49,542 nt of DNA, taken from the NCBI GenBank assembly GCA_030748895.1, contig JASMLC010000011.1, forward strand, positions 1 through 49,542. The letters are read 5' to 3'. Positions 1 through 49,542 of this stretch are shown here, in pieces. The stretch is from Candidatus Poseidoniia archaeon. GTDB taxonomy: Archaea; Thermoplasmatota; Poseidoniia; MGIII; CG-Epi1. The notes under the pieces are model-generated. The model had not been told where the DNA came from and did no database searches. It worked only from the letters and a program-made list of their open reading frames with translations. The translations under genes were made by a program, and so were the position numbers. Position 1 is the first letter of the stretch; the number at the start of each line of letters is the position of its first letter.

Positions 1-2
1 AC

Positions 3-941
3 GAGGACCCGCCGCACGAGCTTTACATGGAAAACCAGGTCAAGGGACTGATGGCCGCCACCGGCTACGGGAACTGGAAGGACCAGGGTGGCTACAAGGT
101 TTCGGGCGACTTCACTGACCAGCTTTACGGCATGCAGGGCTCATTTTCCTACACCGTCGAGCTGAACAGCTGCGGAAGTCAGGGAGGTCTGCAGGGTGGT
201 TTCCACGCCGACCCGCTGCTCATCCGCCCCACCGTGCGGATGCACCTGCTGACCAACATGCATCTGCTGGACGAGTCACCCGAAGCCCGGATTGGGCAGA
301 TGTTCCCTGACTATGGAGACCTTAATGGCCCCGGAATCCACTCACCGGAGCAGACCCTGATGCCGTCGTTGACCCTTCTCTCGAAGGGGGAGAGCATAGG
401 CTTCCAGTCCGACACCGAAGTTGACTTCGGCGACTACTACTCGGATGACAAGCTGCCGGTAAGGATTAAGGTAGCGAACGCCCAGTTCATGCTGAAGGAT
501 TCGCTGGTCCTGCGGTACCGGACGGCCGAAATGGTGGCCGGTGCCTGGAACGAATTGCCCATGTCCTGCATCGTTGACTGTGACCCGCGGGATTACTCGG
601 ATTTTAGCCCCAACCTCACGATTCCGCAACGTGAATCTGTCTTCCGGGCCTACATCCCCGCCACCGAATCCTCCACACACATCCAGTTCTACGCTGTGGC
701 GCAGGACTCCCGCCTCGCTAACGAATTCGGTGGCGGTTTCGTCTACACCGGTTACGGAGCTGCCGCGCCTGTCAAGATTTTCGTCGACGACATCATCGGC
801 TTCGGCAACTCTGTGCTGGACTTCATCGCAGTCGGCTTCATGATGGTCATCATCTACGGCGTCATCTGGGGCGGGCTCTACCGCATGGTGGACCTCGCCA
901 TCGCTGCGGAGCGGCGCAAGCGGGCGGAGGAAGACGGTTGA
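3..941 (+). CDS. M14-type zinc carboxypeptidase-like protein, membrane anchored (5' end outside window)
   Basis: The reading frame is open from base 3, upstream of the first ATG at 27, so the gene is cut by the window edge and only its C-terminal part is visible. Near the visible N-terminus the stretch SGDFTDQLYGMQGSFSYTVE resembles the end of the M14 metallocarboxypeptidase fold, where a conserved Glu in a Y-x-x-E-L context is the catalytic base; the upstream H-x-x-E...H zinc ligands would lie outside. A beta-rich ectodomain follows, then one C-terminal membrane span (about 25 residues ending in YRMVDLA) and a short basic tail (RRKRAEEDG). I infer an extracellular peptidase tethered to the membrane. 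Its TGA overlaps the TTG start of the amino-acid symporter gene, so peptide cleavage and amino-acid uptake are probably co-expressed. Family call moderately sure. Confidence 0.7.
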   Translation, partial: EDPPHELYMENQVKGLMAATGYGNWKDQGGYKVSGDFTDQLYGMQGSFSYTVELNSCGSQGGLQGGFHADPLLIRPTVRMHLLTNMHLLDESPEARIGQMFPDYGDLNGPGIHSPEQTLMPSLTLLSKGESIGFQSDTEVDFGDYYSDDKLPVRIKVANAQFMLKDSLVLRYRTAEMVAGAWNELPMSCIVDCDPRDYSDFSPNLTIPQRESVFRAYIPATESSTHIQFYAVAQDSRLANEFGGGFVYTGYGAAAPVKIFVDDIIGFGNSVLDFIAVGFMMVIIYGVIWGGLYRMVDLAIAAERRKRAEEDG

Positions 942-2461
942 AAGAAACGGCCGCCGGAGGCGGCGAGGTGTTCTCCTCACGACTGGGGTTGATTCTGACC
1001 ACCATCGGTGCCGCAGTCGGCACTGGCAATATCTGGCGCTTCCCGCGCGAGGCGGCCGCCAACGGAGGCGGGTCGTTCATGATTGGCTGGTTGCTCTTCC
1101 TCTTCGCGTGGTCGATTCCGCTGCTGATGGCCGAGTTCGCCATCGGCAAGAAGACGCGACTCGGCACCATCGGCTCGATGCGCGACATGGCGGGGCGCAA
1201 CTGGACCTGGATGGGGATGTGGATGGTGTGGGTCGGCGTCGCGGTTGGATTCTACTACGCGGTCGTGATGGGCTGGACCATTCGCTACTTCTGGGTTGCG
1301 CTCTCTGGTGAAATCAACCTCGCGACCGATACTGAGGCGACAATGCTGATGTGGGAGAACTTCATCCACGATTCGCCGCTGGAAGTGGTCATGTTCCAGC
1401 TCATCGCCGTCAGCATCTCGGGGGTAATAGTCTACGGTGGTATCCGCGGGATTGAGCGCGCCAATACCATCCTGATTCCCTGCCTGGTCGGCTTCCTGAT
1501 TATCGCGATGATTTATCCATTTATCCTCAACCCGTCGGGCGCGGCGACCGGCCTGCGCTTCCTCTTCATCCCACAGTGGGACTATTTCTTTAGGGGTGAA
1601 ACCTGGATTCGGGCGCTGACGCAGTCGGCCTGGTCCACTTCGGCCGGCTTCGGGATGGCGATTACCTACGCCGTGGCGATGAAGAAGAAGGAGGACATCG
1701 CGCTCAACGCCTTCCTCACCGGCCTGGGCAATAACTCGGTCTCGCTGATTGCGGGTGTCGCCGTGCTTGGCACCATCTTCGCCATGTCCGAAACCACGGC
1801 CGACGGCCTCGCCGCAGTCGAGGCCGGCTCCTCCGGCTTGACCTTCGTCCACCTGACCGCGCTCTTCGCGGCGATGCCGGCGGGGCGACTGATGGGCGCC
1901 ATATTCTTCCTGGCGATGTCGTTCGCCGCGCTGACGTCGATGATTGCGACTGTCGAGATTGCGGCGCGCAATTTTGTTGATATGGGCTGGGAGCGCAACG
2001 AGGCGGTGAAGTACATCTGCGTCGCCATCGCACTCTGCGGGTTGCCTTCAGCTTACAGCCTCGAGTTCCTTGACAACCAGGACTTCGTCTGGGGCACCGG
2101 GCTGATTGTCTCAGGGCTGATGGTGGCGGTTGTCGTGATGCGGTTCGGCACCAGCGAATTCCGCGAGACTTTCATCAACACCGAATACAGTGACCTCTAC
2201 ATCGGCAAGTGGTGGGAATACATCATCCGCTACGCTTTCCCCCTCGAGTTCGCGCTAGTCTTCGGCTTCTTCATCTACGAGAAATTGCAGGATAGCTCGT
2301 CTTCGCCGATTGGCGGCATGGACCTCGGGCTCTTCACAATCCTGACGATGGTGGTGCAATGGCTGATTATCATTTCCCTCTTCGCCTTCGGCTTCAACGA
2401 CCGCGTCGCCGATAAAATCAAGGCCGGGCCGCTCACGGTCGCCGAGGCTGAGGAAGTCTAG
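938..2461 (+). CDS. Sodium-dependent amino-acid symporter of the NSS (SNF) family
   Basis: The 507-residue protein has the first-helix signature of neurotransmitter:sodium symporters (GAAVGTGNIWRFP near residues 24-36, followed by NGGGSF), where Na+ and the substrate are bound in known members. About 11-12 hydrophobic helices follow, the usual size and topology for prokaryotic members. These proteins import amino acids with Na+ across the cytoplasmic membrane. The TTG start overlaps the stop of the upstream peptidase gene (TTGA), suggesting translational coupling. The C-terminus converges with and overlaps by a few bases the stop of the minus-strand HEAT/zinc-ribbon gene. The exact substrate cannot be told from sequence. 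Confidence 0.93.
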   Translation: MKETAAGGGEVFSSRLGLILTTIGAAVGTGNIWRFPREAAANGGGSFMIGWLLFLFAWSIPLLMAEFAIGKKTRLGTIGSMRDMAGRNWTWMGMWMVWVGVAVGFYYAVVMGWTIRYFWVALSGEINLATDTEATMLMWENFIHDSPLEVVMFQLIAVSISGVIVYGGIRGIERANTILIPCLVGFLIIAMIYPFILNPSGAATGLRFLFIPQWDYFFRGETWIRALTQSAWSTSAGFGMAITYAVAMKKKEDIALNAFLTGLGNNSVSLIAGVAVLGTIFAMSETTADGLAAVEAGSSGLTFVHLTALFAAMPAGRLMGAIFFLAMSFAALTSMIATVEIAARNFVDMGWERNEAVKYICVAIALCGLPSAYSLEFLDNQDFVWGTGLIVSGLMVAVVVMRFGTSEFRETFINTEYSDLYIGKWWEYIIRYAFPLEFALVFGFFIYEKLQDSSSSPIGGMDLGLFTILTMVVQWLIIISLFAFGFNDRVADKIKAGPLTVAEAEEV

Positions 2462-4551
2462 GCCAGGATTACCGGCGCGCCGCAGCCGCCGCAGAACTTC
2501 TGCCCGGCCTCCAGCGCACCGCCGCACTGCCGGCAGCTAGTGGGCGCCTCCGGTTTGGCTGGCGTCGCGCTACCGCAGCCGCCGCAGAACTTCTGGTTCA
2601 GCGAGAGCGGTGAATTGCATTCGAGGCAGTGGTAGCCGGTATCGCTGCGCTCGACTCGCTCGCGCAGCCGGACGCCACACTTGCCGCAAATGCGGAAGTC
2701 GGACGGCAGGCGTGCACCGCAATTGTCGCAGTCGATGTGGAAGTGGCGAGTGACGACAGAGGTCTGCGTCTCCGGCACTACGGTCGCGCCGACTGCCGAG
2801 GCAAAGAGCTCGCGCGACTCGAATTCGGTCGAGTCATTCACCTCGACGATATCCTGTTTCTGCTGGTGGAAATTAGCTCCCTCGAAGCTGTGATAGACCA
2901 CGTCCACCGTCAGCGGTACCAGCCCCTTGCCTTTCGGGTAGACCTCGATTTCCAGCGTGCGCTTCTCGGTCGCCTCCATGCCGTGCAACAGCGTCTGTCC
3001 ACGCGTTGCAAAGCTGTCGCCGAAATCCAGCGTTATCTGCCGCGCGACCGCGCCGCCGATGTTTTCCAGCTCCAGCGACAGGACGCTCCAGTCGTCGGGA
3101 ACCAGCGGGCTCTCGACCCGCCCTCGCAGGACGATATCGGGCCGTGATTCGACCGCCTGCTGCTGTGAGAGCAGGAGCGCCTGCTCTGCCTTCTCATGCG
3201 CTTCCTTGTAGCGCTGCTTTTCCAAAAGCTTCTCCGCCTCCGCCAGCAACGCTTCGGCCGCGGCGATCGAGACGCCTTTGTGGGAAACCGACTGGATAGT
3301 TGACTCGGCGCGGGTCAATGCCGCCTTCACCCGGTCACTCTCCTTCTCAGCACGCGCCGCGATATCTTCGGCGCGTGTGGAATAGTCCATGCATTTCGGG
3401 TAGTCACCGCGCCCGTACGCTTTCTCGGCGTCCGCCAGCAACTTATCTGCTTGACCGGTTGCGACGCCGAAGTTCTGCGCCGAATGGAGGACGCCGCGCG
3501 CTGATTCGAGCGCTGCGGACGCCTTCTGGAGGGCATCGTAGTCGAGCGAGGAGACCTTGATTTCCTCCATAGCCTTCGCCGCCGCGGTCCGCACAAGGTC
3601 GTCACCGTCGTTGAGCGCGTGCACCAGCGATGGCACCGCGTCCTTGATGAGGCTCATTTTCTTGCGCCCCATGATTCCCAGCAGCAGCGCCGCCTGTTCG
3701 CGAATCTCCCAGCGCTGGTGGCCAAGGTCATGCGCGAGGTGGCGCACCGCCGGGGCGAACAGTCCCGGGTCGCGCTCAGCCAGCGGCTGCGCGGTCAGGA
3801 TGGCGTGCAGTCTCAGTTCCGGGTCGACCTTGCGTGCGGTCAGCGGCCGCAGCAGCAGCCGCGGCACCGCCGCGACGCCCGCCGCGCCGGCCGAAATCAG
3901 CATCAGCCCCGCCTGTTTCTGGATAGCAGAATTGCGGTGCCCGAGCAGCTTCACCAGCCGCGGTGCCGCGCGGGCGAGCGCTGCCGGCTGTTTTTCGGCC
4001 ACCTGTTCCAGTAGTGCCAGCGCGTTCCGGACGGTCGCCGGCTTCCTCGAGCCGAGCTGCTTCGCCAGCTGCGCCGCTACCGCCGTGGGGGCGCGGCGCC
4101 CGAGGTCAGTAATCAGCTGCAACAGCGGTGCCTGGACTCCCGGCTGGGGGTTGTCCAGCCGCTCGACCAGCTTGGCCAGCTGTGGCAGCACCGCCTTAGG
4201 TTCCTGGCGGGCGACCTTGTCGAGCAGCTCCAGCGCAGTGGTGCGATTGTCCATGCGGGTGTCCTGCACCAGGCCCGCCAGCGGTCCGCTCGCTTTCGCG
4301 AAGCCTTTGGGATGGAGGTCGAACAGGTGCTGCAGCAGCAGCACCGCCTGATGGCGCACTGCGGGATTATCGTCGGAAAGCAGCTTCGTGACTTGCGGCA
4401 GGAACTTGGGAACCAGCCGCGGCACGAAGTGGTCATGCAGCTGGCGTACGAGGGTGATACGCCGGTCCGCCGAGGCTTCGGCGATAGACTTCAACCGCCG
4501 TTCAATCTGGGTTGCTTCATGAGCAGCCCTGATATCTTCGCCAACACCCAT
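2458..4551 (-). CDS. HEAT-repeat / helical-repeat / zinc-ribbon scaffold protein in the dnaK operon
   Basis: The start is taken at the ATG at 4551 (MGVGEDIRAAHEA); an in-frame ATG further upstream lies inside dnaK. The 697-residue product has four parts. Residues about 1-350 are HEAT-type helical repeats (LLQHLFDLHP, LLDKVARQEP, LLEQVAEKQP and similar). About 360-480 are TPR-like or coiled helices (LLADAEKAYGRGDYPKCMDY, LLAEAEKLLEKQRYKEAHEK). About 490-590 form a CARDB/Ig-like beta domain. The end carries three zinc ribbons (CDNC..CGKC, CLEC..CGGC, CRQC..CGGC). No signal peptide or membrane span is seen. It lies 52 bases downstream of dnaK on the same strand, with a gggag/ctccc hairpin at 4552-4566 just before the start. 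Function unknown; a protein-binding scaffold linked to the chaperone system is an inference. Confidence 0.8.
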   Translation of the reverse strand: MGVGEDIRAAHEATQIERRLKSIAEASADRRITLVRQLHDHFVPRLVPKFLPQVTKLLSDDNPAVRHQAVLLLQHLFDLHPKGFAKASGPLAGLVQDTRMDNRTTALELLDKVARQEPKAVLPQLAKLVERLDNPQPGVQAPLLQLITDLGRRAPTAVAAQLAKQLGSRKPATVRNALALLEQVAEKQPAALARAAPRLVKLLGHRNSAIQKQAGLMLISAGAAGVAAVPRLLLRPLTARKVDPELRLHAILTAQPLAERDPGLFAPAVRHLAHDLGHQRWEIREQAALLLGIMGRKKMSLIKDAVPSLVHALNDGDDLVRTAAAKAMEEIKVSSLDYDALQKASAALESARGVLHSAQNFGVATGQADKLLADAEKAYGRGDYPKCMDYSTRAEDIAARAEKESDRVKAALTRAESTIQSVSHKGVSIAAAEALLAEAEKLLEKQRYKEAHEKAEQALLLSQQQAVESRPDIVLRGRVESPLVPDDWSVLSLELENIGGAVARQITLDFGDSFATRGQTLLHGMEATEKRTLEIEVYPKGKGLVPLTVDVVYHSFEGANFHQQKQDIVEVNDSTEFESRELFASAVGATVVPETQTSVVTRHFHIDCDNCGARLPSDFRICGKCGVRLRERVERSDTGYHCLECNSPLSLNQKFCGGCGSATPAKPEAPTSCRQCGGALEAGQKFCGGCGAPVILA

Positions 4552-4603
4552 GGGAGTTACTCTCCCGCCATAGGACGCACTGCAGGATATAGCGTTTGCC
4601 CAG

Positions 4604-6460
4604 CTATTTCTCGTCGACTTCTTCGTAGTCAACGTCGACTACGTTCTCGTCGGCGGCAGGTGTGTCGCCCTCACCGCCGGGAGCCTGCTGTGCAGCCTCC
4701 TCGGCCGCCTGCTGGTACATCTGCTGGCCGACCACCTGCGAAGCGGTCATGTACGCCTCGCTAGCTGCCTTCAGCGCGTCGAGGTCGTCGCCCCGGATGG
4801 CCTCCTCGAGAGCAGGCTTCGCCGCCTCGATGCCCTTGCGGGTCTCCTCGTCGACCTTGTCGCCCAGTTCCTTGAGCGACTTCTCGGTGGCGTAAATCAG
4901 CGATTCGCCCTGGTTGCGCGTCTCGACGAGCTCGCGCAGTTTCCTGTCCTCCTCGGCGTGCGCTTCCCCCTCCTTGACCTTGGCCTCGATTTCCTCGTCG
5001 CTCAGGTTTGACTTGGCCTTGATTTCGATTTTCTGCTCGTTCCCGGTGCCCAAATCCTTGGCGCTGACGTTCAGGATACCGTTGCGGTCGATGTCGAACT
5101 TGACCTCAACCTGTGGTACGCCGCGCGGCGCGGGGGGGATGCCGGTGAGCATGAACTTGCCGAGCGTCGTGTTCTGCCCCGCCATAGTGCGTTCGCCCTG
5201 CAGGATGTGGATTTCGACGCTGGGCTGGTTGTCGGCCGCGGTCGAAAAGGTGTTCTGCTTGCCAGTAGGAATGGTGGTGTTGCGCTCGATGAGCGGCGTC
5301 ATCACGCCCCCCTCGGTCTCGATGCCGAGCGTCAGCGGCGTCACGTCAAGCAGCAGCACGTCCTTGACGTCGCCCGCAATCACGCCGCCCTGCAGGGCCG
5401 CCCCCATCGCGACGCACTGCATCGGGTCGATGCCGCTCTCCGCCTTGCGGCCGATGATTTTCTCGAACCGTTCGCGGACAATCGGCATGCGCGTCGGCCC
5501 GCCCACCAGCAGCACGCGGTCGACGTCGCCCGGCTTGAGCTTGGCGTCCTTGAACGCCTGCTTGATGGGCTTGTCGCACTTGGCGAGCACCGGCTCGACC
5601 AGTTTCTGCAGCTTTGCCCGCGTCAGGTCCACTTCCAGGTGCTTGGGACCAGCCGAATCAGCCCAGATGTAAGGGAGATTGATGGTCGCCTTGACCGTGC
5701 TGGAAAGCTCGATTTTCGCTTTCTCGCCTGCGTCGCGCAGCCGCTGGAACGCAGCGGGGTCCTGCCGCAGGTCGACGCCGTTATCGGCCTTGAAATTCTC
5801 GGCCAGCCAGTCGATAATCGCGTCGTCCATATCGGTCCCGCCAAGGAGGGTGTCTCCCGACGTGGAGAGCACTTCGAAAACGCCTTCGGCCATCTCCATG
5901 ATAGTGACGTCGAAAGTGCCGCCGCCCAGGTCCAGTACGGCGACCTTGTGTTCGCCCTCACGGTCCTGGTCGAGGCCGTACGCCAGCGCAGCCGCGGTCG
6001 GCTCGTTGATGATGCGCTCGACCTCGAGCCCCGCGATATGGCCGGCGTCCTTGGTCGCCTGCCGCTGGTTATCGTTGAAGTAGGCGGGGACCGTGATTAC
6101 GGCCTTGCTGATTTCCTGTCCCAGATGCGCCTCGGCGTCAGCCTTGATTTTCTGCAGAATCATCGCCGAAATTTCCTCGGGCGAGTATTTCTTCTTGCCT
6201 ATCTTGACGCGCTCGTCGGTTCCCATCTTGCGCTTGATGCGCATGATGGTGCGCTCGGGGTTGAGGACCGCCTGCCGCTTGGCCAGGTCGCCCACCAGCC
6301 GCTCGCCGTCCCTGGTGAAGGCGACGACCGACGGGAACATCTTGCCGCCGAAGGTCGACCCCTCGGCCGAGGGGATGATGGTCGGGCGGCCGCCCTCAAG
6401 GTGCGCCGCTTCCGAATTCGTGGTTCCGAGGTCTATGCCGATTATGATTTCCTTAGCCAT
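4604..6460 (-). CDS. dnaK: Chaperone DnaK (Hsp70)
   Basis: A full-length 618-residue Hsp70. The N-terminal ATPase domain shows GIDLGTTNS near residue 9, the phosphate-binding stretch [13 protein letters not shown] and the LVGGPTRMP motif. The substrate-binding domain follows ([14 protein letters not shown], then a helical lid) and ends in an acidic tail ([10 protein letters not shown]), close to the bacterial pattern. It folds or disaggregates client proteins using ATP with GrpE as exchange factor. Archaeal dnaK genes are generally held to be acquired from bacteria, which fits. It starts 2 bases after the grpE stop. No dnaJ follows; the next gene is a HEAT/zinc-ribbon protein. Confidence 0.98.
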
Positions 6461-6462
6461 TT

Positions 6463-6999
6463 TTACTCCGTTGTTTCAATTTCTGTTGCCGGTTGGGGTG
6501 TGCGGCTGACGATGACCCGCGCGGGTCGCAGCAGCTCGCCCTGCAGGAGGTAGCCCGGCTGGACCACCTCGATAATCGTTTCTTCCTCGAGGTCTTCACG
6601 CTCGACCGCGCTCAGCGCCTCGTGCAGTCGGTGGTCGAACTGGCCGGCGGGGTTAATCGCCTCAAGGCCCAGCGCGTCCATCGCCGCCTGTAGCTGTTTC
6701 TGGATTCCCGTCAGGCCAGCGACCGCCGCCTCGACGTCGGGGTAGCTCGCTTCCGCCGCCTGCGCCGCAGTCTCCAGCACTTCGAGGAATGGCGTCGCAA
6801 CGGCGCCGCGCGCCCGTAGCGCATCGCGCGAGCGGTCGCGCTCGACCCGCTTGCGGAAGTTGTCGAAGTCAGCGGCGACGCGGTGCAGCTGCTCCTGCAC
6901 TTCGCCCAGCTCCGCCTGCGCTGCGGCGAGCGGGTCTGCGACCTCCACTTCCGCCTCTTCTGCGGGCTCTTTTATGGCTTTCTTCGTCTTGCGTGGCAT
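6463..6999 (-). CDS. grpE: Nucleotide exchange factor GrpE
   Basis: This 178-residue protein has the GrpE layout: a charged disordered N-terminus ([18 protein letters not shown]), a long coiled helix containing the typical [17 protein letters not shown] stretch, and a C-terminal beta domain with [13 protein letters not shown] and the [20 protein letters not shown] signature. It releases ADP from DnaK. It is the first gene of the grpE-dnaK-HEAT unit. Unlike most genes in this window it does not look leaderless: its TATA box is about 50 bases upstream of the ATG, and an array of AGGTTG half-sites lies in the leader. Confidence 0.96.
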
Positions 7000-7004
7000 C
7001 GGTA

Positions 7005-7060
7005 GTCAACCTCAGGTTGTCAACCTGTCATTACGCCACTTTGGGCCTGTATATAAAATT
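7005..7060 (-). promoter_or_regulatory. grpE-dnaK promoter with three alternating AGGTTG half-sites (possible heat-shock operator)
   Basis: A TATA-like box (tgtatataaaatt, 7049-7060) lies 50-60 bases upstream of the grpE ATG, predicting a transcription start near 7025-7030. At 7007-7026 there is caacct-c-aggttg-t-caacct, three copies of a 6-base half-site in alternating orientation, giving two overlapping palindromes. The array sits at or just after the predicted transcription start, as for a repressor site. It does not resemble CIRCE. The box position also overlaps the stop of the upstream gene on the same strand. Confidence 0.6.
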
Positions 7061-7460
7061 ACTTGAGTCCGAACCTGCGCCCTGCCTCGAGCGCGCGCTT
7101 CCAGTAGCGGCTCGGGAGCTGGTAGCGGCTCATCTGCTGTAGCTCGGTCCACTCGCGCTGAAAATTCGCCTTTGAGTTGACGGCGATTAGTTCTTCAAAG
7201 CGCGCCATGTACCAGCGCACCAGCCAGAGCTGGTAGCTGCTGACGGCGAGTAGCACGATGCCGAAGACCAGTGCCCAGATGTCGTATTCGCCCAGCGCCT
7301 CGAGGATGGCGCCCGGCGCCCAGCTTTCGGTGCGATACCATGTTCCAATGGCGCCCACCAGCGCCAGTGCGCCCGAAAGGATGGTGCCGACAGTCGCCAG
7401 CGCCAGCATGTTCTCGCGTCGCCATTCGGCGAAATCTTTGCGCCATTGCTCGAAGTCCAT
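7059..7460 (-). CDS. Small membrane protein of unknown function
   Basis: The start is taken at the ATG at 7460 (MDFEQWRKDFAEW), giving 133 residues; longer upstream extensions run into the aminotransferase gene and are arginine-rich out-of-frame sequence. Two membrane spans are visible (ALATVGTILSGALALVGAI and DIWALVFGIVLLAVSSYQLW), followed by an amphipathic cytoplasmic C-terminus with many aromatic and basic residues. It is upstream of grpE on the same strand but probably separately transcribed, since the grpE promoter overlaps its end. It diverges from the aminotransferase gene across 73 bases. I do not recognise a family. Confidence 0.65.
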   Translation of the reverse strand: MDFEQWRKDFAEWRRENMLALATVGTILSGALALVGAIGTWYRTESWAPGAILEALGEYDIWALVFGIVLLAVSSYQLWLVRWYMARFEELIAVNSKANFQREWTELQQMSRYQLPSRYWKRALEAGRRFGLK

Positions 7461-7533
7461 TGCCGCGGCACCCGGCCCGCCTTCAAAAAAGTGGCGTCCG
7501 AATGCTCTTAACAGCAGCGGGGGTCGCCGCGGC

Positions 7534-8733
7534 ATGTCGCGCGTCGCCGCTCGCATGGGTCGCCTGGGCACCGAGACCGCTATGGCCATCTCGGTCGAAG
7601 CGGGTGCGCACGCGGCCGCCGGCAACCGCGTTTTCCCGTTCCATCTCGGCGACCTGAACCTGCCGACTCCCGCGCCGGTACGCGACGCAGCCAGCGCTGC
7701 GCTCGGGGCGGGCCACACCGGTTACTGCCCCGCGGCCGGGATTCCCGCGCTGCGCGAGGCGCTGGCGGCCGACGTCGGCGGGGCACGCGGGCTAGACTAC
7801 GGCGCCGCCAACGTCTCGGTCCAGCCTGGCGGCAAGCCCACCATTGGCAAGTACATCGCCGCGGTGATGGAGCGCGGCGACGCGGTACTCTACCCCAACC
7901 CCGGCTACCCCATCTACGAGTCGCAAATCGAGTTCTTCGGTGGCGTTGCGCATCCCTACGGCTACGTCGATACGCCCGACGGGCTGCGGCTTGATTTCGA
8001 CGCCATCGAGGCCGGCATCGCCGTCGGCGCGCGACATTTGTTCTACAATAACTACAACAATCCCACCGGCGCCTCTTCGCCGCCGGCGGAGATGGAGCGG
8101 CTGGCGCAGCTCGCCATCGAGCACGACCTGCTCGTGGTGAGCGACGAGGCGTACTTCGATATCCTGTTCGACGGCGAGCCGCGCTCGATTGCGAGCCTGC
8201 CGGGGATGCGCGCGCGGACGCTGATTCTCTACACCTTCTCGAAGAAGTTCGCGATGACCGGCTGGCGGCTGGGCAGTGCCATCGGCCCGCGCTGGCTGGT
8301 CGATGAAATCAACCGGCTCAACGTCAACGCCGAATCCTGCACCGCCCATTTCGTCCAACACGCTGGCGTCGCTGCGCTGGCGCTGTCGCGGGACGCGACA
8401 GCGCCACTCGTCGACCGGCTGCGCGCGCGGCGCGACCGGCTGGCGGGGCTGCTCAACGACATCGACGGTGTTTCCGCGCACCTGCCGGAGGCGGGTTTCT
8501 ACCTCTTCCCGCGCGTCACCGGCCTGCTGCAGCGCACCGGCTTCGACGACCCCGAGGAGTTCCGCAAGGCGGTGCTGGCGGAAACGGGGGTCAGCTTCTG
8601 CGGCCGGCACCACTTCGGGCGGCCACTGCCGGGCGAGCGCGAGCATTACCTGCGCTTCGCCTTTTCCGGGATTTCGCTGGACGCCCTCGCGGAAGGCGCC
8701 GCGCGGCTCGCGGAGTGGGCTGACAGCCGCTAG
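7534..8733 (+). CDS. PLP-dependent aminotransferase, class I/II (aspartate aminotransferase-like)
   Basis: The 399-residue protein begins at the ATG at 7534 (an ATG at 7555 is an alternative; nothing upstream is conserved). It shows the fold-type I pattern: a substrate loop near the N-terminus (FHLGDLNLPTPAPV), GHTGYCPAAGIPALREAL, YNNYNNPTGA with the Asn that contacts PLP, a conserved VSDEAYFD with the Asp that pairs with the pyridine nitrogen, and TFSKKFAMTGWRLG with the Schiff-base Lys. The C-terminal domain contains the Arg (YLRFAFS) that binds the substrate carboxylate. It moves amino groups between amino acids and 2-oxoacids in the cytoplasm; the exact amino donor is not determined. It is convergent with the AbrB gene, the stops overlapping. 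Confidence 0.92.
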   Translation: MSRVAARMGRLGTETAMAISVEAGAHAAAGNRVFPFHLGDLNLPTPAPVRDAASAALGAGHTGYCPAAGIPALREALAADVGGARGLDYGAANVSVQPGGKPTIGKYIAAVMERGDAVLYPNPGYPIYESQIEFFGGVAHPYGYVDTPDGLRLDFDAIEAGIAVGARHLFYNNYNNPTGASSPPAEMERLAQLAIEHDLLVVSDEAYFDILFDGEPRSIASLPGMRARTLILYTFSKKFAMTGWRLGSAIGPRWLVDEINRLNVNAESCTAHFVQHAGVAALALSRDATAPLVDRLRARRDRLAGLLNDIDGVSAHLPEAGFYLFPRVTGLLQRTGFDDPEEFRKAVLAETGVSFCGRHHFGRPLPGEREHYLRFAFSGISLDALAEGAARLAEWADSR

Positions 8734-8897
8734 GCGATGGTAATGGCGACCTTCTTGATGAGGACCTCGTCACCACTCTTGACGAAGGTCACGTAGGTTT
8801 CGCCAGCAACCAGGTTGAGTTCCTCCTCGACCCAGCGGGGAAGGTAGATGCGCCGGTTCATGTCATACTTCTTGACGTCGGTAACGGCTGGTGCCAT
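8730..8897 (-). CDS. AbrB/SpoVT-type DNA-binding protein
   Basis: The start at 8897 ([12 protein letters not shown]) gives 55 residues. The pattern V[15 protein letters not shown] followed by [21 protein letters not shown] is the swapped-hairpin AbrB fold, with the basic strand contacting DNA. Such single-domain proteins act as dimeric transcription regulators or as antitoxin-type DNA binders. No toxin partner is adjacent. A T-rich box (cttttagg in the gene's direction) lies about 26-33 bases upstream of the start. It diverges from mdh. Confidence 0.8.
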
Positions 8898-8967
8898 GCC
8901 TTGCCACCCCTTGTGGCCTAAAAGGGTTATGTGCATTTAGGGTGTTTGACAGGCGGGCGAGGATTGC

Positions 8968-8975
8968 CTTTATCT
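8968..8975 (+). promoter_or_regulatory. TATA-like box of mdh
   Basis: ctttatct lies 21-28 bases before the mdh ATG, the spacing expected for a leaderless archaeal transcript. The same core (cttatct) at the same distance precedes the rsmA start inside the tRNA gene. Confidence 0.6.
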
Positions 8976-8995
8976 CATCCCCGCAGTCGCCCGTT

Positions 8996-9973
8996 ATGTC
9001 CTCCGCAACCACGGTCGCCGTCACCGGTGCCGCCGGCCAGATTGGCTACAGCCTGCTGCCGCGGATTGCCGCCGGCGAGATGTTCGGCCCCGACCGCAAA
9101 ATCCGCCTGCAATTGCTCGAAATCCCGCCGGCACTCGACGCGCTGCGCGGAGTCGCGATGGAGTTGCAGGACTGCGCCTTCCCGCTGCTCGAAGAAGTCA
9201 TAACCACGACCGACCCCGACATGGCGTTCGGTGGCGCAAACTGGTGCCTTCTGGTCGGCAGCAAGCCACGCGGTCCCGGCATGGAGCGCGCCGATCTGCT
9301 GCTCGAGAACGGCCGCATCTTCGTCGGACAGGGCGCAAGCATCGACGCCCGCGCGGCCGCCGACTGCCGCGTCGTCGTCGTCGGCAATCCCTGTAACACC
9401 AACTGCATGATAGCCGCTGCGCAGGGCTCACGGCTCGGGCCGGAGCGCTACAGCGCGATGATGCGGCTCGACCAGAACCGCGCCACGGCGCTGCTGGCGC
9501 AGAAGGCGGGCGTCGCCGTCGGGGAAGTCAGCGACGTCATCGTCTACGGTAACCACAGCCCCAGCATGTATCCCGACGCGACCAACGCGCGCATCGCCGG
9601 CCAGCCAGCCCCGGAGGTCATCGGCGACGGGGAGTGGCTGCGCGGCGAGTTCCTCGAGACTGTTGGCCAGCGCGGCGCAGCAATCATCGCCGCGCGCGGC
9701 CTCTCGAGCGCGGCCTCAGCCGCCAACGCATTGGTGGACCACGTTCGTGCGCTCAACACACCCGGCAAGACGCTCCACGGCCTGGCGGTCTGCTCGCGCG
9801 GTGAATACGGAATGCCGCGCGGCGTCTGGGCGGGGCTGCCGGTGCGCACCGCCGCCCCCGGAGTCTTCGCGGTGGTGGAAGGTATCGAGCACGATTCTTT
9901 CGCCCGCGACGCCCTCGAGAAGACGGGTGCCGAACTGGCACACGAGCGCGAACTGGTCGCTGATTTTCTTTAA
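8996..9973 (+). CDS. mdh: Malate dehydrogenase (NAD-type, MDH1-like)
   Basis: The start at 8996 ([18 protein letters not shown]) gives 325 residues. It has the Rossmann signature [11 protein letters not shown], the [11 protein letters not shown] region typical of the cytosolic-type malate dehydrogenases, the NPCNTNC loop, MRLDQNRA around the catalytic Asp/Arg, and [11 protein letters not shown] with the catalytic His. It interconverts malate and oxaloacetate in the TCA cycle. The MDH1-like type is more usual in bacteria and eukaryotes than the LDH-like archaeal enzyme, so transfer is possible. It converges on pckA, the two stop codons overlapping; both enzymes share oxaloacetate. Confidence 0.95.
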
Positions 9974-11538
9974 ATATCGGTCTTCGGGAACGCCGCATCC
10001 AGGCCGGCGTGGTCGCCATACTGCGCGAAGTTGGTATTGAAGAGCTGTGCCAGCTCCCGCGCCTTGGTATCGTAGGCGTCGCCGTCCGCCCACGTCGCGC
10101 GCGGGTCGAGCAGTCGCGAATCAACGCCCGGGACCGCCTGCGGCACCAGTACGCGGAAAACCGGGTGCGGGGCGAACTCGGCGTCGCTGAGTTCGCCGCC
10201 CAGAATGGCGGCCAGCATGCGCCGTGTGTCGGCCAGCGCCATGCGCTGCCCGCTCCCGTAAGGCCCGCCGGTCCAGCCGGTATTCACCAGCCACGCCTGC
10301 GTCGCGTGCCGCTCCAGCTTTTCGCCCAGCAGCTTCGCGTAGGCGGCGGGGTGCTGCGGCATGAAGGGCGCGCCGAAGCAGGTCGAGAAAGTAACGGTCG
10401 GCTCGGTGACACCGCGCTCGGTCCCGGCGACCTTGGCGGTGTAGCCGCTCAGGAAATGATACATCGCCATTTCGGGCGTCAGCTTCGCGACCGGCGGCAG
10501 CACGCCGAACGCGTCGCATGTCAGGAAGATGACATTGCGCGGATGGCCGCCGCGGCCTGACGGCTCGGAGTTGGCGATGTGGTCGAGCGGGTAGGAGACG
10601 CGGGTGTTCTCGGTAATCGAGCCGTTAGCGTAATCGACGCTGCCGTCGTCACGCACGACGACGTTCTCGAGCAGCGCACCGGGCCGGATGGCGTCGTAGA
10701 TTTCCGGCTCGCGGGCGCGCTCGAGCTCGATGGTCTTGGCGTAGCAACCGCCCTCGAAGTTGAAAATTCCGCTGTCCGACCAGCCGTGCTCGTCGTCGCC
10801 GATGAGTCGCCGTGCGGGGTCGGTCGAAAGCGTCGTCTTCCCGGTGCCGCTCAACCCGAAGAAGAGCGCGGTGTCGCCGTCGCCGCCGACGTTGGCCGAG
10901 CAGTGCATCGGCATCACGCCTTCGAGCGGCAGCAGGTAGTTGAGTACGGTGAAAATTCCTTTCTTGATCTCGCCGCCGTATTCGGTGCCGCCAATCACGA
11001 TGAGCCGCTGTTCCAGGTTGACGGCGATGAAAATCTCGGAGTTCAGCCCCAGCTCTTTCCAGTCGTCGGCGCGGGCGGAGATGGCGTTGAGCACCGTGAA
11101 CTGCGGCGCGAAATCGTGCAGCTCCTCGCGCGACGGGCGGATGAACATGTTGTGGGCGAAGTGCGCCTGCCACGCGCGCAGCGTCACGACGCGCAGCGGC
11201 AGCCGGTAGCGCTCGTCGGCGCCAGCGTAGCCGTCGAAGACAAACAATTCTTCGTTTGTCATCGCCTCGCGGACGAGCGCATGCAGCCGCTCGAACGCCT
11301 CCGGCGCGAGCGGCTGGTTGACCGCGCCCCAGTCAATGCGCGCTTCCGACGGCGGCTGCCGCACGAAAAAGCGGTCCTGCGGCGAGCGGCCGGTGTAGAT
11401 GCCGGTGCCGACCGCGACGGTGCCGGACTCGGTCGCGACACCTTCGCCGCGGTGCAGCTCCATATCGCGGTAATCCTGCTGCGAAAGGTTGCGGTGCACC
11501 AGCTTCGGCGAGAGCCCCAGCTCGCCCGCGAAATCCAT
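9970..11538 (-). CDS. pckA: Phosphoenolpyruvate carboxykinase, ATP-dependent
   Basis: The 522-residue protein matches ATP-type PEP carboxykinase: [10 protein letters not shown] near the N-terminus, [14 protein letters not shown], the P-loop [12 protein letters not shown], the metal-binding GDDEHGWSD and [10 protein letters not shown], and near the C-terminus the adenine-contacting [12 protein letters not shown]. It decarboxylates oxaloacetate to PEP with ATP, the entry step to gluconeogenesis for a cell living on amino acids. The ATP form is typical of bacteria, so an ancient transfer is plausible. The ATG at 11538 is 22 bases downstream of a TATA box (11560-11567), so the transcript is probably leaderless. 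Confidence 0.97.
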
Positions 11539-11559
11539 GGCGGCGGGACCAGAGCGTGC

Positions 11560-11567
11560 ATTAAATA
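11560..11567. promoter_or_regulatory. Bidirectional TATA box between pckA and tRNA-Val
   Basis: attaaata lies 22-29 bases upstream of the pckA ATG on the minus strand and 34-41 bases before the mature 5' end of tRNA-Val on the plus strand. It could serve both, giving a leaderless pckA and a tRNA precursor with a leader of roughly 10-15 bases. Confidence 0.6.
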
Positions 11568-11591
11568 GTTGGGTGTCCCGTCGGGCGGGCG

Positions 11592-11598
11592 CTTATCT
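11592..11598 (+). promoter_or_regulatory. Second TATA-like box, positioned for rsmA rather than for the tRNA
   Basis: cttatct is only a few bases before the mature tRNA 5' end, too close to drive tRNA transcription. It lies 23-29 bases before the ATG at 11621 inside the tRNA, the same core and spacing as the mdh box. This supports a leaderless rsmA message that begins within the tRNA gene. Confidence 0.5.
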
Positions 11599-11600
11599 GC

Positions 11601-11676
11601 GGGCCGGTGGTCTAGGGGTTATGACGTCGCCCTTACAAGGCGAAGATCGGCGGTTCAAATCCGCCCCGGCCCACCA
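11601..11676 (+). tRNA. tRNA-Val (anticodon TAC)
   Basis: A complete cloverleaf with no intron: acceptor stem gggccgg (11601-11607) pairs with ccggccc (11666-11672); the anticodon stem tcgcc/ggcga encloses the loop cttacaa, with TAC at 11634-11636; the T arm is ggcgg-ttcaaat-ccgcc. The discriminator is A (11673) and CCA is encoded (11674-11676). It reads GUA and related valine codons. The rsmA reading frame runs through the tRNA from position 11621. Confidence 0.97.
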
Positions 11677-12415
11677 ATCCCCACGCCGCCGCAAGGCGCT
11701 GGGGCAGCACTTCCTCGTCGACGAGAACCTCGCCGACCGCATCGTTGCTGCCGCCGAAATCGCCCCGGGCGAGCGCATCCTTGAAATCGGCCCCGGCCGC
11801 GGCGTCCTGACCGAGCGGCTGGCGCCGCTTGGCAAGCTGGTCGCGGTCGAGAAGGACCGCTGGCTGGCGGCGGTGCTGCGGCAGCGCTTCGGCGACGCGT
11901 TAACGCTCATCGAAGGCGACGCGCTGGAAGTCGAGCTGCCGCCGTCGGACGTCGTCGTCGCCAACCTGCCCTACGCCATCTCGTCGCCGTTGCTGTTCCG
12001 CCTCTTCGACGTCGAGTGGGGGCGGGCGGTGCTGATGTTCCAGGAAGAGTTCGCCCGCCGGCTCGCCGCTTCGCCGGGAACGAAGGCGTACGGTCGCCTG
12101 TCGGTGATGGCGCAGCACCACGTCGCCTGCCGCAAGCTGTTCCGTGTCTCGCGCACCGCGTTCCTGCCGCAGCCGCGGGTGCATTCGCTGGTGGTTCGGC
12201 TCGAGCGGCGCGCGCCGGACTACGAAGTCCGCGACTTCGCCATCTTCGAGCGCGTCGTCGCGACGCTGTTCCAGCACCGGCGCAAGACCGTCCGCAACGC
12301 GCTGCGCCTCGAGTTCCCCGACGCGGCGGTCGAGCGGCTGCCGCACCTGCAAGAGCGCGGCGAAGTGCTGACGCCGGCGCAGATGGCGGGGCTGGCGGAC
12401 TTGCTATCGGGCTGA
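11621..12415 (+). CDS. rsmA: 16S rRNA adenine dimethyltransferase RsmA/KsgA, start codon inside tRNA-Val
   Basis: The protein carries the KsgA hallmarks KALGQHFLVDENLADRI, the SAM-binding ILEIGPGRGVLTERL, VVANLPYAISSPLLF (the catalytic N-L-P-Y) and the FRVSRTAFLPQPRVHS motif, followed by the helical C-terminal domain. It dimethylates two adjacent adenines near the 3' end of 16S rRNA. No ATG, GTG or TTG occurs in frame between the tRNA 3' end and the conserved KALGQHF. The nearest start is the ATG at 11621 within the tRNA, giving 264 residues with about 22 residues before the conserved block; a CTG in KAL would be the only downstream alternative. A TATA-like box 23-29 bases upstream supports 11621. 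In many archaea rsmA follows rpl21e-rpoF-DUF655; here those genes are about 10 kb away. Confidence 0.9.
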   Translation: MTSPLQGEDRRFKSAPAHQSPRRRKALGQHFLVDENLADRIVAAAEIAPGERILEIGPGRGVLTERLAPLGKLVAVEKDRWLAAVLRQRFGDALTLIEGDALEVELPPSDVVVANLPYAISSPLLFRLFDVEWGRAVLMFQEEFARRLAASPGTKAYGRLSVMAQHHVACRKLFRVSRTAFLPQPRVHSLVVRLERRAPDYEVRDFAIFERVVATLFQHRRKTVRNALRLEFPDAAVERLPHLQERGEVLTPAQMAGLADLLSG

Positions 12416-12416
12416 T

Positions 12417-12755
12417 TCAGAAAAACTTCTTCATCATCAGCAAATCGCGGAAGCTCGCCTTCACCTTCAGCTCGCCCTTTGTGTAAGCCTTGATGGGCGA
12501 GAGCTCGCGCTTCAGTAGCGCCAGCAGCGTGGCCGCGCTCGCCTTGACGACCACGTCGGCGTCGGTCGAGTCGCCCTCGGCGAACTGCGGCAGGCTGCCG
12601 CCCTCGAGCCGCGCGATGAGCGTCGGGCCGTCGATAATGATGATGGCGACGGTGCGGTCGTTGCCCTCGACCAGCTTCGCGAAGCCTTCGTCCTCGGCGA
12701 CGCGCACGTTGAACGCGGCAGCCTTGGCCTGCAGCTTCTCCAGCATTTCACTCAT
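12417..12755 (-). CDS. SCP2 sterol-carrier-type lipid-binding domain protein
   Basis: A 112-residue single-domain protein with the SCP2 pattern: a first helix, alternating strands around TVAIIIIDGPTLIARLEGG, DADVVVKASAATLLALLKRE and a C-terminal KGELKVKASFRDLLMMKKFF. SCP2 domains bind hydrophobic ligands in a cytoplasmic pocket; the archaeal ligand is unknown. Its start lies within the last codons of rnhB (8-base overlap), so it is the final gene of the pheT-priS-rnhB unit. It ends only 1 base from the convergent rsmA stop. Confidence 0.85.
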   Translation of the reverse strand: MSEMLEKLQAKAAAFNVRVAEDEGFAKLVEGNDRTVAIIIIDGPTLIARLEGGSLPQFAEGDSTDADVVVKASAATLLALLKRELSPIKAYTKGELKVKASFRDLLMMKKFF

Positions 12756-13425
12756 CGTCGGTTCCGAAGTCGTCCAGCGTTACCCGCGGCTCCAGTCGCT
12801 CGAGCGTCTTCCAGCTTTTGCGGGTGCCGGGGGGCCACTTCCCGCGCTCACGCCGGTATTCCTTCAAAAACGTGATGGTCCGCTCGTCGGATGGATAGCC
12901 GCTGCCGCATTCGCCCAGCTCCTCGCGTAGCCGCGCCATCGCCGCCTCGCGTGCCTCCTTGGCCAGGATTGACGCCGCTGCGGCGGCCGGGATGTTCTGG
13001 TCAGCTTTCGTTCGCGCGATGACCTGGCACTCCAGACCGGGCGGCAGACGGCCGCTGATGCGGGCGCCCACCTTCTCGCCATCCAGCTCGGGCGAATCGA
13101 CGAACGCCACCGTCGGCGCCAGCTGCGCAATCAGTCGCGCGAAGGCGCGCTCCTCAAGCCGGTTGAGCCCCCCTTCGGCGACGAAGCGGTCGATGGTCTC
13201 CGGTTCAATGAGTTCCACCGCGCATTCGCAGCTCTGCCGGATGGCAGCGGCGAGCTCGGCTCGCCGCTGCGGCGAGAGCTGCTTCGAGTCGCGCACGCCG
13301 AGTGCCCTGAGTGCCTCTTCGTCGTCGGTCGCGACAATCGCGACCGCCATCGGCCCCAGCACCGGTCCGCGCCCCGCCTCGTCGAGTCCGGCGACCAGCC
13401 CCGGCCTTTTCGCGTCGTCATTCAC
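12748..13425 (-). CDS. rnhB: Ribonuclease HII
   Basis: The 225-residue protein has the RNase HII active site: GLDEAGRGPVLGPM (Asp and Glu of the D-E-x-G motif), the DSKQLSPQRR motif, VAFVDSPELD with the third acidic residue, and TKADQNIPAAAAASILAK. It cleaves RNA in RNA-DNA hybrids, removing primers and misincorporated ribonucleotides. The start overlaps the priS stop (ATGA), joining it to the primase that makes its substrate. Confidence 0.97.
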   Translation of the reverse strand: MNDDAKRPGLVAGLDEAGRGPVLGPMAVAIVATDDEEALRALGVRDSKQLSPQRRAELAAAIRQSCECAVELIEPETIDRFVAEGGLNRLEERAFARLIAQLAPTVAFVDSPELDGEKVGARISGRLPPGLECQVIARTKADQNIPAAAAASILAKEAREAAMARLREELGECGSGYPSDERTITFLKEYRRERGKWPPGTRKSWKTLERLEPRVTLDDFGTDDE

Positions 13426-14633
13426 GCCTCAACCTCCAGCGTCGCAAAGCCGCGCGCCATGAAGTAGGCGCCCTGCGCCGCGGGCAGCTCGACGACTTCC
13501 CCCGGCTCCAGCGCCGCAATATCGCCCATCGCGACCGGGTGCTTCACTGCCGACCGCACTTTTACGGGCGCGTCGCCCAGCACGGTCGCCTGCCGGTAGG
13601 GGTCGAAGTCGCGCAGTTCGTTGAGCGTCACGCTGCGTGCCAGCAGTCCCGTGCCGCCATGGAGCGTCCCCGGCAGCCGGATGAGTCGATGCAGGTCCCC
13701 CGTCACCGGCTCGTCGGCGTGCACTGCGCATGCGCTGAGCGCCGCGTCGCGCAGTGCAGTTTGTGCGCGGCGCGGCAGCGCGTCGAAAACTTCCTGCGGT
13801 GTGCCGTCGAGCTGCGCCTGCTTTGCCAGCTTGGAGCCAACGCCCGGCAGCGACTCCAGCCGCGCCAGCCGCTCCTTCGCTGGGAGTGCCTGCGCCTCCT
13901 CGAGCCATGCGCTCGCGTAGCGCGCGACGCGTCCCTGCCAGCCCGGCGCGTCGGTCGCAGGTAGCCGTAGCTCGCCCGTCAAGTAGCGTTTGTCGCCATA
14001 CTGCCGCGTGTGGCCCGCGTCGACCAGCAACCGCTCTTTGTCGGCATCGAGCCCGGTCAGGTAGTCGGCCAGCTCGCGCCGCGCCCCCGACGGCAGCTCA
14101 AGCACCGCCGGCGCACGCACGTGCACGTGGTAGCCGCGGCCGCCGCTGAAGACCAGCTGCAGGTCCTCCAGCGCAAGGCCAAGGTCGCCGAGCAGGAAGT
14201 CCTCGGCGAGCCGCACTGCCTGCCCGCGGGTGATTTCCATTAGCGCCCCGAAGCTGGTCTTCCCCTGCTTGAGCAGCTCCATCTCCGGCAGGTGGTCAGC
14301 ATCAAGGTCGAAAATCAGGTCGGCCGCCTGCCACTGCTTTTCGTCCATCTTGCCGGCCGACGGGTGCGCGTAATACGCCACGGAGTGATAGACGTGCGCG
14401 GGCGCCTCGCGCGCCAGCTTCGCCTGCAGCTCGCCCTCGCTGCGGAACGCCAGGTGGCGTTGCATCAGCTTGCCGCCCCAGCCGAGCATCCCCCACTCGC
14501 GCGCGGTGAACCGTGGTGGCAGTTCTGGCTCAGCCGTGGCGTAGAATTCGCGGAAGCGCGCCTGCAGCCACTCCTGCGTGTAGCGCAGCGGCAGGCTCGC
14601 CTTGTGCTTCGCGATGTCCTCCTTCAGGCTCAT
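13422..14633 (-). CDS. priS: DNA primase small (catalytic) subunit PriS
   Basis: The start at 14633 (MSLKEDIAKHKASLPLRYTQ) gives 403 residues; the longer frame upstream is out-of-frame sequence of the preceding gene. Features are the N-terminal YTQEWLQARFREFY, the catalytic LIFDLDADH (Asp-x-Asp), FSGGRGYHVHV with the conserved S-G-x-G-x-H, and the C-terminal RLIRLPGTLHGGTGL motif. It synthesises RNA/DNA primers with PriL, which is not in the window. Its start overlaps the stop of the upstream unknown gene and its stop overlaps rnhB, both by ATGA. Confidence 0.96.
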   Translation of the reverse strand: MSLKEDIAKHKASLPLRYTQEWLQARFREFYATAEPELPPRFTAREWGMLGWGGKLMQRHLAFRSEGELQAKLAREAPAHVYHSVAYYAHPSAGKMDEKQWQAADLIFDLDADHLPEMELLKQGKTSFGALMEITRGQAVRLAEDFLLGDLGLALEDLQLVFSGGRGYHVHVRAPAVLELPSGARRELADYLTGLDADKERLLVDAGHTRQYGDKRYLTGELRLPATDAPGWQGRVARYASAWLEEAQALPAKERLARLESLPGVGSKLAKQAQLDGTPQEVFDALPRRAQTALRDAALSACAVHADEPVTGDLHRLIRLPGTLHGGTGLLARSVTLNELRDFDPYRQATVLGDAPVKVRSAVKHPVAMGDIAALEPGEVVELPAAQGAYFMARGFATLEVEA

Positions 14634-15025
14634 TTCAGCGCCGACTCCCACTTCTTTCGCGCGCCGCGCACGGTCAGCAGCCCGACGCGCAGCCGCTGGC
14701 CGAACGTGAATTCCCACGGCCGCCGCGGCAGCCCTTCGGCGAAGGCGGCGAGCAGCTCGCGCCGCGGTTCCGCGTCGCCCCGCGCCTCGAGCCAGGTGAC
14801 GCTGCCGCTGCTGCCGGGCGTCTCGGCCCAGAGCTCCAGCAGCAGGTCGCCGTGCGGGATTTCGTAGCGGAAGAGATGTGCGGCGCGCTGGAACGGGATT
14901 ACCAGCGCTACCTGCGTGAAGGCGCGCGTATCGTCGCTGCGGCTGTATTCCCACCCGAGCCGTTCGAGCGTTGCACGCAGCGCGGTGGCTGCCGAGCGCG
15001 GCTCGAAGCAGACCGGCAGCTTCAC
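14630..15025 (-). CDS. Unknown protein between pheT and priS
   Basis: The GTG at 15025 (or the adjacent GTG at 15028) overlaps the pheT stop, and the TGA overlaps the priS ATG, so translational coupling defines the gene on both sides. The 131-residue product (VKLPVCFEPRSAATALRATL...) has a helix then a beta-rich middle (TQVALVIPFQRAAHLFRYEI, GDLLLELWAE) and ends in a basic segment (GARKKWESALK). No signal peptide or membrane span. I recognise no family; position suggests a cytoplasmic role linked to replication or translation, an inference from context only. Confidence 0.6.
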   Translation of the reverse strand: MKLPVCFEPRSAATALRATLERLGWEYSRSDDTRAFTQVALVIPFQRAAHLFRYEIPHGDLLLELWAETPGSSGSVTWLEARGDAEPRRELLAAFAEGLPRRPWEFTFGQRLRVGLLTVRGARKKWESALK

Positions 15026-16626
15026 CACAGCACTTCGCCGCCGATGGCGGGATACCCCAGCTCGCAGCCCTCGAGCACGCGCGGGTGGATTTCGCCGAAA
15101 ACCAGCGCGTCGCCCAGCGACGCGCAGCGGCCGGCGATGAACATCCCGTCCTCGACCGGCTGCGTATCGCCCGCGATGCCGAGCCGCTGTGCGACCGCCA
15201 CGGCTGTCGCGCGCGCCTGCGAAAACGGGGCGCGGCTGTTCAGCTCGACCCAGCCCAGCGCCAGCCGGTTGGCGTGGTCGCGCACGACCCAGCCGACCTC
15301 GAAGATGCGCTGCGGCAGCTCGTGGTGCCGGTTGGTGCGCAGCAGCTCGAGCAGTCCCGGCAGCAGCGCCGGCCGCAACAGGTGGTATTCCTCGCCGACC
15401 GGGTTCGCAACGTGCGCCTCGCCTGCCGGCTCGCGCGCCGGCAGCTCGTGCTGCGCGCGCGCCGAGCTCAACGTGAGCGAAACCACTTCCTGAAATCCAA
15501 GCCCGAGCAACGCCTCGCGGCATTCGCGCTCGCGCTGGCGCGACGCGGTCTCGCGGCCGAAAGTGGCGAGCTGAGGCAGCTGTTCGGGGATTTCGTCGTA
15601 TTCGAGCCCGATGGCGAGCTCCTCGAGCAAATCCACAGGGTGCAGCAGGTCCGCTCGCCAGGCGGGCACCTGCACAATCCACTCACCGTCGCGCAGCACC
15701 CCCTCGAGCCCGCAGCGGCCGAACGCGCGGCGCACCTGCTCCTCGCCGGGGTCCCAGCCGAGCAGCCGCGTCAGGTAATCGTGGTCGGCGCGGTGTTCGC
15801 GCGGCGCCATGTCGGGGACGATGTATTTCTCGCTCGGGTAGCGAATCTCCAGCGCCTCGGCACTCCCGCCGCGCTCGACGAGCGCGGCGGTGACGATGTT
15901 CAGGCAGGTCTCCACGGCCTGCCGGTCCAGCCCCTGGACGTCAATCAGCACGTCCGTGGTCGCTTCGGAGAGGGCGGTCAGCTGGCCGTTGATAATCGGC
16001 GGCATCGAGAGCACCTGTTCCTGCGAGTCGACAATCAGCGGGTAGCGCTCTTCATCGGCGATGATGTGCGCATACGCGACGCCTTTCGGATGCTCCTGCA
16101 GGATTTCCTCGGGCGTCATAGGCTCGTCGCAGCCGAGCGGGATGAAGGCGGGTTCGTGCGGCGAGCAGCCGTAGAAACGGAAAGGCGGCTTGAGTGGCGC
16201 CATATCATGGATGCCGATGGACGCCTTGCGGCGGCGGCGGCCGAGCGTGACGTGCAGCTTCTCCTGCAATTCCATCAGCGACCGCAGCGCCACGTCGTCG
16301 AGCGTCACGCCGCGGACGATGCCGCCCAGGAACCAGGGGCGGATGTCGGTGATGCTCGGCTCGACCGAGAGCCATGTTTTCGGCTTCGCGACGGCGCAGC
16401 GCGTCAGCCCCGGCGCCTGCCCCGTGAAGGCGCGCAGCGCCCGCGCGACGCCTTCGGTCGAGAGCAGGTCGGGTCGGTCGGGGAAGAACTCGATGACCGT
16501 TTCGCGGTCGCCAATCTCGTCGGGGTCGGCGCCGAGCAGCGGGATGGTCTCGCGCAGTTCCTCGGTCGAAAGCGGCTGCGGCAGCAGCCGGTTCAGGTCT
16601 TCAAGGTCGATGGTGATAACCGGCAT
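15022..16626 (-). CDS. pheT: Phenylalanyl-tRNA synthetase beta subunit, archaeal type
   Basis: The ATG at 16626 (MPVITIDLEDLNRLL) gives 534 residues, the archaeal/eukaryotic length rather than the roughly 800 of bacteria, with no N-terminal tRNA-binding extension. The B3/B4 editing region includes GIHDMAPLKPPFRFYGC and the B5 DNA-binding-like domain NIVTAALVERGG...IRYPSEKY; the C-terminal catalytic-like domain contains FQEVVSLTLSSA and NPVGEEYHLLRPALLPGLLE. It pairs with PheS (not in the window) to charge tRNA-Phe. It is the first large gene of the unit driven from upstream of the L41e gene. Confidence 0.97.
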   Translation of the reverse strand: MPVITIDLEDLNRLLPQPLSTEELRETIPLLGADPDEIGDRETVIEFFPDRPDLLSTEGVARALRAFTGQAPGLTRCAVAKPKTWLSVEPSITDIRPWFLGGIVRGVTLDDVALRSLMELQEKLHVTLGRRRRKASIGIHDMAPLKPPFRFYGCSPHEPAFIPLGCDEPMTPEEILQEHPKGVAYAHIIADEERYPLIVDSQEQVLSMPPIINGQLTALSEATTDVLIDVQGLDRQAVETCLNIVTAALVERGGSAEALEIRYPSEKYIVPDMAPREHRADHDYLTRLLGWDPGEEQVRRAFGRCGLEGVLRDGEWIVQVPAWRADLLHPVDLLEELAIGLEYDEIPEQLPQLATFGRETASRQRERECREALLGLGFQEVVSLTLSSARAQHELPAREPAGEAHVANPVGEEYHLLRPALLPGLLELLRTNRHHELPQRIFEVGWVVRDHANRLALGWVELNSRAPFSQARATAVAVAQRLGIAGDTQPVEDGMFIAGRCASLGDALVFGEIHPRVLEGCELGYPAIGGEVLW

Positions 16627-16657
16627 CGGGTAAACCACTCCAGCGGGGCTTTTAGCG

Positions 16658-16762
16658 CTACTTGTTGCGGCGGCGCTCGCGCTTGCGGCGGCGCATCTTC
16701 TTCTTGCGCCACTTCCAGCGCTGCTGGCCCTTCTTCTTCCAGACGCGGGAGCTCCGTTTCAT
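16658..16762 (-). CDS. Ribosomal protein L41e-like small basic protein
   Basis: A 34-residue peptide made almost only of Arg and Lys with Trp (MKRSSRVWKKK...RWKWRKKKMRRRKRER). The segment KWRKKKMRRRKR matches the single-helix L41e ribosomal proteins (typically 25-37 residues). It lies 31 bases upstream of pheT on the same strand, and a TATA box tattaaaa (16791-16798) stands 29-36 bases before its ATG, so it probably leads the pheT-priS operon. The size is easily missed by gene callers. Confidence 0.75.
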   Translation of the reverse strand: MKRSSRVWKKKGQQRWKWRKKKMRRRKRERRRNK

Positions 16763-16799
16763 GCCTGAGAGTGGGCGCACCCAACCGCCCTATTAAAAG

Positions 16800-17234
16800 T
16801 CAGACCTTCGCCAGCCAGCCCGGCCGCGGTTCGCAGAGCGTGCCGTCGGCGAGCAGCGCCGCCAGCATCTCGCGCGCCCGCTCCTCCGGGATGCGCGCCG
16901 CGCGTGCCCGCGCCAGCAGCGCCTCCTCCTCGATTTCGCCGTCGGGCAGCGCCGCGAGCAGCCGCGTCCGCATGTCGCCTTGCGGGGGCGCCTCCGACGG
17001 CGCTGCTTCTGCCCGCAGCGCCGGTGCCGCGAGTTCGTTCCTGACGCGCGCGATGGCGCCCGCCAGTTCCGGCTGCGAATCGCACCGCTCCCAGATGCGC
17101 ACTTTCGTCAGCACCATGCGGTAGCCGCACCGCTGGCAGCCGGCGCTGCGGTGCGCCAGCTCGACCGACCGCACGGAACGGCATTTGGGACAGGCGACGA
17201 CGCCGAACACGGCTCGGGAATGCGCCGGCCGCAT
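16800..17234 (-). CDS. Zinc-ribbon plus helical-domain protein (DUF5817-like)
   Basis: From the ATG at 17234 the protein has 144 residues. Residues about 10-35 form a zinc ribbon (VVACPKCRSVRSVE, then GCQRCGYRMVL), followed by a conserved-looking K-V-R-I-W-E segment and a helix (AGAIARVRNELAAP). The C-terminus (DGEIEEEALLARARA, EERAREMLAALLADGTLCEP) looks like a small winged helix. This layout is reminiscent of haloarchaeal DUF5817 proteins; a nucleic-acid-binding role is inferred. An SD-like ggagg lies in the leader. It diverges from the LysE gene, only 32 bases away, so the two promoters must interleave. Confidence 0.65.
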   Translation of the reverse strand: MRPAHSRAVFGVVACPKCRSVRSVELAHRSAGCQRCGYRMVLTKVRIWERCDSQPELAGAIARVRNELAAPALRAEAAPSEAPPQGDMRTRLLAALPDGEIEEEALLARARAARIPEERAREMLAALLADGTLCEPRPGWLAKV

Positions 17235-17266
17235 AATGTTTTCACCCACTCCGCCTCCGCGTCGGC

Positions 17267-17872
17267 ATGGAGCTGGCGGTGCTGGCGCAGATTGGCGCAG
17301 TCTGCGTGCTGGGGGCGATGTCACCCGGCCCGAGCCTCGCCGTCGTGCTGCGCAATACGGTCGCCGGCGGGCGGCTGCGCGGCGTCATGACCGGGCTCGG
17401 CCACGGTATCGGCTTCTTTTTCTACGCGCTGCTCGCCGTCTCGGGACTCGCAGCGGCGATGGACGCGAGCGACGCCGCCGCCCGCGCGTTGCAATGGGGC
17501 GGCGCGGCGGTGCTGGTTTGGCTCGGCTGGCAGTTCCTGCACTCCGACGGAGTGGTGGCCGACGAGCACGACAGCGGCGGTCGCGAAGGCTTCGTGGCGG
17601 GCTTCCTCGTCGCGTTCCTCAACCCGAAGATACTGGCGTTCTTCGTCGCGGTCTTCTCGCAGTTCATCGAGCCCGGGCTCCCGGCAGGCGACCGGCTGGC
17701 GGTCGCGCTGCTCGCCGGCACCATCGATGCCAGCTGGTACATGCTCGTCGCGACCGCGATTGCCGGCACGCCGCTACTCGACGCGTTGCGGCGCCACGCG
17801 CAGGGCATTGACCGCGTCGTTGGCAGCGCGCTATTGCTACTCGCGGGCGCGCTGCTGCTGCGCCTCGCCTGA
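17267..17872 (+). CDS. LysE-family exporter
   Basis: The 201-residue integral membrane protein has the LysE/RhtB pattern: an N-terminal helix then GAMSPGPSLAVVLRNTVAGGRLRG (the conserved P-G-P in the first loop), a hydrophobic pair, the FLVAFLNPKILAFF motif and two C-terminal spans, six helices in all. Family members export amino acids or related small molecules. The element gttttcaccc at 17238-17247 stands 20-29 bases before the start and recurs before asnS. A peptide- and amino-acid-consuming cell could use it to release excess amino acids (inference). Confidence 0.9.
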   Translation: MELAVLAQIGAVCVLGAMSPGPSLAVVLRNTVAGGRLRGVMTGLGHGIGFFFYALLAVSGLAAAMDASDAAARALQWGGAAVLVWLGWQFLHSDGVVADEHDSGGREGFVAGFLVAFLNPKILAFFVAVFSQFIEPGLPAGDRLAVALLAGTIDASWYMLVATAIAGTPLLDALRRHAQGIDRVVGSALLLLAGALLLRLA

Positions 17873-17911
17873 CGGCAAAGCGTTTTCACCCTTGGCGCGG
17901 TCGGCGGCCCG

Positions 17912-19252
17912 ATGGCGTACCCGGAGTTCCCCGACCATTCGCGCTTCACCCCCGTCGCGAGCGTGCTCGCTGGCGCCGCCGAAGGCGAAGTCATGGTGCG
18001 CGGCTGGGTCTACCGCACCCGCTCCTCGGGTAAGCTGGCGTTCGTCGTACTGCGCGACTCGACCGGCATCCTGCAATGCACCGTCTCGCAGGCGAAAGTC
18101 GCCGCGGATGACTTCGACGCGGCGTGCAGCGCGCTGCGCGAGTCATCGGTCATCGTTACCGGCACTCCCGCTGCCGACGGCCGCGCGCCGGGCGGCTACG
18201 AGCTCAGGGCAACTGCCTTCGAAGTATTGCACCACGCCGAGCCGTTCCCGATTACGCAGGACCTCGGCGACGAGCACCTGCTCGACAACCGCCATTTGTG
18301 GCTACGCAGCCGGCCGATGGTCGACGCGCTCAAGGTGCGCGCGACCGCCTTCGGCGCGTTCCGCGCTTTCTGGGACTCGCAGGGCTATACGGAAGTGCAG
18401 TCGCCCTCGTTCGTCTCGGGCGCCTGCGAAGGCGGCTCGAGCCTCTTCGACACATACTACCCCGACGAGTCGGCCGAAGGTGGCAAGTCATTCTACGCGC
18501 ACCTGTCGCAGTCGTGGCAGCTCTACGCCGAGGCGACCATGTTCGGACTCGAGCGCATCTACACGCTGGCACCCTCGTTCCGCGCCGAGAAGTCGCGGAC
18601 GCGCCGCCACCTGACCGAGTTCTGGCACGGCGAGGTCGAGGCGGCGTGGGTCCACAACGACCAGATGATGTCCCAGGAAGAGGCGATGCTCGCCGCCATC
18701 ATCGCGGCAGTGCTGGCGCGCAACCGCCCCGAACTGGAGCGGCTCGGCCGCGACCCCGCCGTGCTGGAGGCGGTGCAGCCGCCATTCGAGCGGCTGCGGT
18801 ACGAGGCGGTGCTCGAAATGCTGAACGGCATGGGCTTCGATCTGGCGTGGGGCGACGATTTCGGCTACCGCGAGGAGAAGGCGCTGACGCAGGAGCGGAC
18901 GCAGCCGCTCTACATCACTCACTTCCCGCGTGAGAAGGGTTTCTACCACCGCCCCGACCCGGCCGACCCCAAGGCGCTGGTCTGCCACGACCTGCTCGCG
19001 CCGGAAGGCTACGGCGAAATCATCGGCGGCGGCGAGCGCGTCTGGTCGCCCGAGGAGCTGGCGGAGCGCATTATCGAGCAGGGCCACGAGCCGGAATCGT
19101 ACGGCTGGTACCTTGACCTGCGCAAATACGGCAGCGTCCCGCACTCGGGCTTCGGGCTGGGGCTCGACCGGCTGGTGGCGTGGCTCTGCGGCGCCGACCA
19201 CATCCGCGACGTCATCCCTTTCCCGCGCACCATGCGGCGCACGACCCCGTAG
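17912..19252 (+). CDS. asnS: Asparaginyl-tRNA synthetase
   Basis: The 446-residue class IIb synthetase has an N-terminal OB-fold (VMVRGWVYRTRSSGKLAFVV), motif 1 around FGAFRAFWDSQGYTEVQSP, motif 2 (PSFRAEKSRTRRHLTEFWHGE) and motif 3 (GFGLGLDRLVAWLCG). The sequence C-E-G-G-S-S-L-F before motif 2 and the LSQSWQLYAEA run fit AsnRS rather than AspRS. It charges tRNA-Asn directly. It shares the promoter element gttttcaccc (17882-17891) with the lysE-type gene upstream, 21-30 bases before the ATG. Confidence 0.94.
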   Translation: MAYPEFPDHSRFTPVASVLAGAAEGEVMVRGWVYRTRSSGKLAFVVLRDSTGILQCTVSQAKVAADDFDAACSALRESSVIVTGTPAADGRAPGGYELRATAFEVLHHAEPFPITQDLGDEHLLDNRHLWLRSRPMVDALKVRATAFGAFRAFWDSQGYTEVQSPSFVSGACEGGSSLFDTYYPDESAEGGKSFYAHLSQSWQLYAEATMFGLERIYTLAPSFRAEKSRTRRHLTEFWHGEVEAAWVHNDQMMSQEEAMLAAIIAAVLARNRPELERLGRDPAVLEAVQPPFERLRYEAVLEMLNGMGFDLAWGDDFGYREEKALTQERTQPLYITHFPREKGFYHRPDPADPKALVCHDLLAPEGYGEIIGGGERVWSPEELAERIIEQGHEPESYGWYLDLRKYGSVPHSGFGLGLDRLVAWLCGADHIRDVIPFPRTMRRTTP

Positions 19253-19259
19253 GCGACCT

Positions 19260-20054
19260 TTAGCCGCCGCGCTTGAGCAGCGTCCGTGAGACGTTGCCCT
19301 GCTTGTCAATGTAGTAGAGCCAGCCCCGCTCGCGCGTGACGCCCGCGTCGGCCACCTTTTCGGCGCCGCCGCCCGGCACCGTGCCGCGCGCCATGCGGGT
19401 GCGCCAGACGTCGCCATCCTTGCCGAGGTAGTAGAGGAAGCCCGACTCCTTCTCGAGACCGGTCTCCACGACCACGCCCCCCTCGCCCTCCGGCTTTGGT
19501 GCCGGCGGCCGGAACTTCTTGCGCAGCGCGCGCCACCGCCCCGGTTTCCAGCCCTCGACCGCAGCCTTGCCGTCCGCGCCGTGCCGCATCAGCGACGCCG
19601 CCACGCGGTCACGCACCAGCGGGTGGCGGTCCCGGAGCGCCTCGGTCAGCGCAGCCGTCGCGTCGCCTCCGGGGAATCGCGCCAGCCCTTTCGCCGCCTG
19701 CCAGCGAACGTAGTGGTCGGAGCTGGTGAGCCCCTTCACGAGGTACGGCACGCCCGCGTCCGCGCCGACGCGGCCGATGGCATCCATCGCGGCGCGCTGG
19801 ACGAAGAAGTCGTCCGAGTTGAGCCCGCCGTTGATTATCGGCTCGAGCGCCTGCTCGCTCATCCTGCTGAACAGTGCCAGCGCCGACTGCCGCACGAAGT
19901 GGTTTTCGTCGTCGAGATGGTCGACCAGCGCCGTTGCAACCTGCTTTTCGCTGTGAGGAATTTTTGCTTCAAGCTGTGTTATCGCGCTGCGTCGTCCAGC
20001 GTCGTCATCGCGACCAAGGTGCGAAATCAGTTCTTCAATATCGTTACGGGCCAT
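19260..20054 (-). CDS. HEAT-repeat protein with two copies of a C-terminal Y-Y-x-G/D-x-x-G-x-V-x-R-T motif
   Basis: The 264-residue cytoplasmic protein begins with about five HEAT-type helical repeats (ALVDHLDDENHFVRQSALALF, ALTEALRDRHPLVRDRVAAS). After a basic, proline-rich linker come two similar units of about 25 residues: KESGFLYYLGKDGDVWRTRM and RERGWLYYIDKQGNVSRTLL. They look like a tandem small beta motif. No membrane span. An SD-like aggtga lies a few bases before the ATG. It diverges from the GDPD gene over 59 bases. Function unknown; protein-protein or RNA binding is possible. Confidence 0.8.
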   Translation of the reverse strand: MARNDIEELISHLGRDDDAGRRSAITQLEAKIPHSEKQVATALVDHLDDENHFVRQSALALFSRMSEQALEPIINGGLNSDDFFVQRAAMDAIGRVGADAGVPYLVKGLTSSDHYVRWQAAKGLARFPGGDATAALTEALRDRHPLVRDRVAASLMRHGADGKAAVEGWKPGRWRALRKKFRPPAPKPEGEGGVVVETGLEKESGFLYYLGKDGDVWRTRMARGTVPGGGAEKVADAGVTRERGWLYYIDKQGNVSRTLLKRGG

Positions 20055-20113
20055 AGGTTCACCTGTCCCGGCCCACGCTCCTCAGCATATTAAAACCTCG
20101 CGCATCCCGCCCC

Positions 20114-20800
20114 GTGCGCCTCATCGCCCACCGCGGCCGTTCGGCAGCGGGCCATCCCGACAACACCCTCGCGGCGTTTGCAGCGGCGCTCGACGAGGGC
20201 GCCGACATGGTCGAGTGTGACGTCCACCGCCTCGCCGACGGCAGCCTCGCCTGCTTCCACGACGCCGCTATCGCCGACCGGCCGCTGGCGGAGCTGTCGC
20301 ACGCCGCGCTCGAGGCGCTCGCCGGCTTCGCGGTGCCGCGGCTGGCGGAAGTGGCACAGCTCTGCCGCGACCGCGGGGCGGGGCTCGACCTCGAGCTGAA
20401 GGCAGGGGGCTGCGCCGCCGACGCGCTCGTCGTGGTGGATGGCCTTGCGGAGCTGTGGGTCAAGTCGTTCTACGACGACGTCGTGCGCGAAGTGCGGGAG
20501 GCGCAGCCCGACACCTACGTCGGGCTGCTGCTGGGCGTTCCGCGCGGCGGCCTGCGTGTCCGCCTCAGCGAGCTGTTCCCCGTAAGGCGACTGCGCGCCT
20601 GCGGCGCCCGTTTCGTCGCGCCCAACTGGCGGCTGCTGCGGCTCGGATTCCTGCGCCGCATGCGCAGCGCCGGCTTCCCGGTGCTGGCCTGGACCGTCAA
20701 CGACCCGGCGCACGCGGAGCGGCTGGCGGCCGCCGGCGTTGCCGGCATCGCGACCGACCGCCCGGCGGAGCTGCGCGCCGTGCTCGAACCGCGCGCTTAA
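20114..20800 (+). CDS. Glycerophosphodiester phosphodiesterase
   Basis: The 228-residue protein is a single GDPD TIM barrel: LIAHRGRS with the first catalytic His, DNTLAAF, VECDVHRLADGSLACFHD with the metal-binding Glu/Asp and second catalytic His, and the terminal AWTVNDPAHAERLAAAGVAGIATDRP. It hydrolyses glycerophosphodiesters to glycerol phosphate and an alcohol. There is no signal peptide, so it acts in the cytoplasm, possibly in lipid turnover. The GTG start is 20-27 bases after an atattaaa box, fitting a leaderless transcript. pus10 follows after 12 bases. Confidence 0.95.
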   Translation: MRLIAHRGRSAAGHPDNTLAAFAAALDEGADMVECDVHRLADGSLACFHDAAIADRPLAELSHAALEALAGFAVPRLAEVAQLCRDRGAGLDLELKAGGCAADALVVVDGLAELWVKSFYDDVVREVREAQPDTYVGLLLGVPRGGLRVRLSELFPVRRLRACGARFVAPNWRLLRLGFLRRMRSAGFPVLAWTVNDPAHAERLAAAGVAGIATDRPAELRAVLEPRA

Positions 20801-20812
20801 AGCGGCCGGCAG

Positions 20813-22090
20813 GTGCGCGCGGGCGTGGACCTCAAGGCGATTACGGAACTGGCGGAACAGCATTCGCTCTGCCCCGGCTGCACCGGCCGGCTGGCTGCCC
20901 GGCTGGGCCACGGGCTGAGCAACCGCGCCCGGGGCGAGGCGCTGCTCGCGACGCGCGCGATGCTGGCAGAAGCGGCTGACGAGACGGGCGCGGCGCCGTT
21001 CTTCCACGGCGGTGCGCCCGCCCCGACGCCGGACGAGTGCGGCCTCTGCGCGGGGCTCTGTGGCGAGGTGGAGTCGCTGGCGCAACTGGCGCTCGACGCC
21101 GTTGGGGGCGTTGAACTGAAAACTTTCCAGGTCGGCACGCTGGTCGATGCCGAAATCCTGTCGCGCGAGAAGGAGTTGCAGGCCGAGCTCGGTAACCACG
21201 GCGAGCCGCTCAAGTCGCAGCTGAATCGTGAAATCGGCTCACGCGTCGCCGATGCGAGCGGACTCGAGCCGCAGCGCGACAGCCCGGACGCGGTCATCGT
21301 GGTCGACACGCGCTACGACACCGTTGATTTGCAAATCCGCTCGCTCTTCATCGAAGGCCGCTACACCAAGGCGGACCGCACTATCCCGCAGACGCGCTGG
21401 CCCTGCCGCCACTGTCGCGGCCGCGGCTGCGAGCAGTGCGACGGCAGCGGCCAGATGTATCCCGATTCGGTCCAGTCGCTGGTCGCTGGTCCGCTGCTCG
21501 CGGCGGCCGGCGCAGCCGAAGATAAATTCCACGGCATGGGGCGCGAGGATATCGACGCCGCGATGCTCGGTACGGGGCGGCCGTTTGTACTCGAATTGCG
21601 GCAGCCGAAGGTGCGTAGCCTCGACCTGCCGGCGCTCGAAAAGGAAATCAATACCGCTGCCGACGGCCATATCACCGCCAACGACCTGACGTGGGTCGCG
21701 CGGTCGCGCGTCGCGGAGCTGAAGGAGACGGTCTGCGACAAGACCTACCGGGTCGACATCCGCTGCGACTCGCCAGTCGAAATCGAAAGGCTTAAGAAAG
21801 GCGCGCAGCGGTTGGCCGGCGAGGTCGTCGAACAGCGCACTCCCACCCGGGTGTCCCATCGACGAGCGGACCTGGTCCGGCCGCGCCGTGTTGAGAGCAT
21901 GAAACTGCTTTCCGTCGACGGCGCGACTGCCGAACTGGAAATCCGCGCGCAGCATGGGACCTACATCCGGGAACTGGTGAGTGGCGATGGCGGGCGCACG
22001 TCGCCCAGCCTCGCCGAGCTGGTCGAGGCCGAATGCCGGGTGGAAGTGCTGGATGTCCTGCACTTGCATCTGGAGGAGCCAGAAACATGA
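20813..22090 (+). CDS. pus10: tRNA pseudouridine synthase Pus10
   Basis: The 425-residue protein opens with the Pus10 cysteine pairs (LCPGC...ECGLCAGLCG), followed by the accessory THUMP-like region and the catalytic domain. There the sequence RWPCRHCRGRGCEQCDGSGQ is the second cysteine cluster and GREDIDAAMLGTGRPFVLEL holds the catalytic Asp. It makes pseudouridine 54 (and 55) in the T loop of archaeal tRNA. The GTG start is close behind the GDPD gene, and the stop overlaps the rpl21e start (ATGA), the usual archaeal neighbourhood. Confidence 0.96.
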   Translation: MRAGVDLKAITELAEQHSLCPGCTGRLAARLGHGLSNRARGEALLATRAMLAEAADETGAAPFFHGGAPAPTPDECGLCAGLCGEVESLAQLALDAVGGVELKTFQVGTLVDAEILSREKELQAELGNHGEPLKSQLNREIGSRVADASGLEPQRDSPDAVIVVDTRYDTVDLQIRSLFIEGRYTKADRTIPQTRWPCRHCRGRGCEQCDGSGQMYPDSVQSLVAGPLLAAAGAAEDKFHGMGREDIDAAMLGTGRPFVLELRQPKVRSLDLPALEKEINTAADGHITANDLTWVARSRVAELKETVCDKTYRVDIRCDSPVEIERLKKGAQRLAGEVVEQRTPTRVSHRRADLVRPRRVESMKLLSVDGATAELEIRAQHGTYIRELVSGDGGRTSPSLAELVEAECRVEVLDVLHLHLEEPET

Positions 22091-22377
22091 AACGGTCGCA
22101 GGGACTTCGCAGCGGGTCACGCAAAAAGCTCACCCGGGCCAAGCGTGAGCGCGGGCTCTCTCCGATTACTCGCATACTCGAGCAGTATGGCGTGGGCGAG
22201 TCAGTCAACATCGTGATTGACCCCTCGATTCAGGGTGGGCAGCCGCACCACCGTTTCCACGGCCTTACCGGCACAGTCACCGGGATGCAGGGCAAGGCGT
22301 GCGTCGTGAGCGCCAAGGAGGGCGACGCCGTGAAGCAACTAATTATACGACCAGAGCACCTGAGGCGGGCGAAGTAA
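22087..22377 (+). CDS. rpl21e: Ribosomal protein L21e
   Basis: The ATG at 22087 overlaps the pus10 stop. The 96-residue product has the L21e sequence pattern: a basic start (MKRSQGLRSGSRKKLTR), VNIVIDPSIQGGQPHHRFHG, and the SH3-like GTVTGMQGKACVV ending with the LIIRPEHLR tail. It is a component of the large ribosomal subunit. Confidence 0.97.
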   Translation: MKRSQGLRSGSRKKLTRAKRERGLSPITRILEQYGVGESVNIVIDPSIQGGQPHHRFHGLTGTVTGMQGKACVVSAKEGDAVKQLIIRPEHLRRAK

Positions 22378-22379
22378 CC

Positions 22380-22919
22380 ATGGACGAACCACAGCCGGTG
22401 CCGCTGGGCGTAGTGAAAGAACTGCTCGAAGCAGAGCTGGGCGTTCGCGAGAACCGCCTGCGCTGCGTCGACTGCGGCCATTTCCAGGCAGTCCCGGACG
22501 AAGAGCCGGAACCAGAACCTGTACCAGAGCCGGAACCCGCGCCCGAGCCAGATGCCGAAGCGGCCGAGGGCGAGGAAGGCGAAGAGGCGGAGGCGGCGCC
22601 CGAAATCCCGACAGGCCCTGCCTGCGAGGAGTGCGGGTCCTACCGCATGAACCTGATTGAGCAAATCCAGTACGAACACAAGCTGGCGCTGGACCACGTG
22701 CGCCACCTGACTCGCATCACCCGTCCCAAGGCGGAGGCGGTGATGGCGGCGCTCGACGGACTCGAGCATGTTGATGCATATTACGCCGCCAAAATTGCGG
22801 ACATCCTGCCGGCCCACCCCGACGACGTGCGCGCGATTTTTGCGCGCGAGCGTTTCTCGGTCGGGAACGACGAAATCGAAGCTATTATTGCGGCGGTTCA
22901 GGAGAACACGGAGGCGTAG
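22380..22919 (+). CDS. rpoF: RNA polymerase subunit Rpb4/RpoF with inserted cysteine pairs and acidic linker
   Basis: The start at 22380 (MDEPQPVPLGVVKELLEAEL) gives 179 residues against about 110 for typical archaeal Rpb4. The C-terminal half is ordinary Rpb4 (YEHKLALDHVRHLTRITRPK, then KIADILPAHPDDVRAIFARE). Between the N-terminal VVKELL helix and this core sits an insert: CVDC at residues 29-32, an acidic Pro/Glu-rich stretch of about 45 residues, then CEEC at 82-85. The two cysteine pairs could form one zinc ribbon split by the flexible linker. Rpb4 pairs with Rpb7 to form the polymerase stalk. It lies 2 bases after rpl21e and 2 before the DUF655 gene. Confidence 0.88.
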   Translation: MDEPQPVPLGVVKELLEAELGVRENRLRCVDCGHFQAVPDEEPEPEPVPEPEPAPEPDAEAAEGEEGEEAEAAPEIPTGPACEECGSYRMNLIEQIQYEHKLALDHVRHLTRITRPKAEAVMAALDGLEHVDAYYAAKIADILPAHPDDVRAIFARERFSVGNDEIEAIIAAVQENTEA

Positions 22920-22921
22920 CG

Positions 22922-23461
22922 ATGGAGGAGTATGCGTGCGTGCTGGATATCCTGCCGGAAGGCCGCCCGGATGACCGACGACAGTTTCGCCGTGAGGCCA
23001 TTATCTACGGTCTTGGTGTTGACGAGTTCAAGATTTTCGAGATGGCGCCGATACCGGGAGCCGTAATCAATATCGGCGACCGCGTCTTCATCGGCAAGGA
23101 GACCGATGAGCGCAAGCAGATTGAGCGGGTCCGCGCCCGCGTCAGCTACTCCGAGCTTACGCACACTGCGCAGTCGGAACTGGGGTTCCTGCTGGAGGAA
23201 CTGGTTCTCGAACAGGAAGAGAAGTTCATTGAGTTCTACAACCATGCCGGACCGATTTCGCGTCGCTACCACTCGCTCGAGCTTCTGCCCGGGCTGGGCA
23301 AGAAGACGATGGAGGCAGTCCTCGCGCACCGCCCCTACACCAGCTTCGCCGAGGTCGAGGAGAAAGTCTCCAACCTGCGGCATCCCGAGAAGTTAATCGC
23401 CGCTCGCATCGAGCACGAAGTTCGCGAGCCCGAGCAGAAGTACCGGCTTTTCGTGCGTTAA
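22922..23461 (+). CDS. DUF655 RNA-binding-like protein
   Basis: The 179-residue protein matches archaeal DUF655: an N-terminal OB-like part (EYACVLDILPEG, IPGAVINIGDRVFIGKE) and a C-terminal helix-hairpin-helix (LELLPGLGKKTMEAVLAHRP). Members sit next to rpoF and rsmA in many archaea and are thought to act on RNA, though the activity is not established. Here the cluster stops after DUF655; rsmA is elsewhere in the window. Confidence 0.92.
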   Translation: MEEYACVLDILPEGRPDDRRQFRREAIIYGLGVDEFKIFEMAPIPGAVINIGDRVFIGKETDERKQIERVRARVSYSELTHTAQSELGFLLEELVLEQEEKFIEFYNHAGPISRRYHSLELLPGLGKKTMEAVLAHRPYTSFAEVEEKVSNLRHPEKLIAARIEHEVREPEQKYRLFVR

Positions 23462-23464
23462 CCG

Positions 23465-24391
23465 TCAGAGCGTCCAGCCGTACTCAATCGCGCCAGCGAC
23501 AACCAGCCGTACGTTGGCGTTGCCGCTCAGCGAAACCTGTAGCGTCCAGTTGCCGCTGGCGCCAGTCACGACTCCCAGCTCCTGGAAGCTGTTGCCCGGC
23601 GTAAACACCTCGGTCAGTTGCTCCCCGTCGTGGTCGCGCAGCACCAACTCGCCGCTGCCGGAGCCGCCGATATCCGCCTCGAGCCAGTAGACGACGTAGT
23701 TCCATGGTCCGTAGCGCACATGTCCGTCGTTGGCGAAGGCGGTGTCGTAGAACTCGAAATCCGGGCCCGAGAACTCGCCCTCGTACAGGTCACCGCCGCG
23801 ACAGAACCACGCCTCGCCCGTGAAGCCGGAGCCAGCTTCGACCAGCGTCATCCGCAGGAGCTCGCCGTCGCCGTCGCTGCGCACGAAGCTGGAGAGCCAG
23901 CCGCTGGCGCGGTCGTAGACATACTCCAGCCGGTCGCCTGACGGGGATTCGGCCGCCACGGTCGCCCGTCCGTCGGCGACAGCCGTCACGCTGGCGTCGA
24001 AGCGCTCGACGCCAAAGAGCGTGAAGTTCCAGCTGGCGCCCGTTTCGAGCGGGAATTGCAGCAGCAGCTGCGGCTCGTTCTTCTCATAGAGCGCCATGTC
24101 CGCCACCCGGACGCGCCCCAGCGCCGGGTTGTGGTTCAGCACCGCGTGCCGCTGCGCGTCGACCAGCTGGCTCGAGCCGAGGTGGTAGTCGGTCTCGTCA
24201 ACGTTGCCGACGACCATCGTCGTCACCACTTCCGCTTCGGGAATCACGACCGCGTAAGTCCACCACTGCCCCGCTTCCCAGGCCGGAGCGGCGATGACGC
24301 TGCCGTCATCACCGTCGTCCCCGCCAGGCGACGCGTCGAGGCAGCCGGCCGCCAGCAGGAGCAGCACCGCGGTCGCGGAAGCCAGTCTCAT
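23465..24391 (-). CDS. Putative secreted lipoprotein
   Basis: From the ATG at 24391 (a GTG at 24394 is possible) the protein has 308 residues. It starts with a lipoprotein signal peptide (LASATAVLLLLAAGCLD, lipobox L-A-A-G-C), a low-complexity Asp/Gly linker and a beta-rich extracellular domain (WEAGQWWTYAVVIPEAEV). The C-terminal half resembles a jelly-roll or pre-peptidase-like sandwich (ELVLRDHDGEQLTEVFTPGN, GNWTLQVSLSGNANVRLVVA). It is probably anchored outside the membrane. It follows folC by about 20 bases but has a TATA-like ctaatat before it. Confidence 0.72.
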   Translation of the reverse strand: MRLASATAVLLLLAAGCLDASPGGDDGDDGSVIAAPAWEAGQWWTYAVVIPEAEVVTTMVVGNVDETDYHLGSSQLVDAQRHAVLNHNPALGRVRVADMALYEKNEPQLLLQFPLETGASWNFTLFGVERFDASVTAVADGRATVAAESPSGDRLEYVYDRASGWLSSFVRSDGDGELLRMTLVEAGSGFTGEAWFCRGGDLYEGEFSGPDFEFYDTAFANDGHVRYGPWNYVVYWLEADIGGSGSGELVLRDHDGEQLTEVFTPGNSFQELGVVTGASGNWTLQVSLSGNANVRLVVAGAIEYGWTL

Positions 24392-24414
24392 CACGGGCCG
24401 AGTACCGGGTGATA

Positions 24415-25521
24415 TTAGGGTTCATCGCTGCCCGGCAGCCCAAGGTCACGACGCGCTTCAGCGACGAGATAGCTCGACCCCACAACGAGCGTCGGGCGCT
24501 CGCCCGCTAGCTCGAGCGCCTCCGCTACCGAGTCGCAGGCGCGGCCGCGTCGCCCCAGTTTCCCGGCCGCCGCGACGACTGCGGCTGCGCTCCGTGCGCG
24601 GGGCGAGTCGGGCGCGCACACCAGTAGCTCCGTCCCAGTCGGTAGCAGCGCCAGCATCTTGGCGAGCGGCTTGTCGCGCAGGCACCCAAACACCACCACC
24701 GCCGGCTCCACGATACGCGCCAGCAGCCACGAGAGCGCGTGCGGGTTGTGCGCGCAGTCGAGCATAATATTCCCGGCCCGTTCGCGCCGACCCGGTGGCC
24801 GCGTCTCGCCTACCTCGGCCGCGATACCGAGCTGCTCGAGCGCCAGCGTCGCCCACTCGCGCGCCGAATCGCCGCTGGTGAGGCTGGCGCAGGGCGGGAT
24901 GAACTGGTGGAATTCCGGGAGCCAGCCGGTGATAACATGCGTCCCGGGCCGCACGATACCGGCCTTGGTGCGCGCAATCGCCTCGAGGTTATCGCCGAGC
25001 CAGTCGGTGTGCTCGAGCGCCAGTGTTGTCAGCACCGCCACCTCACCGTCAACGACGTTCATTGCGTCGAGTTCGCCGCCGAGGCCAACCTCGAGGATGG
25101 CGACATCGACCTCGCGCCGGGCGAACCACACCAGCGTTATCGCAGTCAGTACCTCGAAGTAGCTGGGGTGCTCTGCCATCGCGCAGCACGCCCGCTGCAC
25201 CTCGGCGGCTAGCGCCGTGAAATCGGCCCTGCCGACGGGCACACTGTCGAGCCGTAGCCGCTCGCGCACGCTATGCAGGTGCGGCGAAGTCCCGCAGCCG
25301 ACGCGGAAGCCAGCTCGGCAGAGGGCCTCCTCGAGTAGCCAGCAGGTGCTGCCCTTGCCGTTGGTACCGCCGACGATGACTGCGCGCAATTGCTGCTGCG
25401 AGTCGCCGAGCGCGGCCATAAGCTGGCGGATGCGCGCCAGCCCCGGCTTAACCTGTGCCTCACCTAGTTCATCAAGCCAGGCGAGTGCAGTATGGTAGTC
25501 CCACTTTTCTCGACGATTCAT
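24415..25521 (-). CDS. folC: Folylpolyglutamate/dihydrofolate synthase-type ligase (FolC)
   Basis: The start at 25521 (MNRREKWDYHTALAWLDELG) gives 368 residues, shorter than the usual 400-440. It has the Mur-ligase-like P-loop VGGTNGKGSTCWLLEEAL, SPHLHSVRERLRLD, the VAILEVGLGGELDAMNVV motif, LEHTDWLGDNLEAIARTKAGI and the C-terminal-domain entry MLDCAHNPHALSWLL. It adds glutamate to folate-type cofactors with ATP. The shortening is in the C-terminal domain. It starts 7 bases after the ribbon-helix-helix gene, so the two are probably co-transcribed. Confidence 0.9.
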   Translation of the reverse strand: MNRREKWDYHTALAWLDELGEAQVKPGLARIRQLMAALGDSQQQLRAVIVGGTNGKGSTCWLLEEALCRAGFRVGCGTSPHLHSVRERLRLDSVPVGRADFTALAAEVQRACCAMAEHPSYFEVLTAITLVWFARREVDVAILEVGLGGELDAMNVVDGEVAVLTTLALEHTDWLGDNLEAIARTKAGIVRPGTHVITGWLPEFHQFIPPCASLTSGDSAREWATLALEQLGIAAEVGETRPPGRRERAGNIMLDCAHNPHALSWLLARIVEPAVVVFGCLRDKPLAKMLALLPTGTELLVCAPDSPRARSAAAVVAAAGKLGRRGRACDSVAEALELAGERPTLVVGSSYLVAEARRDLGLPGSDEP

Positions 25522-25528
25522 ATTTAAA

Positions 25529-25819
25529 TTATTCGATTGATTCCCACTCGACCGTATCTGGCAGTACAACACCCTGGTCTCGCAGGATTTCGCGAAACGC
25601 CTCGGGACGTAGCGAGGCAATCTCGGCGCCCTTGGTCAGCGTTGCCTGGCCGCGGCGGTAGAGCTCGACTGCCGCAGCGGTTCGGAAGTGCTGTTTTTCT
25701 TCGAGGAAGAACCGCAGCGCTTCCTTTACTACGTCGGAGCGGCTGCTGAAATGGCCTGAAGCGACAAGGGCGCCAATCTGTGCAACCAGCAGTTTTGGGA
25801 GCGAAAAGGAGCTGCTCAT
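25529..25819 (-). CDS. Ribbon-helix-helix (CopG/ParD-like) DNA-binding protein
   Basis: The 96-residue protein opens with a beta strand (SFSLPKLLVAQIGALVASG), then SSRSDVVKEALRFFLEE, the strand-helix-helix of ParD/CopG regulators. The C-terminal half (RGQATLTKGAEIASLRPEAF) resembles the helical region of UPF0175-type antitoxins. No toxin gene adjoins it: folC is downstream and the divergent neighbour is the giant surface protein. The upstream region has inverted repeats around its TATA box, so autoregulation is likely, possibly with an effect on folC or on the surface-protein gene. Confidence 0.82.
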   Translation of the reverse strand: MSSSFSLPKLLVAQIGALVASGHFSSRSDVVKEALRFFLEEKQHFRTAAAVELYRRGQATLTKGAEIASLRPEAFREILRDQGVVLPDTVEWESIE

Positions 25820-25821
25820 GA

Positions 25822-25870
25822 AATAATAATTAGTAACTATTATTTATAGTTATTTAGCAACCTTTATATG
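25822..25870. promoter_or_regulatory. Divergent promoter region with inverted repeats, RHH gene / giant surface-protein gene
   Basis: On the minus strand a box reading ctataaat (25842-25849) lies 23-30 bases upstream of the RHH ATG. It is bracketed by a perfect 7-base inverted repeat, taactat-tattt-atagtta (25834-25852), and overlaps a second one, aataata/tattatt (25822-25844). This is a good autorepressor site. On the plus strand, tttatatg (25863-25870) lies 23-30 bases before the GTG at 25893, which favours that GTG over the ATG at 25902 as the start of the surface-protein gene. Confidence 0.6.
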
Positions 25871-25892
25871 GGGTGTGTTTGTCTAAATCTCG

Positions 25893-28800
25893 GTGCGTAA
25901 TATGCACAATACCAATCTGAACACGCCTGTAAGGGTCGCGCTGCTCTTTGCAGTGGGGCTAGCCATGCTCGTATTCATGCCATCAGCAGAAGCGAGCGAG
26001 TCATTCACAGTCGGAGTCACACCATCTACCCAAAATGGCGAGCCCGATGAAACACTGACCTACACAATTACTGTAGAGAACACTGGTGATAATGATGACT
26101 CCTATAACCTCACTATAACAAGTACAACCAGGGCGGGCTGGAATGAGTATATCCTTCCTACATCACTTGATGTCAAGGACGGGCAGTCTGAGACCGCCAC
26201 ACTCTATGTCGAAATTGGCGACCGGGATGATGCTCCGGCCGACATCACTGAATTCGTTACCTTCAAGACGGAATCTATTACGCTTGATGCCGGTGCCACG
26301 AGTAAGTCAGTGACTGCGAAGGTGGACCAGGTCTATGGCAACACCCTCACGATTAATGGTACAACCACGCAGAATGCGGACCCGGATGCCACTGTGACCT
26401 TCGCCGTCAAGGTGTTCAATGATGAAGGCAATGGCAAAGATACCATCACCTTCAGTCAGACCAGCTCCGGGACGGATGATTGGTCGTTTGTGTTTCCTGG
26501 AAGTGTCACGCTTGACAAGGATGAGTCAACCGAGATATCTTTTTCGGCAACTCCAGATATCAATGCTCTTGCCGGGCTGAAGAGTATTAGCCTGTTCGCC
26601 ACGTCCGAGGATAGCAGTACAGCGACATCCGTTACGGTTACCGTGCGCGTGAATAAGCTGCCTGACCTCAACGTGGTCAAGGTTGGCTCCAGCGCCGAGG
26701 ATGTTGAAGCTGGCAAGCGAGTCGATTACTCCTTCTCAGTGACTAACAAGGGCAATGCCGTCGATTCTTACGACCTCGAAATCGAGAACGGCAGCTGGTA
26801 CGACAAGGGCTGGGAAGCTTCGCTTGACAGTGATGAAATCAGCAGCCTGGACGTAGACGAGAGCATCAACCTGACCGATGTACTGGTCATCAAGGCGCCC
26901 ACGAATGCTGTGGCCGATGAGGAGGTAACTATCAGGGTCAAGGTCTCCTCGCAGGAAAACACCTCGGTCTACAAGACCTACACCTCTCGCACCACGGTCC
27001 TGCAAGACTTCGAGCCGAAATTGAAGGTGAGTGGGGGGGATACCCAGTCGGCGCCACCGGACGAGGAGGTCTCCTACACTATCAACATTACCAATGATGG
27101 TAACGGCGAGGATGACATCACCCTCTCGCTCCACGGCGGAAACGCTACTTGGGGTACCCTCGCCGAGTCTTCCTTCACCCTTGCAGCCGGCGAGAGCGAC
27201 GAGACTACCCTGCGCGTCACTGCTCCCGACGGGACACTGGCGCAGAACGGCTATTCGATTACTGTCCGGGCTACCTCCGAGGATACTACTACTAAGGCGA
27301 ACCGCGCTGTTTTCCTGAACGTCCAGCAGGTGTACGAGGTCTCCGTTTCCGTTTCAGGTGACTCGACCAAGAATGGAGACCCTGGAGCATCTGTATCGTA
27401 CACAATCACGGTCAAGAACAAGGGCAACGGCGATGATACCGTCAACCTTGCCCTGGAGGGCGACAACCCAGACTGGGGTTCAATAGTCGAGGATGTAGAT
27501 CTCGAGGCTGGGGAGTCTACTAGTGTTAATCTGTCCGTCAACATCGATGAGGAGGCTAACTTTGGCGACTATACCATTATCGTCAACGGCTCTTCCGACG
27601 AGGCATCCTCCGATGTCTACGATACTACCATAGTGACTGTGACGGTAAACAAGGAATACCAGGTTGATTTGCTGATTAACGAGGCCCAGAAGAGCGGCGA
27701 CGCCGACAGCTCAGTTGTGTATGATATTATTGTCAAGAACAAGGGCACCGGCGACGACACCATCCGTCTTTCAGTTGACGAGTGGCCTACGGGCTGGACG
27801 GCCAACTTCAATGAGACCGAGATCGACATCGGTCCCGGTAAGGATGCACCGGTGAACCTGACGGTCGCGATCAAGGAGAAGGAGGACAACCAGGCTTTCT
27901 ACGTCAATATCACCGCTATCTCGGTTGGTGCCAAGGACGAGGATGTTGATGTCAATGCAACTGCTTCCACGATTACCACAGTCAACCAGTACTACGAGTT
28001 CCGCATGACCTCCGTGCTGACCTACACCAAGGCGGACCCGGAGGACACCTTCACTGTTGACATCCTGCTTGACAACAAGGGCACTGGCGATGACACGATT
28101 GACCTAGAGGTCACCGGCCCCGAAAATGCGACCGGCTGGGTAACTGACATAACTCCCTCAGTCGAAGTTCCAGAGGGAGAAAACCGGACCGTAACCCTCA
28201 CTGTGACTGTTTCGGAAGACGCGGTCAAGGATTCCTACTACATCACGGTTACTGGGGTCTCGGCTGACGAGGCTTCCGAGACGCACGACGTAACCATCCA
28301 GGTTGATGTCAGCCAGCGCTACGAGGTGCAGATGCTGCCCCGTACGGAAACAAAGGCGGCCGAGGCCAACGACATACTGGAATTTTCGATTACCGTCAAG
28401 AACAAGGGCACTGGCGAGGACACCTTCGACCTTGAACTGGGCGGCGAGGTCGGTGTCAGCTGGGGCTCGCTCTCCAACGTCAGCCTCACGATTCCCGCTG
28501 GTGGTTCGGCGGATGTAATCCTAACGGTCGAGGTGCCAGCCGATGCGCAGCCCAAGACCGAGGGTGCCTACGAAATCCTGGTGAACGCTACTTCGGTCGA
28601 CAACACGACTGCTGTCGACTCGGTTGTACGTTATATAGACGTCGAGAAGAAAGAACTCGAAGTTGAGATAACAGCTGATTCATCCACTTCACAGGCTGAA
28701 CCGGGCGACATCGCCTATTTCGATCTCAATGTCAAGAACGTGGGTAACGATGTTGATACAGTCGTGCTGACCTTCCAAAGTGACCTCCGCAAATGGGCTA

Positions 28801-31800
28801 CCTTTGTGGAGACCGGGACCAATACGCATTCGTTGAACCTGACAGTGAACCAGCAGAAGACAGTCCGTGTCCAGGTATCTCTTCCGGAGTACAACGTTGC
28901 TACTGGCGCAAATAAGACTGCTCTGGAATCCAGCACTTATCAGGTAATAGCCAAGGCGACCACGGGTGATGGCAGCCAGTCGGAGATAGTCTCTCTCAGT
29001 ACCAGTATCCAGCAAATCTATGGTGCTGAGCTCACCGCGCAGGGCGCCAGCACTGTCATCACCTATCCCTCAACCGAGACAAGTGCTAGTGAACGCCAGG
29101 AAAAATTCAGTTTCGATGTCAAGAACCTGGGTAACAAAGTGGACACAATTGATGTGGAGGTGAGCGGTTCCGGCTCTACATTCCCTGACGATTGGGAGGC
29201 TTCCGTTCATGGATCTTCAAGCTGCTCCGGCACCTTCACTGGTTCGGTGGGTGCAAGCAATTCGAAGAAGGTCTACCTCTGTATCACGCCCGACGTGGAG
29301 ACTGAACCGGGTAACTACACCGTCTTTATCGAGGCCAAGGCACGCAACGGTGCTGACGAAGCGGTCGTCACCAACGTGACGGTCGAGGTACGTGACCCGA
29401 CCCGTAGTGTCACTCTTTCCGCGGACGAGCCGAGCCTGAATCTCGCACCCGAGGTAGGTGATACCGAGAAGAATACGGCCCGTTTCAAGGTGGTAATCAC
29501 GAACAGTGGCAGCCACGATGACAAGTTCATTGCTGAGCTGGACGATGTCCTGGGCACTGGCTGGAGCACTGACTTCTATACCAAGAACACGGCTTCTAGC
29601 AGTGACGAGTGGTCTTCCTCCGGTGAGGAAATCGAAGATGGCCAGACCGACGACCTATGGTTCATTGTCGAGGTTGATCCGGATGAGGTTGATGAGGGCA
29701 ACTACACAATGTCGGTTACGGTCAAGAACTTTGAAGAGGATATTTCACAGTCCGTTACCCTGACACTGCAGATTAGTGCCCCGCAGCGCGGCCTGACAGC
29801 GACCGTGATTGACCCTTCCAAGGAGATATCTCCTGAGTACAAGGCGTCTGGCAGTTCCACGAAGAACATGGTCAAGTTCAAGGTCAAGCTGGAGAACAGC
29901 GGCACGCACCCGGACAGTTTCATCCCCGAAGTCGAGTCAACGCTTGATGATGACTGGGAGGTTAGTTTCTACCAGGACAGCTCCAAGACACAGCCCTGGT
30001 CAACTTCACAGGGCGTTGAAATCGAGTCAGACGAGCTGGACGATTTGTGGATCTTCGTAGACGTTGACGATGGGGCTGACGAGGGCAATTACACCCTCAC
30101 TATCTCGGTCCGTAACACGGAGGATGATCCCAGTGCACGGCAGGAGTTCGAGTTGACCGTTGAAGTCCAGCGCTCCGACATAACCCTGGCCGCCAGCGAC
30201 ATCCAGCTGGAGGCTGACGGCGTCGTTGGCAATGCCTCCGCTATCAAGGATGGCGACACAGTAACCGTACTTGTCGAGGTCACCAACAGTGGTATCGCTG
30301 ACGCGGATGACGTGCAGGTGGAGATTTTCTACTACCCCAAGAAGGTACCGGAAGATCAGAATGATATCGATGACTTGATTAACAAGGGCTTCGAGCTGGA
30401 CGAGGGCAAGAACACCTACATCTATTCACTCTACAAGAAGAGCACCAACCTGAAGGCGGGCGCGACCAAGTCGCTTGCATCAGACGACTGGATCATTGAG
30501 GGTGGCGAGTGGTATGTGGAGGTACGCGTCGATTACGACGAGGATGACGTCGACAACGGCGAAATTCTCGAGACCAACGAGAACAACAACGACGCACGCT
30601 ACTCCGAACTGCTGCGCATCAAGCCCGACCTCGCCATAAGCGACCTGCGCGTTGACTCGCGCTTCGCGGGCCTCACGTCCAAGACGCCCAACGTCGACGA
30701 TCAGGTCACCTTCACGGCGACCGTGGTCAACAAGGGCGCCGCTGACGTCGATAATGCGCGGCTGTACATTACAGCTGACAGCAGCGACGAAAGTGGTGTT
30801 ATCCTCCAGGACCGTGGTACCAAAGACCACGTCGAGTTCAGCATCGATGCTGGCGCGACTGAGACCATCCGCTTCCGCTGGAAGGCGGTGAGCGGTGAGT
30901 GGACTACCTTCCGTGCTGAGGTAAACCCGAGCTGTAGCGACGTTAGCATCAACATTTTTGACTGCGAGCAGCAGGGTGACGGCGCCGGTACCGAGACCGA
31001 TCACCTGTACGACGAGCTGAAGCGATACAGCGATAACATCTATCCGGTGGGCGGCGACGCGTTCCAGCAGGATGGCGCTGAGGTCATGTTCGAAATCCTG
31101 CCCGATTTCTTCATCAAGGAAGTGAAGATGGACCCGCGCGTACCGGAAGTGGGTGACGATGTCGAGATTACGGTGGTAATCGAGAACAAGGGCAATGCCG
31201 ACTGGAAGACTGGCAGTCAGCTGCTTTCGGTGGTTTTCGAAGACGGTGTTGGTGGCACAATCACTACGCAGGTGAGCGGCGACATCAATGAGGGTGACGA
31301 GATTGAAGTCAAGTTCACCTGGAAATTCCCCGACGAGGACAAGGACTCACTGCTCCTCACCTATGAACTTGATGTTGGCAGTGGCAACTGGGAGATAGAC
31401 CAGACTGACAGTTCCAATGACGAATTTGAAGAGAACGTCGCAGTCATCCAGCCCGCAGTAGTGGGCGAGATTGCTGCCCTGGATGTCTTCAGCCGTGAAC
31501 TGGTGCGCGGCACCGGCTTCAAGGTCTACCACTTCGTGGCGCTGATGCTTGTCGCCGTCTTGGCGATCGCGGTGCCGATAGTTGTTTCCCGCCGCATGCG
31601 TCGGGGAGCTGCTGTGGTACCCGAGGAAGATGATGCAGCGCCGGAAGCGGCCGAGGCACCTCCAGTCAAGATTGCGCTCGCGATTCAGTCAGCGGTTGAT
31701 GGCAAGACCGCGAACGTGAAGGTACCCTCTAACATGCCAGTTGAGCGACTGGTCCAGAATTGCGTTGGAAAGTTCCCGCTCCCGCACGCCAACTTTGCGG

Positions 31801-31898
31801 TACATGTGAACGGCGAGGCGGTCGATTCAGGCCTCTCGCTAGCTGACGCAGGTCTTGTAGATGGCTCCGAAATCCAGCTGGTTTCGCTCGAAGAGTGA
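25893..31898 (+). CDS. Giant single-pass surface protein with about 15 Ig-like repeats and a cytoplasmic ubiquitin-like tail
   Basis: The 2001-residue protein starts with a signal peptide (VRVALLFAVGLAMLVFMPSAEA). About 15 beta-sandwich repeats of 90-120 residues follow. The first 12 carry the NEW3/COG1470-type motif (V-x-N-x-G-x-x-D-D, e.g. ITVKNKGNGDDTVNLA); the last three are CARDB-like (VEVTNSGIADADDVQVE, ATVVNKGAADVDNARL, VVIENKGNADW). A membrane span (HFVALMLVAVLAIAVPIVV, about 1880-1898) and RRMRR stop-transfer follow. The last ~79 residues form a cytoplasmic beta-grasp-like domain (PVKIALAIQSAVDGKTANVK ... LADAGLVDGSEIQLV) resembling ubiquitin/YukD folds. Many N-x-S/T sites fit a glycosylated surface protein. 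The N-terminal two thirds use visibly more A/T third positions than neighbours. The GTG start fits the TATA spacing. Role (adhesion, S-layer-like or receptor) is inferred. Confidence 0.88.
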   Translation: MRNMHNTNLNTPVRVALLFAVGLAMLVFMPSAEASESFTVGVTPSTQNGEPDETLTYTITVENTGDNDDSYNLTITSTTRAGWNEYILPTSLDVKDGQSETATLYVEIGDRDDAPADITEFVTFKTESITLDAGATSKSVTAKVDQVYGNTLTINGTTTQNADPDATVTFAVKVFNDEGNGKDTITFSQTSSGTDDWSFVFPGSVTLDKDESTEISFSATPDINALAGLKSISLFATSEDSSTATSVTVTVRVNKLPDLNVVKVGSSAEDVEAGKRVDYSFSVTNKGNAVDSYDLEIENGSWYDKGWEASLDSDEISSLDVDESINLTDVLVIKAPTNAVADEEVTIRVKVSSQENTSVYKTYTSRTTVLQDFEPKLKVSGGDTQSAPPDEEVSYTINITNDGNGEDDITLSLHGGNATWGTLAESSFTLAAGESDETTLRVTAPDGTLAQNGYSITVRATSEDTTTKANRAVFLNVQQVYEVSVSVSGDSTKNGDPGASVSYTITVKNKGNGDDTVNLALEGDNPDWGSIVEDVDLEAGESTSVNLSVNIDEEANFGDYTIIVNGSSDEASSDVYDTTIVTVTVNKEYQVDLLINEAQKSGDADSSVVYDIIVKNKGTGDDTIRLSVDEWPTGWTANFNETEIDIGPGKDAPVNLTVAIKEKEDNQAFYVNITAISVGAKDEDVDVNATASTITTVNQYYEFRMTSVLTYTKADPEDTFTVDILLDNKGTGDDTIDLEVTGPENATGWVTDITPSVEVPEGENRTVTLTVTVSEDAVKDSYYITVTGVSADEASETHDVTIQVDVSQRYEVQMLPRTETKAAEANDILEFSITVKNKGTGEDTFDLELGGEVGVSWGSLSNVSLTIPAGGSADVILTVEVPADAQPKTEGAYEILVNATSVDNTTAVDSVVRYIDVEKKELEVEITADSSTSQAEPGDIAYFDLNVKNVGNDVDTVVLTFQSDLRKWATFVETGTNTHSLNLTVNQQKTVRVQVSLPEYNVATGANKTALESSTYQVIAKATTGDGSQSEIVSLSTSIQQIYGAELTAQGASTVITYPSTETSASERQEKFSFDVKNLGNKVDTIDVEVSGSGSTFPDDWEASVHGSSSCSGTFTGSVGASNSKKVYLCITPDVETEPGNYTVFIEAKARNGADEAVVTNVTVEVRDPTRSVTLSADEPSLNLAPEVGDTEKNTARFKVVITNSGSHDDKFIAELDDVLGTGWSTDFYTKNTASSSDEWSSSGEEIEDGQTDDLWFIVEVDPDEVDEGNYTMSVTVKNFEEDISQSVTLTLQISAPQRGLTATVIDPSKEISPEYKASGSSTKNMVKFKVKLENSGTHPDSFIPEVESTLDDDWEVSFYQDSSKTQPWSTSQGVEIESDELDDLWIFVDVDDGADEGNYTLTISVRNTEDDPSARQEFELTVEVQRSDITLAASDIQLEADGVVGNASAIKDGDTVTVLVEVTNSGIADADDVQVEIFYYPKKVPEDQNDIDDLINKGFELDEGKNTYIYSLYKKSTNLKAGATKSLASDDWIIEGGEWYVEVRVDYDEDDVDNGEILETNENNNDARYSELLRIKPDLAISDLRVDSRFAGLTSKTPNVDDQVTFTATVVNKGAADVDNARLYITADSSDESGVILQDRGTKDHVEFSIDAGATETIRFRWKAVSGEWTTFRAEVNPSCSDVSINIFDCEQQGDGAGTETDHLYDELKRYSDNIYPVGGDAFQQDGAEVMFEILPDFFIKEVKMDPRVPEVGDDVEITVVIENKGNADWKTGSQLLSVVFEDGVGGTITTQVSGDINEGDEIEVKFTWKFPDEDKDSLLLTYELDVGSGNWEIDQTDSSNDEFEENVAVIQPAVVGEIAALDVFSRELVRGTGFKVYHFVALMLVAVLAIAVPIVVSRRMRRGAAVVPEEDDAAPEAAEAPPVKIALAIQSAVDGKTANVKVPSNMPVERLVQNCVGKFPLPHANFAVHVNGEAVDSGLSLADAGLVDGSEIQLVSLEE
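27411..28411 (+). repeat. DNA-level tandem repeats inside the giant surface-protein gene
   Basis: A near-identical segment, gtcaagaacaagggca followed by (a/c)cggcga(t/c)ga, occurs at 27411, 27732 and 28395, with a diverged copy at 28071, spaced about 320-340 bases. It encodes the V-K-N-K-G-x-G-D-D core of successive Ig-like repeats. More diverged copies occur near 26740, 28731, 29121 and 31180. The central copies are closest at base level, which suggests recent duplication or homogenisation. Confidence 0.7.
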
Positions 31899-33073
31899 TT
31901 GACGCGCTGGTCGTCGGCGCCGGCCCCTCCGGCAGCCGCGCCGCGTGGAAGCTGGCCGAGGCGGGTTACTCCGTCGCCATCGCGGAAGAGGACGCGCGCG
32001 TTGGCGACCCGTGCCAGTGCGCCGGACTCGTAACGCCGCGCACCCTCGACTACCTCGGCTACCGCCTGCCGGTGCTGCAGGAGATGCGCGGCGCGCGAGT
32101 CTGGGGGCCACACGACAGTTACCTTGAGTTCGAAGCGTCCGAGACCAAGGCGCTGGTGATTGACCGTCCCGGGCTGGACCGCTCAATCGCGGAGCGCGCC
32201 AAAAAAGCGGGCGCCGAAATCTGGACCTCGACGCGTTACACGCGCGGCTGGCGCGAGAACGGCGGGATGGTCGCCGAGTTGCAGGGGCCAAATGGCCCGC
32301 GGCAGGTGCGAGCGCGGCTGCTGATTGGTGCCGACGGCCCCGCCTCGCGGGTGGCGCGCGATGCCGGGCTGCACAACAAGCGCGAAGTGATGGCCGCCTT
32401 CGGGGGCGACATCAGCGGCTACGCGGCGCGCGACGGCTATGTCGACCTCTTTGTCGGCTCCGAGCTGGCGCCGCGCTTCTTCGGCTGGGCCATCCCGACC
32501 GGCGGCGATACCGGCCGCCTCGGCGTTGCGACGACACTGCCGCACCGGCCGCGCAAGTTCTTCCGCGACTACTTTCGCAGGGGCGCGCCGTCGCGGCTGC
32601 TCGACGGCGCCAAGCTGACCGCGCGCGTCAGCGGGCTGATTCCCTTCGGGCTGCGCGAGCCCGCCTTCGCTGACCATGTGCTGCTCACCGGCGACGCGGC
32701 GGGCCTCGCGAAGCCGACCTCGGGCGGCGGCATCTACACCGGGCTCGTTTCGGCTGACGCGGCGGCCGAGACCGCCATTGCGGCGCTCGAAGCGGGCGAC
32801 GGCTCGGCGAGTCGCCTGGCGGGTTACCAGCAGATGCTGCGCGACCGCATCGCTGGCGAGCTGCAACTGGGGGCACGGCTGCGGCGCGCGTTCCTAGCGC
32901 TGGACGACGAGCAGCTGGCGGAGATTATCGGGATGCTGGGCGACCCCGAAGTCCTGACGGCTATCCGGCAGGCGGGCGACCTGGACTACGCCTCAAGGGC
33001 GGCGTTCGCGGTGCTTAAGGCGCAGCCGAAGCTGGTTAAGTTTGCCCCGCTGCTGCTGAAGCCATTTGTTTAG
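31895..33073 (+). CDS. Geranylgeranyl reductase-family FAD oxidoreductase
   Basis: The 392-residue flavoprotein begins with the FAD dinucleotide motif DALVVGAGPSGSRAAWKLAE, then DPCQCAGLV, which carries the cysteine conserved in archaeal geranylgeranyl reductases. Further motifs are LIGADGPASRVARDAG and the second FAD motif VLLTGDAAGLAKPTSGGGIY with the GD sequence. Such enzymes saturate the isoprenoid chains of archaeal ether lipids. Its GTG start overlaps the stop of the giant surface-protein gene. The 3' end overlaps the convergent membrane-protein gene by 81 bases. Confidence 0.92.
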   Translation: MIDALVVGAGPSGSRAAWKLAEAGYSVAIAEEDARVGDPCQCAGLVTPRTLDYLGYRLPVLQEMRGARVWGPHDSYLEFEASETKALVIDRPGLDRSIAERAKKAGAEIWTSTRYTRGWRENGGMVAELQGPNGPRQVRARLLIGADGPASRVARDAGLHNKREVMAAFGGDISGYAARDGYVDLFVGSELAPRFFGWAIPTGGDTGRLGVATTLPHRPRKFFRDYFRRGAPSRLLDGAKLTARVSGLIPFGLREPAFADHVLLTGDAAGLAKPTSGGGIYTGLVSADAAAETAIAALEAGDGSASRLAGYQQMLRDRIAGELQLGARLRRAFLALDDEQLAEIIGMLGDPEVLTAIRQAGDLDYASRAAFAVLKAQPKLVKFAPLLLKPFV

Positions 33074-33889
33074 CCCGGGGTAGGTACCCTCTTCTTCAAG
33101 GTAGAAAACTACCGCCAGTCCGGCAAACATCACTGTCAGCCCAATCATGACGTAGAGCGGCCACTTGGGAATCGGCTCCTTGACGCCGAAGCTCGAGTCG
33201 GGAATCACCCCGTCCACCCCCAGTGCGGTCAGGTTGATGTTACCGGGCGCCCCGTCGGGGACGTCGGTCGTGGCGGCCTCCCATTCGGCCATGCTCCAAT
33301 GGCCGCGCGAGAGCATGCTGCGCGCGGTCCCGTTGTGGTCGAACTCGAAGCTGAAACGGACGAAATAGGTTCCTTCCGCCGTGCCGGTTTCGCAGCGGCT
33401 GCCGAGCAGCGTGCAGCGCAGCCACGACCGTTCCTCGGTCGACTGGATGTCGGCCGTGAAGTGCACGCTCTCGCCCGGCGCCAGCGTTCCCGGGCTGAAG
33501 GTCGCGCGCTGCGGTGCAGGCGCCGCAGCGCACTCGCGTTCTCCGTCGGGGAGCCGCGTCCAGCAGCCCTCCTCAACGCGCGGTCGCGCGTCGGCCGCGA
33601 CGGAGTCGATGGTTTCCGAGCCGTCGATATCAGCACGCATGTAGATTTCCATAGTGACGACGACGTTCTCGAGCGGCTCCGCGTAGCGGTTCGTGACTTC
33701 AAGCGTGAAGGGTCCGCTGCCGCCCGGCGCCAGCTGCGGCGTCGTGAAGTTGTGGAAGTCAGGGATATTGCCGGGGTGGCTGACGTAGGGGTCCCAGTCG
33801 GCCCCGCCCGGCTGCGCCACGAACAGCGCCAGCGCCAGCAGCGCCACGGCCGGTCTGAGCGCGCTCCGCGTCGCCGTTTCCCGTTGCAT
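32993..33889 (-). CDS. Single-pass surface protein with cytoplasmic basic tail
   Basis: The 298-residue protein has an N-terminal signal peptide (SALRPAVALLALALFVAQPGGA), a beta-rich ectodomain of about 200 residues (GPFTLEVTNRYAEPLENVVV, SVHFTADIQ) with cysteines, a span near 245-265 (LYVMIGLTVMFAGLAVVFYL) and a strongly basic tail (LRLRLKHRERR). The last 27 codons lie antisense to the end of the GGR gene. A box ttttaact at 33911-33918 lies 22-29 bases before the start. Function not recognised; it belongs to the group of ectodomain proteins in this region. Confidence 0.75.
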   Translation of the reverse strand: MQRETATRSALRPAVALLALALFVAQPGGADWDPYVSHPGNIPDFHNFTTPQLAPGGSGPFTLEVTNRYAEPLENVVVTMEIYMRADIDGSETIDSVAADARPRVEEGCWTRLPDGERECAAAPAPQRATFSPGTLAPGESVHFTADIQSTEERSWLRCTLLGSRCETGTAEGTYFVRFSFEFDHNGTARSMLSRGHWSMAEWEAATTDVPDGAPGNINLTALGVDGVIPDSSFGVKEPIPKWPLYVMIGLTVMFAGLAVVFYLEEEGTYPGLNKWLQQQRGKLNQLRLRLKHRERRP

Positions 33890-33910
33890 CGTCGCCCCAC
33901 GGGGCCGGGG

Positions 33911-33938
33911 TTTTAACTCTCTGTCGAGAGACTTATAT
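33911..33938. promoter_or_regulatory. Divergent TATA boxes of two surface-protein genes
   Basis: For the minus-strand gene, ttttaact (33911-33918) is 22-29 bases before its ATG. For the plus-strand gene, cttatat (33932-33938) is 22-28 bases before the ATG at 33960. Both spacings fit leaderless messages. Confidence 0.6.
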
Positions 33939-33959
33939 CCCGCCGCCGCTCGCGCCGCG

Positions 33960-35471
33960 ATGCGATTCGGGGCTGGAGTGCTGCAGGTCGTTGCGCTGGC
34001 TGTCTTGCTGGGCGGCGCGTTGCTGCTGGCGGAGGGCGCCAGCGCGCAGCCGGACTACCGGAACCTGACCGTCGCTGCGAACGAGACGCTGATGCTCGCC
34101 GATGGCGAGTTCGAGGTTGAGGGAAACATCGAGGTTTTTGGAGAGCTGGTGCTCGATAATTGCACCCTGGGAATGAAGATGGCTTCCACTTCGGGTGAGG
34201 GAGAGATTCGTATCCAGCCGGGAGGGTCGCTGACGGTCAGTGACTGTTCCATGAACGCGATAGGGAACCTGAGCTTCTACCAGTTGGTACTTGACCAGAT
34301 GGTCGAGCAGGACCCGGCGAATTCCTCCTCTTATGAGCAGTACTATTCCAGCCTTGCGAACGCCTCGGCGCAGTTCCGCGTCGTCCTCGACGAGGGCGAA
34401 CTGGCGCTGAGCAACGTCACGGTTTCACAGGGTCGCTTCTGGATGGTGGGGGGCAACGCCAGCATGTTTGACGTTTCCAGTAGCGGCCTCAGCCCTATCT
34501 ACGACATTGGCCTCTTCATCGAGGACACAACGTTCCTCGGCGACAGCATTGAGCTCGCCAACTACGCGGTTGGCGTGCGCGCTATTGGCACCTCGCCAAC
34601 GCTGCTCGACACCAGCTACGTCAACTGCACCGTCGACCGTACGCAGGAGTGGTGGCTCACGGTCACCGTCCACGATGGCGATGGCGCGCTGCTCGAGGGT
34701 GTCCACGTCGTGCAGCGAGATGCGGAAGGGCAGACGGTTGATATCGGCGACCCACAAGGCGACGGCAGCAGTGTCCTCTGGGCGCGAGAATACGAAGTGG
34801 TCGCCGGCGTGCGGCAGGATACGCTTTCCACCATCTTCGCCGAGAAATATTTCGGCCTCTATTCGCTGAGCGGGAGCTGGAGCGGAAGCATCTCCGATAA
34901 CCTGCAACTCGACCTGGTGGTCAATACCGACACTTCGCAGATTCGCTTCAGCGACCTGCAGCTTTCGGTCAATGGCGCTTCCGTCACGCCGGGGCAGTCG
35001 GTCGCCAAGTGGAGCACGCTGACAATCAACGCCACCATCGAGAACCCGACCGACTACACGCTGAATTTCGGGGTGCTGCTGGCGGTCAACAACATCAGCG
35101 GCTATGCCTCGGGCTGGGTCGCGCTCGAGCCGCGCAGCAGCGGGACGGTGACGCTGGCGTGGAAGGTTTCGCTCGAGGGCTTCCTCGTCGTGAGCGTGCT
35201 GGCCGACGACCGCACCATGCCGCTTCCCGACCTGCGCACCAACAGCCATATCCAGGTCGCCTCGACCGCGCCCGTAGCCGAGGAGGAACAGCCGTGGCTG
35301 GCACTGCTGCTGCTGCTGGCGCTGGCGGGCGGTGCGGCGTGGGCGCTGCTGGGCGAGGAGGAACAGGACGCCGACGCGGCCGAGGCTGAATCGGCCGACG
35401 CTGAGCCCGAAGAACCGGCCGATAATGAAAGCGCCGACGACGAATCCGGCGACGAATCCGCCGAAGATTGA
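33960..35471 (+). CDS. Membrane-anchored surface protein with CARDB-like domain and acidic tail
   Basis: The 503-residue protein has a signal peptide (VVALAVLLGGALLLAEGASA), a beta-helix-like or repetitive beta ectodomain (NLTVAANETLMLADGEFEVE, IRIQPGGSLTVSDCSM), a CARDB-like domain near 340-420 (WSTLTINATIENPTDYTLNF), a membrane span (LALLLLLALAGGAAWALL) and a highly acidic cytoplasmic tail of about 45 residues (DADAAEAESADAEPEEPADN). Many N-x-S/T sequons suggest glycosylation. Its stop overlaps the TTG start of kae1. Function unknown. Confidence 0.78.
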   Translation: MRFGAGVLQVVALAVLLGGALLLAEGASAQPDYRNLTVAANETLMLADGEFEVEGNIEVFGELVLDNCTLGMKMASTSGEGEIRIQPGGSLTVSDCSMNAIGNLSFYQLVLDQMVEQDPANSSSYEQYYSSLANASAQFRVVLDEGELALSNVTVSQGRFWMVGGNASMFDVSSSGLSPIYDIGLFIEDTTFLGDSIELANYAVGVRAIGTSPTLLDTSYVNCTVDRTQEWWLTVTVHDGDGALLEGVHVVQRDAEGQTVDIGDPQGDGSSVLWAREYEVVAGVRQDTLSTIFAEKYFGLYSLSGSWSGSISDNLQLDLVVNTDTSQIRFSDLQLSVNGASVTPGQSVAKWSTLTINATIENPTDYTLNFGVLLAVNNISGYASGWVALEPRSSGTVTLAWKVSLEGFLVVSVLADDRTMPLPDLRTNSHIQVASTAPVAEEEQPWLALLLLLALAGGAAWALLGEEEQDADAAEAESADAEPEEPADNESADDESGDESAED

Positions 35472-36451
35472 GCGACGCCGTCCTGGGCATCGAGTCCACC
35501 GCACACACCGCCGCTGTCGGCATCGTATCGCCTGACGGGGAAATCATGGCCGACCGCAAGGCGACCTTCACGCCGCCGGCGGGGAGCGGCATCCACCCCC
35601 GTGAGGCGGCCAACCACCATGCCGTGGCGTTGCCGGGGCTCGTCCGCGAGGCGCTCGCTGACGCGAAGCTGGCGCCGTCCGAGCTGGCGCTGGTCGCCTA
35701 CGCGCGCGGCCCCGGCTTGGGGCCGTGCCTGCGCACCGGCGCGACCGCCGCACGGGCGCTGGCGCACGCCCACGGACTGCCGTTTTTAGGGGTGAATCAC
35801 TGCGTTGCGCACCTTGAGATTGGCTTGCTCGAGGGCGCCAGCGACCCGGTGCTGCTCTACCTGAGCGGCGGCAACACGCAGGTCATCGGCTACGCTCACG
35901 GCCGCTATCGCGTCTTCGGCGAGACGCTCGATATCGGCATCGGCAACATGCTTGACAAGTTCGGCCGCGAGGCGGGGCTTGAGTTCCCCGGCGGCCCGAA
36001 GCTCGAAGCGTTGGCCGAGGGGCCGGAGCTGGAGCCGCTGCCCTACTCGGTGAAGGGCATGGACCTGGCGTTCTCAGGGCTGCTGACCGCGGCGCTGCGA
36101 AAGCTCGCCGACGGGATGCCGCTGCCGCGGCTGGCGTACACCATCCAGGAGACAGCGTTCGCGATGGCGTGCGAAGTCGCCGAACGCGCGCTGGCGCACA
36201 CCGGCAAGACCGAGCTGGTGCTCGGCGGCGGCGTCGCCTGCAACGCGCGGCTGCGCGAAATGGCAACGACGATGGCGGACGAGCGCGACGTTGCCTGCTT
36301 CGCCCCCACGAAGGCGTTGTGCGTCGACAACGGCGTGATGATTGCGTGGCTGGGCCACGTGATGCGCGCCGGCGGCTACGAGGCGGGACCGGTCGACGAC
36401 AAGGTCGACCAGCGCTTCCGCACCGACATGGCGGAGGTATCGTGGCGCTAG
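35468..36451 (+). CDS. kae1: tRNA threonylcarbamoyladenosine synthase subunit Kae1
   Basis: The 327-residue protein has the ASKHA fold of Kae1/TsaD: VLGIESTAHTAAVGIV, REAANHHAVALP and VNHCVAHLEIGLL with the metal-binding histidines, YLSGGNTQVIGY, and the LGGGVACNARLRE and CVDNGVMIAW motifs. As part of KEOPS it transfers threonylcarbamoyl to A37 of ANN-reading tRNAs. The TTG start overlaps the stop of the upstream surface-protein gene. bud32 overlaps its end by 10 bases. Confidence 0.96.
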   Translation: MSDAVLGIESTAHTAAVGIVSPDGEIMADRKATFTPPAGSGIHPREAANHHAVALPGLVREALADAKLAPSELALVAYARGPGLGPCLRTGATAARALAHAHGLPFLGVNHCVAHLEIGLLEGASDPVLLYLSGGNTQVIGYAHGRYRVFGETLDIGIGNMLDKFGREAGLEFPGGPKLEALAEGPELEPLPYSVKGMDLAFSGLLTAALRKLADGMPLPRLAYTIQETAFAMACEVAERALAHTGKTELVLGGGVACNARLREMATTMADERDVACFAPTKALCVDNGVMIAWLGHVMRAGGYEAGPVDDKVDQRFRTDMAEVSWR

Positions 36452-37056
36452 AGGCGCGCGGCGCCGAGGCAGTGGTCACGGCCTGCGAGTGGCACGGCCG
36501 CCCCGCGGTCGCGAAGCACCGCAACCGCCGCAGCTACCGCCACCCCGACCTGGAGGCGCGACTGGTGGCGGAGCGGCTGCGTGCCGAGGCGCGGCTGCTC
36601 GAGCGCGCAGCCGAGGCGGGGCTGCCTGTGCCGGCGCTCTACGCGGTCGACCCCGCCGCGGCGACGCTGGTGATGGCGCGACTCCCGGGCGACCCGCTCG
36701 AGCGGGCGCTGCGCGCTCCCGACGGCGCGCGCTGGCTGCCGCAGCTCGGCGCACTACTGGCGCGCATCCACGCGGCGGGCATCGTCCACGGCGACCCAAC
36801 CACCAGCAATTTTGTTGCTGACGGCGAGCGCCAGCTCGCCGTCATAGACTTCGGCCTTGGCTCCGCGAGCGACGATGACGAGCAGCGCGCGACCGACCTG
36901 AGGGTGCTGCTCGAATCGCTCGAGGCGCACCACCCCGAGCTCGCGGCGCGCGAGCCGCTGCTCGCCGCGTACGGCGAGTGGGGCGGCGCTGCCGGCGTGC
37001 TGGAGCGGCTGGCGGCGCTCGAGCAACGCGGGCGCTACAACTTGGTGCGCGGTTAA
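36442..37056 (+). CDS. bud32: KEOPS kinase/ATPase Bud32
   Basis: From the GTG at 36442 (VALEARGAEAVV) the product has 204 residues, the normal size for stand-alone Bud32. Features are the catalytic Lys region AVAKHRNRRSYRHPDL, the ERLRAEARLL helix with the conserved Glu, IVHGDPTTSNFV (catalytic loop) and AVIDFGLGSASDDDEQRATD (metal-binding D-F-G). It supports Kae1 in t6A synthesis. In many archaea the two are fused as Kae1-Bud32; here they are separate genes in different frames overlapping by 10 bases. Confidence 0.95.
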   Translation: MALEARGAEAVVTACEWHGRPAVAKHRNRRSYRHPDLEARLVAERLRAEARLLERAAEAGLPVPALYAVDPAAATLVMARLPGDPLERALRAPDGARWLPQLGALLARIHAAGIVHGDPTTSNFVADGERQLAVIDFGLGSASDDDEQRATDLRVLLESLEAHHPELAAREPLLAAYGEWGGAAGVLERLAALEQRGRYNLVRG

Positions 37057-37125
37057 TCCACTTTCCCCGTTTTCCGCAAAAAGGTGGGACACACTTTTCA
37101 TCTCTAATACATTTTGCCGTTAACT

Positions 37126-37133
37126 TTAAATAT
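37126..37133 (+). promoter_or_regulatory. TATA box upstream of a predicted 25-codon ORF
   Basis: tttaaata sits in an A/T-rich stretch 24-31 bases before the GTG at 37157, the standard leaderless spacing in this window. The 250-base gap between bud32 and the next large gene otherwise holds T-rich runs just after bud32 (possible terminator) and a second box gttaaga (37280-37286) 23-29 bases before the ATG at 37309. Confidence 0.5.
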
Positions 37134-37156
37134 AATCAGTTATACTTGATACATCC

Positions 37157-37234
37157 GTGATTGGTTACCTGAAACTCCTCGTGCTTGTGTTGCCGTGGGA
37201 GCTTTTCCTGTTGCCGCTCATCTTCGGCCACTGA
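37157..37234 (+). CDS. Candidate 25-residue hydrophobic micro-protein
   Basis: A GTG-initiated ORF encodes 25 residues that are nearly all hydrophobic (starting MIGYLKLLVLVLP and ending LPLIFGH), long enough for one membrane span. Its start is 24-31 bases after a strong TATA-like box and there is no other coding use for this A/T-rich gap. It is followed 75 bases later by the large beta-propeller surface-protein gene, which has its own box. No family is recognised and chance cannot be excluded at this length. Confidence 0.35.
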   Translation: MIGYLKLLVLVLPWELFLLPLIFGH

Positions 37235-37308
37235 ACTTTTTACGCTGTCGCAGCGCCGCACTTTTGCGCTTGACGAACCGTTAAGAACGCCGACGGCTTC
37301 GCCGGCCG

Positions 37309-39906
37309 ATGGCGAGCGGCGTGGACGCGGGAGGCAGCCGGGCGCACCGCGCCGCCGGCGCGAGCTTGCTTCTGCTCGTGGCGCTGGCGTACCTCACGCT
37401 TGGGGCCGACGCCGAGAAGGCGCCGGAGTGGGAATATATCCTGCCGAGCCCGGCGACCGACATCGCGCTCTCGGACGACGGCGTCAACCTCTCGGCGGGC
37501 TGGGGCAACAGGCTCGGCTGGTTCTACAGCAACTCGTCGGTGCCGCTGAAGAACTTCCAGCGCGACGCCGCGGGGCCGATGGCGCTCTCGGCCGACGGCA
37601 AGTACCTCTTCGCCGCCGGTGAGGGCAATGACGGCGGGCAGAAGCTGACGCTGTGGGAGGAGCGCGCCAAGGAGTGGAATCCGCCTTACGGGGCGGCGAT
37701 GACCATCACCGACGTTGACGCCTCGGCCGACGGCGCATACCTCGTGGCGGGCGACTACAATGGCAACATCTACGTCTTCCGCCGGCAATCGAGCACCCCT
37801 ATCTGGACCGCCTCGCTGAGCGAGATTGGCGTGCTGCAGGTGGCGATTTCGCCCGGCGGAACGTGGGTCGCGGCGGGAACGCAGAGTGGCGAAATCCACC
37901 TATACGAGCGCTCCTCGGGCAACGAGTCCTGGGTCTATCCCAGCGCTCCGCGAATCTATGACTTGGAATTCGCGCGCGAGGCGCCGCTGCTGGCGGTCGC
38001 GTCGGGCTCCGCAAACTCGGGCCAGCTCTACCTATTCTCCAACGCCAGCAGTGAGCCGCTGGTCGACTACCCCATCTCGAAGGCGGTCACGTCCGTCGCG
38101 GTCCACCGCAATGGCAGCTGGCTGGCGGGTGGCGCCGACGACGGCAAGGTCTACCTGATCTCGGCGCAGACCGGCCTCGAGGCGTGGAGCTACAGCCTCG
38201 GCACCTCGGTCGACGACATCGCCGCCAACGGCGTCGGGACGCACCTGCTGGCGGGCGGCGGCAACAAGCAACTGGCACTGCTCGCGGTGGCCGACGGCGT
38301 GCCACTCTGGACTACGACGGTCGAGGACCCCATCACCTGCGTCGCCGCCTCATGGCGCGGCGAATACCTCGCGGTGGGGCAGGATGACCGGCTGGCGCTC
38401 TTCTACGAAGCGGCGCTCGACAACCAGCCGCCCAACGCCACCATCGTCTCGATAGCGCCGTCGACCGCAATGCCGGGCTGGAACGTCACCTTCAGCGGCA
38501 GCGGCGAGGATTCGGACGGGAACGTCGTCGGCTACTACTGGCGCTCGTCGCGCGACGGCGGGCTCTCCAACGAGGCGCAGTTCAACGTCTCGTGGCTCTC
38601 GGCGGGCTACCACACCATCTTCCTGAAAGTGCAGGACAACGACGGTCTCTGGGGCGCCGAGGTCTCGACCGAGGTCGCGATTGGCGACTTCCCGACCGCG
38701 ACGCTCGAGCCAGTCATCCCCTGCCCCGGGGCGGGCGAGTGTGTCGTCAACCAGGGCGACGCAGTCACCTTCACCGGCAGCGGGACGCCGCTCACCAACG
38801 TCTCGGCCGCCATCAACGCCTTCTGGTGGGAGTCGTCACGCGACGGCCCGCTCTCGACCGCGGCGCAGTTCTCGACCAGCGCGCTGTCGCGCGGCTGGCA
38901 CACCATCACTTTCCGCATCAGCAACACCGACGGCTTCTGGTCGCCCAACGTCACCGCCACGCTGCGCGTCAACGGGCAGCCGACCGCCTACATCGCCAGT
39001 GTCTCGCCCAACCCGGCGCTGGTGGGGCAGACGGTGATGCTCTCGGGCGACGGCCTCGACCCCGAAGACGACGCGGTCACCTACCTCTGGAACTCGAGCC
39101 GCGACGGCTTCCTCGGCGACAGCATGCTGCTCTACCTCGGGCAGCTCTCGGTCGGCGAGCACCTCGTCACGCTGGCGGTGCGCGACTCCGACGGCTTCTG
39201 GAGCGCTTCGGTCAACCGCACGCTGGCGGTCTGGTCGCCGCCGACCGTTACCGCCCTTTGCCCTGAGGACGGCATCGTCGGCGAGGAATTGAACTTCAGC
39301 GCCAACGCGAGCGACTCCGACGGGCAGGTCATCCTCTACGAATGGGACTTCCAGTCGCCGACAGGGGTGTTGCTGAAGGTGGATGACTTCGGCGCGACGC
39401 CCGACGCATACAAGATCTACGATCGCATGCCGCCAGACGAAGAGAATCCTTTCTACAACGTCGTGCTGCGAGTTACTGACAACGACAGCCTCTCGTCGAC
39501 CGCCAACTGCGTCGTCTTCATGTCCGAGCCGGCGCTGCCGGCCACGACTGGCGGCGCCGGCGGCAGCGGAGGCTTCTCGCTCGACCTCGGCGAGGTGGCC
39601 GGCATCCCCGCTACAACGCTACTCGCGGGGACGCTATTGCTAGTGCTGCTAATGGTCGGCGGAACCATGTTCATGACCCGCGAGCGGGCGCCGCCGCCGC
39701 TGGTCGCGCCCACCCCGCTCCCGCCCCCGGCCGCCGCACCATCGCCCATCAGGCGACGCAAGAAGCGGGTGCGTCGCAAGGCGGCCGCGGAGACCGTGAC
39801 TATCGAATGCCCCGGCTGTAGCGCACGCATGGAAGTGCCGAAGACCGGCGGGGTGCAGACGGTAGAGTGCGACTCCTGCGGCCTCTCGGGCGAGATGGAG
39901 CTGTAG
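37309..39906 (+). CDS. Surface beta-propeller/PKD-like protein with cytoplasmic zinc ribbon
   Basis: The 865-residue protein has an N-terminal hydrophobic signal (AGASLLLLVALAYLTLGADA), then WD40/PQQ-like blades to about residue 365 (DGKYLFAAGEGN, DGAYLVAGDYNGNIYVFRRQ, GKVYLISAQTGLEAWSY). About four Ig/PKD-like domains follow (NVTFSGSGEDSDGNVVGYYW, LSGDGLDPEDDAVTYLWNSS). A span (TTLLAGTLLLVLLMVGGTMF) leads to a Pro-rich then basic linker (RRRKKRVRRKAA) and a C-terminal zinc ribbon (IECPGCSARMEV ... VECDSCGLSG). The ribbon is therefore predicted to be inside the cell. Role unknown; a sensor or envelope scaffold is an inference. Confidence 0.82.
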   Translation: MASGVDAGGSRAHRAAGASLLLLVALAYLTLGADAEKAPEWEYILPSPATDIALSDDGVNLSAGWGNRLGWFYSNSSVPLKNFQRDAAGPMALSADGKYLFAAGEGNDGGQKLTLWEERAKEWNPPYGAAMTITDVDASADGAYLVAGDYNGNIYVFRRQSSTPIWTASLSEIGVLQVAISPGGTWVAAGTQSGEIHLYERSSGNESWVYPSAPRIYDLEFAREAPLLAVASGSANSGQLYLFSNASSEPLVDYPISKAVTSVAVHRNGSWLAGGADDGKVYLISAQTGLEAWSYSLGTSVDDIAANGVGTHLLAGGGNKQLALLAVADGVPLWTTTVEDPITCVAASWRGEYLAVGQDDRLALFYEAALDNQPPNATIVSIAPSTAMPGWNVTFSGSGEDSDGNVVGYYWRSSRDGGLSNEAQFNVSWLSAGYHTIFLKVQDNDGLWGAEVSTEVAIGDFPTATLEPVIPCPGAGECVVNQGDAVTFTGSGTPLTNVSAAINAFWWESSRDGPLSTAAQFSTSALSRGWHTITFRISNTDGFWSPNVTATLRVNGQPTAYIASVSPNPALVGQTVMLSGDGLDPEDDAVTYLWNSSRDGFLGDSMLLYLGQLSVGEHLVTLAVRDSDGFWSASVNRTLAVWSPPTVTALCPEDGIVGEELNFSANASDSDGQVILYEWDFQSPTGVLLKVDDFGATPDAYKIYDRMPPDEENPFYNVVLRVTDNDSLSSTANCVVFMSEPALPATTGGAGGSGGFSLDLGEVAGIPATTLLAGTLLLVLLMVGGTMFMTRERAPPPLVAPTPLPPPAAAPSPIRRRKKRVRRKAAAETVTIECPGCSARMEVPKTGGVQTVECDSCGLSGEMEL

Positions 39907-39949
39907 GGCCCTCCTTTTTATCGGTGCTCGCCATCACCGGCGCAGCCAT

Positions 39950-40450
39950 ATGAAACGTACCAAGTTAATCAACGACCCGGCCGAGCTGGTAGCCCTGTTC
40001 CGGTCGGTGGATTCGCCCGAGCGACGTGCGGTGCTCGCACTGCTGGCGGGAGGCTGGACTCTGACGAGTGAGCTGGCCGAGAAGTTCGGTGACGAGGCGT
40101 TCGCCGCCATCACCTATTTCGAGAAATTCAAGCTGGTTGAGTCGCGCTGGGAAGTGAAGGATGGCAAGCCCGAGAAGGCATACCGCACCTTCTACAACGC
40201 GTTCCAGGTCTCGACCTCGCTCACCTTCGAGGAGACCGAGCAGCTGCTGACAGTAGTGCTTATGACGCCCGCGGAGTTCGATGAAATCGAAGGAAAAATC
40301 ATGGAGATGGTTGGTGACGAGGGGCGCTTCGCCAATGACATCTCGCGCGAGCTTGAGCTGACCTCGTTACAGCTCAAGGGGCTGGTGCGCCGCTCGGTCA
40401 AGTTCGACTTCCGTGGCCATAATATAATCCCTATTCGTGAGGAGAAGTGA
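39950..40450 (+). CDS. Winged-helix (ArsR-like) transcription regulator
   Basis: The 166-residue protein has an N-terminal winged helix (ELVALFRSVDSPERRAVLAL, LTSELAEKFGDEAFAAITYF, KLVESRWEVKDGKPEKAYRT) as in ArsR-like archaeal regulators, then a C-terminal region with a second helical part (EEFDEIEGKIMEMV-like, FANDISRELELTSLQLKGLV). No metal-binding Cys is seen. A T-rich box (tttttatc) lies 27-34 bases before the ATG. The stop overlaps the start of the next membrane-protein gene, so it may control or report on the neighbouring envelope genes (inference). Confidence 0.8.
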   Translation: MKRTKLINDPAELVALFRSVDSPERRAVLALLAGGWTLTSELAEKFGDEAFAAITYFEKFKLVESRWEVKDGKPEKAYRTFYNAFQVSTSLTFEETEQLLTVVLMTPAEFDEIEGKIMEMVGDEGRFANDISRELELTSLQLKGLVRRSVKFDFRGHNIIPIREEK

Positions 40451-40956
40451 TGGACGAACCCGATATTGACGGCAGCCTGCCCGGCGACGAGGAAGAGGAG
40501 GAAGAACAGCCGGTGCGGCGCGAAAGCGAGCCGGCGGTACGGCGTCAGGGCACGCCCCCCGCCCCGCGTTCCGCTCCCGAGTCGGCGAGCAACTGGGGCG
40601 ACTTCTCCGAGGGCGCGTCGTCAGACGCGATGCGTGAGAAGCTGTCGCTGATTGCGGGCGCCGGCTTCACGACGCTGCTGGCGTACTTCTATTTCTTTAT
40701 CTACATGGTCGAAAAGGATATGCTACAGCTGGCGATAGTAGTCACCGTCCTGGTTGCAGTCTCGCTCTGGTTCTACATGCGTGGCGCTGCCCGGATGGAT
40801 CCGGTGCGCGCCAACTTTTTCGCCGGAGTCATTGGCATCCTCGCGCTCATCGTGCTGTGGCAGGGATGGGACGCTGCAAAGCAGCACCTCATCATCTCGG
40901 CGCTGCTCTCCGCATTCTCGACCTTCTGCTTCCTCAAGGCGTCCGAACTGGAGTAG
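40450..40956 (+). CDS. Small membrane protein with acidic N-terminus
   Basis: From the ATG at 40450, sharing bases with the stop of the upstream regulator, the product has 168 residues. The first about 60 are acidic and Pro-rich (PGDEEEEEEQPVRRESEP), probably disordered and cytoplasmic. Four hydrophobic segments follow (LIAGAGFTTLLAYFYFFIYM, LAIVVTVLVAVSLWFYM, FFAGVIGILALIVLW, HLIISALLSAFSTFCF). No family recognised. The M6 protease gene begins 12 bases after its stop. Confidence 0.7.
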   Translation: MDEPDIDGSLPGDEEEEEEQPVRRESEPAVRRQGTPPAPRSAPESASNWGDFSEGASSDAMREKLSLIAGAGFTTLLAYFYFFIYMVEKDMLQLAIVVTVLVAVSLWFYMRGAARMDPVRANFFAGVIGILALIVLWQGWDAAKQHLIISALLSAFSTFCFLKASELE

Positions 40957-40968
40957 GGTTTGACTGGC

Positions 40969-43900
40969 ATGCGCGGCTCCGTGCGTTGGGCAATTCTGTT
41001 CCTGCCGCTACTCGCGCTGCTACTGCTGCCGCCAGCGGCCGCGGTGCCGGCGCTGCCGTACGACCTCGCGCCGCAGCCGCCGGGCCACGCGCCGCCGCAG
41101 GACCAGCAGACCGAGCAGCCGCAGCTGGCGCAGCGCGACTGGATTGGCGACGCGCACCTGCTGGTGCTGCTCATCCAGTTCCCCGACTATCCGGCCGACA
41201 GCGACCACGACATCGCGTACTACGAGGAGCTGCTGTTTGCGCGCGAGGCGGGCTCGATGTGGGACTTCTTCGACGAGAACTCGTACGGGCAGTTCAACAT
41301 CTCGGGAACGGTCGTCCCGCAATGGCTCAACGCCAGCGAGAACATGTCCTACTACGGTGAATACGAGTTCCAGAATTCGGAAGCGCAGGGTAACGCGCAG
41401 ACGCTGGTACGCGAGGCGGTCGCGCTGGCGCAGCCGTTCGTCAACTTCAGCCACTTCGACCGTGACGACGACGGCAATCTTGACCACCTGATCATCGTCC
41501 ACTCGGGGCCGACCGACGAGTCGAACGGCGGCGGCGGCCCCGCCGGTGACGACGCCATCTGGTCTCATCGCTGGGCGATTTCGGCCGAATACCGCAACGG
41601 GACGCGCATAAGCGGCTACGCGATGCAGGGTGAGGGGACGCCAATGGGAGTCTTCGGTCATGAGTTCGCCCACGACCTCGGGTTGCCGGACCTTTACGAT
41701 ACAGACTATTCTTCCTCAGGCATTGGGCACTGGGGCATGATGTCAGGCGGCTCCTGGCTCAATGGCGGTGACACACCAGCCCAGCTCTGTGCCTGGTCCA
41801 AGATATTCCTGGGGTGGGTAGAACCTGCCCTGCCCCTCGCGGGGGAAGGGGAGTACAACCTCTCGCGTGTCGAGGACAATGCCTCTATCATGAAGATTCC
41901 TATTGACGGCCTCGGCGGCCGCGAATACTTCCTGCTCGAGAACCGGCAGAACGTGGGCTACGACACCTACCTCCCCGGGCATGGCCTGCTAATCTGGCAT
42001 ATTGACGAGGACGGTAGCCAGTCGAACGACGCGCATAGGCGAGTTCACCTGGAGGAGGCCGACAACAACAACAACCCGAAGCAGTCGAGTGATCCGTGGG
42101 CAAATATCACCAGTGGCTTCACCAATATCTCGAGTCCGGACAGCGACGACTATGACGGAGCGGAGACGCACATAGGTGTCATCAATATATCAATCTCGGG
42201 CAACGTGATGACGTTCGAGCTGCAGCTTCCGTCCGATCTGGCGATAATACGTGCCGACCCCGCCTGGGCCGAGGTTCACCAGCCGACACTGCTGCAGATT
42301 GTAGTGGAGAACACTGGCTTCGAGCACTTGAATGCGACGCTGGTCCTGGAGGGAATGGTAGAGCGCACCGTCGCGGTACCGTGGCTCCCACCCGGAGGAA
42401 GCTGGGAGTGGAGCGAAGCATGGACCCCGGACGCATGGGGGGATTATGCGTTCGAGGCGGAGCTGCTGGTAGATGATGACGAGCCGGACAATAATGCCCT
42501 CTCGCATTCGTTCTCGACTACAGTCGTCATAATGTTCGAGGAATTCGAGAACGGCCTTGCGTGGCCAGTTGCCAACGACAGTCTCTGGAACACGACAGAT
42601 ACACGCAGCTATGGCGGTGAAAGTGCGCTCTGGTGCGGTGCTGGGACAGGCTATAACGATGACATGGACGACGTGCTGCTGCTGCCGCCACTCGAACTCG
42701 GAAACTTTGACTCGGCATGGCTTGATTTCGCACACTGGTATCGAACCGAGGCGAACTACGACGGCGGCGTAGTCGAGTATTCCACCGACGGCGAGAACTG
42801 GACGCTGCTCGAGCCCGAGGGTGGTTACCCTGGCAGTGCCAGCGCCGCGAACGGCAGCGCCTTCGCCGGCGGCTCGGGCGGCTGGGTGAAGGCCAGCTTC
42901 AACCTGACCGGCTTCGACAGCGTGCAACTACGACTACGTTTCGCGAGTGACTTCGGTTCGGTTGATGAGGGCTGGTTCGTTGATGACCTGCTAATCCACG
43001 GCCGCCCCTACTACGGTGTCGCTGCGCCACCCCAGATATCGTTCATAATCCCACCTGATTCGGTCGGCAACACGAGCGTCCTGTTCACCAACACTGGCGT
43101 CTTCGATGACGATTATATGATTTCCTTGGACCTCCCGGCGGGCTGGAACGGCAGCGTTCCCGCCGACTCCAGTGCCACTGCGGGTGAAACAGTCGGATTA
43201 ATGCTCGAGCTCCAGCTGCCCGAGCAGGTGCTGATGGGCAACTACAGCGGCTGGCTGAACATCACATCGCAGACTGACGCGAACTCCACCGTATCGGTGT
43301 GGCTACACATCGAGGTACCGGATGTGCACCTGCTCGCGGTCACGCCTCTGGCGCCGGCGAGTGGCCTGCCGGGGACGAACATCACCTTCACGCTTACGCT
43401 GCGCAACGACGGCAACGTGCCGGAGAGCGTTGCTGTCGGAATCACGGCTGGCGCGTGGGCGGTCGCGGCGCCCGCTAATCTCACCATCGGACCGTACGCG
43501 ACGCTCGAGTTCAACGTCACCGTCACCGTCCCCGAGGTGCTAGCGGGCAGCCTGCTGTCGACCACGGTCAATCTCGCAGCCGAGGAGACGAACGCAAACG
43601 CATTACTGCGATTAACAGTCGAGCAGCGGGAGCAGCCTGGAATCGAGCTGGCGCTGCCGGGCGAGTTCCGCCCGGCCGAGACGCGCAACACCACGCTCAC
43701 ACTCTACAACTACGGCAACGGCTTCGCCAGCATGGAGCTGGCGCTCGCGGCGCCCGCCAACTGGACCATCGGTGGCTGGAACGCGACGTCGACGGTGGCG
43801 GCGTGGAGCAACATCACCGTCATCGTGCAGCTTACCGCTCCCGCCGGCGACATCGTCGCCGGCAGCGGAGCGCTATACGTGCAGCTCCAGCACGGCAGCG

Positions 43901-44970
43901 AAGCGGCGTTCGCTAACGACACGCTGCTGCTGAACCAGACCCACCGGCTGCGCGTGCTCGTCGCCGGCGACAGCGCGCTCCCGGAGCAGAACGGCACCGC
44001 CACCGCGACCATCCGCAACCGCGGCGACGGGCTGGTGCGAATTGTCCTGACGGCGAGCGGCGACTGGGAACACGAGCTCTCGCAGACGGTGCTCTGGCTG
44101 GCGGCCGGCGCCGAGCAGGATGTGACGCTGCGCGTCGCGGTGCCGGCGGGCACGCTTGCCGGCACTCTCGGCGGCTTCGCGGTCAACGCCACCGACGACG
44201 ATGGCGCGACCAACGAGGCGGCCGGCACGGTCGAGGCGTTGCAGTACAGCGGCGCGCGGTTCAACGGCGTCTGGGACGCGCTGGTGATCGACGGCGTCCC
44301 GGGCTCGCAGATGCTGTCGCTGGTGAGCGAGAGCAACGGCCCGCAGGAGGTCACGCTCGAGGTCCACAGCGACACGGCGTGGGGCTGGAGTCTCGTCCCC
44401 CCCTACGACAACCTCGGCGCGTGGGAAGCGCAGGCGCTACAGCTGCTGTTCCAGCTGCCCTACGGCACCCCCGCCAACACCACCGCCAGCGCGACGCTCC
44501 AGTGCTGGCGCGGGGGCGAGCTGCTCGCCGAACGAGAATTCAGCGCGACCGTCCTGCCGGAGGAGAGTTACGGCTTCATCGCAGAGTCGTTCGTCTCGGT
44601 CGAGCCGGGTGATTCGGTCGAGCTGCCGGTAGAAGTGTGGAACTACGGCAACGTCCCGCACAATGCGCGCATCGTCGCGGTCGTCCCGGGTGGCTGGCAG
44701 CCGCTCCCCGTAGACTTCGTCCTCTCCCCGCGCGAGCGGCAGGTGCAGCAGCTGACGCTCTTCATCCCCGGAGGTGTCGAGCCAGGCGTCCGCCAGATCG
44801 AGCTGCAGCTGCTCGGCAACGATGGCGTACTGCTCGCCTCCACGGAAATGCAGGTCTCGGTCGTCGGCGATGAGTCGAGCCTCCCGGCTGCCGCGATTTT
44901 CTTGTTCACGGGCGTGCTGCTGGTGGGCGGAGTGGTGGTGGCGTGGATGTGGAGACTGGCGGGGAAGTGA
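40969..44970 (+). CDS. M6-family (immune inhibitor A-like) metalloprotease, membrane anchored, with Ig-like repeats
   Basis: From the ATG at 40969 (a TTG at 40960 is possible) the protein has 1333 residues. It begins with a signal peptide (WAILFLPLLALLLLPPAAA). The M6 catalytic domain includes FPDYPADSDHDIAYYEELLF, LDHLIIVHSGP and the zinc motif GHEFAHDLGLPDLYD (first His about residue 231; H-E-x-x-H-x-x-G-x-x-D). A CARDB-like domain, a MAM-like jelly-roll (SYGGESALWCGAGTGYNDDM) and about five NEW3-like repeats (LTLRNDGNVPESVAV, LTLYNYGNGFASMEL, VEVWNYGNVPHNARI) follow, then one C-terminal span (AAIFLFTGVLLVGGVVVAWM). It would degrade proteins outside the cell while tethered to the membrane. 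The gene is intact, including the active site. Confidence 0.93.
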   Translation: MRGSVRWAILFLPLLALLLLPPAAAVPALPYDLAPQPPGHAPPQDQQTEQPQLAQRDWIGDAHLLVLLIQFPDYPADSDHDIAYYEELLFAREAGSMWDFFDENSYGQFNISGTVVPQWLNASENMSYYGEYEFQNSEAQGNAQTLVREAVALAQPFVNFSHFDRDDDGNLDHLIIVHSGPTDESNGGGGPAGDDAIWSHRWAISAEYRNGTRISGYAMQGEGTPMGVFGHEFAHDLGLPDLYDTDYSSSGIGHWGMMSGGSWLNGGDTPAQLCAWSKIFLGWVEPALPLAGEGEYNLSRVEDNASIMKIPIDGLGGREYFLLENRQNVGYDTYLPGHGLLIWHIDEDGSQSNDAHRRVHLEEADNNNNPKQSSDPWANITSGFTNISSPDSDDYDGAETHIGVINISISGNVMTFELQLPSDLAIIRADPAWAEVHQPTLLQIVVENTGFEHLNATLVLEGMVERTVAVPWLPPGGSWEWSEAWTPDAWGDYAFEAELLVDDDEPDNNALSHSFSTTVVIMFEEFENGLAWPVANDSLWNTTDTRSYGGESALWCGAGTGYNDDMDDVLLLPPLELGNFDSAWLDFAHWYRTEANYDGGVVEYSTDGENWTLLEPEGGYPGSASAANGSAFAGGSGGWVKASFNLTGFDSVQLRLRFASDFGSVDEGWFVDDLLIHGRPYYGVAAPPQISFIIPPDSVGNTSVLFTNTGVFDDDYMISLDLPAGWNGSVPADSSATAGETVGLMLELQLPEQVLMGNYSGWLNITSQTDANSTVSVWLHIEVPDVHLLAVTPLAPASGLPGTNITFTLTLRNDGNVPESVAVGITAGAWAVAAPANLTIGPYATLEFNVTVTVPEVLAGSLLSTTVNLAAEETNANALLRLTVEQREQPGIELALPGEFRPAETRNTTLTLYNYGNGFASMELALAAPANWTIGGWNATSTVAAWSNITVIVQLTAPAGDIVAGSGALYVQLQHGSEAAFANDTLLLNQTHRLRVLVAGDSALPEQNGTATATIRNRGDGLVRIVLTASGDWEHELSQTVLWLAAGAEQDVTLRVAVPAGTLAGTLGGFAVNATDDDGATNEAAGTVEALQYSGARFNGVWDALVIDGVPGSQMLSLVSESNGPQEVTLEVHSDTAWGWSLVPPYDNLGAWEAQALQLLFQLPYGTPANTTASATLQCWRGGELLAEREFSATVLPEESYGFIAESFVSVEPGDSVELPVEVWNYGNVPHNARIVAVVPGGWQPLPVDFVLSPRERQVQQLTLFIPGGVEPGVRQIELQLLGNDGVLLASTEMQVSVVGDESSLPAAAIFLFTGVLLVGGVVVAWMWRLAGK

Positions 44971-45030
44971 GGAGGAGAAGAATGGTGCTGGGTTTGCTAT
45001 GTTCCGTCATTCAACCTCGTGATTAGAAAA

Positions 45031-46095
45031 CTAACTCTTAGGAAGAAAACCTCTATTCTTCATATCCTCCAATACACCGTGCGCTTTCCTGAAAGATTTA
45101 GCGAGGTTCCCCTCAATTTTCACTTTGATGTGCCCTCGGTTCCAGTCCTCCACTTTCTTTCCGTGCCAAATCGAATAAAGCTCGACCCCACCAAGCCGTG
45201 TCATGCCAAAGACCATTGTCCCGTAGTAAATGATTCTTGAAACGAAATCTAGGGGAATGGGATTGTTTTTCAGATGTTTTTGGAGCTCCGGGATACTGTA
45301 TTCCACATACTGTGTTTTGAATGATTTCTGAACTGCCATCTCGACGAAATTCTTGTCTGCGCTGAACAATACGATTTCCGCGTTTCGATCCCCTTCGAAC
45401 TTCTCGTAGCCTTTTATGATCTCCAAATCGTCCTTTTCTGACGGGGCTTCGTGAAACACGTAGTTCTCTTTCATATTTTTTATCTCGGCCATTCCAATCC
45501 GGTGCAGACGTGCACTCAGGGTGGGCTGGTAGAGGAAGTTGGCTGCTTGGGGAAAACCAGTCGCCAACTCTTCCACTTTCTGGAACTTGTACTTGTAGTC
45601 CATCCCCTGCATCAATTCCTCGGTTACACCTCCTGCAACCACATGCCCAATCGAATTATCCAGTTTGTGGAGTTTAAGAAAATTTATGATGTTGGAATGG
45701 AAGGAACGCCGGAGGACACTGGTGTCATAACCAACCCACAAAGGTTTGCCCCCATGAAATGTATTTCTGCTCTGCGCAGGAGACTTTAGAAAATTCTCGG
45801 CTTTTGTCGGGGGAGGGAGGCCCGCGCAGAAAAATGCCTCCATGAACTGGTAGTAGGTTGGTATATCTGACTTGCATCCTGGATTTTTTGAGATAAAGTC
45901 CCTTAACTTTGCATCATACTTATTGCGAGGGATTATCTTTGCCTTGAGGTTTCTGAGGGCAAATGTCGCCACCTTCCCAATCGGTGGAAAGAACCATTCA
46001 ATGGGAGTTTTTTTCTCATAGAGAAGATTGGTAACCAGCTGTAATTCACGGATATTGCAGTTTGGATTCCTCCACAGGGTCTTATCTTTTTTCAT
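45031..46095 (-). CDS. PIN-like nuclease, candidate effector paired with a CARF-like protein
   Basis: The 354-residue protein shows the four acidic positions of a PIN domain in its middle: GYDTSVLRR (Asp about 124), GGVTEELMQ (Glu about 159-160), EGDRNAEIV (Asp about 236) and LFSADKNFVEMA (Asp about 247, the usual last PIN motif). An N-terminal part of about 115 residues and a C-terminal part of about 90 residues are not recognised. PIN domains are metal-dependent ribonucleases. Its ATG overlaps the stop of the CARF-like gene (ATGA), so the two are co-translated. I infer that the CARF-like partner controls this nuclease. Family assignment is by motif only. Confidence 0.65.
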   Translation of the reverse strand: MKKDKTLWRNPNCNIRELQLVTNLLYEKKTPIEWFFPPIGKVATFALRNLKAKIIPRNKYDAKLRDFISKNPGCKSDIPTYYQFMEAFFCAGLPPPTKAENFLKSPAQSRNTFHGGKPLWVGYDTSVLRRSFHSNIINFLKLHKLDNSIGHVVAGGVTEELMQGMDYKYKFQKVEELATGFPQAANFLYQPTLSARLHRIGMAEIKNMKENYVFHEAPSEKDDLEIIKGYEKFEGDRNAEIVLFSADKNFVEMAVQKSFKTQYVEYSIPELQKHLKNNPIPLDFVSRIIYYGTMVFGMTRLGGVELYSIWHGKKVEDWNRGHIKVKIEGNLAKSFRKAHGVLEDMKNRGFLPKS

Positions 46096-46589
46096 TCCCC
46101 CAGAATCTCCTTCTTCAGATCATACAACGTCATGAGGTTTGATGGAACCATGGGAAAGGGCTGTCCCGTATGGTTCTTCAGGCCCTTTACATGCAGATAG
46201 TAGATTCTGTCTGCCCTATGTTTCACGTCCGCCCCCACACCCATGTACATTGCAAATGCGGACATGTACTTTCTCCCAGGCGTCATATCAATTACAACGG
46301 TATGGCCTTTTGTCTTTTCTTCATGGACTATTGATTCCAATTTTTTGGCCAAGTTAGCGAATTCAGTCTCAACAACATCATGAACAATTGGTGTTTCTTG
46401 ACTACCGTATCTGTTGAGTACGCACTGGTATCCCTTCAGTGCGGCGGCCAGATATCCCTTTTCCTTCACCATTTCGTCGGCGATCAAATGAACACGGTCA
46501 GGAATGAACCCCTCTCTCATTATCGCAGCCCAGAGAGTATTGACCCCAGCAAACTTGGAGGTACTCACATTCGTAATCCACACTTTCAT
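46092..46589 (-). CDS. Stand-alone CARF-like (Rossmann) ligand-sensor protein
   Basis: The 165-residue protein resembles one CARF domain: an N-terminal strand and loop (KVWITNVSTSKFAGVNTLWA), FIPDRVHLIADE, and the second ligand-binding motif VVIDMTPGRKYMSAFA (residues about 98-113), comparable with the D-x-T-P-G-R/T-K-x-M-S signature of CRISPR-associated Rossmann fold proteins. There is no fused effector domain; the effector may be the PIN-like protein encoded immediately downstream in an overlapping frame. Known CARF proteins bind cyclic oligoadenylates made by type III CRISPR Cas10; no such gene is in this window, so the ligand is open. Confidence 0.7.
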   Translation of the reverse strand: MKVWITNVSTSKFAGVNTLWAAIMREGFIPDRVHLIADEMVKEKGYLAAALKGYQCVLNRYGSQETPIVHDVVETEFANLAKKLESIVHEEKTKGHTVVIDMTPGRKYMSAFAMYMGVGADVKHRADRIYYLHVKGLKNHTGQPFPMVPSNLMTLYDLKKEILGE

Positions 46590-46611
46590 GAATTCGCAGA
46601 CGGTTTCAATC

Positions 46612-46619
46612 TATATAAT
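46612..46619 (-). promoter_or_regulatory. TATA box of the CARF-PIN operon
   Basis: The box tatataat lies 23-30 bases before the ATG of the CARF-like gene on the minus strand, the same spacing as the boxes of the viperin and CARF-wHTH genes. It shows that the CARF-PIN pair has its own promoter within the 57-base gap after the CARF-wHTH gene. Confidence 0.65.
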
Positions 46620-46646
46620 CATTTCTAAGTTATTGATTGAATCACA

Positions 46647-47294
46647 CTAAAATGCACGGAGCGCTACTTTTCCAAGAGGTGTGAGACGTATGAGGGTGGC
46701 TCTCCCATCGCTTTCATGGGCCATTATGTTCAGGTATCCATATCCTTCAAGACTCTTGCAGTTGTAATTGACCTTCTGGATACTTATGTTCAAGGTATTG
46801 TGGATCTGGGTTTGAGTCTGAGGTCTTTTATCGACAGATTTAACAATTTTTCTCTGGATTTCAGTCAGATCCTGAGGCGGAATTTTTGGCGGTGTGAGTT
46901 CGATGCTTTTTTCATCATCCTCTCTAACGTAGTAGGCAATCGCACCAATATAATTAGCACCGACAAGAGCCGCGCAAGACATCACCTTCGTTCCCCCTGT
47001 CACATTTACGTAAAAATTTGCTTTGGGTTCGATTTTCCGTTCTTTCCCATGGATCTCAATTATTTTTCCGATGATATCAGTGAAATTAAAGGGGTCTATC
47101 TCTATTCCTACTACCTCCAGACGCCTGAATAACTTTAGTTCATTGCTAATCTCTCGAATGGCTTTTTCGTGCGAACACAGAAGATACAATCTAGAGATGT
47201 TCTGATAGTTCTGAAACGTTTCGATTACAGGCCCCTTCGAGATGGCTTCTCCCTTCGCATGCCCTACTGTGACGAAATGAATATTCAAACTCAT
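46647..47294 (-). CDS. CARF-wHTH transcription regulator, divergent from viperin
   Basis: The 215-residue protein joins an N-terminal CARF-like Rossmann domain (IHFVTVGHAKGEAISKGPV; then FYVNVTGGTKVMSCAALVGA, with T-G-G-T-K at about 99-103) to a C-terminal winged helix (residues about 142-215: LTEIQRKIVKSVDKRPQTQT ... SLEGYGYLNIM). This is the layout of Csa3- and DUF6293-type regulators, which change DNA binding when a nucleotide ligand is bound. It is divergent from the viperin gene and shares its promoter region, so it is the likely regulator of the island. Ligand unknown. Confidence 0.82.
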   Translation of the reverse strand: MSLNIHFVTVGHAKGEAISKGPVIETFQNYQNISRLYLLCSHEKAIREISNELKLFRRLEVVGIEIDPFNFTDIIGKIIEIHGKERKIEPKANFYVNVTGGTKVMSCAALVGANYIGAIAYYVREDDEKSIELTPPKIPPQDLTEIQRKIVKSVDKRPQTQTQIHNTLNISIQKVNYNCKSLEGYGYLNIMAHESDGRATLIRLTPLGKVALRAF

Positions 47295-47346
47295 ATTAGG
47301 AATATCCTACAACAAGTATTAATAGTTTTCGGGGCAGGTCTAATTC
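47295..47346. promoter_or_regulatory. Symmetric divergent promoter and candidate CARF-wHTH operator
   Basis: The self-complementary box tattaata (47317-47324) lies exactly 23 bases from the start codon of each divergent gene (CARF-wHTH at 47294, viperin at 47347), so one box can serve both. A 13-base inverted repeat, tagga-ata-tccta (47297-47309), lies next to the CARF-wHTH start and upstream of the box as seen from viperin. That position could repress the regulator gene while acting as an upstream site for viperin. Confidence 0.6.
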
Positions 47347-48309
47347 ATGGAAGATGCTGCTGTCCTATCACAAGCCCAAGTACCGTGGGTCCAATCTCCC
47401 TCGCAAGGCTATCACAACAAGCGTCCCTCGCCCGAAGAGCCGCTATCCGTAAACTGGACAATCACCACTATATGCAATTATGAGTGCCGGTTTTGTTTTG
47501 CACGGTTTCCAGAGATCAAGATTTCGCTCTCTGCGGAAGAGATGCGACAAGTACCTCCAATGTTGAGAGATGCTGGATGCGATAAGTTGACCTTTGTCGG
47601 CGGTGAGCCGACACTGAACCGGAACCTCCCGGATCTGCTGAGGATATCCAAGGAAGCTGGATTGACAACTATGATTGTCACCAATGGCACTATACTGAAT
47701 GAACACTTTATGAATGAGAACCATGAATTTATCGATTGGCTCTCACTCAGTGTTGACAGCCAATTCGAGCAGATTGAAAAAGAACTAGGGCGAGGGACAG
47801 GAGAGCATGTTCAGCAAACCGTTGACAATGCAAAGCTTGCCCGTAAATTTGGTGTCCGGTTGAAGATGAACTCAGTGATCACCAAACTGAATTACATGGA
47901 AGACATGTCGAAGTTCATACTTGAACTCAAACCGGAACGCTGGAAGGTTTTCCAGGTGCTGGAAATTGATGGACAGAACGACCTTAGCGTCGGACCGCTT
48001 CTTCTGAAGGATGATGAATTCGAAATATTCAAGTGTAAGCACCGTTCTCTTATTAAGAAAGGATTGGATGTGGTATTCGAGGACAATGACCTAATGCGTG
48101 GTTCATATGTGATGCTAGACTCTCTCGGACGGTTCTTTAACAACCATGAAGGCGGACACGACTATGGTCCTTCCATATTCGACGTGGGTGTCTCCAAGGC
48201 TCTCGAATATGTCCGGTGGGATGTCAAAAAGTTCGTTCGGCGCGGCGGACTATATGGATGGCGTGCTGGCCCGAAGTGCGACACGCGATGCGGGAGTGTG
48301 AATGGCTAA
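47347..48309 (+). CDS. Viperin (prokaryotic viperin, radical-SAM ddhNTP synthase)
   Basis: The 320-residue protein has the radical-SAM cluster motif CNYECRFC (C43, C47, C50) preceded by SVNWTITTI, and the GGEP motif (about 85-88). The rest follows vertebrate viperin closely: WLSLSVDS, KMNSVITKLNYMEDM, RWKVFQVLEIDGQN, GSYVMLDSLGRFFNN and the C-terminal SIFDVGVSKALEYVRWD with RRGGLYGW. Viperins remove water from CTP or other NTPs to give 3'-deoxy-3',4'-didehydro-NTPs, chain terminators for viral polymerases. The ATG is 23-30 bases after a TATA box (leaderless). Its last codons overlap the start of a helicase gene. No N-terminal amphipathic membrane helix like that of animal viperin is seen. Identification is firm; NTP preference is not known. 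Confidence 0.95.
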   Translation: MEDAAVLSQAQVPWVQSPSQGYHNKRPSPEEPLSVNWTITTICNYECRFCFARFPEIKISLSAEEMRQVPPMLRDAGCDKLTFVGGEPTLNRNLPDLLRISKEAGLTTMIVTNGTILNEHFMNENHEFIDWLSLSVDSQFEQIEKELGRGTGEHVQQTVDNAKLARKFGVRLKMNSVITKLNYMEDMSKFILELKPERWKVFQVLEIDGQNDLSVGPLLLKDDEFEIFKCKHRSLIKKGLDVVFEDNDLMRGSYVMLDSLGRFFNNHEGGHDYGPSIFDVGVSKALEYVRWDVKKFVRRGGLYGWRAGPKCDTRCGSVNG

Positions 48310-49542
48310 ATTACACTACGCGAATCTGGGTAAGGAAATACCTGAGAAAACCATGGCAGACGCTTTCTATCGTTTAAACCCCATCAAACAGTATATTATG
48401 AGAGCGATAGAAACCATGGAAAATCTCCAATATAAATTGAAATGGGAACTAGTACTTGGGGTTAAACCTCCTGAAAAAGTAGATAGGCTAAGTCACCGCC
48501 CATTATCACAGAGTGAAAAACATAACCACGGCGAAATTACCACTAATAGGATTCACATATATTCGGATGACCCCCTTACCTCACAAAAAGTTTTCGATGA
48601 TTTTCACGAAGCCAAATATATACTAGATAGTTCCGGCAAACAAACATGGAAAAACTCTATAGAAGTGCTTGATACAGAACCCAAAGAGAATGTCTTGGTG
48701 GTTAACAGAATTCCAAAAACCCCACATATATACTTGCGCCCAAACACCCATGGTTTAACTCGACAAATGCGGGCCCTTCACTTCTTACAGCATTCGCCAA
48801 GGAAGGAATACCTGCCACTCATAACACTCACAGAGAATGAATACTCTGCAAAGTGGCCCCAGTTTAAAAAAACTAAAATTTCAAAGTGGGAAGTGCTCAC
48901 GGATAGAAGCAGACCGGGCACTGATTTGCAACGCGAATTCGTTCAAATCGCACTGCCCACGCCTAAAACTGGAACGCCGGACTTCGCAATACTGGAAGGG
49001 CCTCCCGGCTCTGGGAAAACAACAGCAATCTGCGAACTTGTTATCCAGGCAATCAAGAACGGTTTGAGGGTCCTGCTCTGCGCCTCCACCCACATAGCTG
49101 TTGACAATGTCCTTGAGAGATTGAAAGACCAGAAGGAAATTATCGCGGTGCGAATCGGGCTCGATATCGGCCGTGTGAAAAAGTCTGTGAGAGGGCTGAC
49201 TTTCCAGAGGCGCAAGGACACAGAGAGAGAATCCATCATCGACTATCTGAATAAACTGGGTGGGCGGAGGAACGATTCACAAGAATATCTGCTCAAGGCA
49301 TTAAGGTCGGACGAAGGTGACAATGTCATCACCAAAATCATTCTGGATTCAGCCAATCTGGTCTGCGGCACGACAATGGGTTTTCTCCAGCATCCGGACA
49401 TCAAAGCCGCGAGAGATCCGGAACCACTTTATGACATCATGATCCTTGATGAAAGCAGCAAGACCACGTTCCAGGAGTTTCTTGTTCCGGCACTTTATGC
49501 GAAGCGCTGGATACTATCCGGCGACGTGAAACAGTTATCGCC
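48302..49542 (+). CDS. SF1 (UPF1/DNA2-like) helicase, 3' end outside window
   Basis: The frame from the ATG at 48302 stays open to the last base, 413 codons, so the gene is truncated by the window. Residues 1-210 have no recognised domain. Then come Walker A GPPGSGKTT (about 233-241), motif Ia LLCASTHIAVDNVLERL, the Walker B box MILDESSKT (about 383) and motif III ILSGDVKQLSP, the order and wording of UPF1-type superfamily 1B helicases. Motifs IV-VI and any fused nuclease would be beyond the window. It starts 8 bases before the viperin stop, so it is translationally coupled to viperin. UPF1-like helicases are common in defense islands. Confidence 0.88.
   Translation, partial: MAKLHYANLGKEIPEKTMADAFYRLNPIKQYIMRAIETMENLQYKLKWELVLGVKPPEKVDRLSHRPLSQSEKHNHGEITTNRIHIYSDDPLTSQKVFDDFHEAKYILDSSGKQTWKNSIEVLDTEPKENVLVVNRIPKTPHIYLRPNTHGLTRQMRALHFLQHSPRKEYLPLITLTENEYSAKWPQFKKTKISKWEVLTDRSRPGTDLQREFVQIALPTPKTGTPDFAILEGPPGSGKTTAICELVIQAIKNGLRVLLCASTHIAVDNVLERLKDQKEIIAVRIGLDIGRVKKSVRGLTFQRRKDTERESIIDYLNKLGGRRNDSQEYLLKALRSDEGDNVITKIILDSANLVCGTTMGFLQHPDIKAARDPEPLYDIMILDESSKTTFQEFLVPALYAKRWILSGDVKQLS

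Follow-up and report, generated by a model that had tools for sequence, protein, structure and literature searches.

Viperin linked with a CARF-wHTH regulator and an SF1 helicase, beside a split CARF-PIN pair, in a Poseidoniia archaeon

Overview

In the genome of a marine archaeon of the class Poseidoniia (phylum Thermoplasmatota), viperin is linked physically, and recurrently across the class, with a CARF-wHTH transcription factor and a helicase, and this linkage is not the product of chance; the parts belong to known families, and it is their arrangement that is new. Viperin is a conserved antiviral enzyme, common to prokaryotes and animals, and the activation of the prokaryotic viperins has, to our knowledge, been little studied. 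We give roughly even odds (a probability of about 0.5) to the reading that the locus combines a viperin/helicase defence operon under a CARF switch with a neighbouring PIN RNase that a CARF sensor triggers. Since viperin repeatedly accompanies CARF regulators in genomes where no Cas10 was detected, a new alarm molecule may be at work, a proposition that can be tested directly.

Gene layout and insertion site

The window, i.e. the whole stretch of DNA that was analysed (49,542 nucleotides), is the entire contig C11 of a metagenome-assembled genome (MAG). The final ~4.5 kb of the contig consist of five genes in two divergent arms, with CARF-wHTH, CARF and PIN genes in the minus arm and viperin and SF1 helicase genes in the plus arm. 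The features are as follows.

44971..45030, no strand: left junction of island and core genome (GC drop; sister genomes share the gene before it, which other genes follow there)
45031..46095, minus strand: PIN-domain nuclease, 354 aa, putative effector half of a split pair (PADLOC PDLC01973, CARF_m1-PIN, positions 214-455, E 1.2e-25)
46092..46589, minus strand: CARF protein, 165 aa, putative sensor half of the pair (PADLOC CARF_m1, 1.9e-33; CARF_m1-PIN positions 1-153)
46611..46618, minus strand: candidate TATA box of the CARF/PIN operon (CTATATAA, plus-strand letters; sequence reading)
46647..47294, minus strand: CARF-wHTH transcription factor, 215 aa (PADLOC CARF3 PDLC01866, 1.7e-33)
47297..47309, no strand: TAGGA-N3-TCCTA inverted repeat, weak operator candidate (the only one in the window)
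47317..47324, no strand: palindromic TATA-like box TATTAATA, candidate shared divergent promoter (sequence inspection)
47347..48309, plus strand: viperin-family radical SAM enzyme, 320 aa (NF038283, 260.7 bits)
48302..49542, plus strand: SF1 (UPF1/COG1112-like) helicase, N-terminal 413 aa (AAA_11, 3.3e-26; PADLOC MkoA, 4.9e-38)

All five genes that the earlier note had listed are present, their identities being established here through matches to curated models, and its description of an island of distinct base composition, with a head-to-head arrangement and a start just after position 44970, is borne out. The two arms are separated by a 52-bp divergent intergenic region; the GC content of the island is 0.44-0.46, that of the remaining window mostly 0.58-0.73, with a single stretch at 0.52-0.59, and GC3 is about 0.45-0.55 in the island versus 0.82 for the gene preceding it. 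The second GC dip corresponds to one 2001-codon ORF (25893-31898) with a signal-like start, which looks like a large secreted protein rather than an island.

The gene preceding the island is found at 79-90% identity in four of five sister genomes, where it is followed by other genes, which by eye look like sugar-biosynthesis genes in G391 (GC 0.45-0.51) and a membrane protein in G390. Because the same flank gene is followed by different genes in the sister genomes, insertions at this site are taken to vary between genomes, which makes a misjoin unlikely. Indeed, that the low-GC end derives from another organism through an assembly or binning artefact, as might be read from the abrupt GC change at 45.0 kb and the terminal position on a contig of the MAG, is scarcely credible: the GC break falls between genes, the flank gene of G391 likewise precedes low-GC genes, and the island would be one continuous stretch even if misjoined. 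The sister genomes yielded neither viperin, at the threshold used, nor a CARF-PIN pair. We propose that the island sits in a hotspot of foreign genes and was gained by horizontal transfer.

Viperin and its recurrent partners

The viperin of the window exceeds the cut-off of the curated viperin model (180 bits for NF038283) and matches solved viperins with E 3e-52 and, less significantly, 1e-42; its CNYECRFC motif, the radical SAM CxxxCxxC cluster motif, has cysteines (C43, C47 and C50) that are invariant across 11 relatives. A kinase is a known partner gene of prokaryotic viperin, and a kinase-like gene adjoins viperin in two relatives (L072 and L043). In a third (L046), a 974-aa TPR protein is encoded directly upstream of viperin (2266-6113), which fits the archaea-only viperin-TPR type already described (PMC12988326). 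The description of viperin as normally a stand-alone effector, given in the earlier note, is not quite right, partners of both kinds being known.

Profile searches of the class detected viperin in 11 of 340 genomes, while the helicase and CARF-wHTH profiles matched 5 and 7, respectively, of 165 genomes. The helicase lies near downstream of viperin at four of the 11 class viperin loci, directly adjoining it in the window's genome (G000) and G577 and separated by one intervening gene in G478 and G232; the distance between viperin and a CARF-wHTH gene is about 1 kb or less in three genomes (G000, G577 and G478) and 6 kb in a fourth (G533). Viperin, CARF-wHTH and helicase thus occur together in G577 and G478, which belong to two other families of the class. 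Furthermore, three genomes of group f17 of the same phylum (G145, G075 and G337; loci L047, L048 and L051), probably methanogen-like organisms in which no Cas10 was detected, carry viperin in close company with a CARF-wHTH gene and a HEPN gene of the LA2681 type, and the CARF-wHTH protein of G075 belongs to the window's own PADLOC family. At L071 and L072 the CARF-wHTH gene is upstream of viperin and co-directional rather than divergent; none was found at L045, a locus with viperin and helicase, and CARF-wHTH genes are also found without viperin.

CARF-linked viperins are scattered over three to four positions in the viperin tree (4 state changes), and a single clade is rejected both for them (AU p 1.65e-72) and for the helicase-linked viperins (p 0.014). 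In a Poisson estimate that allows for 50-fold defence clustering, the linkage stays significant (helicase, P 7e-6; CARF-wHTH, P 6e-4), with the bias that viperin neighbours went into the building of the profiles. None of the partners occurs at the 22 viperin loci examined from plasmids and IMG/VR contigs; the viral contigs contain viperin relatives, with partners at 0 of 16 loci examined, and gave no match in the helicase and CARF-wHTH searches; the phage records contain no viperin.

These observations bear on whether a hypervariable site simply gathered unrelated defence genes, the linkage reflecting no more than the general clustering of defence functions. The different foreign genes at the insertion site in sister genomes, the uniqueness of the five-gene set and the lack of a visible helicase at 7 of the 11 class viperin loci (in two of which viperin lies at a contig end, so that partners may be missed) would agree with such a chance assembly. 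It is nevertheless quite improbable, since both pairings, viperin/CARF-wHTH and viperin/helicase, keep a conserved arrangement and are met again on different branches of the viperin tree, the partners are absent from the plasmid and IMG/VR viperin loci, and the linkage estimates survive strong corrections for clustering. According to the earlier note, one system would be supported if three or more of the five genes turned up together again in independent lineages, and chance adjacency would speak against it. Viperin, CARF-wHTH and helicase do recur in this way (G577 and G478), and chance adjacency is rejected for this core; the complete set, however, was seen nowhere but in the window, and only here does the CARF/PIN pair adjoin viperin.

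The CARF-wHTH regulator and the divergent promoter

The CARF-wHTH protein matches Pfam HFX_2341_N, Card1 CARF and HTH_27, all above cut-off, and its predicted structure matches both CARF proteins with bound cA4 or cA6 (Cam1, the ring nuclease Sis0811, Csm6 and Card1) and MarR winged-helix proteins. In the spacer between this gene and viperin, the centre of the self-complementary TATTAATA lies 26.5 nt from the start codons of both genes, as would be expected of an archaeal TATA box when the transcripts are leaderless. It is the sole copy in the 49.5-kb window, with 0.0014 expected in the 52-bp spacer for a motif that was picked post hoc. Its position suggests that CARF-wHTH and viperin may use a common bidirectional promoter. 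The inverted repeat at 47297-47309 was considered as an operator and is not significant alone, because repeats with 5-bp arms are common in shuffles (42% of shuffled spacers contain one).

The split CARF/PIN pair

The CARF protein scores 30.6 bits with Pfam Cas_NE0113 (cut-off 23) and conserves a D-x-T-x-G-R-K motif. Matches of its profile to TAL effectors proved to be a repeat artefact, each single stretch being insignificant. The PIN gene has no Pfam match of its own, and its relatives match Pfam PIN_4; its acids D124, E160, D223 and D247 are invariant in eight relatives. The core of the predicted structure (residues about 117-265) has PIN domains as best matches and weakly matches the CARF-PIN structure SiRe_0806 with cA4, the protein outside the core being mostly modelled at low confidence. 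The two genes overlap by ATGA (46092-46095), and one PADLOC model, PDLC01973, spans both in order (1-153 and 214-455). To judge from these matches, CARF and PIN, which the earlier note correctly found and counted as two genes, are better regarded as two halves of a known effector, CARF_m1-PIN, than as unrelated genes; they do not form a fused single polypeptide. A single CARF-PIN gene broken by a frameshift was ruled out, because the split pair recurs in Thermoproteota and haloarchaea.

The split CARF-PIN is a genuine recurring pair. In Thermoproteota, split pairs occur alongside fused versions and are mostly followed by a HAD gene; the CARF-PIN-HAD set lies in a partly syntenic chromosomal neighbourhood (L117-L122, L126), and perhaps, therefore, has a function beyond defence. 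In nine haloarchaeal plasmids (L187, L188, L189, L192-L197), adjacent CARF and PIN genes, mostly with a 1-nt overlap, sit in defence islands with BREX, DISARM or UvrD/PD-(D/E)XK (helicase/nuclease) genes. In four haloarchaeal plasmids a HEAT-repeat and ADP-ribosylglycohydrolase set is found upstream of CARF/PIN.

Among the examples examined, the window alone has CARF/PIN beside viperin, and the tie is unproven because it rests on one locus. The island might hold two separate systems, a CARF-wHTH/CARF/PIN RNase cassette and a viperin-helicase(-PLD) operon, with the spacer and the insertion site in common but not the signal. Such a division, which we consider possible and rather doubtful, would agree with the recurrence of the pair in Thermoproteota and beside defence genes on haloarchaeal plasmids, with what appears to be a TATA box of its own (the CTATATAA box, ~25 nt ahead of the CARF start codon), and with the Haloferax plasmid L193, where a Csa3-type CARF-wHTH gene, CARF and PIN follow in the window's order without viperin. 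The L193 regulator, however, resembles that of the window in the wHTH part only and represents one of nine haloarchaeal contexts, whereas the window's CARF-wHTH family is repeatedly found beside viperin without PIN.

The helicase and the PLD module

The helicase start at 48302 falls within the last codons of viperin. The gene is cut off where contig C11, and with it the window, ends; the remainder, sought on the other contigs of the MAG, is on none of them. An unbroken version is seen at L072, in the order CARF-wHTH, a 110-aa protein, viperin, a kinase-like protein, helicase, a 451-aa protein and a PLD nuclease. A MkoB-like PLD gene downstream is thus seen in L072 and, weakly, in L045, whereas the window's contig ends inside the helicase; related helicase/PLD sets are present in two genomes that gave no viperin match (G315 and G354).

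The best plasmid relatives of the window helicase are from Vibrio and Pontibrevibacter (47-48% identity over about 300 aa). There (L184 and L186; L185) the operon consists of the helicase, an unknown protein of 366-369 aa, PLD and, at its end, an RtcR_PspF1-type CARF-AAA-HTH regulator of the sigma-54 type (4.5e-209 and 9.1e-126). This four-gene operon is a candidate for a CARF-controlled bacterial defence module, and a CARF transcription factor is, therefore, found at the helicase/PLD module in both domains, with differing architectures. The Vibrio operon was found in no E. coli genome at megablast sensitivity. A Klebsiella plasmid (L191) carries a remnant of the module that keeps PLD and CARF-AAA-HTH, with insertion-sequence genes just upstream; no helicase was found on it.

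Proposed mechanism and source of the signal

In the preferred reading of a CARF-switched viperin/helicase operon beside a CARF-triggered RNase, the CARF-wHTH protein of a resting cell would sit at the shared divergent promoter and repress both itself and the operon of viperin and helicase. On infection, a small nucleotide ligand would accumulate and bind to the CARF domain of the regulator; viperin would then make 3'-deoxy-3',4'-didehydro (ddh) nucleotides that halt viral transcription or replication, and the co-transcribed SF1 helicase would attack viral nucleic acid, probably with a PLD nuclease encoded past the contig end. The same or a similar ligand would activate the adjacent CARF/PIN pair, whose RNase would slow or kill the infected cell. 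In this scheme we infer repression as the sign of the regulation, ligand binding, the co-activation of the two arms, the enzyme activities and the presence of a PLD partner here.

CARF sensors normally receive their ligand from the CRISPR machinery. The CARF fold is present in the window according to both curated models and predicted structure, while a search with a sole model (PF22335) found the Cas10 palm domain neither in the 97%-complete genome G000 nor in 17 further viperin-bearing genomes of the phylum, three single-contig ones among them. As no Cas10 was detected, a type III CRISPR system of the same cell is an improbable source of the CARF ligand, and a chemical alarm signal apart from Cas10 may control viperin. 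That viperin's own product is the ligand was judged unlikely, because the known ligands of CARF proteins are cyclic oligonucleotides, and a ddh-nucleotide, having no 3'-OH, could not be built into one.

More tentatively, and at well below even odds, the data might reflect an archaeal, Cas10-independent immunity based on nucleotide second messengers, in which CARF factors turn viperin on and that one signal also activates helicase/PLD modules and RNases under CARF control (PIN here, HEPN in its stead in f17), the bacteria running the same module under a CARF sigma-54 activator.

Comparison with known systems

The window viperin is akin to the prokaryotic viperins (pVips) in passing the curated model and in having relatives with kinase-like or TPR partners; it differs in that its own partners are a CARF-wHTH regulator and an SF1 helicase, of which no description as viperin partners was found in the literature examined. 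A full-text search for viperin with CARF gave no paper that, by its title or match counts, points to such a link, key CARF-classification and viperin papers being outside its reach.

The regulator resembles the Csa3-type factors in length and in the order of CARF and winged helix, but belongs to PADLOC CARF3 PDLC01866 and, with 24.5 bits, does not reach the cut-off of the Csa3 model (60.2 for TIGR01884). In Csa3, cA4 bound the protein while binding to the DNA tested was unchanged (PMC8844856). The ancillary CARF effectors of type III CRISPR share the CARF fold, the difference being that no Cas10 was detected in the window's genome. From the CARF-PIN effectors (CARF_m1-PIN; SiRe_0806 with cA4, PDB 9jxx), whose model is matched in order by the two halves and whose catalytic PIN acids are conserved, the pair differs in consisting of two overlapping genes, with viperin as a neighbour, in a genome in which no Cas10 was detected.

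The helicase matches the core of MkoA of Mokosh type I (MkoA/MkoB) over positions 622-828 (PDLC03920), and in relatives a PLD nuclease is encoded close downstream. It differs in that the match is confined to the helicase part of MkoA (residues 1-211 of the window helicase have no match in MkoA or Pfam), in the viperin upstream and, in the relatives, in the extra unknown gene between helicase and PLD. Finally, the Vibrio/Pontibrevibacter operon lacks viperin and has a CARF activator of the sigma-54 type instead of CARF-wHTH, but it contains the nearest plasmid kin of the window helicase and, at the same locus, a CARF transcription factor.

Follow-up and report, generated by a model that had tools for sequence, protein, structure and literature searches.

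A canonical prokaryotic viperin on an AT-rich archaeal island and the recurrent CARF-winged-helix genes found beside archaeal viperins

Animal viperin is switched on by interferon. How prokaryotic viperins get switched on is, to our knowledge, largely open. A viperin gene close to one end of an archaeal contig raises this question together with another one, namely whether the encoded protein has, as a first-pass annotation proposed, a special affinity to the animal enzyme. We analysed the whole contig (49,542 nucleotides, hereafter the window), which belongs to a 1.41-Mb genome of a Candidatus Poseidoniia archaeon, a marine member of Thermoplasmatota. The explanation that we favor overall, with moderate confidence, is that of an active-looking prokaryotic viperin which resides on an acquired island, is controlled by a CARF protein and is accompanied by a helicase and an RNase arm.

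The viperin and its active site

The viperin gene (47347–48309, plus strand) starts with an ATG at 47347, has no internal stop and ends with its stop codon at 48309, encoding a protein of 320 residues. The product scores 260.7 bits (E=1.3e-77) with the NCBIfam viperin model NF038283, whose cut-off is 180, and reaches E=2.4e-79 with PADLOC pVip. Viperin chains from PDB are matched at 3e-52 to 7.5e-43, mouse viperin at 1.2e-49 (phmmer). Such a match to the viperin family is far beyond chance. The idea that the protein belongs to some other radical-SAM family, such as MoaA-like proteins or SPASM maturases, can be virtually discounted, since what it shares with them is the Radical_SAM domain (PF04055), whereas MoaA models give only ~60 bits against cut-offs of 284–325, MoaA and SPASM models taken together ~50–65 bits against curated cut-offs of 230 to 650, and the viperin-specific C-terminal residues are present. 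The initial assignment to viperins thus holds at the sequence level. A scan of genome contigs yielded two relatives; the viral contigs scanned had none and phages gave weak partial matches only. Like other prokaryotic viperins (pVip), the protein is of ~300 residues, matches the family over its full length, carries the cluster motif as well as the triphosphate-binding and catalytic residues and is found in a defence-island setting. It differs in its neighbors, which comprise CARF genes, a PIN gene and an MkoA-like helicase, and no nucleotide kinase, the adjacent partner in viperin-kinase systems, is seen in the 1.2 kb up to the contig end. The protein is a true viperin of the canonical prokaryotic type and in no way exceptional, and the presence of this family in Thermoplasmatota has been described before (PMC12988326).

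The [4Fe-4S] motif CxxxCxxC is encoded at 47473–47496 (plus strand) as CNYECRFC, and its cysteines C43, C47 and C50 (C84, C88 and C91 in mouse) are invariant in all 32 aligned viperins. Residues K80, R149, K173, N175, R198, K200 and Y254 correspond to mouse K120, R194, K220, N222, R245, K247 and Y302, which we take from structural papers to be the NTP-pocket and catalytic residues. All of them are conserved in the alignment; with the residues of the pocket intact, the protein is very likely an NTP dehydratase. The enzyme is almost certainly active, and a defensive role is highly probable. Using SAM and the [4Fe-4S] cluster, it would dehydrate an NTP to the 3'-deoxy-3',4'-didehydro form, the incorporation of which into RNA would terminate viral transcripts. 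The suggestion that the sequence might tell which ddhNTP is made did not hold up, as the choice between CTP, UTP and GTP cannot be read from it.

Relation to eukaryotic viperins

The proposed affinity to the animal protein was based on seven motifs. All seven are indeed there and in the order given, and across 32 aligned viperins the complete set is exact in just two, the window protein and mouse viperin; Nostoc viperin has four exact motifs, and those of Nematostella and Trichoderma also fall short of seven. However, the list was picked after the match had been seen, and therefore we compared whole proteins instead. The window protein is 39.1% identical to mouse viperin over 271 positions, a value that is usual among prokaryotic viperins: archaeal G142 has 39.0%, and two viperins of cyanobacterial plasmids, from Nostoc and Sphaerospermopsis, have 41.1% and 40.0%, respectively. 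Its nearest relatives are from archaea of the same class (46.2% for G532 and 45.1% for G433), followed by cyanobacteria (44.6%). The score with the eukaryotic model TIGR04278, 189.4 bits against a cut-off of 450, is just as ordinary, other prokaryotic viperins having 133–197 bits and four of them 197, 196, 185 and 185.

The phylogenetic tree gives a similar picture. It had four eukaryotic sequences (mouse, Nematostella and Trichoderma, by our reading of their PDB chains, and chain 9dfu) and no Asgard rows. The four formed one starred clade, and the window protein was placed outside of it, on an unresolved fork. In AU tests, a clade of the window protein with eukaryotes (p=0.20), with archaeal (p=0.37) or with cyanobacterial viperins (p=0.36) was in no case rejected. 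We consider it very unlikely that the window protein is closely related or sister to the viperins of eukaryotes and so tells us how the animal enzyme arose. The exact motifs and the AU result for the clade with eukaryotes are in keeping with this reading, but Nostoc viperin is closer to mouse, the TIGR04278 score is ordinary, the tree lacks a supported grouping and in published work the sister group, from which eukaryotic viperins are derived, is archaeal, mainly Asgard (PMC11291487, PMC12988326). Consequently, neither the striking closeness to the animal protein nor the special information on the origin of the eukaryotic enzyme survived the whole-protein comparison, and the question of that origin is not sharpened by this viperin. 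With eukaryotic viperin (RSAD2) it has in common the fold family and the motifs, whereas its ~30-residue N-terminal extension is without an identified RSAD2-like membrane helix.

The island and its other genes

The same genome has a full-length archaeal 16S gene (1485 bits), in agreement with the initial view of an archaeal organism. The island setting is likewise borne out by composition, as GC content, ~0.65 elsewhere on the contig, drops to ~0.445 at 45 kb and does not recover before the contig end. This delimits a low-GC island (45000–49542) that is open at the contig end. Viperins are rare in these archaea. Of 390 genomes sampled from the phylum, 11 have a viperin that scores over the cut-off, as have 11 of the 340 genomes of the class, and the one in the window is the only one among the 21 genomes of its family that were examined. 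Moreover, the PIN gene of the island (see below) is in no other of the 340 genomes of the class. The GC drop, the sole viperin in the family and the PIN gene mark this AT-rich stretch as a defence island that was acquired. A chimeric assembly or a contaminant, with a wrong host assignment, might also show an abrupt GC shift at ~45 kb, a contig ending inside the island and close relatives devoid of island genes. We nevertheless regard it as quite unlikely, because the contig is continuous, the genome is 97.3% complete and 0.38% contaminated, the nearest viperins include those of same-class archaea (46%), the CARF and PIN genes have archaeal relatives, and an acquired island accounts for the same pattern. 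Elsewhere in the window, a predicted secreted protein of 2001 residues (25893–31898) has a GC content of 0.55, well under the surrounding 0.65.

Two overlapping genes on the minus strand make up one pair. The product of the first (46092–46589, 165 residues) is a stand-alone CARF domain of the CARF_m1 type, matching Pfam Cas_NE0113 with 30.6 bits (cut-off 23) and positions 1–153 of the PADLOC model CARF_m1 CARF_PIN with 8.2e-33. The second (45031–46095, 354 residues), which overlaps the first by 4 bp, matches positions 214–455 of the same model with 1.2e-25. Its product, a predicted PIN-domain nuclease, has four acidic residues in common with haloarchaeal homologues, which match PIN_4 weakly; a single-sequence AlphaFold2 model was poor (pLDDT 33). 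With the CARF_m1 domain and a PIN domain with four acidic residues spread across two genes, and with the two products being two halves of one PADLOC model, 45031–46589 is by these matches a split CARF-PIN effector. CARF_PIN effectors are single fused proteins, whereas here two genes that overlap encode the halves, and haloarchaeal plasmid pairs are split likewise. The CARF_m1/PIN pair is also present on 11 haloarchaeal plasmids, and in the loci that we opened (L070–L073) its neighbors are VWA, HEAT-repeat and often ADP-ribosylglycohydrolase genes, an arrangement that resembles a conserved operon.

On the other side, the viperin gene overlaps by 8 bp a gene (48302–49542, plus strand) for an SF1 UPF1/MkoA-like helicase, which is cut by the contig end at 49542. 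Its N-terminal part of 413 residues matches AAA_11 with 3.3e-26 and PADLOC MkoA with 4.9e-38 over 202 aligned residues. Considering the overlap, viperin and helicase are probably co-transcribed. The protein resembles MkoA of Mokosh systems in being an SF1 UPF1-like helicase; however, its partner here is viperin, only the N-terminal helicase part is covered and no MkoB-type nuclease was seen before the contig end. An MkoA-like helicase adjoins viperin also in G433 and partly in G532, and G232 has a related one. The helicase-viperin link is weakened, though, by the occurrence of the G232-type helicase in a separate cassette without viperin. In same-class archaea a cassette recurs (L039 10113–17189, L094 1–5675, L095 4124–9443, L099 1–3451), consisting of an IetA-like AAA ATPase, a ~1220-residue helicase and a third gene, with two or all three of them per locus and viperin beside the L039 copy only. 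For CoCoNuTs, it has been proposed that CARF proteins activate defence operons which include UPF1-like helicases (PMC11090510), a precedent for the control of viperin that we propose below. Those systems and the window locus have CARF proteins, a UPF1-like helicase and RNase modules in common, but the window locus has viperin and is without McrB/McrC-type genes.

CARF-winged-helix genes as neighbors of viperin

Immediately upstream of viperin, and divergent from it, lies a gene (46647–47294, minus strand) for a 215-residue CARF-winged-helix protein of the PADLOC CARF3 class (1.7e-33). Both its CARF domain (HFX_2341_N, 36.9 bits against a cut-off of 30; CARF_Card1, 31.8 against 24.6) and its winged helix (HTH_27, 34.4 against 22.2) exceed the curated Pfam cut-offs, whereas the Csa3 model stays below its own; a single-sequence AlphaFold2 model was poor (pLDDT 46). 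The product is likely a ligand-sensing transcription regulator. It is similar to regulators of the HFX_2341, Csa3 and CARF3 types in domain composition, size and divergent position beside a defence operon, the differences being that the window genome is without Cas10 (type III CRISPR) and that the target operon would be that of viperin. The 52-bp region between the two genes (47295–47346) contains the palindromic TATA-like sequence TATTAATA (47317–47324), found by an inverted-repeat search with 9-nt arms at 89%. Its centre is equidistant from the two start codons, at 26.5 bp, the distance expected for the TATA box if an archaeal gene is leaderless, and it may thus serve both genes. A shared leaderless bidirectional promoter is accordingly possible.

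To see how common this arrangement is, we used 18 viperin-bearing genomes of the phylum and scored a CARF-HTH gene as a match to PF19810. Such a match lies 0.2–2.5 kb from viperin in six of them (G000, G433, G532, G145, G075 and G337), and in a seventh, G422, the distance is 6.3 kb; near viperin in the other 11 no CARF was found. A possible join of two G522 contigs, C54 with CARF and C8 with viperin, was left uncounted. The 18 genomes have 16 PF19810 matches in total, and in G000, G433 and G532 the one at viperin is the only one found. Under uniform placement ~0.07 would be expected within 3 kb versus six observed, and the six represent at least three lineages; counting three only, P is ~5e-5. 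Uniform placement is, however, too lenient a null, CARF-HTH genes being defence-island genes whose general clustering could account for part of the signal. By an approximate count, the class has small CARF-HTH genes in 5 of its 11 viperin genomes and in 4 of the 329 others (Fisher 1.5e-6). The orientation varies: the gene is divergent from viperin in the window and on the same strand in G433, G532 and G145. None of the nine plasmid viperin loci that we opened, several of them short stretches, has a CARF-HTH gene. The linkage of CARF-winged-helix genes and viperin in Cas10-free archaea is therefore recurrent. This is the new element here, and a full-text literature search found no report of such a pairing.

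What could the CARF protein respond to? With no Cas10 (PF22335) match in the window genome or the 17 other viperin genomes, an accessory role in type III CRISPR is ruled out, and so is a SMODS/CBASS cyclase as the signal source, there being no PF18144 match in the window genome. We infer that the protein would bind some infection-made nucleotide, for which a cyclic oligonucleotide and an RNA terminus bearing a 2',3'-cyclic phosphate are the candidates, and that in the ligand-bound form it would alter the activity of the 52-bp promoter region that the two genes share, the ligand and the direction of control both being conjectural. The split CARF_m1/PIN pair might then represent a second, ligand-triggered RNase arm. 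The chances that viperin is under the control of the CARF-HTH protein seem to us evenly balanced. Against it weigh the 11 viperin genomes with no CARF found near viperin, the varying orientation and the lack, in the window genome, of a Cas10 or SMODS match that could supply a cyclic nucleotide. The complete scheme, a CARF-gated viperin-helicase operon in archaea without Cas10 in which one nucleotide signal controls the making of another, chain-terminating one, is more speculative and, for the time being, rather doubtful. If true, the recurrent CARF-winged-helix neighbor would tie viperin to nucleotide second-messenger signalling in Cas10-free archaea, and the pairing might reveal the way in which some viperins are activated, an idea that is directly testable.

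The main alternative is that viperin acts on its own, with CARF, PIN and helicase genes being independent modules that merely share an island. CARF-HTH genes occur without viperin in G452, G226, G203 and G109, beside DHH-like and helicase genes in the first two and as a pair in the last, so the linkage may be generic defence-island clustering. The alternative gains further from the CARF_m1/PIN pair being a module of its own on haloarchaeal plasmids without viperin, from the G232 helicase cassette recurring without viperin in G415 and G315 and from the many viperins of the phylum that have no CARF nearby. On the other hand, it does not readily explain why the sole PF19810 match found in each of three genomes adjoins viperin, why CARF proximity is far over the uniform expectation and why the viperin and helicase frames overlap. 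We consider it a serious alternative, if tentatively the less probable one, and retain the CARF-controlled viperin as our preferred reading.

Several other loci deserve mention in their own right. In two Poseidoniia-like genomes, G452 (L096, 1975–7618) and G226 (L101, 337–6002), a CARF gene, a DHH-phosphoesterase-like gene (recognized by eye), a large UPF1-like helicase gene and a ~1000-residue gene stand in a row without viperin, possibly a separate CARF defence operon. Within one family of the phylum, a HEPN_LA2681 protein and CARF-HTH are followed by viperin (L041 6029–9119, L042 4951–9270, L045 15094–17336), and in L041 and L042 an unassigned gene of ~380 residues on the opposite strand lies between CARF-HTH and viperin. 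In L065 (8502–8834) and L062 (8610–8942) the CARF-HTH gene and viperin are separated by the gene of a conserved 110-residue protein of no known family. Finally, in two archaeal loci (L036 9005–9637, L038 8186–8989) the gene that immediately follows viperin codes for an NYN-type RNase (NYN; Zc3h12a-like plus SAP), a hint that the RNase partners of viperins vary.
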